64,000 bases of DNA from Lantana camara. Taxonomy: Eukaryota > Streptophyta > Magnoliopsida > Lamiales > Verbenaceae. The notes below the pieces were generated by a model. The model made no database searches. It had not been told where the DNA came from and saw nothing but the letters and a program-made list of their open reading frames with translations. Made by a program: the position numbers and the translations under genes. Location: contig CM074858.1 of NCBI GenBank assembly GCA_037501455.1, forward strand, positions 92,912,501-92,976,500, written 5' to 3'. Within the stretch, counting starts at the first letter, position 1. Every line of letters begins with the position of its first letter. This document shows, piece by piece, positions 1 through 64,000 of this stretch.

Positions 1-1238
1 AATGAATGTTAAATAGGAGCATGATTGTCAATAAACTAAGTATAAATCGCATACACGTACAACCAAGCACGCAAAACACTATGCATGAAAACAGAGGGTG
101 ACACGCCCGTGTCACAAAAATACATTAAGCCGTGACACCCCCGTGTCACGGTACAGCGGACCAAATGCGGGAAAAGGAAGGTGACACGCCCGTGTCACCA
201 AAACAAGGCAAGCCGTGACACCCCCGTGTCACGGTACAGAGAACCCAAACCAGCCAATCTGCACCCCTGTGTCACCCAACACAAAGCAAAGATGACACGC
301 CCGTGTCATCCGTGCGTGACAGAAAAACAGGGGAGAAAACAGGGGTTTCCATGCAAAACCAACTCCAAACCAATAAATCCAAAAACCCCAACCATAACAA
401 TTGTTGAAACACCTCATATAAGCATCATACTTCAAGTATTCATCGATTCAACCAAGAGATAAACATCCAAGCATCAAGAATTTCTTATGAAAACCCCAAA
501 ATATACATGCTTTCCAACCTTCACATAACTTCATGTTTTATGCAAGAAATGAAGGGAAAAAGACCTAAACATGCTTCTAGTCAAGAATAACCATGAAAGC
601 ATCAAGCTAACATCAAACCCTACTCATATACTCCATCAAGGATTTCAATCCATTCTCATGTTATACCTTGAAATGAATGAAGAATGAAATGAGATGAAGA
701 GATGAAGATGTTGATGCTTCTAGCTTCAAAGTTCCTCAAAATAGCTTGGATTATGAGATGAATTCTTCTCCTTCTCTTGAGGTGTATAAACCGATCCTTA
801 GTGTGTGTGTATGTGAGGTTCTTGTATGAAAATGTATGTATGAGCAAGTGATGGAAGAGATGCATATACTAGATATATTATATCATCCACTATCATAACA
901 TATGTCCCCAATTTGCAAACAAGTCCCTAGGTTATTTAAATGAATGCAATCAAGTAATATCCCTACCTAAAAGATCCATTAGCTCCAATCCAAGTTATGC
1001 AATTAAGTCCATAATTTCATGAAATGATCAATTAAAGTCACATAATACAATTAAGCACACTATCACTTAATTCATGAATTTCACATTAAAATCAATTCAT
1101 ATAATACATAGGAATGTATAAGGCACACAATAATATAATGAAACCATAATAAGCAAGTAAATATATAAACTTAAACCCCCAACTCCCGAAGACCCGCACG
1201 TGGCGTGCTTACCTGAACTTCCGGAATTTGGGGCGTTA
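1..1238 (-). mobile_element. LTR-like element L1 (probable solo LTR, 3' part outside window)
   Basis: Read on the minus strand, the element begins at 1238 with TGTAACGCCCC, the terminus shared with L2, L4, L5 and L6. It runs leftwards out of the window. L1 and L2 align over several blocks, for example 'cttcatgtttt..atgcaag', 'aaacatgcttcta', 'catcaaaccctac' and 'cttctccttct'. No coding capacity was seen. The interpretation as a solo LTR is by analogy with L4-L6, which have TG...CA ends and 5-bp target duplications. L1 carries the dyad motif array at 98-310. Its 5' end abuts L2 directly, so L1 probably inserted into L2, but the other target-site copy would lie outside the window. Confidence 0.6.
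98..310. repeat. Dyad motif array of L1 (GTGACACg..cGTGTCAC)
   Basis: Five full dyads and one half copy are visible: 98-115, 131-150, 181-198, 213-234, a partial copy at 264-276, and 291-310. The core is GTGACAC, then 3-4 bases, then GTGTCAC. Flanking bases stay paired although they differ: CC/GG around the copies at 131 and 213, GG/CC around 181, and GA/TC in the copy at 291. The array lies about 900 bp from the element's 5' end. Confidence 0.85.
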
Positions 1239-2639
1239 CATATGGGAGCCAAGAGAGTGAAAGGAATGCAATAAGAAAGGTTTTGGTGATGTTTGGTAAA
1301 AACGAACAATTTTAGGAAACGTACATGCTGAGGGAAAACTGGAATATCTTTAATTCTAGAAGTGGGAATTGAGTTTTGTTTATTGTTAATGAAACTAGAC
1401 ACAAAGATCTTTCTGATGAAATATGGCTCGTTTTCTAGTTCAAAGCGAGGAGAAAATGGCATGCGCTTGAAGTTAGGCGAGTACAGTTTGCCGGGAAAGT
1501 GGCGACACCTAAAAGAATTGATTATAACTCTCAAACTAGAAAAGATATTGAGATGATTCCAATTGGAGGTTGTTCTAGACTTCAAGAGGTTTCCGTGAGT
1601 TCATCAATCAGAGTTCGTATGAGGGAGAAACGGGCGTTTGAAAATTGGCCTGGAAACCCAAACGGGTGTTTGGAAAGGCTCGAGGGAGGCAGTAGGTTCC
1701 TAAACGGACGTTTGGTGTTATAACTAGAATCCCAAACGGGCGTTTGGAAGTATTCTAGTCGAAAAACAGGGCATATGTACGGGAGTTGGCTCCCAAGCCA
1801 TATAAACACCAAATCAATGCAAGAATCAACTCAAAACTAACATATATCATGCATATAACTCATATATATCAATTAGGCACCAAACCAACCATCAAATATG
1901 TATCAATCATCAAGGAATCATCATTCAAAACCCCATATATTCTCATATCATCCCACTTTCATATAACTTCATGTTTTCATGCAAGCTTTGGAATATAAGG
2001 CCCTAAACATGCTTCTAATCATTTGCACATAAGAAATCATCAAATATCCATCAAACCCTACACATATAACATTTAAGAAATCAACCAAATCATCCATTTT
2101 TAGCTTGAAATGAAAGAAGAAGGAATGGAATGATGAGATGAGTATGATGCTTCCACTTATGCAAATTATCTTCCTTGAATTATGGCTTAAAAATGGATGA
2201 AATCTTCTTCTCCTTCTTTGGTGTTTGGACCGTAATTTAGTATGTGTGTATGTGTGAGATTTTGATGAAATGAAATGGAAGAAATGAGATGCAATAGATA
2301 TTTTAAAAGTCTTCCACTCAAATGGATGAATCACCTCATTTTGCAATTAAGTCCCTAGTCTATATGAATGAATGCAATGAAATCTCATCTCATGGAATAT
2401 GATCACTTAATCCAATCCATGTTATGCAATTAAGTCATTAAATTTATGAAATGGTCAAATAAGGTCACATAATATCTATAAGACACGTTATCAATTAATT
2501 CACGTAAATTTCACGTTAATGGAAGTTCATATAAATTTCACGTTAATAGAAGTTCATATAAATATATGAGAATATAAGGCATATAATGTTACGAAATTTA
2601 ATATATCACATAATGAATAATGGAAAATGGGGCGTTACA
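1239..2639 (-). mobile_element. LTR-like element L2, truncated by L1
   Basis: On the minus strand this copy starts at 2639 with TGTAACGCCCC, as L1 does at 1238. Its first ~900 bp are clearly homologous to L1. It is inserted in Tat-C: at 2640 the sequence switches to the pol-downstream repeat of the Tat elements (compare CCCTCGTTCAAGACTT at 40683). Its own 3' end is not visible because L1 begins at 1238. No coding potential is evident; the short ORFs at 1097-1585 and 1362-1812 overlap each other on both strands and match nothing recognisable. Confidence 0.6.
1628..1747. repeat. Dyad motif array of L2 (CCAAACGggCGTTTGG)
   Basis: Four copies of the dyad CCAAACG/CGTTTGG lie at 1628-1640, 1657-1673, 1700-1715 and 1731-1747, with small variations (GGGTG, GGACG). 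In element orientation a GCCCTGTTTTTC anchor precedes them (minus strand, ~1761-1774). The position, about 890 bp from the 5' terminus, matches the unrelated motif array of L1. Confidence 0.85.
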
Positions 2640-3114
2640 GCCCTCGTTCAAGACTTATGCAAATTTTCCATGGGTGGTGCCTCTGACTACTCCCAGGATC
2701 CTTTTTCAAGAGCATCTTGGTTAAGGACCTTCAGGGGTTGCAATTGCGCTGGTCCGAGGGGTTTGGTCATGGGACCCTTGATTTCCCCTTGATTTCTGAT
2801 CCAATTAGTGCAGCGAATCCCTTTTTCGAGCGCTGGGCGGCAGTACTAAAGGCTACCCAGGCCTACTAGGATGCTCGTTCGTGTAGGCTGGACTTCTAGG
2901 CGGATTTTCCCAAGGCGTTGAATAAGTATGCTTGCAAGATCGTTTCGACTTTTAAGACAAGGAGTTGTTCGTTCACCTTGGGCTCGGGGTCCCAAGAGGG
3001 GGTTTTCAACTGCCTGCTTACTCATGCTAGATAAATAAACACAGCAATTTCTATTATAATCTTTTGGAAAGCAGCAAATACATCGTGCCCCTTCATGGGC
3101 TTTACAAAGTTAAT

Positions 3115-4230
3115 TCAAACATAGAAATGCCTGAGGTTGCATGCATTCCAAGGGCGTGGGAGACGCTCGCCTTGCAAAGATTCGAGCGCATATGTGTTGT
3201 TCGCCCGTACTTGTATAACTTTGAATGGACCTTCCCAGTTGGGATCTAGCTTGCCTACATGCCTTGAAACTTCCACCTTCTTTAGGACTAAGTCTCCCAA
3301 CTGAAAAGTTCTTTCCCTTACTCACTTGTTGTACTGCCGAGCAATGGATGCCTTGTACTGATGGATGAGTGCCCAGGCCTTATCTCTTTTTCCCTCAGAG
3401 AGATCCAATTCTAGTGCTCTATCCTCCTCGTTGGCTTTAGGTTCAAAGTATGCTACTCGGGCGGATTCTTGGGCAATCTCCGCAGGTATCATTGCTTCTG
3501 ACCCATATACGAGTGCGAAAGGTGTCTCGCCTGTAGCCGTTCGTGGAGTAGTGCGATAAGCCCACAGGGCTCCTTTCAATTCCTCTACCCATTCACTCTT
3601 CTTGCTTTCAAACATGGTTTTCAGGTGTTGCAAAATAACCCTGTTAGTGACTTCCGCCTGGCCGTTGGCTTGGGGATGGCCCACAGAAGTAAAACGTTGC
3701 TCAATCCCCAACTCTGAACACCACTCTCTGTGTCAGCCGCTATGAACTGGGACCCGTTGTCTGAAATGAGCACCCTCGGAATGCCATACCTGCAGATAAT
3801 ATTCTTCCATATGAAGTCCCTCACGACCCTGAAAGTGATCTTTGCCATGGCCTCGGCCTCGGCCCACTTGGTAAAATAATCGACTGCCAAGATGACGAAC
3901 TTCTTCTGTCCGACCGCCATGGGCAAAGGGCCTACAATGTCGATCCCCCATTGGTCAAAAGGCCATGGGACATCTATAGGGATCATTTGAGCGGCTGGCA
4001 ATTAAGGGAGGTTAGAGTGAAATTAACACTTGGGACATTTTTTGGAAAACTGAATGACATCTTAGCAAGGATACGCCCTCCTGAATGATTTCCACAGCTT
4101 CCATTGTGAATATGTTCGAGCGTCTCTTTGACTTGCGAGGGCCTTAGACATCTCATTGGTGGGCCCTGGAAAGATTTCTTGAATAATCTCCCCTCAGAGT
4201 CCAGAGAGAACCGAGGGGCCTTGCTTCTAA
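3115..4230 (-). pseudogene. Tat-C integrase, frameshifted
   Basis: This is the integrase part of the polyprotein, which would join element cDNA to host DNA in the nucleus. The central catalytic domain is visible in two frames. One (4001-3621) holds the WGIDIVGPLP block and ISDNGSQF. The other (3711-3322) holds the GHPQANGQAEVTN block near the third acidic residue and the SEAMIPAE block. The C-terminal part, typified by QLGDLVLKKVE and NWEGPFKV, follows at 3300-3115. The zinc-binding N-terminal region at 4010-4230 is out of frame. A frameshift near 3720 separates the ISDNGSQF block from the part with the third acidic residue. Intact counterparts of the same blocks lie at 23859-25112. Confidence 0.88.
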
Positions 4231-4234
4231 TCTT

Positions 4235-4820
4235 TCATGCTTCCACCTTATCAGTGGGATAAACTCCATCCTTGATAAATCTCACTATGTCATCGAGCCA
4301 ACAGGGCTCACGAGGGTCAATCATGGCGATTACTCGCTTGGCGATTTTCTCCTTGGTCAAAGGCTCTTCAGTTCTAAGGAACGTGACAGAGCGCTCGGTA
4401 GTACCTTCTAACGCCGAGGCGAATTTCGAAAGAGCGTCTGCGCGCTCGTTTTCTGCCCGTGGGACCTGAAGTAGATGAAATTCCTTGAATTTTCCGATGA
4501 CTTCTTTGGCTTTGCTTAAATACTGCATCATGGTGGTTTCTCGAGTCTCATAAGTTCCATCAATCTGACTCGCAATCAATTGCGAATCAACATACGCGGT
4601 AATTCTGGAAGCCCCACTTTGAAAAGCAATTTTCAGCCCTTGCATGAGAGCTTCGTACTCCGCTTCGTTATTAGTGACCTGGAAATCCAGTCTGATTGCG
4701 AAGTCTATCTCAATCCCATTGGGGTCTCTAAGGGGTTACCCCTGCTCCTCCCCCTTGAGAGGTTGAGGAACCATCCGTGTGCAGGATCTATAGACCGTCG
4801 TTTTCCAAAATAGTTGGCTC
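4235..4820 (-). pseudogene. Tat-C archaeal-type RNase H (second RNase H)
   Basis: The reading frame 4645-4235 contains the block ITAYVDSQLIASQI followed by FHLLQVPRAENERADALS. This is typical of the additional, archaeal-type RNase H domain that Tat-group elements carry between the ancestral RNase H and integrase. The N-terminal part with the LHTDGSS-like acidic block lies at about 4820-4650 but is interrupted by frameshifts. Downstream the frame continues directly into the integrase leader (MIDPREPCWLDD), so here, unlike Tat-A, no stop separates the two domains. Confidence 0.85.
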
Positions 4821-4958
4821 TAATTCAAAGCGTTCAACCAACAAATCCGCCATAACTTGTGCTTGTAAGGCCGCTCTGGGCTCGAAACTCAAGTCAAATT
4901 GGCTCAACTCAATGGCCCCCTTTATCAATCTTCCAGATACATCCGGCTTGGACAACAC

Positions 4959-6407
4959 TTACTTTAACGGTTGATCCGTGAGGATGGTTATCGAGTGCGC
5001 CTGGAAGTAGGGCCTCAACCGTCGTGATGCATTGATGAGGGCGAATGCGAATTTTTCAATTTCTAAATATTTCCTCTCAGCCCCTTGCAATGTTTTGCTT
5101 AGATAATAAACAGGCAAATGTTTACGCTCCCGTATGGCTATTAGAACTGCGCTCGTTGCTTCGGTGGAAACAGAGAGGTACATAAACAACCTCTCACCCT
5201 CAATTGGTTTCGTTAGGAGTGGAGCGCTCGAAAGGTAAGCCTTCATATCTTGTAGTGCCTTTTCACATTCCTCAGCCCAAGCACAATTTCGGGCATTGCG
5301 TAGAATTTTGAAGAAAGAAAGGTTCCTGTCCGTCGAGCGCGAGATAAATCTGTTTAAAGAAATGATTTTCCCTACCAGCACCTGTACTTCCCTGAGATTA
5401 CGAGGGGATGGGATGTCCAATATAGCTTTGTTTTTTTCTGGATTAGCTTCAATCCCCCTCTGGCTGACCATGTAGGCCAAAAAGTTTCCTCCTCGCACTC
5501 CAAAAGTGCACTTTGATTGATTTAATTTCATCCTATACTGGCGCAGGATGGTAAACGTACGCTTGAGGTCCTCAAGGTGGGAGCCCTGCCGCTCGCTCTT
5601 AACAATCATATCGTCGACGTATACTTCCATGGACCTTCCAATTTCTCTCTCAAACATCTTGTTAACGAGGCGCTGATAAGTGGCCCCAGCGTTCTTAAGC
5701 CCAAAAGGCATGACCAAGAAGCAGTATACACCTAAGTGGACAACGAATGAGGTTTTGGGACGGTCTTCCGGGGCCATAAAGATTTGATAGTACCCTTGAA
5801 AGGCATCCATCATGCTCATGAGTTCACAGCCTGCGGTCGAATCTACCAATTGATCTATTCGGGGCAATGGGTAAGGATCCTTGGGGCAGGCCTTGTTAAG
5901 GTCCGTGAAGTCATTGCACATGCGCCACTTATTTGCGCTCTTGGGCACCAACACCACGTTACATAACCACACTAAATACAGTATGGGCTCGATATACTGA
6001 GCCTCGAGAAGCTTGTTAACTTCCTCCTCGATAACTTTCTTCCGAAAGCCTTGCACATCTCGCTTCTTCTGTTTAATTGGCTTAAATGATGGGTCCACGT
6101 TAAGCCTGTGGACTATGACGCTTGGGTCAATCCCGGTAAGATCAGAGACTTTCCATGCAAAAACATCCATATTTTCTCGAAGGAAGTCGATCATCATGAT
6201 TTGCGAGGGTCCTGAAAGGCTGGATCCGATCTGAGTGGTTTTATCTTTGTTCCCAGGCTCCAATTCAATAGTGAGGAATTTTTCGGCAGGCTCGATCCGT
6301 ATCTCCGGACGAGGGAGTTCGAGCGCTCTCTTCTTTCCCGTCAGATGGCCATCATCCATAAGTTCCCCTTGCTCGCGCTTGTTTTCCTCGGAGGAAGATT
6401 CTCCCAC
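4959..6407 (-). pseudogene. Tat-C reverse transcriptase and ancestral RNase H
   Basis: A 482-residue open stretch copies RNA to DNA in the parent element. It shows in order the thumb/finger block KWRMCNDFTDLNKACPKD, the FLVMPFGLKNAGATYQ block, the catalytic YVDDMIVKS with its paired aspartates, and a C-terminal RNase H-like region ending in LTDQPLK. It overlaps the 3' end of the upstream frame (6352), so gag-protease and RT are now in different frames near 6380. In Tat-B the gag-protease part is one frame, so this break is probably a secondary frameshift. The second half aligns over its whole length with 16050-17330 of Tat-A. Confidence 0.9.
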
Positions 6408-7432
6408 CGTCCCCGGCGGGGCAGCCTTGGGGGTATCTTTGTCGTGGGGATTTGTTCTTCCTTCTGTTCAATTTGGCCCTTTTGCACAAAGGACCATCAT
6501 CTTCTAGATTAGGGAAATCAACGGATTTCTTGGTGGACCCTATCTGGAACACTTTCCCCGTCTTGGGCTTTCTGAGGGATAACATGTAGTATTCCCATGC
6601 CTCACGTACGTTGCACAGAACTTCTCCGACACCCTCGGGGGTGGGAAATTTGATTTTCAGATGGTACGTGGAGATAATTGCCTTGAAATCCATGAGGGCT
6701 GGTCTCCCAATTATGAGGTTATAAGGGATCTCAATTTCCACCACCGCGTAGGTGACCATGAGTGTTTTTCGCTGCGGGGCACGACCAAATGAGGTGGCCA
6801 AGTGAATCTGCCCTCGGGGGACAACTTCAGAACCTCCAAAGCCTATAAGGGCCGTTTTGAGTGGTTCGAGCGGTGTATTAGTGACATTCATCTTTTGGAA
6901 CGTAGTGTAGGGCAAAACATTAACAGAACTTCCACTATCCACTAACACCCTCTTTACAATGTGATTGTGGACATCTAAGCTAACCACCATGGGACAATCA
7001 GAGGTTTCACTAACCCTATGGGGTGTTACAATGTGTTCCAAATCCTTATCCGTAAATCCTATTACATTGTGTCCCTTCGAGCGTTCATCTTTGGATCCCC
7101 GGATGACATAGACTGATTCGGGTATTGAGGGACGTTGATCGTAACTCCGGATATACCGTCGCCGAGAAGCGTTAGAATCTCTTCCAGAGGAACCTCCTGC
7201 TATCATGTTGATGACTGCAAAAGGGGTATTTTCCTGCTCTGGAGCCTTTCCTTTGTTGCGATGGCTATTCTCAGGAGGGCCTCTCCCTCGTGGGCTTCTT
7301 GAACGCGATGGGCTCCTTCTTCTCTCCCTTGAACGATCATTACACCGCTCGTCATAGCGCTCCAGCATCTTTACAAATTCCTTCAAATGGCCCCCTCCGA
7401 TGAGCCTCTGAATTTCAACTTCCAACTGTCGG
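6352..7432 (-). pseudogene. Tat-C gag C-terminus and aspartic protease
   Basis: This minus-strand frame runs from the end of the gag zinc-finger region through an SR-rich tract (RRRSPSRSRSPRGRGPP) into the protease. The protease active-site block is VLVDSGSSVNVLPY, with the DSG triad. A conserved linker containing LIIGRPALMDFKAIIST follows. The open frame actually starts at 7608, but its first ~60 codons are translated from the inserted hAT element, so they are not gag. The family role of the protease is cleavage of the gag-pol polyprotein. Confidence 0.87.
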
Positions 7433-8210
7433 TAGGGGTGGGCGTTCGGGTCGGGGAATTCGGGCCCCGTCTCGACCCGATCGGGATGGGAAATTCGGGG
7501 GTTTTTGTTTTCGAGACGGGTACCCGATCCCGACTTAAAAGTTCGGGATTGGGATCGGGTATTGATTGACTCCCCGATCGGGGAATTCGGGCCGAATTCC
7601 CCGACCAAATTAAAAAAAAATATATATATTATAATATATAATACTTATACAATTAATAGAACCTACACCATTTCTTATACAATTAATAAGTTATTACTTG
7701 TTTCCACTTTTTAATTCCCAAATGCAAACCAACTAAGAGTTTGTTTTTCATTTTCTTGACAACTTGTACAGAATGTTTGAAGCTTCATTAAGTCATGTTT
7801 GAACTCTTTTAACCTTTGTAATTGTAAATGTTATGTTAATTGTTGAACAAATGTTGAATTCATATGTTATTCCAAATTAGGTACTGTTATAAATTTATAA
7901 TTATTAAGCCTTTGCAAGTTGTAATTTTTCTTAAATTACAAACTGTAATTAAGCGTGATTGAATTTGTGATGGGGAAAGCTTGAAAGCTGAAAAACAATA
8001 TTTGAAAAGGTCGAAAAGCATCTAATTGAAAATTTAAAATTCCAAAAAAAAAAATAAAAAAAATTAGGGCGAGCTCTCCGATCCCGAGCCCGATCCCATC
8101 CCGAACACTTTCTCGGGACGGGACCGGGCTCCAATTTTTCCTCCCCGATCCCGAATTCCCCGATCCCGAACTCCCCGAATCCCGAATTCCCCATCCCGCG
8201 CCCACTCCTA
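7433..8210. mobile_element. Non-autonomous hAT-like transposon in Tat-C gag
   Basis: The 778-bp insert begins TAGGGGTGGGC and ends GCCCACTCCTA, an imperfect terminal inverted repeat. The flanking 8 bp, ACTGTCGG and ATTGTCGA, agree at 6 of 8 positions, as expected for a decayed hAT target duplication. The outer ~150 bp at both ends are rich in repeated TCGGGGAATTCGGG-type motifs in inverted orientation. The centre (7610-8060) is AT-rich and non-coding. It splits the gag frame right after the zinc-finger block at the point where Tat-A and Tat-B continue uninterrupted. Confidence 0.8.
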
Positions 8211-9850
8211 ATTGTCGACACTCATCTGTGTCATGCCCCTTTTGCTTGTAGAAGGCACAGTATTTGTTCGAGCGTCTCAAAGCCTCTGTGTCCTTCATCT
8301 TTGTGGGCCTTTTGAAGAGCTTCTTGTCGAATAAAGCATAAACCTCTGAGATAGGCCTGTTAAGGGGGACACGCTCGAATCTCCGCGGGGGAGGCGGTGA
8401 CTTGCGGCGTTCTCTGTGGGGAGGTTCCTCTCGCCCTCGTTGGTTGCAGGCTTATGGTTGCAGGCTTTAAAAAGTACATGGATCAGAAAATCCATAGATG
8501 GCCTTTCCACCAAGAGCACCTCCTTGTTGAAACGAGCGAAGAACAACCGGAGGGACTCATGCTCGACTTGAATTAAGTTGTACAAGGCCGTGGACACGGT
8601 GACGGGAGCCTTCAAGGAATTGAAGTGGTTTAGGAAGGCATCAGTGAGTTTACCATATGAGTGAATCGAGCCTGGCGGCAGACGCTTGTACCACTCCTGG
8701 GCCATTCCCACGAGGGAAGTGATGAAAACTTTAGCCCAGTAATGGCTAGAGTGTTCGTATAGATGCATCAAGTGCAGGAAATGGTCCAGATGCTCTGCGG
8801 GGTCTGTGGTCCCGTCATACCGATTGACAGATGTTGGAACCTTGCCCTTGCCTGCTTGGGCCAATAGGACTTCCTCCACGAGGGGAGATCCCTTTGCGAG
8901 TGGGTGGTGATTGTAACATCCAAAATTTTCTTCTTGCTCTAAAGGGCGCGGGACATGCTGTTGGCGGGCTGGGCGACGAGCGTCTCTGGCATTGTCTCGT
9001 TCATCCCCGACGTGGGGGACCTGAGATCTCGCTCGAGAGAGCTACCCCACTATGTCTTGCAACCCCTGCAGCTGGTCTTGCACAACCGCGAGGAGGTTGG
9101 GGTCTTCCCTCCGGATTTGGCTCCCTCGTTGGGATGCTCGTGGCTCTCGTTTTGATGCCCGAGAGTGTGCTTCTTCCTCAATATTGACTCTCTCTGTGGG
9201 CTCTCTGCCTCTGTCTGCTTGCAAACGCTCGTTATCCACTTGGTTGGGAAGCTCTTTGGGGGGGCGGAGGGGGGCGGTTGAGCCCTCAAGACGGCCTGGG
9301 CTTCCCTAAGTGGATATGTCTGCAACCCCCCCAAAGGAGGGGCAACTTAAGTAGCCTGCCCAGAGGGAAAACACATGGAATGGAATCTTTCCCATGCACC
9401 CTGGGCCGTCTGAACCTCGCACTGGGCATAAAGAGCCCTCAACTGTTGAGGGGTCAAAGGGGGCAACTCCACCCCTTCGATCTCCCTAGGAATCACTACC
9501 GGAAGCTAGATTTACCCAGCACGGTATGGTTGAATCGCCGGCATCATGGCGGTGGGGGTAAGCGTATACCCAGGCAGCGGCATCATGTAGTGGTGGCCTC
9601 CTGGGCTCACCTGAGCGTTGATCCACTGGCTCTAGGAAGGGTGTGGAAGAGTTGGATGCTGTGCGCTTCCCACGGTGGCAGGGATGGGTGGTTCAGGGAG
9701 CACCGGAGGTGGTGCTAGTGGTTCAGTTGGTGGAAGAACGCCTTCAGTTGGTGGCGCTCCGCCAACCACCGTCAGTGGAATAGAGGTGATATTAGCATCA
9801 CGGGGAGGGTCATCTCCACCTCCCACTGCCCTAGACCTTGTAGCTACCAT
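8211..9850 (-). pseudogene. Tat-C gag, fragmented
   Basis: The start is probably the ATG at 9850, opening MVATRSRAVGGG; Tat-A and Tat-B have nearly the same start. Recognisable pieces include the proline-rich N-terminal region (9632-9850), the region around 9042-9334, and the central capsid block with VNRYDGTTDPAEHLDHFLHL (8295-8879). In the intact relatives this block is followed by about 100 residues and then the Cys/His finger. Here a deletion and frameshift near 8440-8460 remove most of that stretch. The finger residues (CAFYKQKGHDTDEC) persist at 8211-8290. Confidence 0.85.
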
Positions 9851-9918
9851 GGTTACAGAAGGTGATGGGTATTTGTTTTTCAACTAGCAAAGGAGTGAGG
9901 GATGAGCTGAAAATGGTT

Positions 9919-9936
9919 TTCCCACAGACGACGCCA
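9919..9936 (-). other. Primer-binding site of Tat-C
   Basis: On the minus strand, four bases after the LTR end, lies TGGCGTCGTCTGTGGGAA. It differs by one base from the Tat-A site. It would pair with a tRNA 3' end to prime minus-strand synthesis; I do not assign the tRNA. Confidence 0.8.
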
Positions 9937-9940
9937 AAAA

Positions 9941-10774
9941 TGATGGTGTTTGATTATGCAAGGGCCAAACTCCGATCACTTTCTATTTTGTTGAGGTGGG
10001 AAAACAGGGATTAAGCTCAAGGGAATCGCCAGAAAAGCTCCTGGGCTCTACCTGCTAGGACAAACACAAATGAAGTCAGAAGGCCAAGATGGGGGAACTG
10101 GGGGTGATTCCCAATTTGGCTCTTCGACGCTCAAGTCAGACGGTAGTCTGAAAGAGGAAATGTAAGCTGAAGTATGGAGTTGCAGCGGTGAGGAATGCTT
10201 ACAGGGATGAAGATGAAGTCCCATATTTATAGTTGAGGGTCAGGGACCCTTTGGTAATTTGGCCTCGTGTGGTCCTGCCCTAATGTTGCCCTAACACGTG
10301 TCGCAACGAGGAGAATCCTAGGAGGAATCTCCTGCAAAAGCTGATAAAAGTGAGTGTTTGCAACAGGGTCAGGTGCGCGGGCCTGTATGGGTGTCAGAGA
10401 GCCGTTTTGGAGGTTGGTAACGAGGGCGAGAGGCACGCTCGTGTCAACCTGGCCTGATAGACTGGGGCGATCTGCATGGGGATCATCGTCCATGAGGTGT
10501 AGCGAGGGTGTAAGGAACCCTTGTATTCTGTAACTGTGCGAGGGAGCCCTTGGGGGGCATGACCCTCGGTTAAAGGTTTTCTTAGAGCCATGGAGGTATG
10601 CAGGATAAAATGAAGCTGACGCTCGTTGGGATGCCCTGAGACGCTCGTTAAAGAGCTCAGGGGAGGCCAAGTGCTGGTGAGAGTCCCGGGTGATTGGGGA
10701 CCACTGAATCCATGTGTCATGCGTTGACCGTACCACGTGTCCAAACGTGAGTCAAGCGTATTTTATCCCCATCA
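9941..10774 (-). repeat. 5' LTR of Tat-C
   Basis: The LTR is 834 bp with TGATGG...CCCATCA ends and aligns with the LTRs of Tat-A and Tat-B. On the minus strand a TATA box (CTATAAATA, about 10223-10232) lies where the other copies have theirs, giving a U3/R boundary ~30 bp further on. The partner LTR is not in the window. Confidence 0.88.
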
Positions 10775-11479
10775 AGAATATATATGTATATATATATATA
10801 CATTATTTAATAAATAATATCATATTATAAATATAAATCATGTAATATAATTTTATCTTTTGTTAAAGAACTTGTATGATATTAGTTTAACACAAAAATA
10901 TATATTATATACATGTATAATTTGTATTATATACATGACAATTGTATTGTGTATCATGTATTTATATAACTATAATTACAAAAAATATAAATATATATAT
11001 AGCGGTCGGGTTGCGGGTAGACGGATTTGAATTATTAGACCTACCACCCGACCCCAAAGTAGCGGGTTGTAATATTTTCCAACCGCAGTTATTTTTTAAA
11101 AAATTTCAACCAGCGGTTTGATTCGATTCGGGCGGATTTAGCGAGTTGTACGGGTTTATGTACACCCCTAATGAGTAGGGGTCAATATAATATATTATTA
11201 ATAATTGAGACCACACAAATTGAAATTTTTAGGCTTCAATTTTAACTGGATTTTAATTTTCAACTCAAGACCCAAACAATTGCTAAATCAAACTCCTCCA
11301 ATCAAATTTAGTTATATTTCAACTCATATTTCATCTCCTCTCTGCTATATACATAACAATAGAATCAAACTCCTCCAATCGCCTCCAAGAGTATACAAAT
11401 CGATTCAACCGTTTGACAGAGGCAAACTCGCAGTTGCTTACTTTTCTAACTTGCTTATGAGTCCCCTTGATTTATTTGT
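10775..11479. other. AT-rich spacer with hAT terminus remnant
   Basis: 10775-10985 is simple AT-rich DNA with TATATA runs. 10990-11171 is a degenerate piece with CGGGTTG and ACCCGACC words, ending in TACACCCCTA. Its complement, TAGGGGTGTACA, is a typical hAT-type terminus. I could not find a matching second end. From 11172 to 11479 nothing is recognised; an ORF at 11205-11588 overlaps the start of the transposase relic in a different frame. Confidence 0.5.
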
Positions 11480-11894
11480 CTCTTTCAACAAAGAACGTCG
11501 AATTCAGTTAACCAAATTTTATCTAGTAGAGTTCTCTTGCAAATATCAATACTTGAAAATCAAATTGACAACTATATTATTGATATGAGATCAGATGAAG
11601 TCTTTTTTGAATTGAAAAGGATTGGTGATCTTGCTCGAAAATTGGTGTAGACAAAGATAAATTATGTGTATTCACTTTGTATACTTGCTTCTAAAATTGA
11701 CTTTAATTCTACCAGCTGCAACAATTACAATGGAAAGAGCATTTTCTGAAATGAAATACATCAATAATCGGTTGAGAGATAAGATGGATAACGAATGGTT
11801 GAATGATTATTTGATTACATATATTAAAAATGATATATTTGACAGTGTTTCCAATGATTTAATTATGCATCGTTTTCAAAATATGGGTAACTGA
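11480..11894 (+). pseudogene. hAT transposase C-terminal fragment (dimerisation domain)
   Basis: The last 76 codons (11664-11894) contain LLLKLTLILPAATITMERAF followed by NRLRDKMDNEWLNDYL. This is the characteristic C-terminal hAT dimerisation block of the TTF-type/MYM-like plant transposases. Upstream (11540-11650) the residues leading into it are present but interrupted by an in-frame stop and frameshifts. Only the 3' end survives; no DDE core, start codon or terminal repeats can be assigned. It is unrelated to the two non-autonomous hAT elements elsewhere as far as can be judged. Confidence 0.8.
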
Positions 11895-12106
11895 CGTGGA
11901 CATTTGTGAGATATAAACTTGTAAGTACTTTTAAAAAAAATAATTGAATTTAACTTGTTATTTTTTTAATACTAGTAAAAACAATGTACGTTGCACATTA
12001 AATACGTAGTTTATCTAATTACTTTTAATCATTAAATTAAATTATTTGAAATATCAACTTTTGAAAATAAATTGAAACTTAATTTTTAAATATAACTCTC
12101 AACTAT

Positions 12107-12946
12107 TGATGGGGTCAAAACGTGCTCATCCCCCTTTTCGGCACGTGGCACCTTAGGATGATGACACTTGCCTCTCTAAGATTGCATCAGACATATACAA
12201 GCGCTCAAACCTTCGAGCGCTGACATCCCCGCAAGGACACGCGTCAGCTCTGTTATGGATACACGTACGTCAACAATATTGCTCTTACCGCTCTTCCACA
12301 AGCGTCGTTAGTACTGCATGACTAGTACCTCAATCAATCTAAGCGAGCCTTCTTCGAGCGTTAGATGCCCTCGTAGAGGCTTCCGCTTCAGCTTATTACA
12401 ACAAGCCCTAGCCCTCATCCCCTTGCGGATATCTTGGCCTCCAAGGCTTCTGGTTGTCACGAGCGCTCTCTTAAGCCCTCGTCACCAACCTCCCAAACGG
12501 CTCTCTGACACACTGTACATGCCCGCGCACCTGCCACTGTTGCCAACACTAACTCTCAGCAGCTTTTGCAGAAGATTCCTCCTAGGTTTCTCTCTCACAG
12601 CGCCACGTGTTAGGGCAACATTCGGCCAGGACCACATGAGGCAATGACCAAAGGGCCCCTGACCTTCAACTATAAATAAACGGAGTCATCTCCTTCACTG
12701 TAAGCGATCCTCATTACTGCAACTCCTACTTAGCTTACATTTCCTCTTTCAGATCATCATCTGACTTGAACGTCGGAGAGCCAAACTGGGTATCACCCCC
12801 GGTTCCCCCAGCTTGGCCTTCTGACTTTTCAATGTGTTTGTCCTAGCAGGTAGAACCTCATCTTCTCCGGCAAAATTCCGGCGGTTTCTCCACTCAAACA
12901 AATTCTAAAGTGATCGGATCCCAATCCCCATATTCGGAACCCATCA
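12107..12946 (+). repeat. 5' LTR of Tat-A
   Basis: The LTR is 840 bp, starting TGATGGGGTCAAAA and ending CGGAACCCATCA. It has short inverted ends (TGATGGG/CCCATCA). A TATA box (TATAAATAAA) at 12671 predicts transcription start near 12700. The preceding target-site copy is ACTAT at 12102-12106. Confidence 0.95.
12671..12680 (+). promoter_or_regulatory. TATA box of the Tat-A LTR promoter
   Basis: TATAAATAAA lies in the middle of the LTR and is conserved at the corresponding place in the 3' LTR (30133) and in the minus-strand LTRs of Tat-B and Tat-C. It should direct the genomic RNA of the element. Confidence 0.75.
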
Positions 12947-12950
12947 TTTT

Positions 12951-12968
12951 TGGCGCCGTCTGTGGGAA
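12951..12968 (+). other. Primer-binding site of Tat-A
   Basis: TGGCGCCGTCTGTGGGAA begins four bases (TTTT) after the 5' LTR. Tat-B and Tat-C have the same site with single changes. The cognate tRNA is not assigned here. Confidence 0.85.
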
Positions 12969-13034
12969 ACCAGCTTTCAGCCTCTTTCTTCTCTTCTGCT
13001 AGTTGAAAAGCAAACACCCAAAATCTCTACAGCT

Positions 13035-14997
13035 ATGGTCGCTATGAGATCTGGCGCCGTGGGAGGAGGAGATAACACCCCCCATGACGTCAATACCCTT
13101 ATTCCCTCTGTCTCTGTGGGCGGAGGCCCACCTCCTATCGTCGCTGAGGGTGGGGTACCCCCCCACAGAAGCGACAAGGCAGGCAGGATCTTCGGTTCCC
13201 CCACCAGCACTGCCGGCACCACCAGCTTTCGACGCCACCGGAGGAATTCCTCCCTCTGCTCTTCCACAGCTTCCCCAAACTCAATGGGTACATGCCCATG
13301 CAAACCCAGGGGGTCAGAGTCACATGATGCCCCCGCCGGGGTACACGCTTACTCCCACTGTTATGGTGCAGCCGGTCCAAATCTAGCTCCCTGTGGTGAT
13401 CCCCAGGGAGGTTGAAGGAGTAGAGTTACCTCCATTAACTACTCAGCAATTAAGGGCTCTTTATGCCCAGTGTGAGGTTCAGGCGGCCCAGGGGGCGTGG
13501 GAAAGATTCCATTCCATGTACTTTCCCTCTGGGCAGGCCACTCAAACCGCCGTCCTTGTGGGCGGATTGCAAACTTTCCCTATTAGGGAAACTCAGGCCG
13601 TCTTGAGGGTGCCGCCACCACCACCACCACCAGTTATTGAGGTGCCCCGCCAGGGCAAGAACGAGCGTCCCCCTGTAGACAGAAACCGGGAACCCACTGA
13701 GAGGGTCAACGAGAATGAAGGGGACTCCCACATTTCCAGGAGGGTTTCCCGTGCCGCCAGACAAGGAGACAGGGAAGGGGATGTGAATCCTAACCTCCTG
13801 GCGGCTGTGCAAGACCAGCTGCAGGGTTTGAAGGACATGGTCGGACAGCTCTCTCGAGCATGGTCTCAGATCTCCCACAGTAGGGATGAACGAGCCGATG
13901 ACAGAGACGCTCGTCACAAGGACCGACAGCCACCGGTCCCTCGCCAAAAGGAACAGGAGGAGAACTTCTGCACTTACGACTACCATCCATTAGCGAGGGG
14001 CTCCCCCCTCGTGGAAGAAGTTTTGATGGCCCAAGCGGGAATGGCCAAAATCCCTACTTCCATCAACCGCTACGACGGAACAACCGATCCGGCTAAACAT
14101 TTGGATCATTTTTTACATCTGATGCACCTCTACGAGCATTCCAGCAACTATTGGGCCAAGGTTTTTGTCACTTCCTTAGTAGGAATGGCACAGGAGTGGT
14201 ACAAGAGACTGCCCCCACGATCGATACACTCCTACAAAGAGTTAGCCGACGCTTTCCTCAACCACTTCAATTCCCTGAAAGCTCCAGTCACTGCGCCCAC
14301 TGCCCTCTATAACGTGGTGCAAGGCAAGAATGAGTCTCTTCACTCGTTCTTCGCCCGCTTCAACAAGGAGATCCTGCAAGTGGAAAGGCCGTCCATGGAT
14401 TTCTTGATCCCAGTACTCTTTCAGACTGTGGATCACAAGCAGTATGTGAGCAAGAAATTTGCTGATGCCATCGTGGAGAGAAGGCCAGGGACACTCATGG
14501 CCTTAAGAGAGGTTGTCGAGCCGTTTTTCGTGCTCGAAGATATATGTGGGACGAATGGGCCCAGGCATCACAGCCCAGCAAGAAACGAGCGCCACCCGGA
14601 ACGAGGGCGCGAAATCACTGTTAAGAAGGAGCGCCACCAGGAGCGCAAAAGGTCGCCACTGCCCCCTCGGCGTTTCGAGCGTATCCCACTCACCCGGCCG
14701 AACTCAGAAGTTTATAACCTCTCTGACAAGAAACTCTTTAAGAGACCCATAAAGATGAGAGAGACTGAGTCGCTGAAACGTTCGAACAAGTACTATGCCT
14801 TCCACAAGCAGAAGGGGCACGACACGGATGAATGTCACCAGCTGGAAGCTGAGATTCAAAGGCTCGTTGCAGGGGGTCATTTGAAGGAATTTGTGAAAAT
14901 TCTGGAGCGCTTTGATGTGCGCTGTCGGGATCGTTCCAGAGAAAGAAGAAGGAGCCCATCCCGGTCAAGGAGCCCACGAGGAAGAGGCCCCCCCTGA
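13035..14997 (+). pseudogene. Tat-A gag
   Basis: The likely start is the ATG at 13035 (MVAMRSGAVGGG), which matches the starts in Tat-B and Tat-C. A frameshift near 13170 and a TAG at 13384-13389 interrupt the N-terminal proline-rich part. The remainder (13393-14997) is open for 534 codons. It contains a polyproline tract (PPPPPPP near residue 77), an Arg/Glu-rich region, the capsid-like block NRYDGTTDPAKHLDHFLHLM, and the finger region HKQKGHDTDECHQLE. The first cysteine of the finger is replaced by tyrosine (YYAFH; Tat-B keeps YCAFH). An SR-rich tail follows. Gag would form the virus-like particle. A frameshift at about 14990 separates it from the protease. Confidence 0.9.
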
Positions 14998-15379
14998 GAC
15001 CAGCGGCTATCGGGGCAACAAGGGAAAGGCCCCTGAGCAGGAAAATACGCCTTTTGCGGTCATCAACATGATAGCGAGAGGCTCTTCAGGGGGAGATTCC
15101 AATGCCGCTCGACGGAGGTATGTTCGAAGTTATGACCAGAGCCCATCCGTGCCCCAGTCCGTTTATGCTATACAGAAGACCAAGGATCAGCGCTCCCGAG
15201 AAAATGATGTAATAGGCTTTGACGATAGGGATTTAGGACACATTGTAACACCGCATGGGGAAGGTGAAACTTCTGACTGCCCCATGGTGGTTAGTGTTGA
15301 TGTCCACAATCACGTTGTAAAAAGGGTGTTGGTGGATAGTGGAAGCTCTGTTAATGTTTTGCCTTATCCACATTTTTGA
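14912..15379 (+). pseudogene. Tat-A aspartic protease
   Basis: This frame overlaps the end of gag and carries the active-site block RVLVDSGSSVNVLPY near 15330. Upstream is the conserved gag-protease linker with ENTPFAVINMIA. It is closed by a stop at 15377 (HF then TGA), where Tat-B continues through with TTFQKMNV. The homologous frame in Tat-B shows gag and protease were one polyprotein, so both breaks (14990 and 15375) are lesions of this copy. Confidence 0.88.
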
Positions 15380-17952
15380 AGATGAGTGCTGACCTCCCAC
15401 TCGAGCCTCTCAAAACGGCTCTCATTGGCTTTGGGGGATCAGAAGTTGTCCCACGAGGGCAAATACGCTTGGCCACTTCATTTGGCCGAGCCCCCCAGCG
15501 TAGGACGCTCACAATCACATATGCCGTGGTAGAGATTGATATTCCCTATAACATCATAATTGGGCGCCCAGCCCTCGTTGATTTTAAAGCCATCATCTCC
15601 ACCTATCACCAGAAGATTAAGTTCCCCACCCCCGGGGGCATTGGAGAAGTACTGTGCAATGTGCGAGAGGCTTGGGAATGTTACATGTTGTCCCTCAGAA
15701 AGCCTAAGGCGGAGAAAACCTTCCAAATCGGATCTACCAAAAATTATGTTGACTTTTCCAACCTAGACGAGGATGGCCCGATACGCAAGAGGGCCAAGTT
15801 ATACAAAAAGAAGAACAAGAAGAGGAAGGATGCTAGCACCCAGAATTCCCTCGATAGTACCCCGCCAGGGACGGTCGAAGAATCACCCTCAGAGGGAGAC
15901 GAGCGGGAGAAGGATGAGCCCGCTCCTGGTGAGTGCTTGATTGGAAAGAAGAGGGGGCTCGAACTTCCCCGCCCTGAAATAAGGATTGAACCCTCGGAGA
16001 AGGAGTTCCTTTCTATTGAGTTGGAACCTGGAAACAAGGATAAAACTACTCAAATAGGGTCCAACCTCTCGGGGCCTTCTCAGATTATGATGATTGACTT
16101 CCTCAGAGAGAACATTGATGTATTTGCGTGGAAAGCCTCTGACCTCACAGGGATTGACCCAAGCGTCATTGTCCACAGGCTTAATGTGGACCCTTCGTTC
16201 AAGCCCATCAAACAGAGGAAACGAGACGTACACGGCTTTCGAAAGAAGGTCATCGAAGAAGAGGTTAATAAACTCTTGGAGGCTCAATATATCGAGCCCA
16301 TCTTATACCCAGAATGGTTGTGTAATGTGGTTTTGGTGCCCAAGAGTGTGAACAAGTGGCGAATGTGCAATGATTTTACTGATCTTAACAAGGCTTGCCC
16401 TAAAGATCCTTACCCACTGCCCCGGATAGACCAACTGGTGGATTCGACCGCTGGATCCGAACTAATGAGCATGATGGACGCCTTTCAAGGATACTATCAG
16501 ATCTTTATGGCTCCAGAAGACCGCCCCAAAACTTCATTTGTTGTTCATTTAGGGGTGTATTGCTTCCTGGTCATGCCTTTTGGGCTGAAGAACGCTGGAG
16601 CCACGTATCAGTGGCTCGTCAACAAGATGTTTGAAAGTGAAACTGGAGGGTCCATGGAAGTTTACGTAGACGATATGATTGTTAAAAGCGAGCGTCAGGA
16701 CTCACATCTGGAAGATCTCAAGCGTACTTTTTCGATCCTGCGTCAGTACGGGATGAAATTGAACCCTTCAAAATGCACCTTTGGAGTACAAGGGGGAAAG
16801 TTCTTGGGATACATGGTCAGTCAGAGGGGAATTGAAGCCAATCCTGAGATGATCAAGGCTGTCTTGGAGATCCCCTCCCCTCGAAATCTCCGAGAGGTGC
16901 AAGTATTGGTAGGAAAGATCATCTCCTTGAACAGATTCATTTCGCGCTCGGCGGACAAGAATCTTCCTTTCTTCAAGATTTTGAGGAATGCCCAGAATTT
17001 CGCTTGGACGGAGGAATGTGAAAAGGCTCTACAGGATATGAAGGCTTATCTATCGAGCGCTCCTCTACTGACTAAACCCGTCGAAGGCGAAAGGCTATTT
17101 ATATATCTTTTTGTTTCGGCCGAGGCTACGAGCGCTGTGTTGATAGCTGTACGAGAGCGGAGACACTTGTCCGTTTATTACTTAAGCAAGACGCTGCAGG
17201 GAGCTGAGAAGAAATATTTGGAAATCGAGAAATTTGCATTTGCCCTCATTAATGCATCAAGACGTTTGAGGCCTTACTTTCAAGCACACTCAATAACGGT
17301 ACTCACTGATCAACCCTTGAAGCAAGTTTTGTCCAAGCCAGACGTGTCAGGGAGACTGATAAAATGGGCCATTGAATTGAGCCAGTTTGATTTATGCTTT
17401 GAGCCCAGAACTGCCATACAAGCTCAGGTTGTAGCTGATCTATTGGTTGAGCGCTTTGGTTTAGAGCCCGCTGTTCCTGAGGGCAAAGGATTGTGGGTCC
17501 TGCACACGGATGGTTCCTCAACCTCTCAAGGGGGAGGAGCAGGGGTAGCCCTCAGAGACCCTAATGGGATTGAGTTGGACTTTGCAATCAGGTTGGATTT
17601 TCAAGTCACGAATAACGAGGCAGAATATGAAGCCCTTATACAAGGATTAGAAATTGCTTCTCAGAATGGAGCTTCTAGAATTACTGCATATGTGGATTCA
17701 CAGTTAATTGCGAGCCAAATTGAAGGAACTTATGAGGCTAGAGAAACCACCATGGTGCAGTACTTAAGCAAGGCTCGAGATATTATTGGGAAGTTCAAAG
17801 AATTTCATCTGCTTCAAGTCCCACGGGCCGAGAACGAGCGCGCTGATGCTCTTTCAAAATTTGCTTCGGCGTTGGAAGGCACTGCTGAGCGCTCGGTGAC
17901 GTTCCTTAGAACGGAAAAGCCTCTGATTAAGGAGAATATTGCCAGGCTATGA
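15376..17952 (+). CDS. Tat-A pol: protease tail, reverse transcriptase, RNase H, first archaeal-type RNase H
   Basis: This 858-codon open frame begins in the protease C-terminal region (IIIGRPALVDFKAIIST). It continues through a charged linker to the reverse transcriptase. RT blocks are KWRMCNDFTDLNKACPKD, FLVMPFGLKNAGATYQ and the catalytic YVDDMIVKS near residue 430. The ancestral RNase H follows, ending near LTDQPLKQVL. The archaeal-type RNase H starts at about residue 702 (GLWVLHTDGSS), with TNNEAEYEALI and a YVDSQL acidic block. The frame stops at NIARL, just before integrase; Tat-C reads through here. This stop is repeated in every tandem unit. The first codons are not a true start, because the frame is the 3' continuation of a broken polyprotein. 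RT residues look intact. Confidence 0.9.
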   Translation: MKMSADLPLEPLKTALIGFGGSEVVPRGQIRLATSFGRAPQRRTLTITYAVVEIDIPYNIIIGRPALVDFKAIISTYHQKIKFPTPGGIGEVLCNVREAWECYMLSLRKPKAEKTFQIGSTKNYVDFSNLDEDGPIRKRAKLYKKKNKKRKDASTQNSLDSTPPGTVEESPSEGDEREKDEPAPGECLIGKKRGLELPRPEIRIEPSEKEFLSIELEPGNKDKTTQIGSNLSGPSQIMMIDFLRENIDVFAWKASDLTGIDPSVIVHRLNVDPSFKPIKQRKRDVHGFRKKVIEEEVNKLLEAQYIEPILYPEWLCNVVLVPKSVNKWRMCNDFTDLNKACPKDPYPLPRIDQLVDSTAGSELMSMMDAFQGYYQIFMAPEDRPKTSFVVHLGVYCFLVMPFGLKNAGATYQWLVNKMFESETGGSMEVYVDDMIVKSERQDSHLEDLKRTFSILRQYGMKLNPSKCTFGVQGGKFLGYMVSQRGIEANPEMIKAVLEIPSPRNLREVQVLVGKIISLNRFISRSADKNLPFFKILRNAQNFAWTEECEKALQDMKAYLSSAPLLTKPVEGERLFIYLFVSAEATSAVLIAVRERRHLSVYYLSKTLQGAEKKYLEIEKFAFALINASRRLRPYFQAHSITVLTDQPLKQVLSKPDVSGRLIKWAIELSQFDLCFEPRTAIQAQVVADLLVERFGLEPAVPEGKGLWVLHTDGSSTSQGGGAGVALRDPNGIELDFAIRLDFQVTNNEAEYEALIQGLEIASQNGASRITAYVDSQLIASQIEGTYEARETTMVQYLSKARDIIGKFKEFHLLQVPRAENERADALSKFASALEGTAERSVTFLRTEKPLIKENIARL

Positions 17953-18930
17953 TTGATCCGCTTGAACCATGTTGGCTGGATGACATCATCAGGTTCCTTA
18001 GAGATGGTATTTGTCCCACGGATAAGGTAGAGGCTCGGAAAATAAGAAGCAAAGCCCCTCGATTCTCTTTGGACTCTGAGGAAAGACTGTTCAAGAAGTT
18101 ATTTCAAGGACCTCCGTTGAGGTGTTTAAGGCCCTCGCAGGCGAGAGAAACGCTTGAGCTCATTCAAAGTGGGAGCTACGGAAATCACTCGGGAGGGCGT
18201 ATTCTGGCTAAGAAGATTCTGAGAAGTGGGTTTTATTGGCCCACGGTTCTGCATGACGCCCTCGAGTTTTCCAGAAAGTGCCCAAAGTGTCAGTTCCATT
18301 CCAATCTCCCTCAATTACCGGCCGCTCAAATGATCCCAATAGATGTTTCCTGGCCCTTTGACCAGTGGGGAATAGACATTGTGGGCCCCTTGCCCATCGC
18401 TGTTGGACAAAAGAAGTTTGTCATTTTGGCTGTCGATTATTTCACCATGTGGGCCGAGGCCGAGGCTGTGGCAAAGATCACCTTCCGGGTTGTGAGGGAC
18501 TTCATTTGGAAGAACATCATATGTAGATACGACATTCCAAGGGTGCTTATTTCTGATAATGGATCCCAGTTCTTAGCCGCTGACACATGAGAGTGGTGTT
18601 CGGAATTAGGGATTGAACAACGCTTTACCTCCGTAGGCCATCCCCAAGCCAATGGACAAGCAGAAGTTACCAACAGAGTCATTTTGCAGCACTTGAAGAC
18701 GATGCTGGAGAGTAAGAAGAGTGAGTGGGCAGAAGAGTTGCAAGGGGCGCTTTGGGCTTATCGCACTACTCCACGAGCGGCCATTGGCGAGACACCTTTC
18801 GCGCTCGTGTATGGGTCAGAAGCAATGATACCAGCTGAGATTGCAAATGAATCCGCTCGTGTAGCTTATTTCAAGCCTCAACTTAACGAGAATAACAGAA
18901 GCCTGGAATTGCACTTATGGAATGATATGT
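17949..18930 (+). pseudogene. Integrase copy 1 (unit 1), interrupted
   Basis: The frame 17949-18590 encodes the zinc-binding region (two His followed by CPKCQ) and the first catalytic blocks (WGIDIVGPLP; ISDNGSQF). It stops at a TGA immediately after AADT. The continuation (18684-18932) holds GALWAYRTTPR and the SEAMIPAE block, then runs into filler with a stop (WNDM). The C-terminal domain is therefore absent from this copy. Confidence 0.88.
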
Positions 18931-18950
18931 AAATATCATTCATAAAGTTC

Positions 18951-19430
18951 ATGAATGAGGGCAAAGGATTGTGGGTCCTGCACACGGATGGTTCCTCAAC
19001 CTCTCAAGGGGGAGGAGCAGGGGTAGCCCTCAGAGACCCTAATGGGATTGAGTTGGACTTTGCAATCAGGTTGGATTTTCAAGTCACGAATAACGAGGCA
19101 GAATATGAAGCCCTTATACAAGGATTAGAAATTGCTTCTCAGAATGGAGCTTCTAGAATTACTGCATATGTGGATTCACAGTTAATTACGAGCCAAATTG
19201 AAGGAACTTATGAGGCTAGAGAAACCACCATGGTGCAGTACTTAAGCAAGGCTCGAGATATTATTGGGAAGTTCAAAGAATTTCATCTGCTTCAAGTCCC
19301 ACGGGCCGAGAACGAGCGCGCTGATGCTCTTTCAAAATTTGCTTCGGCGTTGCAAGGCACTGCTGAGCGCTCGGTGACGTTCCTTAGAACGGAAAAGCCT
19401 CTGATTAAGGAGAATATTGCCAGGCTATGA
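18951..19430 (+). pseudogene. Archaeal-type RNase H copy 2 (unit 2)
   Basis: 159 codons open from the filler-derived ATG at 18951 into GKGLWVLHTDGSS and through YVDSQLITSQI to the shared stop NIARL. It is an intact domain by eye, but it has no promoter or other reason to be translated; its ATG comes from the junction filler. Ala is replaced by Thr in the SQLITSQ block, as in unit 4. Confidence 0.8.
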
Positions 19431-20410
19431 TTGATCCGCTTGAACCATGTTGGCTGGATGACATCATCAGGTTCCTTAGAGATGGTATTTATCCCACGGA
19501 TAAGGTAGAGGCTCGAAAAATAAGAAGCAAAGCCCCTCGATTCTCTTTGGACTCTGAGGAAAGACTGTTCAAGAAGTCATTTCAAGGGCCTCCGTTGAGG
19601 TGTTTAAGGCCCTCGTAGGCGAGAGAAACGCTTAAGCTCATTCACAGTGGGAGCTACGGAAATCACTCGGGAGGGCGTATTCTGGCTAAGAAGATTCTGA
19701 GAAGTGGGTTTTATTGGCCCACGGTTCTGCATGACGCCCTCGAGTTTTCCAGAAAGTGCCCAAAGTGTCAGTTCCATTCCAATCTCCCTCAATTACCGGC
19801 CGCTCAAATGATCCCAATAGATGTTTCCTGGCCCTTTGACCAGTGGGGAATAGACATTGTGGGCCCCTTGCCCATCGCTGTTGGACAAAAGAAGTTTGTC
19901 ATTTTGGCTGTCGATTATTTCACCATATGGGCCGAGGCCGAGGCTGTGGCAAAGATCACCTTCCGGGTTGTGAGGGACTTCATTTGGAAGAACATCATAT
20001 GTAGATACGACATTCCAAGGGTGCTTATTTCTGATAATGGATCCCAGTTCTTAGCCGCTGACACATGAGAGTGGTGTTCGGAATTAGGGATTGAACAACG
20101 CTTTACCTCCGTAGGCCATCCCCAAGCCAATGGACAAGAAGAAGTTACCAACAGAGTCATTTTGCAGCACTTGAAGACGATGCTGGAGAGTAAGAAGAGT
20201 GAGTGGGCAGAAGAGTTGCAAGGGGCGCTTTGGGCTTATCGCACTACTCCACGAGCGGCCATTGGCGAGACACCTTTCGCGCTCGTGTATGGGTCAGAAG
20301 CAATGATACCAGCTGAGATTGCAAATGAATCCGCTCGTGTAGCTTATTTCAAGCCTCAACTTAACGAGAATAACAGAAGCCTGGAATTGCACTTATGGAA
20401 TGATATGTAA
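19427..20410 (+). pseudogene. Integrase copy 2 (unit 2), two stops
   Basis: The frame starting MIDPLEPCWLDD is cut early at 19616-19618 by a TAG unique to this unit (CTCGTAGG where others have CTCGCAGG). It is cut again at the shared TGA after AADT (20066). The downstream integrase segment continues at 20162-20410, ending in filler. Confidence 0.85.
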
Positions 20411-20428
20411 ATATCATTCATAAAGTTC

Positions 20429-21545
20429 ATGAATGAGGGCAAAGGATTGTGGGTCCTGCACACGGATGGTTCCTCAACCTCTCAAGGGGGAGGAGCAGGG
20501 GTAGCCCTCAGAGACCCTAATGGGATTGAGTTGGACTTTGCAATCAGGTTGGATTTTCAAGTCACGAATAACGAGGCAGAATATGAAGCCCTTATACAAG
20601 GATTAGAAATTGCTTCTCAGAATGGAGCTTCTAGAATTACTGCATATGTGGATTCACAGTTAATGCGAGCCAAATTGAAGGAACTTATGAGGCTAGAGAA
20701 ACCACCATGGTGCAGTACTTAAGCAAGGCTCGAGATATTATTGGGAAGTTCAAAGAATTTCATCTGCTTCAAGTCCCACGGGCTGAGAACGAGCGCGCTG
20801 ATGCTCTTTCAAAATTTGCTTCGGCGTTGGAAGGCACTGCTGAGCACTCGGTGACGTTCCTTAGAACGGAAAAGCCTCTGATTAAGGAGAATATTGCCAG
20901 GCTATGATTGATCCACTTGAACCATGTTGGCTGGATGACATCATCAGGTTCTTTAGAGATGGTATTTGTCCCACGGATAAGGTAGAGGCTCGGAAAATAA
21001 GAAGCAAAGCCCCTCGATTCTCTTTGGACTCTGAGGAAAGACTGTTCAAGAAGTCATTTCAAGGACCTCCGTTGAGGTGTTTAAGGCCCTCGCAGGCGAG
21101 AGAAACGCTTGAGCTCATTCAAAGTGGGAGCTACGGAAATCACTCGGGAGGGCGTATTCTGGCTAAGAAGATTCTGAGAAGTGGGTTTTATTGGCCCACG
21201 GTTCTGCATGACGCCCTCGAGTTTTCCAGAAAGTGCCCAAAGTGTCAGTTCCATTCCAATCTCCCTCAATTACCGGCCGCTCAAATGATCCCAATAGATG
21301 TTTCCTGGCCCTTTGACCAGTGGGGAATAGACATTGTGGGCCCCTTGCCCATCGCTGTTGGACAAAAGAAGTTTGTCATTTTGGCTGTCGATTATTTCAC
21401 CATGTGGGCCGAGGCCGAGGCTGTGGCAAAGATCACCTTCCGGGTTGTGAGGGACTTCATTTGGAAGAACATCATATGTAGATACGACATTCCAAGGGTG
21501 CTTATTTCTGATAATGGATCCCAGTTCTTAGCCGCTGACACATGA
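20429..21545 (+). pseudogene. aRNH and integrase copy 3 (unit 3), frameshifted
   Basis: The aRNH frame 20429-20722 is broken by a one-base deletion (TTAATGCGAGCC where unit 1 has TTAATTGCGAGCC). The domain continues out of frame at 20707-20907. The integrase frame 20904-21545 is open up to the shared TGA; its last part lies at 21639-21887. Confidence 0.85.
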
Positions 21546-21905
21546 GAGTGGTGTTCGGAATTAGGGATTGAACAACGCTTTACCTCCGTAGGCCATCCCC
21601 AAGCCAATGGACAAGAAGAAGTTACCAACAGAGTCATTTTGCAGCACTTGAAGACGATGCTGGAGAGTAAGAAGAGTGAGTGGGCAGAAGAGTTGCAAGG
21701 GGCGCTTTGGGCTTATCGCACTACTCCACGAGCGGCCATTGGCGAGACACCTTTCGCGCTCGTGTATGGGTCAGAAGCAATGATACCAGCTGAGATTGCA
21801 AATGAATCCGCTCGTGTAGCTTATTTCAAGCCTCAACTTAACGAGAATAACAGAAGCCTGGAATTGCACTTATGGAATGATATGTAAATATCATTCATAA
21901 AGTTC

Positions 21906-23365
21906 ATGAATGAGGGCAAAGGATTGTGGGTCCTGCACACGGATGGTTCCTCAACCTCTCAAGGGGGAGGAGCAGGGGTAGCCCTCAGAGACCCTAATGG
22001 GATTGAGTTGGACTTTGCAATCAGGTTGGATTTTCAAGTCACGAATAACGAGGCAGAATATGAAGCCCTTATACAAGGATTAGAAATTGCTTCTCAGAAT
22101 GGAGCTTCTAGAATTACTGCATATGTGGATTCACAGTTAATTACGAGCCAAATTGAAGGAACTTATGAGGCTAGAGAAACCACCATGGTGCAGTACTTAA
22201 GCAAGGCTCGAGATATTATTGGGAAGTTCAAAGAATTTCATCTGCTTCAAGTCCCACGGGCCGAGAACGAGCGCGCTGATGCTCTTTCAAAATTTGCTTC
22301 GGCGTTGGAAGGCACTGCTGAGCGCTCGGTGACGTTCCTTAGAACGGAAAAGCCTCTGATTAAGGAGAATATTGCCAGGCTATGATTGATCCGCTTGAAC
22401 CATGTTGGCTGGATGACATCATCAGGTTCCTTAGAGATGGTATTTATCCCACGGATAAGGTAGAGGCTCGAAAAATAAGAAGCAAAGCCCCTCGATTCTC
22501 TTTGGACTCTGAGGAAAGACTGTTCAAGAAGTCATTTCAAGGACCTCCGTTGAGGTGTTTAAGGCCCTCGCAGGCGAGAGAAACGCTTAAGCTCATTCAC
22601 AGTGGGAGCTACGGAAATCACTCGGGAGGGCGTATTCTGGCTAAGAAGATTCTGAGAAGTGGGTTTTATTGGCCCACGGTTCTGCATGACGCCCTCGAGT
22701 TTTCCAGAAAGTGCCCAAAGTGTCAGTTCCATTCCAATCTCCCTCAATTACCGGCCGCTCAAATGATCCCAATAGATGTTTCCTGGCCCTTTGACCAGTG
22801 GGGAATAGACATTGTGGGCCCCTTGCCCATCGCTGTTGGACAAAAGAAGTTTGTCATTTTGGCTGTCGATTATTTCACCATATGGGCCGAGGCCGAGGCT
22901 GTGGCAAAGATCACCTTCCGGGTTGTGAGGGACTTCATTTGGAAGAACATCATATGTAGATACGACATTCCAAGGGTGCTTATTTCTGATAATGGATCCC
23001 AGTTCTTAGCCGCTGACACATGAGAGTGGTGTTCGGAATTAGGGATTGAACAACGCTTTACCTCCGTAGGCCATCCCCAAGCCAATGGACAAGAAGAAGT
23101 TACCAACAGAGTCATTTTGCAGCACTTGAAGACGATGCTGGAGAGTAAGAAGAGTGAGTGGGCAGAAGAGTTGCAAGGGGCGCTTTGGGCTTATCGCACT
23201 ACTCCACGAGCGGCCACTGGCGAGACACCTTTCGCGCTCGTGTATGGGTCAGAAGCAATGATACCAGCTGAGATTGCAAATGAATCCGCTCGTGTAGCTT
23301 ATTTCAAGCCTCAACTTAACGAGAATAACAGAAGCCTGGAATTGCACTTATGGAATGATATGTAA
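21906..23365 (+). pseudogene. aRNH and integrase copy 4 (unit 4)
   Basis: The aRNH frame 21906-22385 (159 codons) is open. The integrase frame 22382-23023 is open to the shared TGA, and the remaining segment lies at 23117-23365. Variants match unit 2 (ITSQI; TTTATCCC; ATATGGGCC) except that its last part carries GCCACTGGCGAG like unit 5. Confidence 0.85.
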
Positions 23366-23383
23366 ATATCATTCATAAAGTTC

Positions 23384-23862
23384 ATGAATGAGGGCAAAGG
23401 ATTGTGGGTCCTGCACACGGATGGTTCCTCAACCTCTCAAGGGGGAGGAGCAGGGGTAGCCCTCAGAGACCCTAATGGGATTGAGTTGGACTTTGCAATC
23501 AGGTTGGATTTTCAAGTCACGAATAACGAGGCAGAATATGAAGCCCTTATACAAGGATTAGAAATTGCTTCTCAGAATGGAGCTTCTAGAATTACTGCAT
23601 ATGTGGATTCACAGTTAATGCGAGCCAAATTGAAGGAACTTATGAGGCTAGAGAAACCACCATGGTGCAGTACTTAAGCAAGGCTCGAGATATTATTGGG
23701 AAGTTCAAAGAATTTCATCTGCTTCAAGTCCCACGGGCTGAGAACGAGCGCGCTGATGCTCTTTCAAAATTTGCTTCGGCGTTGGAAGGCACTGCTGAGC
23801 ACTCGGTGACGTTCCTTAGAACGGAAAAGCCTCTGATTAAGGAGAATATTGCCAGGCTATGA
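23384..23862 (+). pseudogene. Archaeal-type RNase H copy 5 (unit 5), frameshifted
   Basis: It carries the same one-base deletion as unit 3, so the domain is split into 23384-23677 and 23662-23862. The shared defect shows that units 3 and 5 descend from a common duplicated block. Confidence 0.85.
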
Positions 23863-24791
23863 TTGATCCACTTGAACCATGTTGGCTGGATGACATCATC
23901 AGGTTCTTTAGAGATGGTATTTGTCCCACGGATAAGGTTGAGGCTCGGAAAATAAGAAGCAAAGCCCCTCGATTCTCTTTGGACTCTGAGGAAAAACTGT
24001 TCAAGAAGTCATTTCAAGGACCTCCGTTGAGGTGTTTAAGGCCCTCGCAGGCGAGAGAAACGCTTGAGCTCATTCACAGTGGGAGCTACGGAAATCACTC
24101 GGGAGGGCGTATTCTGGCTAAGAAGATTCTGAGAAGTGGGTTTTATTGGCCCACGGTTCTGCATGACGCCCTCGAGTTTTCCAGAAAGTGCCCAAAGTGT
24201 CAGTTCCATTCCAATCTCCCTCAATTGCCGGCCGCTCAAATGATCCCAATAGATGTTTCCTGGCCCTTTGACCAGTGGGGAATAGACATTGTAGGCCCCT
24301 TGCCCATCGCTGTTGGACAAAAGAAGTTTGTCATTTTGGCTGTCGATTATTTCACCAAGTGGGCCGAAGCCGAGGCTGTGGCAAAGATCACCTTCCGGGT
24401 TGTGAGGGACTTCATTTGGAAGAACATCATATGTAGATACGACATTCCAAGGGTGCTTATTTATAATAATGGATCCCAGTTCATAGCCGCTGACACACGA
24501 GAGTGGTGTTCGGAATTAGGGATTGAACAACGCTTTACCTCCGTAGGCCATCCCCAAGCCAATGGACAAGCAGAAGTTACCAACAAAGTCATTTTGCAGC
24601 ACTTGAAGACGATGCTGAAGAGTAAGAAGAGTGAGTGGGCAGAAGAGTTGCAAGGGGCACTTTGGGCTTATCGCACTACTCCACGAGCGGCCACTGGCGA
24701 GACACCTTTCGCGCTCGTGTATGGGTCAGAATCAATGAGACCAGCTGAGATTGCAAATGAATCCGCTCGTGTAGCTTATTTCGAGCCTTAA
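23859..24791 (+). CDS. Tat-A integrase, longest copy (unit 5)
   Basis: This 310-codon frame contains the zinc-binding part (HSGSYGNHSGG, then KCPKCQFHS), the catalytic blocks WGIDIVGPLP and NNGSQFIAADTR, and GHPQANGQAEVTN. It lacks the TGA of the other copies. One notable change is in the second acidic block: ISDNGSQF of the relatives reads IYNNGSQF here, so the second catalytic aspartate is replaced by asparagine. The frame ends with VAYFEP and a TAA. The C-terminal region continues at 24819-25112 in another frame. It is the only copy connected to the C-terminal domain. Confidence 0.88.
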   Translation: MIDPLEPCWLDDIIRFFRDGICPTDKVEARKIRSKAPRFSLDSEEKLFKKSFQGPPLRCLRPSQARETLELIHSGSYGNHSGGRILAKKILRSGFYWPTVLHDALEFSRKCPKCQFHSNLPQLPAAQMIPIDVSWPFDQWGIDIVGPLPIAVGQKKFVILAVDYFTKWAEAEAVAKITFRVVRDFIWKNIICRYDIPRVLIYNNGSQFIAADTREWCSELGIEQRFTSVGHPQANGQAEVTNKVILQHLKTMLKSKKSEWAEELQGALWAYRTTPRAATGETPFALVYGSESMRPAEIANESARVAYFEP

Positions 24792-24818
24792 CTTAACGAG
24801 AATAACAGAAGCCTGGAA

Positions 24819-25112
24819 TTGGACTTATTGGATGAAAAAAGAAACCAAGCTTGGGCCAAGATACACAAATATAAGGCAAATGTGGCTCAACAGTACAACA
24901 AGCGTGTGAGGGAAAGAGCCTTCCAATTGGGAGATTTGGTCCTGAAGAAAGTCGAAGTATCCAAACATGTGGGGAAGATGGACCCCAACTGGGAAGGTCC
25001 GTTCAAGGTGATACAAATCAGAGCTAACAACACCTACGCTCTGGAAACGCTTCAAGGTGAGCGCTTGCCTCGCCCCTGGAACGCATGTAATCTCCGACGG
25101 TTTTATGTGTAG
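24819..25112 (+). pseudogene. Tat-A integrase C-terminal domain
   Basis: 97 codons contain AFQLGDLVLKKVE, NWEGPFKVIQI and the terminal PRPWNACNLRRFYV, the conserved end of pol in this group. It is out of frame with the catalytic domain upstream (stop at 24789). Tat-B has the same blocks at 41393-41480 and Tat-C at 3115-3300. Confidence 0.87.
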
Positions 25113-25524
25113 AAACTCTTTAAGGTGATGATATAACCACCTCGTTAATGAGCTCTATGTACTCCAAATTACAAGTAAGATATGATACATCCCTCTCAGT
25201 ATCTTTGCATATTACGCTTCTTTATTTTGCATGATCGTATAAGTCCCACATCCCTCGTCTTCACGAGCGTAATATGTCACTTGCATCGAACATGGGTTAC
25301 GCTTGCCAGCTCTCTACTCCACGTGGGGGGACGCCCTCATAAGGATAGACTGGTAACGCTCACAACCAACTTAATAAAATGGAAGAAAAACACAACGAAA
25401 ATCCCAGTAGGCCTTGGTTATTTGTCACAACGCCTTGCGCTCGAAAGCGGGATCATTTGCGAATCAAAGAATGAGGCCAGTACTATCACGCTCGCCCAAC
25501 AGCAACGTCGTTAAAAGGGAAAAT

Positions 25525-25790
25525 TCACAAGTCTTGAACGAAGGCAGTCTCTCAATAAGACCCTCGTGACCACTCAAGACTTAGCAAAATTTCCAAGATT
25601 AAGAAGAAATTTCACAAGTCTGGAATAAGGGCAGTCTCCCAGTAAGACCCTCGTATTTCCTCAAGACTTAGCAAAATTTTCCTAAGTATGAATGCAAAAA
25701 ATTTACACAAGTCTTAAGAGGGGGCAACCTCACAGTAAGACCCTCATGGTTACTCAAGACTTAGTGAAAATTTTCAAGCTTTGCAAGATT
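25525..25790 (+). repeat. Hairpin-forming tandem repeats downstream of Tat-A pol
   Basis: Three diverged units of about 85-90 bp each contain ACAAGTCTT ... CCCTCGT ... CTCAAGACTT. The outer arms pair with each other, as do the inner GGGCAG/CCCTC-type words. They lie between the convergent 3' ends of pol and the antisense gene. Tat-B has a better conserved five-unit version at 40468-40890. Confidence 0.75.
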
Positions 25791-26078
25791 TAACAAAATC
25801 TTCTAAATATCGAAAGCCTATCTGAAATATGCAATTTTTACTAAGCATGTTACACACAATCTTACAACTACAAGGTTTGTTCACAACAAGTGCAAAGTAA
25901 AAGTTCGCAATCAAGAAAAAGGTAAAGACAGTATCATGGAAAGGAGAAATTCTATTCATTAAGGCAATTCGCCTAAGTTACAAGATAAAGGCTTGAAGGC
26001 CCATAAGCATCATTACAAAAGAAGGAAGCGTTAAACTAAGCTAAGAAGAAATGCAAAGAAAAGCTGGAGGGTAGAATT

Positions 26079-29000
26079 TCAAGCCGCCGGAGCAATGTCC
26101 TCATCTAGAACCACCAAAACAGGACCTGCTGGCTCTTGATGAGGGGCTGCGGGAGGCTCAGGATTGTTGTCCCCAGGCGCTTGTTGATCGCCGGGCTCGT
26201 TAGCATTAGGTCCATTGGCAGGAGCAGGGACGTTTTCGCCAACTGGAACAGGGGCATTCTCCTCGACAGGCACTTGAGGCTCATCTTCAGGAGGATCATT
26301 TTGTGCAGTTTGTGGAGCACTACTTACCGGGTGGGCTTCCTCATACTCGTCTTGGAGAAGCTTAACCAAGAAGTCATACTCCATTTCAGCAATGATGTCT
26401 GCGGGGTCATCCTGATCTTCGTCATCCTCCTCGCAGCGCTCATTGAACATGAGCCCCGTGCCCTCAGCCTCCCTCATCACCGGGTTGGTTAGCCCCTTGT
26501 GGATGCCCTGTTCGACGGTTAGGTTGAAGGACTTTTGCGCTTCGTCCAAGCAGTGCAGGGAAGCTGCAAAGTTGAAGGCCTTTGAGTGACAGAACTTGAT
26601 GAGGGCCTCCTTGTTCGCTCGTTCAAGACTTTGAGGCCATTCATGCATCGTCTCATTGAACTTCCTCTCAGCTTCCAGAGCCCTCATTTTCCAGTTCTCA
26701 CGCTCGGCCTCTGCCTTCTTGAAGTCGTCGCCCATGTGGGCCAACTGGCCGCTCAAACTACTTCGAGCGCTCTCCACCGTCACGAAATCCTCCTTCAGCT
26801 TCTTCAGCTCATGCTCCGTCTTTTTGTACAAGTCCTTGAGGGACTCGTACTTGGCTATTTCAGTGTCCAGCTCCTCTTGAATTTGAGCCGGATCGTTAGC
26901 ACGTGCCATCTTCTTGTACTTAGCCTTACGATCGGCATAGACGGAGGCCTGCTTTTGAATGTTCTTAAGCCTGGGGAGCACTTGCTGTGCGGGTTTGAAG
27001 GAAGGGAAGTATTAGCAAGAAGGTGTTAGAGAGATACTCGCCAGGGATAGCAATGTGTAAAAGTGTAAAGACTTACGGAGATCAGGGCGTGAGCTGCGTC
27101 ATAGGCCACCATCTCCATAGGCTCGTTGAACAGATGCCGGTGGTCCGCCGAGAATTGGGCCCTGGCGTAGAGGTCCTCGCTGACGGTTTGGGCGAGCGTA
27201 CTGGGCCTTAGCAGAACTGTCCCACCGTCGGGGGCGCCTGAGAAGTTCCTGTCCCCTCGTCGGGAGAACTCCCATAAGTGCTCCTCCTCTGAAGAGGAAG
27301 TTTCCCCATCACCCTTGGGGCCCTCAACCACTTGTTTCCCTTTACCCTTTATTGCTACAGTGTCGGGCATCCTCTTCCTCTTACGGGAAGGTCTACTGGC
27401 GCTTGGCGGAGTCTCACTTATTGCCAAGGGAGGCCTCACTTGGACAACGTTGTGAGGATCGGACACCCTCGAGTTCGACGGAGGAGGGGGTGGTCGCACC
27501 ATTATTCTGTCATCAGGGTTGGCCGCACGATTTTCTTCTCGGCTACGAGGGGGATGCACGTTCGAAGAGGAGCCCGAACCGCGAGCGTCCCCCCTGCCAC
27601 CACGGCTTCGAGGGTGTTGTTGCTCCCCCTGTTGGGCCTGGTTCCTGGTGGCATGAGCGAAACGAGCGGCGTGCCTAATTCCTCCTGCCATCTCTAAGAT
27701 ATTTGCTCCTACAAGAAAGACAAGTATCAGAGTTAAAAATCCATAAACAAATTATTCGTTATGCAAGTTTGTAAAGAGAAGAATACAGTTAGTATCCCTA
27801 TCTAAAAGTTAGTGCCCTAAGAATCTAACCATCTCTTTCCATGTCACGAGCCGGGGGTTGTCAAGATAATAAGGGTCATTAGAAAGTCCACACAAGAACA
27901 TAAGCTCTGCGTCGTCTATCCAGTCTTTTGCTTCAATAAGGTGACCCTCGTCCCTCAGAGCCTCAGCCAAACTCTTGGCCCAATCCCTTGGAAGGGCAAG
28001 TTCCAGGCGGTTCTTTGAAACCGAACCCCAGTTCGAGGGCACCCCAAAGCCTTCTTCCGCTGGAGCCTTGACAAAGATGAATTTTTCCTTCCAGTTGGGA
28101 CCGTAAGTGCTGGAGGGAGAATTGATTAGCTTCGTGTGAGCTTTCGCTTGAACATAATAGAAGCCCGCCTTAGGAGATGAGCGTGATGAATTAACTACTT
28201 GGAAGAGTGCATTAAAGTTCCACACGAAGGGCTCGTAACCAACGCTTCTCATCAGAATCACGAAGCTTGTTAATAGAGCCAGGCCGTTGGGCACGATTTG
28301 GGAAGGACAGAGGTGCAGGTCATTCAGTAAACGGGCCATTGAGGTCGAAATGGGGAACCTCAAGCCCCCAGAGCTGACAGCATCTACATAAACTGCCATC
28401 TCACCAGGGGGCGGATGATTGGCACGCTCATGCTTAGCGGGGATTCTCCAAGTGAAGCGCTCATCCCAGAAGATGGGTGCCAGCATTGTTTTCACCTCAC
28501 CGAGAGTGACTATGCTAGGAGTTTCATCTGGGGTGCGCTCGGTAGCTTGGTAGCCTGAGTCTCCACCCTCCTTGGATCCTTTGGACTTTTTGGTTTTTCT
28601 GGGCTTTTGGGGTTTCTTGCCCTTTCCTTTGTCACGGGCTCTTTCAGAAGGCCTCGCTATTTTCTCGGCATCCGGCACCGGTGCCGCCATCGCCACTGTC
28701 ACGGTATGGCGATGAGGGTGAGTAGCACTCGCAGTTATGGGAAGAGTTCCCCCCTGTCTCTCTGCCTCCATTACCAAGTTCATCTCTTCGAAAAGAGGCT
28801 CAGCCCCTTCTGGGTCCCTTACATCTATGACTGTCATGGCCCCTTCCAACCCTTCATCCCTGGAAGAATCCGAAGGAGATGAATTTTGGGTAGCCATCTC
28901 CCCGACTTCACGGGCAAATTCTTCAACATGTTGATCGGCCATGGTAATGGAGAGATTGGGGAAAGTTATAGAAAATCTGGAAGATGGGATTTTTCTATAA

Positions 29001-29239
29001 AGAACAAGGATTCTTGGAGAAATCAAGCTTGGGAAGTTACTCAATCCTAATTATGATCCTAAAGTTAATGAAGTTAGAAAGTTTCACCGAATGTTACCTT
29101 AAGATTTCTGGGAAAAACTTGAAGGAAGGAAGGAAGGAGTGCTCTGGAACTGGTATGCAAAGAGTTTTTCTGCAAAGGAATGCTCAGAAGATAAGTTCGC
29201 GTAAAAGATGGAGTGGTTTCAGAATCCCTTATTTATAGG
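26079..29239 (-). CDS. Antisense three-exon gene of Tat-A, function unknown
   Basis: On the minus strand, a TATA box (CTATAAATAA, 29229-29239) precedes an ATG at 28942 (MADQHVEEFAREVGEM). Proposed exons are 28942-27830, 27708-27077 and 26984-26079. Intron borders are GTTAGA...TTTCTTGTAG and GTAAGT...CGCACAG, and Tat-B keeps the same borders. Exon 1 encodes an acidic N-terminus, a basic KGKGKKPQKPRK tract and a globular part (LGEVKTMLAPIFWDERFTWR). Exon 2 is Arg/Gly-rich (RFAHATRNQAQQGEQQ) with a serine-acidic stretch (SSSEEEHLWEF). Exon 3 is a long coiled coil followed by a Pro/acidic tail. Tat-group elements such as Grande are known to carry an antisense gene; its role is unknown. By comparison with Tat-B, exon 1 lacks one base near 27850, so splicing would be out of frame in this copy. 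Confidence 0.7.
29229..29239 (-). promoter_or_regulatory. TATA box of the Tat-A antisense gene
   Basis: The minus strand reads CCCTATAAATAAGGGATTC. The same string occurs in Tat-B at 36929-36947, and in both copies the ATG lies about 290 bp further on. It sits about 330 bp from the 3' LTR, pointing away from it. Confidence 0.75.
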
Positions 29240-29555
29240 GATGGGAGTTGGTGCTTTTCGGGCAAGAAATTCAAAATGGTAATCATTTCCCGCCTGGGAA
29301 ACCGTTCACTTTATGGAAACGTCACGCACCTCCCAAGCCTCACGCGCATCAGCATTTAATGCTTATACGCTCCAAATGGTCAGAAGAAAGGACAGCATTT
29401 AATGCTTGGACGTAACGAGCAGTCAGGCGAAAAGATCGCATTAATGGCGCAATCAGAAGGAAAATTGCCCAACACGCCAAAAATCCTTACAAGCGTGACG
29501 ATCGGAGGGTCGTACATCATAAATTCTACAACCCTTATTACAAAGGACTACATAA

Positions 29556-29568
29556 TTGGGGGGCAAAA
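29556..29568 (+). other. Polypurine tract of Tat-A
   Basis: TTGGGGGGCAAAA directly precedes the 3' LTR. Tat-B has the identical tract (complement at 36593-36605). It would prime plus-strand synthesis. Confidence 0.85.
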
Positions 29569-30407
29569 TGATGGGGTCAAAACACGCTCATCCCCCTTTT
29601 CGGCACGTGGCACCTTAGGATGATGACACTTGCCACTCTAAGATTGCATCAGATATATACAAGCGCTCAAACCTTCGAGCGCTGACATCCCGCAAGGACA
29701 CACGTCAGCTCTATTATGGATACACGTACGTCAACAATATTGCTCTTACCGCTCTTCCACAAACGTCGTTAGTACTGCATGACTAGTACCTCAATCAATC
29801 TAAGCGAGCCTTCTTCGAGCGTTACATGCCCTCGTAGAGGCTTCCGCTTCAGCTTATTACAACAAGCCCTAGCCCTCATCCCCTAGCGGATATCTTGGCC
29901 TCCAAGGCTTCTGGTTGTCAAGAGAGCTCTCTTAAGCCCTCGTCACCAACCTCCCAAACGGCTCTCTGACACACCGTACATGCCCGCGCACCTGCCACTG
30001 TTGCCAACACTAAGTCTCAGCAGCTTTTGCAGAAGATTCCTCCTAGGTTTCTCTCTCACAGCGCCACGTGTTAGGGCAACATTCGGCCAGGACCACATGA
30101 GGCAAATGACCAAAGGGGCCCTGACCTTCAACTATAAATAAACGAAGTCATCTCCTTCACTGTAAGCGATCCTCATTACTGCAACTCCTACTTAGCTTAA
30201 ATTTCCTCTTTCAGATCATCATCTGACTTGAGCGTCGGAGAGCCAAACTGGGTATCACCCCCGGTTCCCCCAGCTTGGCCTTCTGACTTTTCAGTGTGTT
30301 TGTCCTAGCAGGTAGAACCTCATCTTCTCCGGTGAAATTCCGGCGTTTCTCCACTCAAACAAATTCTAAAGTGATCGGATCCCAATCCCCATATTCGGAA
30401 CCCATCA
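29569..30407 (+). repeat. 3' LTR of Tat-A
   Basis: 839 bp, TGATGGGG...AACCCATCA, followed by the target duplication ACTAT (30408-30412). It is nearly identical to the 5' LTR. Confidence 0.95.
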
Positions 30408-30412
30408 ACTAT

Positions 30413-33390
30413 ATAAATAAAAAAGTAGTAGTTTGGAACTAACACTCCTCCAATGCACGAACACTTTTAAAATATTATTATATCGTGACATGTCGTGTTT
30501 GTATCGGATACCGTGTGAGATATCCCTACCTGTTAAGCTTAGAAATTAATTTGCATCATATCGTATTTGTATTCATGCATAATAAACACCATCTCATAAA
30601 CAAAAAAAATATAAAGTATATTGCAAAATTAGCATTAAAAAATAAATGATAATTTGTATTCATCTTTTATTTGACTTTATGTGCTTAGTTTGATTTGTAA
30701 AATTCGTCCATCTTTTCTTTAGACTAAATGAGTCTTATTTCTAATTTTTAAGTTATCCTAATTTATTTAAATAAGTATTTTGTCCCTACCAAGTTAAAAA
30801 ATTACAATATCGCTCAAATTGTCTCGACTCTGACTTAAAATTCATTTATATAAAGTAAGATTACGGATGTAGATTCAAGTCTCCAACTGTTATTCCTCCA
30901 ATTCGGTCTCATCCCAAAACTACAAGTCGAGGATTAGAGGCCTTTAGAGCTCAGAAAGGGTTGCCTTATGGGTAGGTATTGAAATCTTCTTTTTCGATGT
31001 CTCATCTTAAAAGTAGATAAAAATGGAAAGAAAAAATTTAGAAATGCATATAAAGTTGGGTCCAGATAATACCAAAGTTGAAAGTAAGAAGGTGTTTCAA
31101 ATAACGTCTCTTGAGCTCGTCTTTTGAAACTCAGACTAAGATAATACTTCGCACAATACTTGCTTTGACTCACTCCATACGCTTTTTAGTAAAAGTAACT
31201 TCTGAAAATGATTGAGAAAACCTATTTACAGGGAATGAAAAAAATAAAACGTTTTCATAATTATTGTTTGGCGAGTTGATCTGCGTGTGAATAGCGCCTC
31301 TATAAGTCGAAAGACTATCAGCCACGTTACCCCTACCTGATGATTTTGGGGGGCTTATGTTGTGGCATGATGTGGCGAAGATACCTAACACGATGTGGAA
31401 TATTGACACAAGGTATGATGATTTTGGGGGGCTTATGTTGTGGCATGATGTGGCGAAGATACCTAACGCGACGTGGAATATTGACATAAGGTACGATGCA
31501 TCAGGCTGAGAAGACTTTCTTTCAAATAAATTATTGAGTCATTAAGCTGGTCGATTCAACAGCTTCACCAGCCACCAAATTCTGACATGATCGAATACTA
31601 TAACATTACTTATAATATAACAAATATTTTTTCATATTAGCAAATTGTATTGACAAAATATTGGTCATATTATCAATTAATTAATTATAATAAAAAAAAT
31701 TAGTAATAGTAATGTATACTAATTATCTCTCTCTCCCCCTCCCCCTATGGCGGCAACATCCCCACATCATTTTTTCTCGACCAAATCTCGCTTCTTTTAA
31801 CTGTCTTTGTTTTCGATCCTCTCGACCAAATCTTGTTCTCAACTATTTTTCAATAATTCACTCAATATTAATGTCACCAACACTACATTTGACTATGTTC
31901 ATAATCTATTACAATTAATTATTCTTAAACATGAACATTTCTACATTTAGAAAGATAGTATATATCGCTTGATAATAGAAATTTTGTTCTTTAAGATTTA
32001 TATTCATTCGCTCTAATACAATTTTATTAAAATTATATTGAAATTGTATAATTTTAATATTATAGGGTATAAAGCATTGGGTTGTGTGCATCATCTATTA
32101 TTTTTTACCCCCAAATCCACCTACATAGAAGAAAAAAAATATTAATTTTTACATATGAAGTATGATAATTATATTTTGAAGTATTAATATACAAAACAAA
32201 AGTATGGAATTATGTATGTGAGGTATTATGTGTGCGTGTGTGTGGTTTTTTTTTTTTCTTTTTTTCCCTTTTTCTATGAAAGGTAATTGAGTATTTTTAC
32301 ACAAAATGAGGTGCAAAAAAAAAATTAAAGTTTGAAATTAGGGAGTTAGAACTAAAATTTTTAGCATTGAAGAGTAAATTAAAATTTCTTCCAGTAATAG
32401 GTACTTAAAAATTATTGTCCCAATATATTATTATATACTCATATATGAGATTTTTATAAAATGATAGATAATTTAGCAATATTCAATTATAAACACTTTA
32501 GCAATATTCATTGTCCTTCCTTAATCATCACCATTGACGTTTTCCTGCCTCATTTATCGCAATCCTCTCAGATCAACATCTGCCCAAAGTATTACTTTTC
32601 CTGCACATGTGAGATAGCATTTAAGTATCGCCACTTTATATTTCCTCATTTGGTTGAATTATTTCAACTCATATGAAGTCTAATGTAACTCTTACTTGTG
32701 GTATGAAAATGTATGTCAATATTTGCCACTTATTTTTAACTTTTAGTATTCGAAAAGAGAATCTTGTATCCAACCCTTTCTTTTAAATGGTTAGACTTAA
32801 TAGATAGACATGTAGATTTTAGTTCCTTCCAATTTCTTTTTCTTAATAATTTCCCCGACTTTTAATAACATATTTAATATTTTGGTTCTGACACTACTAT
32901 CTCTGCTTTTAAGGTACTCTATCTACTCTCTCCAATTAGATCGAGTTATAATGATATTGTATTTCAACCACTGATAAGTAAGTTCAACTCTCTTCAAGTT
33001 GGCGACATACTCTGAAATCTGTTGTTAAAACTTCTTGACAAGTCGTGTTAATTAATTCATTTTCAATATGTAATGATGTATGTAGCTTAATATATAATAT
33101 AGGATGACACATAATCATATAATATGTTTTATGTATGTCATAAATGCAAACAAACCTGTGTTGAAACACATTTGCTTAATTTGTTGACTTTGTTGAATAT
33201 TCCCATATAAATAACTTCTAACTTTCTAAGATTATCTGTAGTTGCTCTGTATCATTGGCCCTGAAAGTGAAGCAATTTCGGTGCTCATTTTTCTTGTGTA
33301 GCTCTACCTCTTTACTCTCAGGCTAAAAATTTATTTTTCCCGGGAATACATCTTTTATGCTCTTCTTACATATAATTTCTTCATTTGAAT
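30413..33390. other. Intergenic AT-rich DNA without recognisable genes
   Basis: No convincing coding region, RNA gene or transposon terminus was found. Short ORFs (30934-31487 minus, 31712-31918 plus, 32461-32676 plus) show no recognisable domain. The only clear structure is the 78-bp duplication at 31338-31493. 30455-30510 resembles 47265-47320 (CGTGTTTGTATCGG and related words), perhaps a shared old repeat. Confidence 0.6.
31338..31493. repeat. 78-bp tandem duplication
   Basis: Two units (31338-31415 and 31416-31493), starting TGATGATTTTGGGGGGCTTA, differ at only a few positions (ACACGATG versus ACGCGACG). Confidence 0.9.
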
Positions 33391-34945
33391 TGTAATACTC
33401 CACTCATCCGACCGTACATGTATGATGTCATGAGCGAGTTTAATTACATAATTATGTAATTTAATTGTATCTTTATTAATTTAATTGCTTTAATTGTTTG
33501 TAATTGTGTGACTAATTCTCGAATTATATGAATATTCATGATTTTCAATGAATTAAACATGACCAATTTGAAATGACATGTTTTCCTTGTTTATGTGTCC
33601 TTAATTGCAGCTTGTTTGAGGTATTGAGATTTAATTGAAAATGAACTTTGGATTAATTTGACATTTTTTAAAAGTTTAGGAGTCTAAATTTAATTAGGTC
33701 ATTTTTAGCCACTTACTAAAATGAATTTTTCGATTTCGACTTTGCATTTGGACTCGGGACATCAAACCGAATCCAATGACTGTGACCTTGTATGTTTCTA
33801 AGCCCGTTCGTTTTATTCGTACTTTAACACCAGTTAGCGTGGATTGGTTATTACACAAAATAGATAAGAAAATATCTTATTTTTTCTCCTAGTCCTTGAC
33901 CGATCACCATGCCTCCCATTCCTATTCTCACTTTTTCTTCATCTTCTTCAACCGGTCTCTCTCTCTCTCTCTCTCCAGCAAAGGCAAGCTTCAAGGTTTC
34001 CCCAGTTCAAACTCAAATATTCATCTTTCTACGTCCTTTAATCCTTCAAGATATGAAATATGTTCTTCTACTTCTTCTCCTCTTTATTTTGAGATTCTTT
34101 TCTTGGGATTTAAATGTGTATATGAGCTGCCGTGTCTGAGGTTCTTGAAAATTAGTATTTAGGTTATAATAAATGATATTAGATATCTCTTATGTTTTCA
34201 ATATGAAACTTATTGCATTAATTTTTGGTTTGAGGAGTTGGGTAGTTGGAGTTATTAAGACCTCCGTTCATGGAGGTTAAATCTTTGGTAGTTTTAGAGT
34301 GTTAAACATGTTTTGTTGACCCTAATATGGCATATGAGTGTTATATGATCATTCGCAAGCTTTTAGATATGTTGTTGTTGTCTTTGGAGGGGTGACATAG
34401 CCACTCCGTGGTCATTTTCTTTGAACTCCCTATTTTCTGACGCATCTTGAACGTCCCACGGCTCAAAAAACTTTTGAACTATTTTGTCTCATGGCTGTGG
34501 GGCATAGGGGGCAGACATTCTATTTTGGTCCCCATGGCAAGGGAACTTCTGAACTAATTTGTTCCCAGACCTTGGGACTTTGCGGGAAGACTTTCTATCA
34601 ACGTCCCACAGCCTTGCGGGGAGACTTTCTATCAACGACCCACGGCTGTGGACGTCGCTTTTATTTTTCTTTTCAGGTCGGGGTCTTACTTTCCTTCATT
34701 CCTTGTTTGAACTTTAACCTCGTTTTTTTGCTTTTCTTTTCATATGTTCCTAGTGTGTCATACTATGTTTGTATGTATTTGAATGATCTTGTATGCTACC
34801 GTATGATTCCAATTTCATATTAAAGGTGCTCGAATGTTCTTTTATGGCATAATCACACATCATAATATCGTAAATTACGATCATTGCATGCATACTATTC
34901 ATAAGTATCATCGTGCACCTTTTCATTCATATTAGAGTCTAAGTC
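33391..34945 (+). mobile_element. LTR-like element L3, 3'-truncated
   Basis: It starts TGTAATACTCC, and the next words (CCGACCGTACATGTATGATG) match the start of L4 (TCGACCGTACAGGTATGACG). Homology with L4 can be followed to about 34945 (GAGTCTAAGTC, matching 51074-51084). The 3' terminus is missing. It contains the motif array at 34451-34657. No coding capacity. Confidence 0.65.
34451..34657. repeat. Dyad motif array of L3 (TCCCA..TGGGA type)
   Basis: Six related motifs lie at 34451, 34486, 34528, 34561, 34601 and 34635. The clearest is GTTCCCAGACCTTGGGAC at 34561-34578. Others read GTCCCACGGCT and GACCCACGGCTGTGG. The array follows CCCTATTTTCTGACG, which resembles the GCCCTGTTTT anchor of the other copies. 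It lies 1.06-1.27 kb from the 5' terminus. Confidence 0.75.
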
Positions 34946-35764
34946 ATATGTTGTGTGTTCGGTTTGTAAGAGACGTTCCAAAATTCCATCTATCTTTTTA
35001 TATGTTATTTTTATATTCGTCTCTATCTATTAAATTATTTTTTCTTTTTACACTTTTTAATATATAATTTTATATATTTTCTCTTTAACTTTAGTTGTAC
35101 AATTAGTGATATCATTTTTATCTATCAATAAATAATAAAAAAATCTAATATTAAAAATATATATTTATATGGAACGTCATAAATATTTGTTCTTATATTA
35201 TTAATTTTATTTTTAAATATACAAATATCTTATAATATAACTTATAATTAATATATTAATTTTAGAAAGAATTCTATTATAATATTTTATATGTTTTCTA
35301 TAAATAAAAAGAGTTTTAGTTCTAATTTATTACCAAATTTTATTTTTATTTAAATAAGTATTTTTTAAAATTTTTAAATATAATAATAATATTTAATATG
35401 AATTCATTGAATTATTCTTAAGTTTAATATTGTTAAAAGTATTATAGCGAGAAAATATAATTTACATGTATATTTGTATATTTTTGGAAATTAATAATAC
35501 GACAGTGATTTTGAATAAGACATTGTAATTGCGTGCCTTCAAGAATTGATTAAATTTCAGTTTCTCAAAATTTGCTTTTTCTAATCAGTTTAACTTTCGG
35601 AAAATTTGTTCTTTTCTATTCGGCTTAGATTTGGTCATAGTAATTGTCAGATGATTAAATGTTAATTTCTTGGAACATACTAAAAAGAGAAAATGTCCCA
35701 TAACTTTTAGCTCGTCCCACTTCATGATAAAAATGGGGAATTTATTATTTTAGTAGAGATAGTT
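34946..35764. other. AT-rich spacer
   Basis: Very AT-rich non-coding DNA between truncated L3 and Tat-B. No gene or repeat was recognised. TAGTT at 35760-35764 is the Tat-B target duplication. Confidence 0.6.
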
Positions 35765-36592
35765 TGATGGTTCTGAATATGGGGTACATAGTCCAATCGC
35801 TTTAGAATTTGTTTAGGTGAGAAAACCAGTTGATGTTCGCCGGGAAAGACGGGGGTTCTACCTGCTAGGACAAACACAAAGACAAAGTCAGAAGGCCAAG
35901 CTGGGGGAACTGGGGGTGATTCCCAGTTTGGCTCTCCGACGCTCAAGTCAGATGAAGATCTGAAAGAGAGAACAAGCTAAGTATGGAGTTGCAGTAATGG
36001 AGATTGCTTACAGTGGAGAAGATGAACTCGCGTATTTATAGTTGAAGGTCAGGGACCCTTTGGTCATTTGCACCGTGTCGTCCTGGCCGAATGTTGTCCT
36101 AACACGTGGCGTTGCGAGAGAGAAACCTAGGAGGAATCTTCTGCAAAAGCTGGTGGAAGTTAGTGTTGGCAACAGTGGCAGGTGCGTGGGCATGTACGGG
36201 GTGTCAGAGAGCCGTTTTAGGGGTTGGTAACGAGGGCTGGAGAGCACGCTCGTGTCAACTAAGAGCCTTGAGACCAAGGAATCCGCTAGGGGATGAAGGC
36301 CAAGGCTCATACAGTAAGGGGGAGTAAAGAACTCCCCTGAGGAAGTGTAGCGCTCGAAGATAGCTTCTTTGATACATTGGGGCTTGGCCCGGTCTTGCGG
36401 AGTGCGCTCGTTAGAGAACGATAATGTTGATGGCCCACGCGTGCAGCAGGGATGGCACGTGTCCCTGTGGGACTTTGATGCTCGATGGGTTTGTATGCTC
36501 GCGAATAATTACCTTAATCCCAAGGGGATAGGTGTCGTTATCTTGAGTTGCCACATGTCCAAACGTGGGACGAGCGTATTTTGACCCCATCA
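35765..36592 (-). repeat. 3' LTR of Tat-B
   Basis: 828 bp; ends TGATGG...CCCATCA. A TATA box on the minus strand at 36033-36040 matches the Tat-A LTR. The polypurine tract lies just outside at 36593-36605. Confidence 0.93.
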
Positions 36593-36605
36593 TTTTGCCC
36601 CCCAA
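36593..36605 (-). other. Polypurine tract of Tat-B
   Basis: The minus strand reads TTGGGGGGCAAAA immediately before the 3' LTR, identical to Tat-A. Confidence 0.85.
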
Positions 36606-36930
36606 TTCTGTAGTCCTTAGTGATAAGGACTGTAGAATTCTACCAATACAATCCATCGAGCGTTGCGCTCGTACGAGGCATGGCGTGTTGGTCAATCATC
36701 CTTCTGATTGCGCCATAAATGCGGTCTCTTCAACTGACTGCTTGTAACGTCCATACATTAAATGCAGTCCTTTCTTCTGACCGCTTGGAGCGTCTAAGTA
36801 TTAAATGCTGATGCGCGTGGGGCGCGTGAGACTTGGGAAGTACGTGACGGTTCAATAAAGGGAACGGTTTCCTAGGCGGGAAATGATTGTAATTTTAAAT
36901 TTTTTGCCAGAAACGTACCAACTTCCATCC

Positions 36931-36940
36931 CTATAAATAA
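36931..36940 (+). promoter_or_regulatory. TATA box of the Tat-B antisense gene
   Basis: CTATAAATAA lies 293 bp before the ATG at 37224. Sequence and spacing match Tat-A. Confidence 0.75.
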
Positions 36941-37223
36941 GGGATTCTGTATCCATTCCACCTTTTACGCAAACATATCTTCAGAGCATATATTCGCAAA
37001 AAACTCTTTGCAAAAAAGTTTCAGAGCATTCATAACTTTTCTTCAAGCTTTTCCAGAAAACTCAAGGTAATCCTCGATGAAATCTTCTAACTTTGCTAAC
37101 CTTAGAATCAGATTTAGGATTTAGTAATTCCTCAAGCTTTATCTCTTCCAGAAATCCCGACCTTCTCCGAATATATACCACTTCCCAAAAATCCTCGTAT
37201 CCCTTCCAAATTCCACCTTAACC

Positions 37224-40197
37224 ATGGCCACAGATCATGTAGAAGAATTCGCCCCTGAAGTTGAAGACATGGCTACCCAGAGTTCATCTCCTCCGGGTTC
37301 CCCTAGGGATGAGGAGTTGGACGCGGCCGTTATGGCCATAGATGAAAGGAACCTAGATGGGGTTGAGCATCTCTTTGAAGAAATGAATCTGGTGATGGAA
37401 GCGGAGAGGCAGGAGGTGACCCTCCCGATAACAGAGAGCGCAACTCACCCTCATCGCCACACCATGACCGTGGCCGTCGCAGCCCCGGCTCCGGAATCCG
37501 AGGGAGGAACGGGGCCCTCAGATAAAGCCCAGATCAAGGGCAAAGGAAAGAATTCCCAAAGGCCCAAGAAAACTAAGAAAACCAAAGGGCCAAACGAGGG
37601 TGAAGGCTTGGGTATGCAGGCGACCGAGCGTACCCCGGACGAGACTCCCAGCACCATTACTTTGGGAGAAGTGAAGACCATGCTGGCACCAATATACTGG
37701 GACGAGCGCTTCACCTGGCGGATCCCTGCTGCTCACGAGCGTGCCAACCGTCCGCCACCCGGTGAGATTGCCACCCGGTGAGATGGCGGTTTATAAAGAT
37801 GCAGCCAGCTCTGGGGGCTTGAGGTTCCCAATTCCTGTCCCAGTGGCCAACATTCTGAATGATTTGAACCTCTACCCTTCGTAAATCGTGCCCAACGGCC
37901 TCGCTTTGATAACATGCTTCGTCATTCTTATGAAATGTTCCGGGTACGAGCCCTTCATGCGGAATTTCAACGCCCTTCTCCAAGTAGTTAGCTCACCATG
38001 CTCGTCACCTGAGGCGGGTTATTTCTACTACGTTCAAGCGAAGGCCCACTTGAAATTGATTAATTCCCCCTCAACCACTTATGGCCCAGATTGGAAGGAG
38101 AAGTATATTTTTGTCAAAGCCCCAGAAGATGATGATTTCGGGGTGGCCCGAGAATGGATATCTCATGGGAAGGGATCCCTTGTAAAGAGCCGCTTAGAAC
38201 CTTCCTTCCCTAAGGACTGGGCCAAGGACTTGGCTGGGGCGTTGAGGGACGAGGGCCAACTAATTCGAGCTAAGGACTGGATAGACGATGCGGAACTCAT
38301 GTTCCTCTGCGGGCTTACTGACGACCCTCATTATCTCAACAACCCTCCCGCTCGAGATTTGGAGAGAGACGGTTAGACTTTAGAGCACTAACTTGTAGAT
38401 AGGATGCTAACTATACTTTGCATTTGTAACTTGTATTTTGTGAAATTTGTTTAAGGGTTTCTGACCCTCGTTTTCGCCTTCTTTGTAGGAGCGGACATTT
38501 TAAGGATGGCTGGAGGCATAAGAAGCGCTGCAAGGTTCGCCAACGCTAACAGGCGTCAAGCCCAACAGGGAGATCAACAGAATCCCCGAGGCCGTGGAGC
38601 AGGCCGGGGTGATGGTCGTGGCGGCCACCAAGGCGCCAGCTCAAGCGCCGCATCTGGCGCTCAAGTGCCGCAGGGACGAGGGGAGAACCAAGCGACAAAT
38701 ATGGAAAGCCGAATAGTGGTACGGCCACCAACCGCAACGGATGCGAGGGTGGTCAACCCTAACGCCATCAATCAAACGAGGCCCCTTGCAAGCGTGGTGT
38801 TAAGCGGGGCTCAAGGGAGCGCTAGCCAAACTTCCCGCAAGAGGAAGAGAATGCCTAATGCCTTCGCCATATCCGGCAAAGGCAAACAAGTTGTTGAAGG
38901 CCCCAAAGGCGGCGACAGAGACACTTCCTCATCGGAGGAGGAACATTTGTGGGATTTTGATCGTCGGGGGGATAGGAGTTACAAGGGCTCTGCGGATGGA
39001 GGTGCCGTATTACTGAGGCACGGAACGGTCACCCAAACCATCAGCCAAAATCTGTATGAAAGGGCCCAATTCTCAGTGGATCATAAGCATTTGTACTCCG
39101 AGTCGGTTGAAAAGGTGACCGGCGATATGGTGCACGCCATAATTTTCGTAAGTCTCCTTTCCTCTGTAGTTTCATTATCTTTTGAAGGTGTTGTTCTTCA
39201 ATATATTTGTAAACACTTTTGCCCTTTCGAGCCCGTGCAGCAAGTGCTTCCGAGGGCGAGAAATATCTAAATGCGCGCCACGGTTTACGCTGACCGGAAG
39301 GCAAAGTACAAGAAGATGGCGCACTCGAACGATCCTGCCCAGCTTCAGGAGGAATTGGACACAGAGAAGGCCATGTACATTTCTCTTAAGGAAGAGTATA
39401 ACAAGATGGAGGCCGAGATGAAGAGGTTGCAAGATGACTTCACGAACACTGAGAACGCTCGAAGAAGTTGGCGCAACCAATTTAACCAGCTTGATGAGAA
39501 TCATAAGAAGCTCACAACCGACCGTCACGCATGGAAGACGAGGGCTGCCCAAGTGGAGCAGAAATTCGCGGATACCATGAATCAACTTCCCCACCGTATT
39601 GAGCAGTCGGTCAAAGAGGCGCTCGTCAAGTTTTGCCACTCAAAGGCTTTTAACTTTGAGGCTTCTTTGCATTGCCTAGACGAGGCTCAAAAGGCCTTTA
39701 ACTTGGCAATTGAGCAAGGAATTCACAAAGGCTTGACTGATCCGTCCATCCGTGAGGCGCAGGGCATGGGGCTCATGTTCAACGAGCGCTGCTTGGAGGA
39801 TGACGATGACCGTGAGGATCCTGAGTCCAGTATTTTCGAGCCGGAATACAATTTCCTGGTCACCCTCATCCAAGATGAATACATGGCGGCTCATCCTCCG
39901 GTAGAGCCCTCTTAAGCAGAACGGACTGAGATGAATAAAAATGCTAGTGCCGTTTCCGAAAACCCTCCGTCAATCGAGCCTCCAGCGCCTGTTGCAGAGA
40001 ATGCCCCCATTCCAGCGGTCGAGGCCAATGAGCCCAATGCTCCGCAAGCGCCAGGAAACAACGAGCCTGCGCCCCCAGCTGCCTAGAACCAAGATGAAAA
40101 TGCCCCCCCAGCACAAGAGCCGGAGGGCCCAGTTCATGGTCCCGTGGCTCAAAATATCCTTGTGGTTCTGGATGAAGATGTTGCTCCGGCCGCTTGA
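37224..40197 (+). pseudogene. Antisense three-exon gene of Tat-B, broken
   Basis: This is homologous to the Tat-A antisense gene. Exons are 37224-38371 (MATDHVEEFAPEVED), 38489-39147 (contains MAGGIRSAARFANANRRQ) and 39241-40197. Introns have GT...AG borders (GGTTAGAC...TTTGTAG; GTAAGT...CGTGCAG). The exon 1-exon 2 joint is in frame, giving GADILRMAGG around the junction. Exon 3 encodes the coiled coil (KAKYKKMAHSNDPAQLQEEL) and a Pro/Ala/Asn tail ending VLDEDVAPAA, as in Tat-A. Lesions are a 16-bp duplication near 37765-37795 that shifts the frame, and stops at about 37882, 39268, 39913 and 40084. Each of these stops replaces a glutamine codon of Tat-A or its frame context. The ORFs 37224-37781, 37888-38376, 38506-39270 and 39271-39915 are pieces of this gene. 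Confidence 0.75.
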
Positions 40198-40467
40198 TGC
40201 TCTTCCTCATCTGCTTATGTTGAAATTTCTCTTCCGTTTAGCTTAATCTTTTCTGTGTAAGAATGTTAAGGGCTCACGGGTCCTTGTTTTGTAACGTTGG
40301 TTAAACCCTCAATCAATGAAACTCTTATCTTTTTTTTGTAATTTTCTTGATTGTAAAATTTTACCTTGTGCTTGTTGTAACAAAATCTTGTGATACTAAG
40401 ATTGTGTAACAGGCTTAGTAAAAATTGCATTGTTTAGCCAAGTCTTAAAACTTAAAAAATTTTACTA

Positions 40468-40890
40468 AGTCTTGAGAAATCATGGGGGTCTTACTGTGAG
40501 GCTGCCCTCATTCAAGACTTGTGTAAATTTCGTTTCTAAAATTTAGAGAATTTTATTAAGTCTTGAGTGACTACGAGGGTCTTACTGAGAGACTGCCCTC
40601 ATTCAAGACTTGTGAAAATTCTTCTTAACTTGGAAAATTTTACTAAGTCTTGAGTAAGTACGAGGGTCTTACTGAGAGACTGCCCTCGTTCAAGACTTGT
40701 GAAAATTCTTCTTAACTTGGAAAATTTTACTAAGTCTTGAGTAAGCATGAGGGTCTTACTGAGAGATTGCCCTCGTTCAAGACTTGTGAAAATTCTTCTT
40801 AACTTGGAAAATTTTACTAAGTCTTGAGTAAGTACGAGGGTCTTACTGAGAGATTTCCCTCGTTCAAGATTTGTGAAAATTTTGCTTCTT
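40468..40890. repeat. Five tandem 87-90 bp hairpin units in Tat-B
   Basis: Units start with AAGTCTTGAG at 40468, 40558, 40645, 40732 and 40819. Within each, AAGTCTTGA pairs with TCAAGACTT and ACGAGGG pairs with CCCTCGT, leaving a loop of about 16 bases (TCTTACTGAGAGACTG). The ORF on the minus strand here (40898-40599) is just the translated repeat. They lie between the converging ends of the antisense gene and pol. Confidence 0.9.
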
Positions 40891-41392
40891 TTTGGCACTT
40901 CTGAGGTCTCATATGGAGGCTGGATTTGGCCAGAACGCTTCTCCCTTTGCGAAGTGCAATTGTGCAGCGAGTCCCGTTTTCGTGCGCGAGGTACCCATAG
41001 TATAGGCTACCCAGGCCTACTAGGATTCTATTGCGTATAGACTTTGGGGTGTATCCTTAGAGGTGCTGGGCAAGCACGCTCGTGGTGTTATGCCCATCCT
41101 TGAATTACGAGGAAATTCGTGCCCCTTGGGTTTAAGATCCCAAGGGAGAATTCTCAGTAGCCTGTATACTTAGACAAAATAAATGAGGGGAACAATTTTC
41201 ATTATAAATTTCCTTGAGAAATAACATGGGTTTCATGCTTTACAAAATAAACTCAAACATAGAATCTCCTGAGGTTGCATGCGTTCCAAGGTCGTGGGAG
41301 ACGCTCGCCTTGCAGTGATTTGAGCGTGTAGGTGTTGTTTGCTCGTATTTGTATAACTTTGAAGGGACCCTCCCAGTTGGGGTCCAATTTCC

Positions 41393-41911
41393 CTACATGC
41401 CTGATACTTCTACCTTCTTTAAGACCAAGTCTCCCAGCTGGAAAGTTCTTTCTCTTACACGCTTGTTATATTTTTGTGCTACAGCTGCCTTGTATCTGTG
41501 CATTTTTGCCCACGCATTGTCTCTTTTTTCCTCCAGTAAGTCCAACTCTAAGCCTTTGTTAACTTCATTAGTTTGAGGCTCGAAGTAAGCTACACGAGCG
41601 GATTCATGTACAATTTCTGCTGGTATCATTGCTTCTGACCCATATACGAGCGAGAAAGGTGTCTCGCCAGTGGCCGCTCGTGGAGTAGTGCGATAAGCCC
41701 AGAGTGCCCCTTGCAATTCTTCTGCCCATTCACTCTTTTTGCTTTCTAGCATTGTTTTCAGATGCTGCAGAATGACCCTGTTGGTGACTTCCGCCTGTCC
41801 ATTGGCTTGGGGATAGCCCACGGAGGTGAAACGTTGTTCAATCCCTAACTCTGAACACCATTCTCGTGTGTCCGCTGCTATGAACTGGGATCCATTGTCT
41901 GAAATGAGCAC
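41393..41911 (-). pseudogene. Tat-B integrase 3' half
   Basis: 172 codons begin at LISDNGSQF, continue through GHPQANGQAEVTN-like GYPQANGQAEVTN, ALWAYRTTPR and SEAMIPAE, and end in QLGDLVLKKVE. The zinc-binding part and first catalytic aspartate are deleted. The last integrase residues (NNTYALE..) continue to ~41270 in other frames. Confidence 0.87.
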
Positions 41912-43847
41912 CCTTGGTATGCCATATCTCGTCTAAATTGGGGAAATCAACGGATTTCTTGGGGGACCCAATTTGAAATGCTTTCTCAGTTTTAGGTTTT
42001 CTAAGGGAGAGCATGTAGCATTCCCAAGCTTCTCGCAAGTTGCACAAAACTTCTCCAACGCCCTCGGGGGTGGGGAACTTGATTTTCTGGTGGTAAGTGG
42101 AGATAATAGCTTTGAAATCCACGAGAGCCGGTCTCCCGATTATGATGTTATAGGGAATATCAATTTCCACCACTGCGTATGTGACCATGAGCGTTTTCCG
42201 CTGTGGGGCTCGGCCGAATGAAGTGGCTAAAAGAATTTGCCCTCGTGGGACAACCTCAGAGCCCCCAAAGCCAATGAGAGCTGTTTTGAGTGGTTCGAGC
42301 GGGGTGTTGGCAACATTCATCTTTTGAAACGTGGTGTAGGGCAAAACGTTAACAGAGCTTCCACTATCCACTAACACCCTCTTTACAATGTGATTGTGGA
42401 CATCTAAGCTAACCACCATGGGGCAGTCAGAGGTTTCGCTGACCCCATGGGGTGTTACAATATGTTCCAAATCACTATCGGTAAATCCTATCACATCATT
42501 TTCTTTCGAGCACTGACTTTTTGCCTCTTGAATGGCATAAACCGATTTGGGCGCCGAGGGCCGCTGATCGTAACCTTGGATATATTGGCATCGGGAAATG
42601 TTGGAATCCCCCCCTGAGGAACCTCCTGCTATCATGTTGATGACCGCAAAAGGAGTATTCTCTTGCTCGGGGGCCTTTCCTTTGCCTCGATGGCTACTCT
42701 CTGTGAGGCCTCGCCTCCATGGGCTCCTTGAACGCGACGGGCTCCTCCTCCTCTCACTTGAACGATCATGACAACGCTCGTCATATCGCTCCAATATTTT
42801 CACAAATTCTTTCAGGTGGCCCCCAGCGACGAGCCTTTGAATTTCAACCTCCAGTTGGCTGCATTCATCTGTATCATGCCCCCTTTGCTTGTGGAAAGCA
42901 CAGTACTTATTTGAGCATCTCAAAGCCTCAGTTTCCCTCATCTTCATGGGCTTTTTGAAGAGCTTCTTGTCAGAGGGGTTATAAACTTCTGAATTTGGCC
43001 TTGTAAGGGGGACGCGCTCGAAACGACGAGGGGCGGGAGGAGATTTCTTACGTTCTTTCCTGCTAACGTCTTCTCGTCCCCGTTCTTGGTGACGCTCATG
43101 TCTTACTGGACTGGGGTGTCGGGGCCCGTTAGTCTTGTACATATCTTCGAGCGCGAAGAACTGCTCGGCGACTTCCCTCAAGGCCATGAGGGTTCCTGGC
43201 CTTCTCTCCACGATGGCGTCGGCAAACTTCTTGCTCACGTATTGCTTGTGATCCACAGCCTTAAAGAGCACTAGGATCAAGAAATCCATGGAAGGCCTCT
43301 CCACTTGTAAGATTTCCTTGTTGAAACGAGCGAAGAATGAGAGAAGAGATTCATTCTTGCCTTGCACTATATTGTAGAGGGCAGTGGGCGCTGTGACGGG
43401 GGCCTTCAAAGAGTTGAAGTGGTTTAAGAAAGCGTTGGCCAACTCTTCATATGAACGTATCGAGCGTGGCGGAAGCCGCTTATACCATTCCTGAGCCATT
43501 CCTACTAGGGAAGTGACAAAGACTTTGGCCCAATAGTGGCTTGAATGCTCGTACAAGTGAGTCAAATGTAAGAAATGATCCAGGTGTTCCGCTGGATCTG
43601 TTATCCCATCATAACGGTTGACGGAAGTGGGGATTTTGGCCATTCCTGCCTGGGTCATTAAAACTTCTTCCACGAGGGGGGAGCCCCTCGCCAGGGGATG
43701 ATATTCGTAAGCGCAGAAGTTTTCTTCCTGCTCCTTGCGGTGGGGGACCCGTGGCTGGCGGTCTTTGTAACGAGCGTCTCTGGCATCGGCACGTTCATCC
43801 CTGCTGAGGGAGATCTGAGACCGCGCTCGAGAGAGCTGTCCAACCAT
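41838..43847 (-). CDS. Tat-B gag (major part) and protease, fused to integrase remnant
   Basis: 669 codons begin in the middle of gag (the true start is at 44623, in another frame). It contains NRYDGITDPAEHLDHFLHL and an intact CCHC-like finger, YCAFHKQRGHDTDEC. It continues through the SR-rich tract, the protease active site VLVDSGSSVNVLPY and IIIGRPALVDFKAIIST. After DFPNLDE it passes the deletion joint at about 41936 and reads integrase sequence in a wrong frame for ~30 codons. The continuity of gag and protease here is the best evidence in the window that Tat gag-pol is one polyprotein. Confidence 0.88.
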   Translation of the reverse strand: MVGQLSRARSQISLSRDERADARDARYKDRQPRVPHRKEQEENFCAYEYHPLARGSPLVEEVLMTQAGMAKIPTSVNRYDGITDPAEHLDHFLHLTHLYEHSSHYWAKVFVTSLVGMAQEWYKRLPPRSIRSYEELANAFLNHFNSLKAPVTAPTALYNIVQGKNESLLSFFARFNKEILQVERPSMDFLILVLFKAVDHKQYVSKKFADAIVERRPGTLMALREVAEQFFALEDMYKTNGPRHPSPVRHERHQERGREDVSRKERKKSPPAPRRFERVPLTRPNSEVYNPSDKKLFKKPMKMRETEALRCSNKYCAFHKQRGHDTDECSQLEVEIQRLVAGGHLKEFVKILERYDERCHDRSSERRRSPSRSRSPWRRGLTESSHRGKGKAPEQENTPFAVINMIAGGSSGGDSNISRCQYIQGYDQRPSAPKSVYAIQEAKSQCSKENDVIGFTDSDLEHIVTPHGVSETSDCPMVVSLDVHNHIVKRVLVDSGSSVNVLPYTTFQKMNVANTPLEPLKTALIGFGGSEVVPRGQILLATSFGRAPQRKTLMVTYAVVEIDIPYNIIIGRPALVDFKAIISTYHQKIKFPTPEGVGEVLCNLREAWECYMLSLRKPKTEKAFQIGSPKKSVDFPNLDEIWHTKGAHFRQWIPVHSSGHTRMVFRVRD

Positions 43848-44623
43848 ATCCTTTTACCCCTGCAGTTGGTCTTGCACAGCCGCGAGGAGGTTAGGGTTTC
43901 TATCTCCTTCTTTGTCCCCCTGCAGGCTCTTTTGGAGGCATGAGAGTCTCCCTCATCTTCGTTGACTCTTTCCGTGGGCTCTCTGCCCCTGTCCGCATGG
44001 GGACGCTCGTTTCCGCCCTGGTTGGGCGTCTCTTTAGCGGGCGGGGGTAGTGGTTGAGCCCTCAGGGCGGCCTGAGCCTCCCTAAGCGGATATGTCTGCA
44101 ATCCACCCAAAGGAGGAGCAGCTTGAGTGGCCTGCCCAGAGGGAAAATACATGGAATGAAATTTCTCCCATGCACCCTGGGCCGCCTGAACCTCACACTG
44201 GGCGTAAAGAGCCCTTAGTTGTTGAGGGGTCAAAGGGGGTAACTCCACCCCTTCAATCTCCCTGGGGATCACTACCGGGAGCTGGATCTGGCCGGCATGG
44301 TAGGGTTGAATCTGCGGCATCACGACAGTGGGGGTAAGCGTGTATCCTGGCGGCGGCATCATGTAGTGTTACCCTCCCGGATTTGCATGAGTATGAATCC
44401 ACTGGTTTTGGGGAGGCTGTGGAAGAGTGGGGAGGGAGGCACCTCCAACGGTGCTAGAAACGGGTGGTGCTGGTGGCGCTGGTGACGGAATCATAGGATC
44501 TGTAGGTGGAGGCATTTCTCCGACCGGTGGTGCTCCATCAATGATGCTGGACGGGATGGTGGTATTGGTATCATGGGGAAGATCCTTCCCTCCTCCCGCA
44601 GCTCCTGACCTTGTAGTTACCAT
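43848..44623 (-). pseudogene. Tat-B gag N-terminal part
   Basis: The start ATG at 44623 gives MVTTRSGAAGGG. A proline-rich stretch follows, then a TAA after NPGG at ~44369, where Tat-A has GGQSHMMPPPGY. The frame 44362-43658 continues (MMPPPGYTLTPTVVMPQ, LRALYAQCEVQAAQGAWEKF). A frameshift near 43850 leads into the long gag frame. Confidence 0.87.
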
Positions 44624-44689
44624 GGTTGAGAAGGTACTGGGTGTTTGTTGTTCAACTAGCAGAAAGAGAGAAATGAGCTGAGAGTTGGT

Positions 44690-44707
44690 TTCCCACAGAC
44701 GGCGCAA
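44690..44707 (-). other. Primer-binding site of Tat-B
   Basis: The minus strand reads TTGCGCCGTCTGTGGGAA, one base different from Tat-A, four bases inside the 5' LTR. Confidence 0.8.
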
Positions 44708-44711
44708 AAAA

Positions 44712-45547
44712 TGATGGGTCTGAATATTGGGTACAGAGTCCAATCACTTTAGAATTTGTTTAGGTGAGGAAACCAGTTGATGTTCGCCGGGAAAGACGGG
44801 GGTTTTACCTGCTAGGACAAACACAAAGACAAAGTCAGAAGGCCAAGCTGGGGGAACTGGGGGTGATTCCCAGTTTGGCTCTCCGACGCTCAAGTCAGAT
44901 GAAGATCTGAAAGAGAGAATAAGCTAAGTATGGAGTTGTAGTAATGGAGATTGCTTACAGTGGAGAAGATGAACTCGCGTATTTATAGTTAAGGGTCAGG
45001 GACCCTTTGGTCATTTGCACTGTGTGGTCCTGGCCGAATGTTGTCTTAACACGTGGCGTTGCGAGAGAGAAACCTAGGAGGAATCTTCTGCAAAAGCTGG
45101 TGGAAGTTAGTGTTGGCAACAGTGGCAGGTGCGCGGGCATGTACGGGGTGTCAGAGAGCCGTTTTAGGGGTTGGTAACGAGGGCTGGAGAGCACGCTCGT
45201 GTCAACCAAGAGCCTTGGAGACCAAGGAATCCGCTAGGGGATGAAGGCCAAGGCTCATACAGTAGGGGGGGGGGGGGGGTAAAGAACTCCCCTAAGGAAG
45301 TGTAGCGCTCGAAGAGAGCTTCTTTGATACACTGGGGCTTGGCCCGGTCTTGCGGAGTGCCCTCGTTAGAGAACGACAATGTTGATGGCCCACGCGTGCA
45401 GCAGGGATGGCACGTGTCCCTGCGGGACTTTGACGCTCGATGGGTTTGTACGCTCGCAAATAATTACCTTAACCCCAAGGGGATAGGTGTCGTTATCTTG
45501 AGTTGCCACGTGTCCAAACGTGGGACGAGCGTATTTTGACCCCATTA
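44712..45547 (-). repeat. 5' LTR of Tat-B
   Basis: 836 bp; its outer end reads CCCATTA instead of CCCATCA (a single change). It is followed by TAGTT. TATA box on the minus strand near 44980-44987. A run of 15 G at 45265-45279 replaces GGGGGAG of the partner LTR. Confidence 0.93.
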
Positions 45548-45552
45548 TAGTT

Positions 45553-47554
45553 AGAATAATACTAGGATTAATTTATTGAAAAGTTTATAAAATCATAATT
45601 ATAGTGTTTTATAATTAAAGAAAGACTTATACAATTATATTTTGATTAGAATTCGATAGAGAGTTTGAATAGAATAAAATATCTTGAAAGAATATTTATG
45701 TATCAAATTTGTAATTTACAAAATTACCCTTAATTTTATTTTATTAGAAGTCTTACAATAAGAGTATTTTGGTTGATCACAAAGTTTTAAAAAACCAAAA
45801 AACACAACTCGCACTTATATATTATATTTTAGTCGACCCTCCTAAATAAAATTTGCGCTCCGCCACTGACTCAAATTATAGTTGATTATGTGGACATGAC
45901 TCAATTGGAATAAAACCAAAAAACACAACTCGCACTTATATATTATATTTTAGTCGACCCCCTAAATGAAATTTGTGGCTCCGCCACTGACTCAAATTAT
46001 AGTTGATTATGTGGACATGACTCAATTGGGATAAGGTGAATGATGAGAAAAGATTATGTGTTTCTAGGTCTGAATATAACAAGAAGGTAAGGTTTTATGT
46101 TTGAAGGAAATGCTTCTCAAAATTTCTCCTATACTACTCTCAATCGAAAAAAAAAAAAGATTTTATTATTATATGCAAGTAATATTCAAAGATATATTAG
46201 CAATGATATTAATAATCATTTTTAATCTTAAAGTATGTCTTGAGTTTCAAATTGAATCTGACCATTACAGTGTAGAGTTCTTTCTGTCTATATAAATATA
46301 TAATAGGGATTTGACTTGTTTGTCGGCGGTTTGTGGTCCGTGAGAGAGTAATTATCTAGGACTTTATAATAGCTTAAATGAGTTATTAAAATTATATATT
46401 TTTTTTTAGCACACGCACACTCAAACGAGATTACAAAATTATAACTTCTTTCACTTAATTAAATCGGCCCAATAGCTCCCACAATTCTAGAAGTTATCCG
46501 TTAACATTACGAAAATCGCTTCAGAAAATACTTAACTAATGGAAAACCACTACAGCAAAAATGCAACGAATGAATTCATATATATATATATATATAAAGA
46601 ACAGGAATTCTAGGCCCTTAACCATGAAAACACATTCAAAATCCCTAAGGTCCTAATCATGAAAACACATCCAGAAAATAGAACAGAAAACAGAACCATC
46701 AGTGAGGAAAACAGAACCATCAGTAAGGGAATTAATTATTTGGCAATTGATTTCGTTTGGTGTTATTTGAAGTCGGCAAAATAAAATAAGGTATGACGAG
46801 AAGTATTTCGATTCTGAATTTCTCAGCGTAAATTCATAATCAAGTTTTCTATAAATTTAAATTGATATTTCAATCTTAAATTCCATTGTGTAAATTTATA
46901 ATTAAATTTTCTATAAATTTAAATTTTATGCTAACATGCGTATCAGGGCATGCCATATATATCATCCTTGCATGTTGTGTTTTACTAGAATAAATCAATC
47001 GCGAAATTGCATGTTTATATGTGAAAATCATATTTTTATATCTCTATTTGTTTGTTCACGGTTTGATTACTGACGATGGAGAGAAATAATTTTCTGCTTA
47101 AAGTCTTTAGTTCTCTTAACAAGAATCTGCACGATAGGAGTTTCCGGTGCTCTACCAATTTTCTGTGCCGATGGCCAATGGCTTGGAATAAGCGAATGGA
47201 TTATAACCTCTTTTTATTTTGAATCGAGAAAATTCTTTTTCTCATGCTTATATCAATATTTATGATGTACGAATACTTTTAAAAATATTATTTTATCAAA
47301 TCACGTCGTGTCGAACACTCATGTCGAACACTATATCCGATACTCTTTTATTGAAAAATTCAAAAAAAAAAAATCCATGTTATTGTATCCATACCGTATC
47401 ATGTTTTTTTTTTTTTTTGTCGTCGTAGGTTAATATATATAGTGAGCCATTAAGACTACCAGATGATTAACTAGAGATTTCATGCCTAATTTTGCAAAAT
47501 ATGTTAAAAGGTTTTAACTTTTCGAATAATTCCTCAAAACTCCCCAAGTGATAA
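45553..47554. other. AT-rich intergenic DNA
   Basis: No coding region is recognised; ORFs at 46101-46295 and 47219-47428 lack any family signature. It contains the 121-bp duplication (45791-46031) and a short TA repeat near 46580. Confidence 0.6.
45791..46031. repeat. 121-bp tandem duplication
   Basis: Two adjacent units (45791-45911 and 45912-46031) begin AAAACCAAAAAACACAACTC and share the GCTCCGCCACTGACTCAAAT block. They differ at a handful of positions. Confidence 0.9.
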
Positions 47555-47818
47555 GTGAAATTTCCTTTCACTCCTCAATTTTGAAAAAATTCCCTTTCAC
47601 TCCCCAATTGAAAAATATAATCTTTCTTTACTCCCTATTTTTTCAGAATGTTGTACCCGAACTCAGGAATCGCATTTATGACGTATTTTTTTCACCAAAT
47701 GCGATTCCTGAGTTCGGGTACAACATTCTGAAAAAATAGGGAGTAAAGAAAGATTGTGTTTTTCAATTGGGGAGTGAAAGTGAACTTTTTTAAAACTGAA
47801 GAGTGAAAGGGAATTTGA
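47555..47818. mobile_element. Foldback/MITE-like inverted repeat
   Basis: Two arms are symmetric about 47687 with a 19-base loop (47678-47696). The inner ~85 bp of each arm are almost perfectly complementary (TTGTACCCGAACTCAGGAAT pairs with its complement at 47703-47722). The outer parts keep GAGTGAAAGGGAA/TTCCCTTTCACTC words. Clear target duplications were not found. Confidence 0.85.
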
Positions 47819-48175
47819 AAAAAATTTTGGTACTATCCAAAGATTGCCCTTAACTTTTAAGTTTTAACGGATGATTTGTCGCCATTAATTGGTGCGTTGG
47901 ATTCGAAAAAGGAAAATTTAATTGCCGACTTCCGTAAGCAATTGGAGATCTAATTACCTGACATAATGATGACATGCATTTCTTTTGGCCTTTTGGGAAA
48001 TTTATTTGGAGATCTAATGCACATGTATGCCGTTTGAGGACATATTGTTGGAGTATGTGCGAAGTTGTATTTCATTTGATTTATAATTCTTTTTGTTATA
48101 TTCCGCAAACATAAAATTGTTCATTGCGTGAGAACCAGTAAAAACAAATATATGGATTGTGATTATCTGATACCA

Positions 48176-48272
48176 TAAAAGGAAATCTTTTATTAAGGCG
48201 GAAATCACATATAAAATTTATAAAATTTAAATCATATGGTAAGATCATATCAAAAACTTTTATACTGTACAT
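48176..48272 (-). pseudogene. EPRV-A movement protein, N-terminal stub
   Basis: The ATG at 48272 and the following ~32 codons correspond to the start of the movement protein at 53663. Homology ends at 48176, right after TGGTATCAGA on the minus strand, a string resembling the tRNA-Met primer-binding site of pararetroviruses. Beyond it the sequence is unrelated, so this is the left end of the viral insert. Confidence 0.75.
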
Positions 48273-48914
48273 GGGTAATTTTACAAAACTAAAACAGGTT
48301 AGAGATTTAGTTCTGAACCAGTCATGGAGGTAAGCCCTAAGAACGCCTAAAACATAGCAACAGAGTGGATGAATCTAGACTTCGGTATTAAACCTAATCT
48401 CTGCTTATTTTAACTCTAACCATCCCAGAAATAAAAATTTTCGATCTGGAACTTTTTTTTTTTTTTTTAAATAAAATCCCGCCATGAACATTGATTTTAG
48501 TAACATGATATTATTCAACACAATAAGATTTAGCCGGCCATATTTGGCGACGAAATAAAACAGATATAAAATTAAGAACTTGGAAAGTAAATTGACTTAC
48601 TTATTCTGTGTCGCACACCAGTCTTGCAAGATTGCAAAATTTTCTTACTCGAATATTAAAAGTGTTTACAAACTGGAATTGAAAGTACAAATACTTGGTA
48701 TTTTTCGCTCTGCCTAATGCAAAGCTAAACTGTCCTATAAATAGGCAGAAATCGGATTTGAAATCCGGAACTGAAATCTAATCTAAACTATTTGCTCTAT
48801 TATGAATGAGCACTATACAGTTTTATTAAAACAACGACAAACAAACAGTGGGTACTTTATTAAAGTAAAAGATCCCTTCCAAAAGTGGAAATAGTTGGTG
48901 GGGTAGTTAGCATA
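48273..48914 (-). promoter_or_regulatory. EPRV-A intergenic region with TATA-like element
   Basis: Non-coding stretch between ORF2 and the movement protein ORF, with a palindromic CCTATAAATAGG at 48734-48745 that would serve as a TATA box about 470 bases before the movement protein ATG. It is highly similar to 53664-54308. A T-run (48450-48468) and a purine-rich tract are shared with EPRV-B. Confidence 0.65.
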
Positions 48915-49611
48915 TCATCCTTTCAGGACCCCATCTTGTCTTTTCCTTCTTTATTCAAATATTTTTGAATAACCTGATCAATATCTTCAAATATTTCCTC
49001 ATAAGGATTTTGTGCCTCACCAGCTGGACAATAATCTTCATTGGATAATGTATCCATTAAAACACTTGATTGTGATTCGTAGTTGAGATTTTTCATCAAA
49101 TCTTTCTTTACTTCCTTTAGTTAGGAAGCTACTTTTTCTTCATCAGTAACTTGTCATTTTTGGAAATATAATTTCTTTGAAATATATTCAAATGAACTTG
49201 GAGATTTATTCTGTTCTTCTAGAATTGTATATTCATCAATCTTCCTTTTGATATTATCAATAGCTTCTTGCCCTTCAATGCTTCCTTCTTTATTAATTTG
49301 CATCATTTTCCTCCAGAACTTTGTATAAAAAGTCCTAAAGATACATGGTATCTTTTGTTGAGTTTCTCCCAACTCTGGTTCCCATTTCCGAATCCATAGA
49401 ATACCAAATTCTGTGAAAAAATGTAAAGAAGACATTCCTTCTATCCACCTTCCATTATTTTGTGCTTCGATAATTTTTAGAGAAATATCTACCCATTGGG
49501 AATATAATTCCTGAAAAGTGCTCGGCAAAATTTTTGCTGTAGCACCAAAACTAAGCCACCATTGGTATAACCAATTTGGAATGTCCTTGTTATAAACATT
49601 CGGACAGATTT
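48915..49611 (-). pseudogene. EPRV-A ORF2, 3' part
   Basis: Protein of unknown function. The frame 49528-49154 is open. In-frame stops at about 49155 and 49133, not shared by EPRV-B, break the C-terminal part, which ends at 48915. The upstream part of the gene lies at 52400-52830, beyond the LTR-like insert L4. No catalytic motif is seen; the C-terminus is acidic with a lysine-rich end. Confidence 0.75.
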
Positions 49612-52399
49612 TGTGACACCCCGACTTATCGACCGTACAGGTATGACGTATTTGCGCAATTAAAATTATTATTTGTGTATTTTATATTTATTTAATGGTT
49701 TATTTTTTTATTATGTGAATTTGTTTATGTGCTCGTTTCTTGTTTTCGATGTCGTTTGTTGTGGTTTCGAAGTGCTTGGACCGTTTTGGACCTAAAGGAG
49801 GCTAAAAGGTATTTAGCACACCTTGGGTTCCGGTAAGCATATTTTGAGCTCGGGAATTCGGATTCGAATTCCGTCACTTCCGTTGGACTCGTTTCGACGA
49901 TTCGGAGCCAATGGAACCAACCTTATGTTTTTCCAAACCCATTTGATATTCCAAAATTCGACCGAAAGTTCATCTCGCGCCTAAATGACCACCTTGGAGG
50001 AAATTGCACATAAGTCCCTCAATTCTTGACCAATTAACCTCAAACTTGGACCCACATGACCCCAACTCAATACCCTACCATCCCTATCTCCTTCATTTCG
50101 TTCCACACCAAGAGAGAAAGAGGAATTTTCTGCTCAAAACCGAGTTCAAGGAGGAAGCAATCTTGACACTATTCATTTTCACTTTTTGAGCTCAATCCCT
50201 CACCAAATCTCTTCATTCTTGAAAGGTAAGCTTGGAATTAGAATTCTCCTCCTTCTCTTATTTGTTTTGTTTTCTTATTTGCTGAATTTGATGGTTGTAA
50301 GAGCATGATTGGATCATATATGTAAATAGTGTAGGTTTTGGTTATTTGATAAATTTTGAGTGATCTCTTGGAGTTTTGTTGGAAGCTTTGCATCTTTCTT
50401 GGTCCTAAGACGATCATATGTATATGTATGAGCTGAGTTTTGCACGAGAAGCTAGGATTCCTTGGTTTTCATTTTGGGTTTTTGAAGTTTTTGGTGAAAT
50501 ATGAACTTGGGTGTATTTCTTGCATTGATTCTTCATTTATCTTCATACTTAGGCTTAGAGATTCCATGAATTTGATGTTTTCTTGTTGTATTTTCATCCT
50601 AATATGTGTTATGTGGAGTTGGGATTTGATTAATGTTGGTTTGGGGTGAAATTTTGGCCTGAAACGAGTGTTTGCCCTGTTCTCGCCCAGCAGTGGAGGT
50701 CGCGACCGTTTTCGCTACAGATTTGGTCGAGGTCGCGACCACCTGGATTTTTCTCTACGATTTGCTGGTAGAGACCTCGACCAGTTTGTGTGCAAATCTG
50801 GTAGAGACCTCGACCCCCTTTTTTTTTCGGTTGTTTTTTTTCGGGTTTTGCGTGCGTTTCTTTGCTTCATATGGTTCATTTAATATTCAAAGAATATGTA
50901 CACTTGTTATTTGAGGTTTTAAGCTTTGTGCTATGAATTATGCTTATTTTATGCTTCTATTTTTGATGAATTTTCCGTATTTGTCTTGTATGCCCTCATA
51001 TGACTTAAGTATGCATTCATTTTATTTCATTTGCATGCATGAGCATTGCCGGGCGTCTAATTGGTACATTATTGAGTCTAAGTCTCGGGTCTTGTCTTCT
51101 TTTGTTTCAGAGCCTCTTCCGGAAGTTCGTGAGCCCGAGGTTTAGGTGCTTGTTCGCCCGTTTGCCTTCCTTTTCCACTACTTTTGTAAAGGTGAGGCTA
51201 GGATCTTTTATATTAGATAAGCGACCTAAGACCTATTACATGTTGTTTTCTTACCCCGTATGCGATTATATACCTTATGCATATATATATTAAATACGAG
51301 TGCTTAAGCTATGTTATGATTTTGTGAAATGAGCTTTAAGTTTCGAAATTGGTATAAGTATTGGCATAAGTAAGCTATGTTTTGAAATTCGTTATTTGTT
51401 TATGATATGTTTGAGCGAGTTGTACCCTGAAAGATGGGAGTTTGGTTTGATTTAGTTTGTTGGGCCCGGAGACGTGGGTAAGGGAGACCCGGGACGACCA
51501 CGGGGTCGCCGGTTATGACCCCTGTGCACGTTCTCATTTGAGATATTCACGTACGACCTATGGAGGTTGGGAAGGCATGGTATCTTGAGCCCTCGGTGGA
51601 TAACCGGGGAAGGCATATTGTGGGTTAGCTGCCCCGTATGTGTTTGGTAATGTAGGTGTTAGGGTTTGATTCCCGATACACCATGGATGTGAGGTTGGAA
51701 ATTGTGATTTGAATTCGATTTTATGTTATGTTTAATGGAGTAAGGGATAGTCCGTTCTCGCCGGACTTATGTTTATGTTATGTTCGATAGATTATGGATC
51801 GAGATAGGTTTTCCTTTATACTATATGTTATCTTTGGAAATGATTTGATATGTAAAACCCTAGCCTCGATTCATGACTATCACCTTTGTAATATGCTTTG
51901 CTCTATATTTAGGTGTGGGTGTGCGTTTAGCCCCCTCACTCAGTCGAGTTTTGACTGACCCCTCTCCTTTCCCACCTTCAGTGCAGGTTGTTTCGAGCTA
52001 GGCGGGGAAGTGCGAGTTTTAGTCTTGTACTTGTGTGTCTAGGTTGAGTTGCATTCATACTTCTTACATTTTGGATACTCCTTTTATGTATTTGAGATCA
52101 TGACTTGTCTTTTGGAGAATTATGGGCTTTTGATGTATATATACTCGATCTTTTGGGCCGTGAGGCCATTGTATATGATGTAAATGTTATTTATAGAGCT
52201 CTTTTCGATCCTTATGTTATTGCTTCCGCATTAATATGTTTGTTTGGCGCGCTCTGTCAGAGTCTTAGCCCCGCTTAGCCTAAGGAGTGAGTGTAGGTTC
52301 TGTTCGCTTAGACTTGGACTCATGTATGGAAATCCATTTCATATGTGGGTTCGGGTTTAGGTGCGGGGGATGTGGTGGCCCACCGCTCTGGGCGTCACA
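49612..52399 (+). mobile_element. LTR-like element L4 (solo LTR candidate, 2.8 kb)
   Basis: The ends are TGTGACACCCCG and GGGCGTCACA. The interrupted viral sequence supplies the empty site: GATTT flanks the insert on both sides (49607-49611 and 52400-52404), a 5-bp target duplication. TG...CA ends plus 5-bp duplication and no internal genes indicate a solo LTR. The long LTR fits a chromovirus of the Tekay/Del type by general appearance, which is only a guess. Internal features are AGGTAAGC at 50224 and a dyad motif array at 50695-50815. ORFs at 50440-51293 overlap each other and match nothing known. Confidence 0.85.
50695..50815. repeat. Dyad motif array of L4 (GGTCGCGACC / GGTaGAGacCTCgACC)
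   Basis: Motifs lie at 50695-50707, 50725-50740, 50767-50782 and 50800-50815. The first two contain the perfect palindrome GGTCGCGACC. The last two are identical to each other and read GGTAGAGACCTCGACC. The array follows TTGCCCTGTTCTCG (50672-50685). Confidence 0.85.
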
Positions 52400-52830
52400 G
52401 ATTTTGAAAAACCATGAATGCTTATGAAGCTCATTTTGATAAAGAAAAGCTTTATTAAATGCTTCAACATAATCCAAATAATTAAACTTTATTTTTACTT
52501 GGGAATTTTGGAGACTATATTCTCTTTCTCTAAGGGTACTTATTCCCCATTCTTCAGCAGATATTATTTGCTTAATACTAGCTTTACTAAAGCTATAAAC
52601 TTTAGTCTGTCTTCCTGCATAGAAGTGATCAAATTCGCAAGATCCTGTCACTTTGAGTATATTCTCAAAATGAGTTCGCTGTTTATATGAACCAGCAGTA
52701 AAAGATGCAGTATCCAAGTACCTTTGCATGAGATGCCAAATATTATCTTTCCATCTCAAATCTTTATTTTCTAAGAGTAATATTAACTCTTTATGAGGAT
52801 TTTGCTCATAAAGTAAATCAACCGATTCAA
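52400..52830 (-). pseudogene. EPRV-A ORF2, 5' part at deletion joint
   Basis: The frame from 52759 leftwards matches ORF2 of EPRV-B at 60084-60310. It starts not at an ORF2 start codon but at a deletion joint near 52830, where movement protein sequence meets ORF2 sequence. The ORF runs on past 52400 into the insert, so its last residues are not viral. Confidence 0.78.
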
Positions 52831-53663
52831 TTTAATAGATCTTCGAGTAGTAATCTCAGATCTACTAAAATTACTTTCTATAAGAATAGTCTCATCTGAT
52901 GGTTTATCAACCATCTTACATCTAGGATTTAAAGTTTGATGAGGTTTGTAATAAATTCTATAACAAACACATATAACTTCAGAACCAGGAGCATAATTAT
53001 AACCATGCGTTTTTATATTTAAGGTTAAAGCATCCAAAATATTACCATCAGATAAAGATAATTGTAGATTAGGATAAACATTAAATAGACTGGACCATGT
53101 GCTAGGCTAGATTGTATAATACCTATCAAGGATTGTTTCCAGATAAGATTTCTACCATCTCTGAGAGCAGCTATAAAACTCTCAGGTAAACCTTCCAAAG
53201 TTAAAGGTTTAAATGCAACTTGAACTAATCCAATATGAATAAATTTATAAATACCTCTATATTTATTGAAATCTCTATTATTAAGCAATTTAATAATCAT
53301 TTCATCTTTATTAAGAGAAATTGTTTCTTCTGTAGTTTTAACTACATGCTTAAAACATAATCTATCAAAAGTTCCAAATTTATAAATAACAGTGAGATCT
53401 ATTTTGGGAATAGTCCATTTATTCAGTAAATCAAGATTTTGAGGAATATCATATTTCTCTTCAATACTGTTTTTAACAGTATCTCTATTTCTAAAGATAT
53501 TCATTGAATAAAGATTGTGTTGAATACTACCAGAAATTGAAATCAATACCCATGACTTTGATACCATAAAAGGGGATCTTTTATTAAGGCGGAAATCACA
53601 TATAAAATTTATAAAATTTAATTCATTTGGTGAGACCATATCAAAAACTTTTATACTATACAT
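52831..53663 (-). pseudogene. Pararetroviral movement protein (between EPRV-B and EPRV-A)
   Basis: The ATG at 53663 opens 212 codons (to 53025). Features typical of the 30K-like movement protein family of Caulimoviridae are visible, including the hydrophobic core and a conserved block near residues 145-190. A frameshift near 53060 moves the C-terminal part to the frame 53037-52783. The downstream coat protein, protease and RT regions are missing; sequence jumps to ORF2 at 52830. The protein would have enlarged plasmodesmata for cell-to-cell spread. Confidence 0.8.
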
Positions 53664-54308
53664 GGGTAATTTTACAAAATTAAAACAGGCTAGAGATTTA
53701 GTTCTAAACCAGTCATGGAGGCAAGGCCTAAGAACGCCTAAAACATAGCAACAGAGTGGGCGAATCCAAACTTCGGTATTAAACCTAATCTCTGCTTATT
53801 TTAACTCGAACCATCCCTGAAATAAAAATTTTCGATCTGGTACTTTTTTTTTTTTTCTTTTTAATAAAATCTCGCCGTGAACATTGATTTCAGTAACATG
53901 ATATTATTCAACACAATAAGATTTAGCCGGCCATATTAGGCGACGAAATAAAACAGATATAAAATTAAGAACTTGGAAAGTAAATTGACGTACTTATTCG
54001 GTGTCGCACACCAGTCTTGCAAGATTGCAAAATTTTCTCACTCGAATATTAAAAGTGTTTACAAACTGGAATTGAAAGTACAAATACTTGGTATTTTTCA
54101 CTCTGCCTAATGCAAAGCTAAATTGTCCTATAAATAGGCGGAAAATCGGATTTGAAATCCGGAACTGAAATCTGATCTAAACTATTTGCTCTATTATGAA
54201 TGAGAACTATACAGTTTTATTAAATCAACGGCAAACAAACAGCGGGTACTTTATTAAAGTAAAAGATTCCTTCCAAAAGTGGAAATAGTTGGTGGGGTAG
54301 TTGGCATA
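53664..54308 (-). promoter_or_regulatory. EPRV-B intergenic region with TATA-like element
   Basis: It lies between ORF2 (ends 54309) and the movement protein ATG (53663). It carries CCTATAAATAGG at 54127-54138. It aligns throughout with 48273-48914, differing at scattered positions. Confidence 0.65.
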
Positions 54309-54855
54309 TCATCCTTTCAGGACCCCATCTTGTCTTTTTCCTTTTTTATTCAAATATTTTTGAATAACCTGATCAATATCTTCAAATATTTCCTCATAAG
54401 GATTTTGTGCCTCACCAGCTGGACAATAATCTTCATTGGATAATGTATCCAGTGAAACACTTGATTGTGATTCGTAGTTGAGATTTTTCATCAAATCTTT
54501 CTTTACTTCCTTTAGATAGGAAGCTACTTTTTCTTCATCAGTAACTTGTCCTTTTTGGAAATATAATTTCTTTGAAATATATTCAAATGGACTTGGAGAT
54601 TTATTCTGTTTTTCCAGAATTGTATATTAATCAATCTTCTTTTTGATATTATCTATAGTTTCTTGCCCTTCAATGCTCCCTTCTTTATTAATTTACATCA
54701 TTTTCCTCCAGAACTTTGTATAAAAAGTCCTAAAGATACATGGTATCTTTTGTTGAGTTTCTCCCAACTCTGGTTCCCATTTCCAAATCCATGGAATACC
54801 AAATTCTGTGAAAAAATGTAAAGAAGACATTCCTTCTATCCACCTTCCATTATTT
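54309..54855 (-). pseudogene. EPRV-B ORF2, 3' part
   Basis: The last 61 codons are open (54494-54309). Stops occur at about 54696 and 54629, at positions where EPRV-A has sense codons. The gene continues upstream beyond L6 at 55011. Confidence 0.75.
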
Positions 54856-55010
54856 TGTAGCACCCGAGCGCAAGGTACCACATCCCCCACACCGAGACCT
54901 GTAATATAAAATAAAATAAAATACTTGATAACGTAATTAAAATAAATTAAATGCGCACGTAATTATCACATAAGCCATACCTGTACGACTTGAAAAGTCG
55001 GGGTGTTACA
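54856..55010 (-). mobile_element. Short LTR-like element L6 (155 bp)
   Basis: It starts TGTAGCACCCGAG and ends CGGGGTGTTACA, flanked by TATTT (54851-54855 and 55011-55015). The uninterrupted sequence in EPRV-A (49448-49470) confirms the empty site. The left 45 bp are the complement of the 3' end of L5, and the right 35 bp the complement of the 5' ends of L4/L5. It is therefore the same family in reverse orientation with almost all the interior missing. Confidence 0.88.
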
Positions 55011-55344
55011 TATTTTGTGCTTCGATAATTTTTGGAGAAATATCTACCCATTGGGCATATTATTCCAGAAAAATGCTTGGGAAAATGTTTGCGGTAGGAC
55101 CAAAACTAAGCCACCATTGGTATAACCAATTTGGAATGTCCTTGTTATAAACATTCGGACAGATTTTGAAAAACCATGAATGCTTATGAAGCTTATTTTG
55201 ATAAAGAAAAGCTTTATTAAATGCTTCAACATAATCCCAATAATTAAACTTTATTTTTACTTGGGAATTTTGGAGACTATATTCTCTTTCTCTAAGGGTA
55301 CTTATTCCCCATTCTTCAGCAGATATTATTTGCTTAATAATAGC
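55011..55344 (-). pseudogene. EPRV-B ORF2, middle part
   Basis: This stretch matches 49448-49611 plus 52400-52580 of EPRV-A, now bounded by L6 and L5. The homologous frame is present with small changes. Confidence 0.75.
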
Positions 55345-55608
55345 TCTAACGCCCCAACTTTTTCGTAATTTAGAATGATGTATGTGTTTACTAATTTGCG
55401 CGAATTAATTGGCTATAAGTGTTTTCTATATTTAAATTTCGTTATTTAATTGTTAATTATGTGATTAATTGAGATATATGAAATATTTGAATTGGAATTG
55501 ATACGAATACTTGAACCACTCGCGCATGAATAATTTGTGTGCTCCCTAATTACGCGTTTAAATTATTTAATTGCCTAATTAATCGTTTATGATAATTACT
55601 GTTGACAC

Positions 55609-56363
55609 CATAGTTGTTAAAGGCGAGAGGCGAGGGGCGGGCGAGGGGTGTATTTTCAAGGCGAAAGGCGAGGCGAGAGGCGGGCGGTAAAAAGGCGAAC
55701 GAGGCGATAAATAAAAAAGAATATTAAAATATATATATAATGCAGTAATAATACAAAAAAAACTTATTATAAATGATAAATTCAGTTCTTTTCCCTCAGA
55801 TAAGTGTTCAATGTTCATTTAAACTAAAATAACATTCTAAGATTGTAACTATCTTTGCCAGTAGCGTCTAGAAGCAACTGCCAGCAGTGGTATAATGGTA
55901 GCAGTGGTGTTCCTCATTTTTTTTACAGATTCTAGGGTTTTTTACTTCCATGTGTTAAACCTTTTATTTAGTTTTAAGTTTAGTATTTAACCTTAAAATA
56001 GGCCCAAAAGTGGTATTTTCATAGTTTCAAAAGCCCATGTATTTTTACGTTTAAAAAACCCTAAGAAAAGATGAGATTAAGTTTAGTATTTAACCTTAAA
56101 ATAGGCCCAAAAGTGGTATTTTCATAGTTTCAAAAAGCCCATGTATTTTACGTTTAAAAAACCCTAAGAAAAGATGAGATTTCTCTCATATGGAGGAGAG
56201 GCGCGCTTGAGGCGCGCCTGAGAAGAAGGCGAAAGGCGACAGAGGCGGATGAAGGCGAGCGCCTTTTCTACATCGCCTCGCCTGACCCCCACTGAGGCGA
56301 TGAGGCTGCGCCTCTCGCCTGAGGCGCCTCAGGCGAGAGAGGCGCTCGCCTTTAACAACTATG
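55609..56363. mobile_element. Non-autonomous hAT-like element in L5
   Basis: The perfect inverted ends CATAGTTGTTAAAGGCG and CGCCTTTAACAACTATG are flanked by the exact 8-bp duplication GTTGACAC (55601-55608 and 56364-56371). The subterminal regions are packed with GGCGAGG/GCCTCGCC words in opposite orientations at the two ends. The interior is non-coding and includes a 103-bp duplication (55974-56180). Confidence 0.92.
55974..56180. repeat. 103-bp tandem duplication inside the hAT element
   Basis: Units 55974-56076 and 56077-56180 begin TTAAGTTTAGTATTTAACC and are almost identical, differing by one-base length changes in A and T runs. Confidence 0.92.
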
Positions 56364-58180
56364 GTTGACACCGAAAATTCAAAAATAAATTATTAATTAG
56401 TGGCCCAAATAAATCGGCTATTAATTATTAATTTTTATCGTGAGTCCATAATAAATTTGGGCTTAAATATTTAATTTGGGATAAGAATTATGGGCTTATA
56501 TTCTTATTCTTAAATTAATTAAATGGATTAAAAAATGATCCATTAAAATAAAATAAAGCCCGCTTCTTCATCGTGTGGACTTTAAATTCAGGCCCAAGCC
56601 CATGAAGCCCAAAGGAAGAACCGAAGGCCTATAAATAAAGGCTCCAGGGCTACAAGTTGACATAACATCAAGTCACAAATCACATTACAAATCATAAGTC
56701 ACAAGTTCTCAAGAGCAAAGGCATTCAAGCTCTCAAATCTTCGAGCCATTGCCACTTGCTATCTCGAAGTGTTGTCCGTGCAACGAGCCACACTTCCAAG
56801 CAAATTTAACCAAGTTCTTCGTTTGATTCGAGATCAAGCATCAAGCCCTCGAATCCACTATTCGAGAAGAATCAGAGGATATTCAGAGATTGTAACACTT
56901 TTTACATTAAATCATTAAATTCTTTGTTTTCCCTATTTTCGTATTTCTTGTAATCATTTATTGCAGATTCCAACGAAAATTTGTGTAAACAATTACAATT
57001 TGTATTTTTTAATTAATCTTTTAATAATATGTATTTCGTTATATTTTTAATAAATATTTAAAATGGATTCTTAAATTTCATTTTAGTTTTGAAATTATAT
57101 GAATTCTTGAACGATATGCTTTTACGTGACAAGTTGCGTGCCGTTACTATATGAAATGAATTCGAAATTTTGTGGAAATTTACTATGTTGGAATTATTTG
57201 TGTTATGAATATGAATATATGTTCGTTTTATGTTTTTGGATTCATTTGCATGAGTTATGAATTTATTTTGATTTTGGAATCCAAAACGGGGGCTAACGAG
57301 CAATTAGCGCACCATTGGTTCCTTATTTGATATCTTGAGCTCGGCAATTCGGAATCGAGTTCCGTCACCTCCATTGGACTCGTATCGACGATTCAGATCC
57401 GATGGAACAAACCTCATATTTTTCTAAGACCATTTGGATTCCCAAATTCCAACCGAAACGAGCACTTTGTACCTAAAACGATAACCATTTACTTTTCTTA
57501 AAGCTACGGACCTACCCTAATGCACCTAAGACCTAAACCTTGACTAATATACACCTAGACCCACTCATTTTTCTCCCTCATCAGCCCATAACCGAACCAC
57601 TCTCACCCCACAACCTAAAAGTTCATCCAAAAGAAGAAGAAGAAAAGAAAAGGAGAAAGAAGAGGATCACTATTCAAAACCTTGGAGATTTGAGCTCATC
57701 TCCCTACCATTTCTCACCATCTCTTGAAGGTAAGTTTATATTTGTGTAGGATATCTCCTTATGGTTCTTTTAAGTCTTATATTATATGATTTCACCAAGT
57801 TTTGATTGGGGTATGATGAAGATGATGAATAGTGAAGGGTTATTGCATTTTGATGAATTAACTTGGTTCTCTTTGGTTTTCTTTGATACTCATGAGTGTT
57901 AGGTGATCACAAGACATGTATTTATGATTGTATGGACTTATTTTACTTGGTAGTTGAGGATTTATTGGATTGCCATTAATGGAGCTTGAAGAATGGTTAT
58001 GGTGTTTGAATCTTTGTTGCTTTCTTGGAGCTTTTGGTGTTTAAGTGTGATCAAGCATGTATGTATGAGTTTATAGCATGAAATTGTATGCTTTTGGTCA
58101 AGTTTTGAGTTGGTTACATGCATCCATACCTTTCCCTTTCGTACTTGCCCTGTTGCTGAGTTTTTTTAGCTACTGAGTCA

Positions 58181-58271
58181 AATCCATGGGGGTGGATTTG
58201 AGTCAGTGGGTGTCTGACCAGAATCCATGGGGGTGGATTTTTCCCTTTGGAAAAATCCATGGGGGTGGATT
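58181..58271. repeat. Dyad motif array of L5 (AATCCA..TGGATT)
   Basis: AATCCATGGGGGTGGATT occurs identically at 58181-58198, 58222-58239 and 58254-58271. TTGCCCTGTTGCTGAG (58145-58160) precedes it, the same anchor as L4. A T-rich stretch follows, as in L4. Confidence 0.88.
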
Positions 58272-60083
58272 CTGCCCTGCCAATTTTTGTTACTCCGATT
58301 TTGTTTTTTCTTGTTTTTCTTCGCTTGTTTGATCTTCCTCCACCTCTTTTATGACTTCTATGCAATACTAACATGTATTATCTTGGGTGTTATGAAATTT
58401 TATGATTTTTCGTGGAATATTTTACGAGTTATGCCTCAATATGTCTTCCTTGCTCCAATATGGTACATGCATGCATTGATACTTCATGTTTGAACCCCAA
58501 ATGATGTTGTGCTTCTTTTAATGATTGATATGAAGTGTTTACATGTTATACTACGTGTGATGATCATTATTTGAATTTCTTAGATTTATGTGGTATAGAA
58601 ATGAAAGTCATGAACTCATATGGATATGAATGTTTCTTGAAAGGAATGAATGGCTTGTATACATGTCTTTAAGACATTAATTGTGCACAAGAATGTTTCT
58701 ATGACATGCTATCATATCTTATACTTTCATATCGTATTCATTGCATTGTCGTGCGTCATATATGGTTCATTTGGAGTCTTGAGTCTTACGTGTACCTTCT
58801 ATTGTCCTTTGTACAGTTTTCTCCAGGGCGGAGACTTGCCGAGTTCTTAGGACACTTCCGAGTCCTCTTGTTTCTTCTTAGTGTTGGTTGGTAAGCTAAG
58901 GACAGGTGGGTTTCTCTACTATTTAGTTAAACAACCCTATATACTTTCAATGTGCAAAGATTTCGACCAAACATTAATATATGTATATAGAGTCGTTTCA
59001 AGAGTAAATGTTTGTAACGTAAAGCCCTTATTTTATGAACCCTACCAAATGTTTTGGCGAGAATGAATGAATGATTGCATAGAATGGGGCCCAGGGACTT
59101 GGTGTGAGTGGCTATCCGGGGAGGCATGGGCCGACGGTGATCCCTCACACTAGTTCCAACTAATGAACGGTGTAACCGGACTTTGTTAGGAGTTAGCGAG
59201 GAATGGACGCTAAGTGCCATCTGGGGAGTCATGTTCCCCTTTTGGTCAATGAATGGGTGGTCGGGCCTTGCAAACCCACCACCAACCCGGAGGAAGAAGG
59301 TGTAAATGTTCATGAATGTGCACGAAAGAATGTAATGTATGAAAGAAAGAAAGAACGAATGAATGTTTAATGAACTACACAAGGTATTGGTTGGAGATAA
59401 TGCACGCCTACTCGCCGGGCCACGAAAGACCTAAAGAATGAAAATGAATGTTATAATCCCTTTTGATTGATTCTTTCTCTCGCCCACTTGGGAAATACTT
59501 CGAAAACCTCACTTGGGATTATAACTTGCATGTGAATGTTTAAATACCGTCTTATACTATACTTATGCCTCATTTTATACCCACCAATCTCCTATAGACT
59601 GAACCCGGTTTGTTTTCAGTTTTCTTGCAGGTTTGGAGTGCTAGGCGGGAAGTCGAGTTTGTTAACTCTTTCGGTCAAGTCAAAGTCTGTTCTTATACAT
59701 AGTGTATCATGATTTGTTTAAATTATGAAGAATATATGATTTGTATTGATTATTGCTACCATCATGAATTCTGAATAAGCTTATAGGAACAGAAAGAATC
59801 TGTAATTGATGTTTTATGATTTTATTAAATTTCGGGATTAGGTATCCATGTTAGTTGAACCCGTTACTATTTGCTACCCTTGTTATTTATGAATGTACTT
59901 TACTTCCGCACCAGAATTATTTCTATTGTAATGTTTCTTTGGTTGCGAAAGTTAGCTCCCGCCTAGCTTAGCGAGTGTGTGTGTCCCCGTTCGCCGTGAT
60001 TTAGCTCGGGTATGGATTGTCCATTTCATATTCGGGTCGGGTCTCGGTGCGGGGGATGTGGTACCTTGCGCTCGGGTGCTACA

Positions 60084-60574
60084 ATAGCTTTACTAAAGCT
60101 ATAAACTTTAGTCTGTCTTCCTGTATAGAAGTGATCAAATTCGCAAGATCCTGTCACTTTGAGTATATTCTCAAAATGAGTTCGCTGTTTATATGAACCA
60201 ACAGAAAAAGATGCAGTATCCAAGCACCTTTGCATGAGATGCCAAATATTATCTTTCCATCTCAAATCTTTATTTTTTAAGAGTAATATTAACACTTTAT
60301 GAGGATTTTTCTCATAAAGTAAATCAACCGATTCAATTTCTTCATCCCCTACTATATTAGCATAGGGTGGAGCATTTTGAGTATTACTCTCTTGTCTAGC
60401 TTTATATTCCAAAAATTCCTTGTATAAAGGATCATCCATTCGTGTATTACTTGAGGATGATGATAAAATATTCGCTATATTTTCAGCTATTAGCTTCTGG
60501 TTACCAAATTGAGCAATACTTCTCCCACCTCTTCCTCTATTTGAAGAATTTCTACCTCCTCCTTGAGGTCGCAT
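60084..60574 (-). CDS. EPRV-B ORF2, 5' part (function unknown)
   Basis: The ATG at 60574 starts a Gly/Arg/Asn-rich N-terminus, then a region of mixed charge that matches the ORF2 fragment of EPRV-A. The frame is open down to the L5 insertion; codons after 60084 are not viral. Upstream, the polyprotein ends at about 60595 (LKKLIA then stop), leaving a short gap, which fits a two-ORF arrangement. Without a recognised domain, the basic N-terminus only suggests nucleic-acid binding. Confidence 0.75.
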
Positions 60575-60697
60575 CCTGAAATACCAATAAATTTAAGCTA
60601 TTAGCTTTTTTAATTTTTCTTTTACAGCTATAAGTTGTTTTTTATCCTCTTCAATATAATAATCGAGGCCATGGTTTTCATTTACATAAAGACATAA
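60575..60697 (-). pseudogene. EPRV-B polyprotein C-terminal end
   Basis: An open stretch on the minus strand ends at a stop near 60593, just before ORF2. It is separated from the rest of the polyprotein (62630-63480) by L7. Confidence 0.65.
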
Positions 60698-62629
60698 TTT
60701 AACACCCGGTTTTTTTTTTAAATTTATTTACTTAAGTATATTTTATTATAATAGTATTATTGGATAATGATATAGTAACGATTTTGAGATATTATAGAAG
60801 TGGGATTCCCACGATATAGATAAGACTCACCCTAACCGATAGAAGTGAAACTCCAACGATATAGAAAAACCTAAAAGCGAGAGATATATTAGGCTCAGAC
60901 TCAATAGTTTTTCGTGTATATATAGAGAGAGTTAGAGAAAAAGAAAAACGACGCTCAATGCAGAAGATAGCGAAAGCGAAAAGAAGGAAAACATAGAGAA
61001 TTATTTCACCCTTAGCAACGTGCGGCTTTCGGCATCGACATCCGACATCAGAATTGTGTGCCGACTGTTAGGTATACTTCGTATGCATACTCTTATAGAA
61101 TTTGGTGAAACTATATCTATATTAGGTTTAGTAAAATTGTACAGTTAATAGTCTTTGTATTGACGAATAGATATATAGTCACAATTATTATATATCATTT
61201 AATCTATTTAGATTTATTGAATAATTATCATCGGTCATTTAATTACGGACTTCAGAGAAATTGCATATTTATTATGGAAATCATCTTCTGCATGTTAATA
61301 TCCAGATTGTATAAGAATTTCTCATCCATTAACCAAGACACTCTGCGCAGTGCTTGTAATTAGGTCCATACGACAATTATTTCATATTAATTGAAACATC
61401 AATCATGTTTCTCAGTAGATAATATGAGTGACTTAAACAAATTGGTAAGGTAGTAAATATATTTTATATATTGTGTTTAGTATGATCTATCACCTATTCC
61501 ATATTTTAGCCGTATTAGTTGGGCCAACATTCAGTTAGCTAGATCACTTTGGATAATTAGTATTAGTATTAGAATGGAACCACAGTAGCTATAGAATTTA
61601 AATTTTGATTATTGGTATTTAAGCTAATTATCGAGTTTCATTATTAGATTCTTCTCCATCGAGTTAGAGCTTTCGTCAATTAGCTATCAAGGTTTTCTAG
61701 GATTTCAAGTATCACGAGGTTATTAATTCTTGATGATCTCTACTTTAATATATATTTTTATTAAATTAATGGTATTGTTTCAATTAAGATGTTTTTATGG
61801 AAAATGATATGTTTTATGAAAATTAAGATCAAGCATATAAATAAAGTTATTATTTTTCATTATGTATGAAAATTGTATTTTTCATGAATATTATTGCGAT
61901 TGAGCTCATAGATTGATCAGATCATTGTTTTAGACCATTGGGTTATTTGTTGGTGCCCGGAACTAGTTCCATTATTGTTTGGCCGCCCAGCGGGAGTACA
62001 GCTGGACTATTGTTTGGTTATTGTCCATGGATATCCATTTAGCCGACAACCCTGCCTAGGAATAGAATGATGGTCTTAGTATTGTTCTTTGAGCTAAACC
62101 AAATTGTTCATGGACTCATTGTTTGGAAATTGTCGTTATGGCTTATTGATAAGAAAATTGGTATGATATTATTTGTATAAAATGGTAAGTTTTTTAAATA
62201 TGCTTGATTGGGTAGAGAAAGTCGGGAATTACTTATTGAGTGTGCAGCTCACCGCTTGCTATTGTTTTTCTGATATTTAACCAAGTTTTGAGGTCAGGAA
62301 GATGGATTTAGGATCTATTTATTTTATCTAATTTCATATTGTCAAGGACTTCTGTCTTTTTTAATTTCATTAGCTAGTTCGATTAAGATCTGTTTATTTT
62401 TCTTATGGGAACTATAGATACTAATGACTTCTCATATATATTTGAGAAGTTGTGTTTTCGAATTTAGATGCTCTGTACCATGAAATATTTGGATCTTATT
62501 GAAGGATTTTGCACTCTACTTGGATATTTAGATTAATTGTTTTTCTAAGTTCATGGTTTAAGAGGGCCTTGTGTTGTCGGGATGCAACCGACGGCACGGC
62601 CGGTCACATCCTGATTTTGGGGCGTGACA
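60698..62629 (+). mobile_element. LTR-like element L7 (different family)
   Basis: It begins TTTAACACCCGG (expected TG changed to TT) and ends GGGGCGTGACA. The flanks CATAA (60693-60697) and CATTA (62630-62634) differ at one position, consistent with an aged 5-bp duplication. Its interior does not match L1-L6. A TATATATAGAGAG motif at 60917-60930 may be a promoter. No gene found; the ORF at 61160-61363 is unconvincing. Confidence 0.65.
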
Positions 62630-63134
62630 CATTAAGACTTAGTCTGCTCAATTTGGGCCTCTAAGTATCTTTGATAAGCTATAAGCTTTGGAATCATTAA
62701 TTTATGATGCCAAATAATTTCAAGGCCAGGGGATTTAATATTAGTCCTGACATCAAAAGGACCAATTAAAGGGGGATCGAAATCATATTTGAATTCTTCC
62801 CAATTCCAAAGATTTATAACTTGAATCCTAGGGGAATTCATTCCTGCAAAATCAAGCAATATAATAATTAATTTCTTCAAGGAGTTTTTCCTTAAAATGT
62901 CTGCTAGAATTAATATGAAAACAAGTATTTTCATATTGACTTTTTCTCTCAATATAATCAATGTTGATTCTTGGATTAAGAATCTCATAATGGATTTTAT
63001 CCTCCCAATAAATAATATTCCTGTCATGCTCATGTAAAGTATACACTATTTTTTCACATAATTATAAATTAGCTTTATCCCAGTTGATAGATTTATAAAA
63101 TCTGTGGGAAGGTAACTCTGGAACTCCTCTGGCT
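62630..63134 (-). pseudogene. EPRV-B polyprotein region downstream of RNase H
   Basis: Two overlapping frames (63046-62852 and 63033-62632) carry the continuation of the polyprotein after RNase H, with a frameshift near 62850 and a stop at 63135. No known catalytic motif is visible in this stretch. L7 interrupts it at 62630. Confidence 0.7.
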
Positions 63135-63480
63135 TCACACATCCTGTAAATATTCTCTTGTTAGAAAATCAGGAAGACTATTGTCAGTTCCTTTTTTATA
63201 AACAATTTCAAAATCAAAAGGGGCTAATTGAGCCTGCCATCTAGCAAACATCTGCTTAGAAACTTGATGATCAAAATTTTTATTAAACATATATTTAGCA
63301 GCCTGACAATTTGTCCTAATAACAAATTTTTGATTATATAAATCATCTTGGAATTTTAGAACACACTTAAGAATAGCCAAAATTTCTTTTGCTATAGTAG
63401 CATAATTCTTTTGGCTATCTCTCCATTTCCCAAAATGGAACCTAACAAGATATTCTTGTTGGTTATGAGGAGATTTCTGT
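63135..63480 (-). pseudogene. EPRV-B RNase H (pararetroviral pol 3' end)
   Basis: The frame is open from about 63480 to 63135. It contains the RNase H domain of a caulimovirid pol, with the TNCQAAKY block where RNase H proteins have TD, and the final ARWQAQLAPFDFEIVYKKG and LPDFLTREYL blocks. These are also typical of the caulimovirid RNase H C-terminus. Sequence to the right of 63480 is unrelated, so the reverse transcriptase is missing. Confidence 0.85.
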
Positions 63481-63649
63481 TTAGATAATTATATCATCTA
63501 GTAATGAATCTAATCGAATCAAAAATTTAGTCCACATGCAATTTTTATGTCACTTGATTCATTTGTTTATGATTTGTATTGACAAATGATAGTTTATTTG
63601 CCTCAAATTAGTTATTAAGCATGTTTATATAATCTTGCTACTATCTCTA

Positions 63650-64000
63650 ATTTTAAGAATGAAATATCTGAATTGAATAGTGAAAATTACAAAATATGGA
63701 AGGGAGTTCTCCTCCATTTGGGTGTACGGGCATTGATTATGCTATTAGGAAAGATAAAAACACATACCGATGAAACCAACACTCAAGCAGAAAAAGCGCT
63801 TTAAGAATAGTGGGAGCGGTCTAATCATTTTAGTGTCATGTTCATAAAGATAAAAGTTCCTACTGGAATCGTGATTCTGTGAAAAAGCATGACGATGTTC
63901 GGACATTACTGAAGGCATTGGATGAACAGTTTGAAACTTCAGATAAGACACCTGTCAACACCTTAATAATGAAATTCTCAAATTTAAAACTCACTAAAGT
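63650..64000 (+). pseudogene. Ty1/copia gag fragment, degenerate
   Basis: Pieces in changing frames resemble the N-terminal gag of plant copia elements (UBN2-type): LNSENYKIWKGVLLHLG, GIDYAIRKD, then WERSNHFSVMFIKIK and further on LIMKFSNLKLT. Stops (near 63754, 63803, 63809) and frameshifts break it. It runs off the right edge of the window, so the rest of the element may follow. No LTR is visible on its left (63481-63650 is unassigned). Confidence 0.72.

Follow-up and report, generated by a model that had tools for sequence, protein, structure and literature searches.

How can a short palindromic motif be nearly uniform within one long terminal repeat (LTR) and have quite different arms in the next? 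The question is raised by five LTR loci, L1 to L5, all within a single window, the whole 64-kb stretch of DNA analysed, which by its content appears to be plant DNA and contains several solo or partial LTRs. The first-pass annotation had read the five as copies of one LTR family, each with its own dyad-symmetric array at a corresponding internal place.

The LTR nature of the loci is confirmed. L4 (49612–52399, forward strand) is a complete solo LTR, TGTGACACC...GGCGTCACA, with the 5-bp duplication GATTT at 49607–49611 and 52400–52404; the host sequence has a second copy, in which the empty site is present from 55160 onward. L5 (55345–60083, forward strand) is also a complete solo LTR, TCTAACGCCCC...GTGCTACA, with the duplication ATAGC at 55340–55344 and 60084–60088, and at its site the other host copy reads through with one base different. 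TG...CA ends together with a 5-bp target-site duplication are thus present in full in L4 and, with TC replacing TG, in L5. A single LTR end is visible in each of the other three. L1 (1–1240, reverse strand) is the 5′ part of an LTR that starts at 1240 with an exact TGTAACGCCCCA (1229–1240), the rest lying beyond the window edge. L2 (1241–2639, reverse strand) is a partial LTR with a TGTAACGCCCCA start at 2639, and it stops where L1 starts, abutting the L1 start. L3 (33391–35000, forward strand) is a decayed LTR that begins with TGTAATACTCC; its end coordinate is nominal, the right end was not located, and the search for its likely duplication gave no candidate.

L4, L5 and a further LTR-like insertion, L6 (60698–62629, forward strand; TTTAACACCC...GGCGTGACA; imperfect duplication CATAA/CATTA), appear to have inserted into a pararetrovirus-like host sequence. 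Within this host, an ORF on the reverse strand (53025–53663) matches a viral movement protein family (PF01107, E 2.3e-6). Sequence related to the movement-protein host lies at 48168–49613, 52397–52833, 53559–55348, 60085–60690 and from 62630 on, two host copies are 95.6% identical in a 1300-column block, and the host sequence round the ORF looks like pieces of an endogenous pararetrovirus. A 155-bp piece at 54856–55010 (reverse strand) has LTR-like ends on both sides, the left one 97.8% identical to the L5 end (45 bp), and probably represents an LTR with an internal deletion and no array. Inside the L5 LTR, the stretch 55590–56370 resembles a foldback or MITE-like insertion: its ends are inverted, and it has palindromes of the GGCGAGGCG type as well as a tandem duplicate of 103 bp; one or more nested insertions are suspected in L5 between about 55.6 and 57.0 kb.

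The loci are several separate families by sequence comparison, and not copies of one. L1 and L2 share 68.0% identity in 807 columns, and their alignment ends at the array. L4 and L5 share 62.5% in 891 columns and 74.4% in 129 columns at the 3′ end, and L3 and L4 share 68.6% in the first 118 columns only. Between the L1–L2 group and the L3–L4–L5 group, the L2–L5 matches are short and weak (50 columns, E 1.4e-4; 106 columns, E 0.001), and beyond these the two groups have in common only similar LTR starts and an anchor motif. The single family of the earlier reading does not survive this comparison. All five are solo or partial LTRs with no internal part attached. By their LTR start we suspect them to be Ty3/gypsy chromoviruses of the Tekay/Del-like type. 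Gypsy genes are found in 10 of the 16 scanned ORFs of at least 200 aa, and none of them adjoins the L1–L5 LTRs; a chromodomain is absent from the domain matches of these 16 ORFs. One gypsy pol ORF (15376–17952, forward strand) has an additional RVT_3 domain (E 1.4e-19), presumably as in Tat/Retand elements. Further on, a unit of about 1478 bp, repeated in tandem about five times (17478–24835; 98–99% identity), lies in a gypsy pol region with integrase domains; the repeats reflect either a recent amplification or an assembly effect.

The confirmed boxes, those of L1, L2, L4 and L5, are tandem, even-centred, imperfect palindromes of about 16–20 bp. The L1 array (98–310, reverse strand) has five strong boxes of the form GTGACAC-GGGC/GGGG-GTGTCAC, with 18-mers at 98, 132, 181, 215 and 292, and a sixth, weak box near 266. 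The L2 array (1625–1750, reverse strand) has four boxes of the type CCAAAC-GCCC-GTTTGG in the sense direction, the one at 1625 being degenerate. In the L4 array (50691–50816, forward strand) the scan finds TGGTCGAGGTCGCGACCA, a pair of TGGTAGAGACCTCGACC(A/C) boxes and one weaker box, with GGTCGCGACC; counted by eye, the first box is nearer to the other two when these are reverse-complemented (2 versus 4 mismatches). The L5 array (58170–58275, forward strand) has three identical 18-mers, AATCCAT-GGGG-GTGGATT. In its predicted fold, box 1 lies within a longer hairpin, and boxes 2 and 3 form one larger inverted pair that includes their flanks. The claimed array of L3 consists of degenerate short repeats (34451–34657, forward strand), of which those at 34491 and 34642 match the core described below. 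The 18-mer identity within arrays is 0.79–1.00 (0.61 in L3), in agreement with the near-uniformity within each copy that had been claimed.

These arrays stand out from the rest of the window. A blind scan for recurring imperfect palindromes was run in 260-bp windows (step 20) at six settings, each with 1968 dinucleotide-shuffled windows, and at most the best 10 windows were listed per setting. With 18-mers, L1 reaches 5 boxes and L2, L4 and L5 reach 3 each in the 64 kb; the sole other real window at 3 lies at 40.6 kb and is an ordinary tandem repeat of 87 bp, and of the 1968 shuffles three reach 2 and none reaches 3. The 20-mers give 5 for L1 and 3 for L2, L4, L5 and the tandem repeat, with 1/1968 shuffles reaching 2. 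The 16-mers give L1 5, L2 4 and L4 3, followed by a palindromic stretch near 56.2 kb with 2, a number that 1/1968 shuffles reaches. With 14-mers the counts are 5, 4 and 3 for L1, L2 and L4 and 2 for three other windows (3/1968 shuffles reach 2). At the loosest setting L1, L2 and L4 are on top (5, 4, 4) and L5, with 3, is level with five other real windows, while 2/1968 shuffles reach 3. With odd-centred 17-mers there is no array among the matches listed, and two other windows reach 3. Counted by setting, L1, L2 and L4 are among the matches listed in five of six and L5 in three of six; L3 is absent from all six (best 10 windows per setting). The insertion L6 is a negative case, with no array in the mismatch-tolerant scans and no core match. 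The mismatch-tolerant scans replaced an exact-arm dyad scan, in which L1 (5) and L5 (3) led, L2 (2) was level with eight windows, and L3 and L4 fell outside the best 20 windows; L6 showed two recurrent short dyads in it, equalled by 4 of 738 shuffled windows.

Arm symmetry against shuffled controls, a check proposed with the first reading, was also run on the five loci as a count of single dyads of at least 7 bp with 300 shuffles per array. The result is strong for L1 (6 dyads, shuffled mean 0.39) and L4 (4, mean 0.21), counts reached by 0.000 of the shuffles. It is weak for L5 (2, mean 0.34; 0.053 reach it) and L2 (1, mean 0.14; 0.137 reach it), and in L3 there are 0 dyads against a shuffled mean of 0.23, so its symmetry is not above that of shuffles. 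Among 16–22-mers with 6 of 7 outer pairs, the stretch 34440–34670 of L3 has none but one A/T-rich centre, which matches as a 17-mer and as a 19-mer. Of the five dyad arrays claimed, then, four hold, with the blind 18-mer scan placing them at the top of the 64 kb, and the first reading overstated L3 as an equal fifth case. One might suppose that unrelated short repeats in AT-rich LTRs have simply been read as a pattern. The failure of L3, the weakness of L2 and L5 in the single-dyad count and the presence of L5 in only three of six settings among the matches listed are in keeping with such a coincidence, but the blind scans with their shuffles, the shared centres and the anchor at L1, L2, L4 and L5 make it very improbable.

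The position of the arrays is similar, as had been claimed. The array start is about 890–1090 bp into the LTR in L1–L4 and further in L5, because of the suspected insertions there. On the 5′ side of the array, the anchor TGCCCTGTT is found at 1765–1773 in L2 (reverse strand), 50673–50681 in L4 and 58146–58154 in L5 (both forward strand), and its CCCTGTT part occurs twice at L1 (326–332 and 338–344, reverse strand). At L3 there is no exact copy of CCCTGTT. The array begins within about 10–27 bp after CCCTGTT in L1, L2, L4 and L5, and these sites make up 5 of the 14 occurrences of CCCTGTT in the window. With up to one mismatch, TGCCCTGTT shows no overall enrichment in the window (8 seen, 14.66 expected). 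The persistence of box clusters next to one anchor suggests selection.

The boxes also share a centre. The pattern AYGGSNGT, picked after the arrays had been seen, is common to L1, L2 (where it is reversed relative to the element) and L5, and it occurs in two L3 boxes as well. The box centres read ACGGGCGT, ACGGGGGT and ATGGGGGT, and in L4 GAGGTCGC/GAGACCTC. Mean identity of the central 8 bp is 0.90 for L1–L2, 0.80 for L1–L5 and 0.72 for L2–L5. Three L3 boxes, picked by core likeness, give 0.58–0.66 against L1, L2 and L5, while L4 gives 0.29–0.39 against all others, and its centre is really different. The outer ten arm bases (five per arm) are 0.08–0.28 identical among L1, L2 and L5 and 0.13–0.40 in the remaining seven locus pairs, compared with 0.33 for random pairs. 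The first description of the arms as unrelated between copies has to be corrected: in L1, L2 and L5 the outer arms resemble each other no more than random pairs do, while remaining complementary, but the central 8 bp of these three are alike. The comparison of within-copy and between-copy identity that the earlier reading had proposed gives, on the five loci, 0.79–1.00 within copies (L3 0.61) and 0.08–0.40 between copies for the outer arms. With L3 failing in symmetry and L4 having another centre, the five loci have no box feature common to all of them.

To assess the centre, each array's centre was relabelled with symmetry and internal variation kept (20000 draws). The likeness of the best triple (L1, L2, L5) is reached in 0.0001 of the draws and the total of the four blind-found arrays in 0.00085, and pairs with L4 are unremarkable in this null (0.34–0.56). 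AYGGSNGT has 13 matches in the five arrays (900 bp; L1 5, L2 3, L3 2, L5 3, L4 0) versus 14 in the other 63.1 kb. Flanks with at least four of five complementary positions accompany 10 of the 13 matches inside the arrays and 0 of the 14 outside.

The two arms of a box change together. The covariation set contains 14 boxes, 13 of them distinct (L1 5, L2 4, L3 2, L5 3), including one L2 box that is one base off the core pattern and omitting L4, the weak box of L1 and the remaining repeats of L3. In this set 86.5% of the cells are paired versus 60.3 with shuffled partners, 31 cells show double changes versus 11.8, and the covariation score is 0.688 versus 0.239, with slid versions not exceeding 0.269. 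Six pairs have a double change, an ordinary number that 218 of 500 shuffles match, and the 16 further pair types are only mildly high (25 of 500 shuffles). As symmetry helped to pick the boxes, the covariation is a description and no independent proof. Within L1, the box at 292 carries a paired G-C to A-T change. Since the centre is shared, the favoured origin for L1, L2 and L5 is divergence from one box type, with the arms changing in pairs. The claim that ordinary divergence could not give the pattern accordingly stands for the arms, where paired change is needed, but not for the centre. Such paired arm change needs either template switching or selection on pairing.

Template switching is described, in the available parts of the two reports, as creating and fixing stems (PMC8794818) and as homogenizing arms and inverting spacers (PMC8604942). 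The paired change in L1, the reversed first box of L4 and the reversed centre of L2 fit these reported marks. By neutral mutation alone, an ancestral inverted repeat could stay symmetric, with template switching copying arm onto arm and tandem slippage homogenizing the boxes, all without function. The free look of the arm sequences, the L1 change and the folding of L5 boxes 2 and 3 with their flanks as one inverted pair all accord with it. It does not predict the like centre in L1, L2 and L5, when the L5 body matches those of the other two only shortly and weakly, nor that four of the five LTRs carry their box cluster 3′ of one and the same anchor; moreover, the spacer inversions in yeast required arms above 9 bp, as far as the available part of that source goes (PMC8604942), and most arms here are shorter. 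We regard this main rival as somewhat unlikely.

The symmetric form may be used at the RNA or the DNA level. A 5′ splice-site-like AAG|GTAAGC lies upstream of the L4 array (50223–50231, forward strand) and a counterpart, AAG|GTAAGT, in L5 (57727–57735, forward strand), both found by motif scan. These donor-like sites come after a conserved stretch, and acceptor-like TTTTGTTTCAG and TTTGTACAG are downstream. We infer from these motifs that in L4 and L5 the array sits inside a predicted leader intron (50226–51110 in L4, 57730–58816 in L5), 3′ of a predicted first exon. With up to one mismatch, neither L2 and L3 nor the surroundings of the L1 array have such a donor-like site. Predicted folding z values for the sense and antisense strands are −4.3 and −8.7 for L1, −2.6 and −0.9 for L2 (its antisense folding is ordinary), −2.6 and −4.0 for L3, −4.5 and −4.2 for L4, and −4.6 and −7.1 for L5. 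When the sense strand of the LTRs is scanned (L5 from 57000 on), L1, L2, L3 and L5 have their lowest z at the array, and in L4 the array is the third-lowest window. When G-U pairs are allowed, the shares of 300 shuffles that reach the hairpin counts (sense/antisense) are 0.083/0.017 for L1, 0.033/0.000 for L2, 0.337/0.493 for L3, 0.007/0.010 for L4 and 0.070/0.073 for L5. There is no consistent strand preference in these counts among the five arrays. Rfam models give 0 matches at gathering thresholds in the whole window.

At the DNA level, the arrays might be enhancer-like sites that bind a dimeric host factor, with families switching factor through the arms. The dyad symmetry, a box width near 18 bp, the tandem copies and the finding of arrays only with even centres agree with this second rival, and cis-regulatory regions of transposons are often arrays of repeats, sometimes palindromic, in the available text of PMC10760457. 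However, a factor should hold the arm sequence, and in these boxes it is the centre that is kept while the arms vary freely; the arrays would lie 3′ of the predicted first exon. We consider enhancer-like sites unlikely.

Several known systems resemble these arrays. Tnt1-like elements have variable U3 regions, with related subfamilies carrying unlike regulatory repeats, and similar palindromes occur in LTR-rich sequence of cotton and hop relatives. The closest known system is the palindromic repeated motifs of Sirevirus LTRs; the boxes here may work like these, an analogy drawn apart from membership. The available text of Bousios et al. (2010, PMC2829016) describes, in LTRs of these Ty1/copia elements, clustered palindromic repeated motif boxes of putative function, commonly over 85% identical within an element and differing between elements round a common CGG-CCG centre, with Tnd-1 as the one exception. 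Like these, L1, L2, L4 and L5 (not L3) have tandem palindromic boxes uniform within the element, and box numbers per LTR overlap, 3–14 in Sireviruses (Table 3 of the same text) and 3–6 here. Unlike these, the present boxes lack the CGG-CCG centre; and the Sirevirus clusters, in that text, lie upstream of the TATA box and begin 200–400 bp into the LTR, whereas the present arrays lie about 0.9–1.1 kb in, apparently 3′ of a first exon. The L4 array is still in the upper half of its LTR, as are most Sirevirus boxes so described. Sirevirus boxes further bound a CpG island, and the elements have a copia-type pol and multiple polypurine tracts. In the available parts of PMC10760457 and PMC5311732 the Sirevirus boxes are later cited as rapidly evolving small-RNA hotspots. 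The former also reports, in its available part, that maize LTR elements of the Ty3 type show no clear peak in hairpin-like structure; if L1–L5 are Ty3 elements, the box pattern is therefore not general among them.

VANDAL elements, as far as the available text of PMC5735166 goes, offer a second comparison. Their VANC-bound arrays are likewise short tandem motifs in non-coding parts, with quick gain and loss between related elements. The arrayed copies of the VANC motif YAGTATTAY share a single orientation, and the string 'palindrom' is absent from that text, whereas the boxes here are palindromic; and VANDAL elements encode their binding protein, whereas no coding part is attached to these LTRs. 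In sugar beet, palindromic motifs adjoin a minisatellite and are not within an LTR, according to the available part of PMC2820488. A literature search found no such LTR arrays outside Sireviruses in titles and abstract openings among the matches listed, with subscription literature mostly uncovered, and among the matches listed for the motif strings in literature text only one string was met, in unrelated contexts. In non-plant collections, which say little about plant LTRs, motif-pair patterns gave 0 matches in viral and genome contigs, as did one 20-mer of the L5 body against viral contigs and L4 against plasmids.

Taken by themselves, symmetry and free arm sequence point to structure (hairpin or cruciform) or to arm-onto-arm copying; the conservation of centre, place and anchor speaks for a cis-element that has been kept. 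The best explanation, whose chances we put at about even, combines the two: a palindromic box cluster has been kept, its boxes multiplied by local duplication and its arms rewritten in pairs by template switching. On this reading the LTRs come from several plant LTR-retrotransposon families, and each carries one box cluster just 3′ of CCCTGTT (not at L3). Each box is an 18–20-bp quasi-palindrome with an AYGGSNGT centre in either direction (L4 differs) and with arms that are sequence-free yet complementary. This fits descent from a single ancestral type of box whose core has been conserved, local duplication both multiplying and homogenizing boxes within copies. Template switching between arms, in reverse transcription or replication, may rewrite both together and can flip the centre. 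The cluster would then be a cis-acting retrotransposon element, its symmetry kept by selection, and the symmetric form may act as a hairpin in the leader RNA or, at the DNA level, as a cruciform or a dimer site.

If this kept-cluster explanation is right, the boxes here would be a second set beside those of Sireviruses, which are suspected of acting as control elements and also of triggering small-RNA silencing. Such a set would show which features have to stay (centre, symmetry and position) and which are free to change (the arms). Boxes with paired arms would also be a clean test case for template switching versus selection in keeping LTR hairpins symmetric. A bolder form, which we hold to be improbable, is an element defined by symmetry and not by sequence, with a fixed centre and any complementary arms, in which leader-intron hairpins are selected and template switching rewrites the arms family by family, with escape from small RNAs. 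For an LTR to retain an intron 3′ of its start site, the RNA that was copied must have been unspliced. Were this symmetry-defined reading true, the hairpins might hold back splicing of the genomic RNA, and the rewriting of arms would let each family escape the small RNAs raised from its predecessor.
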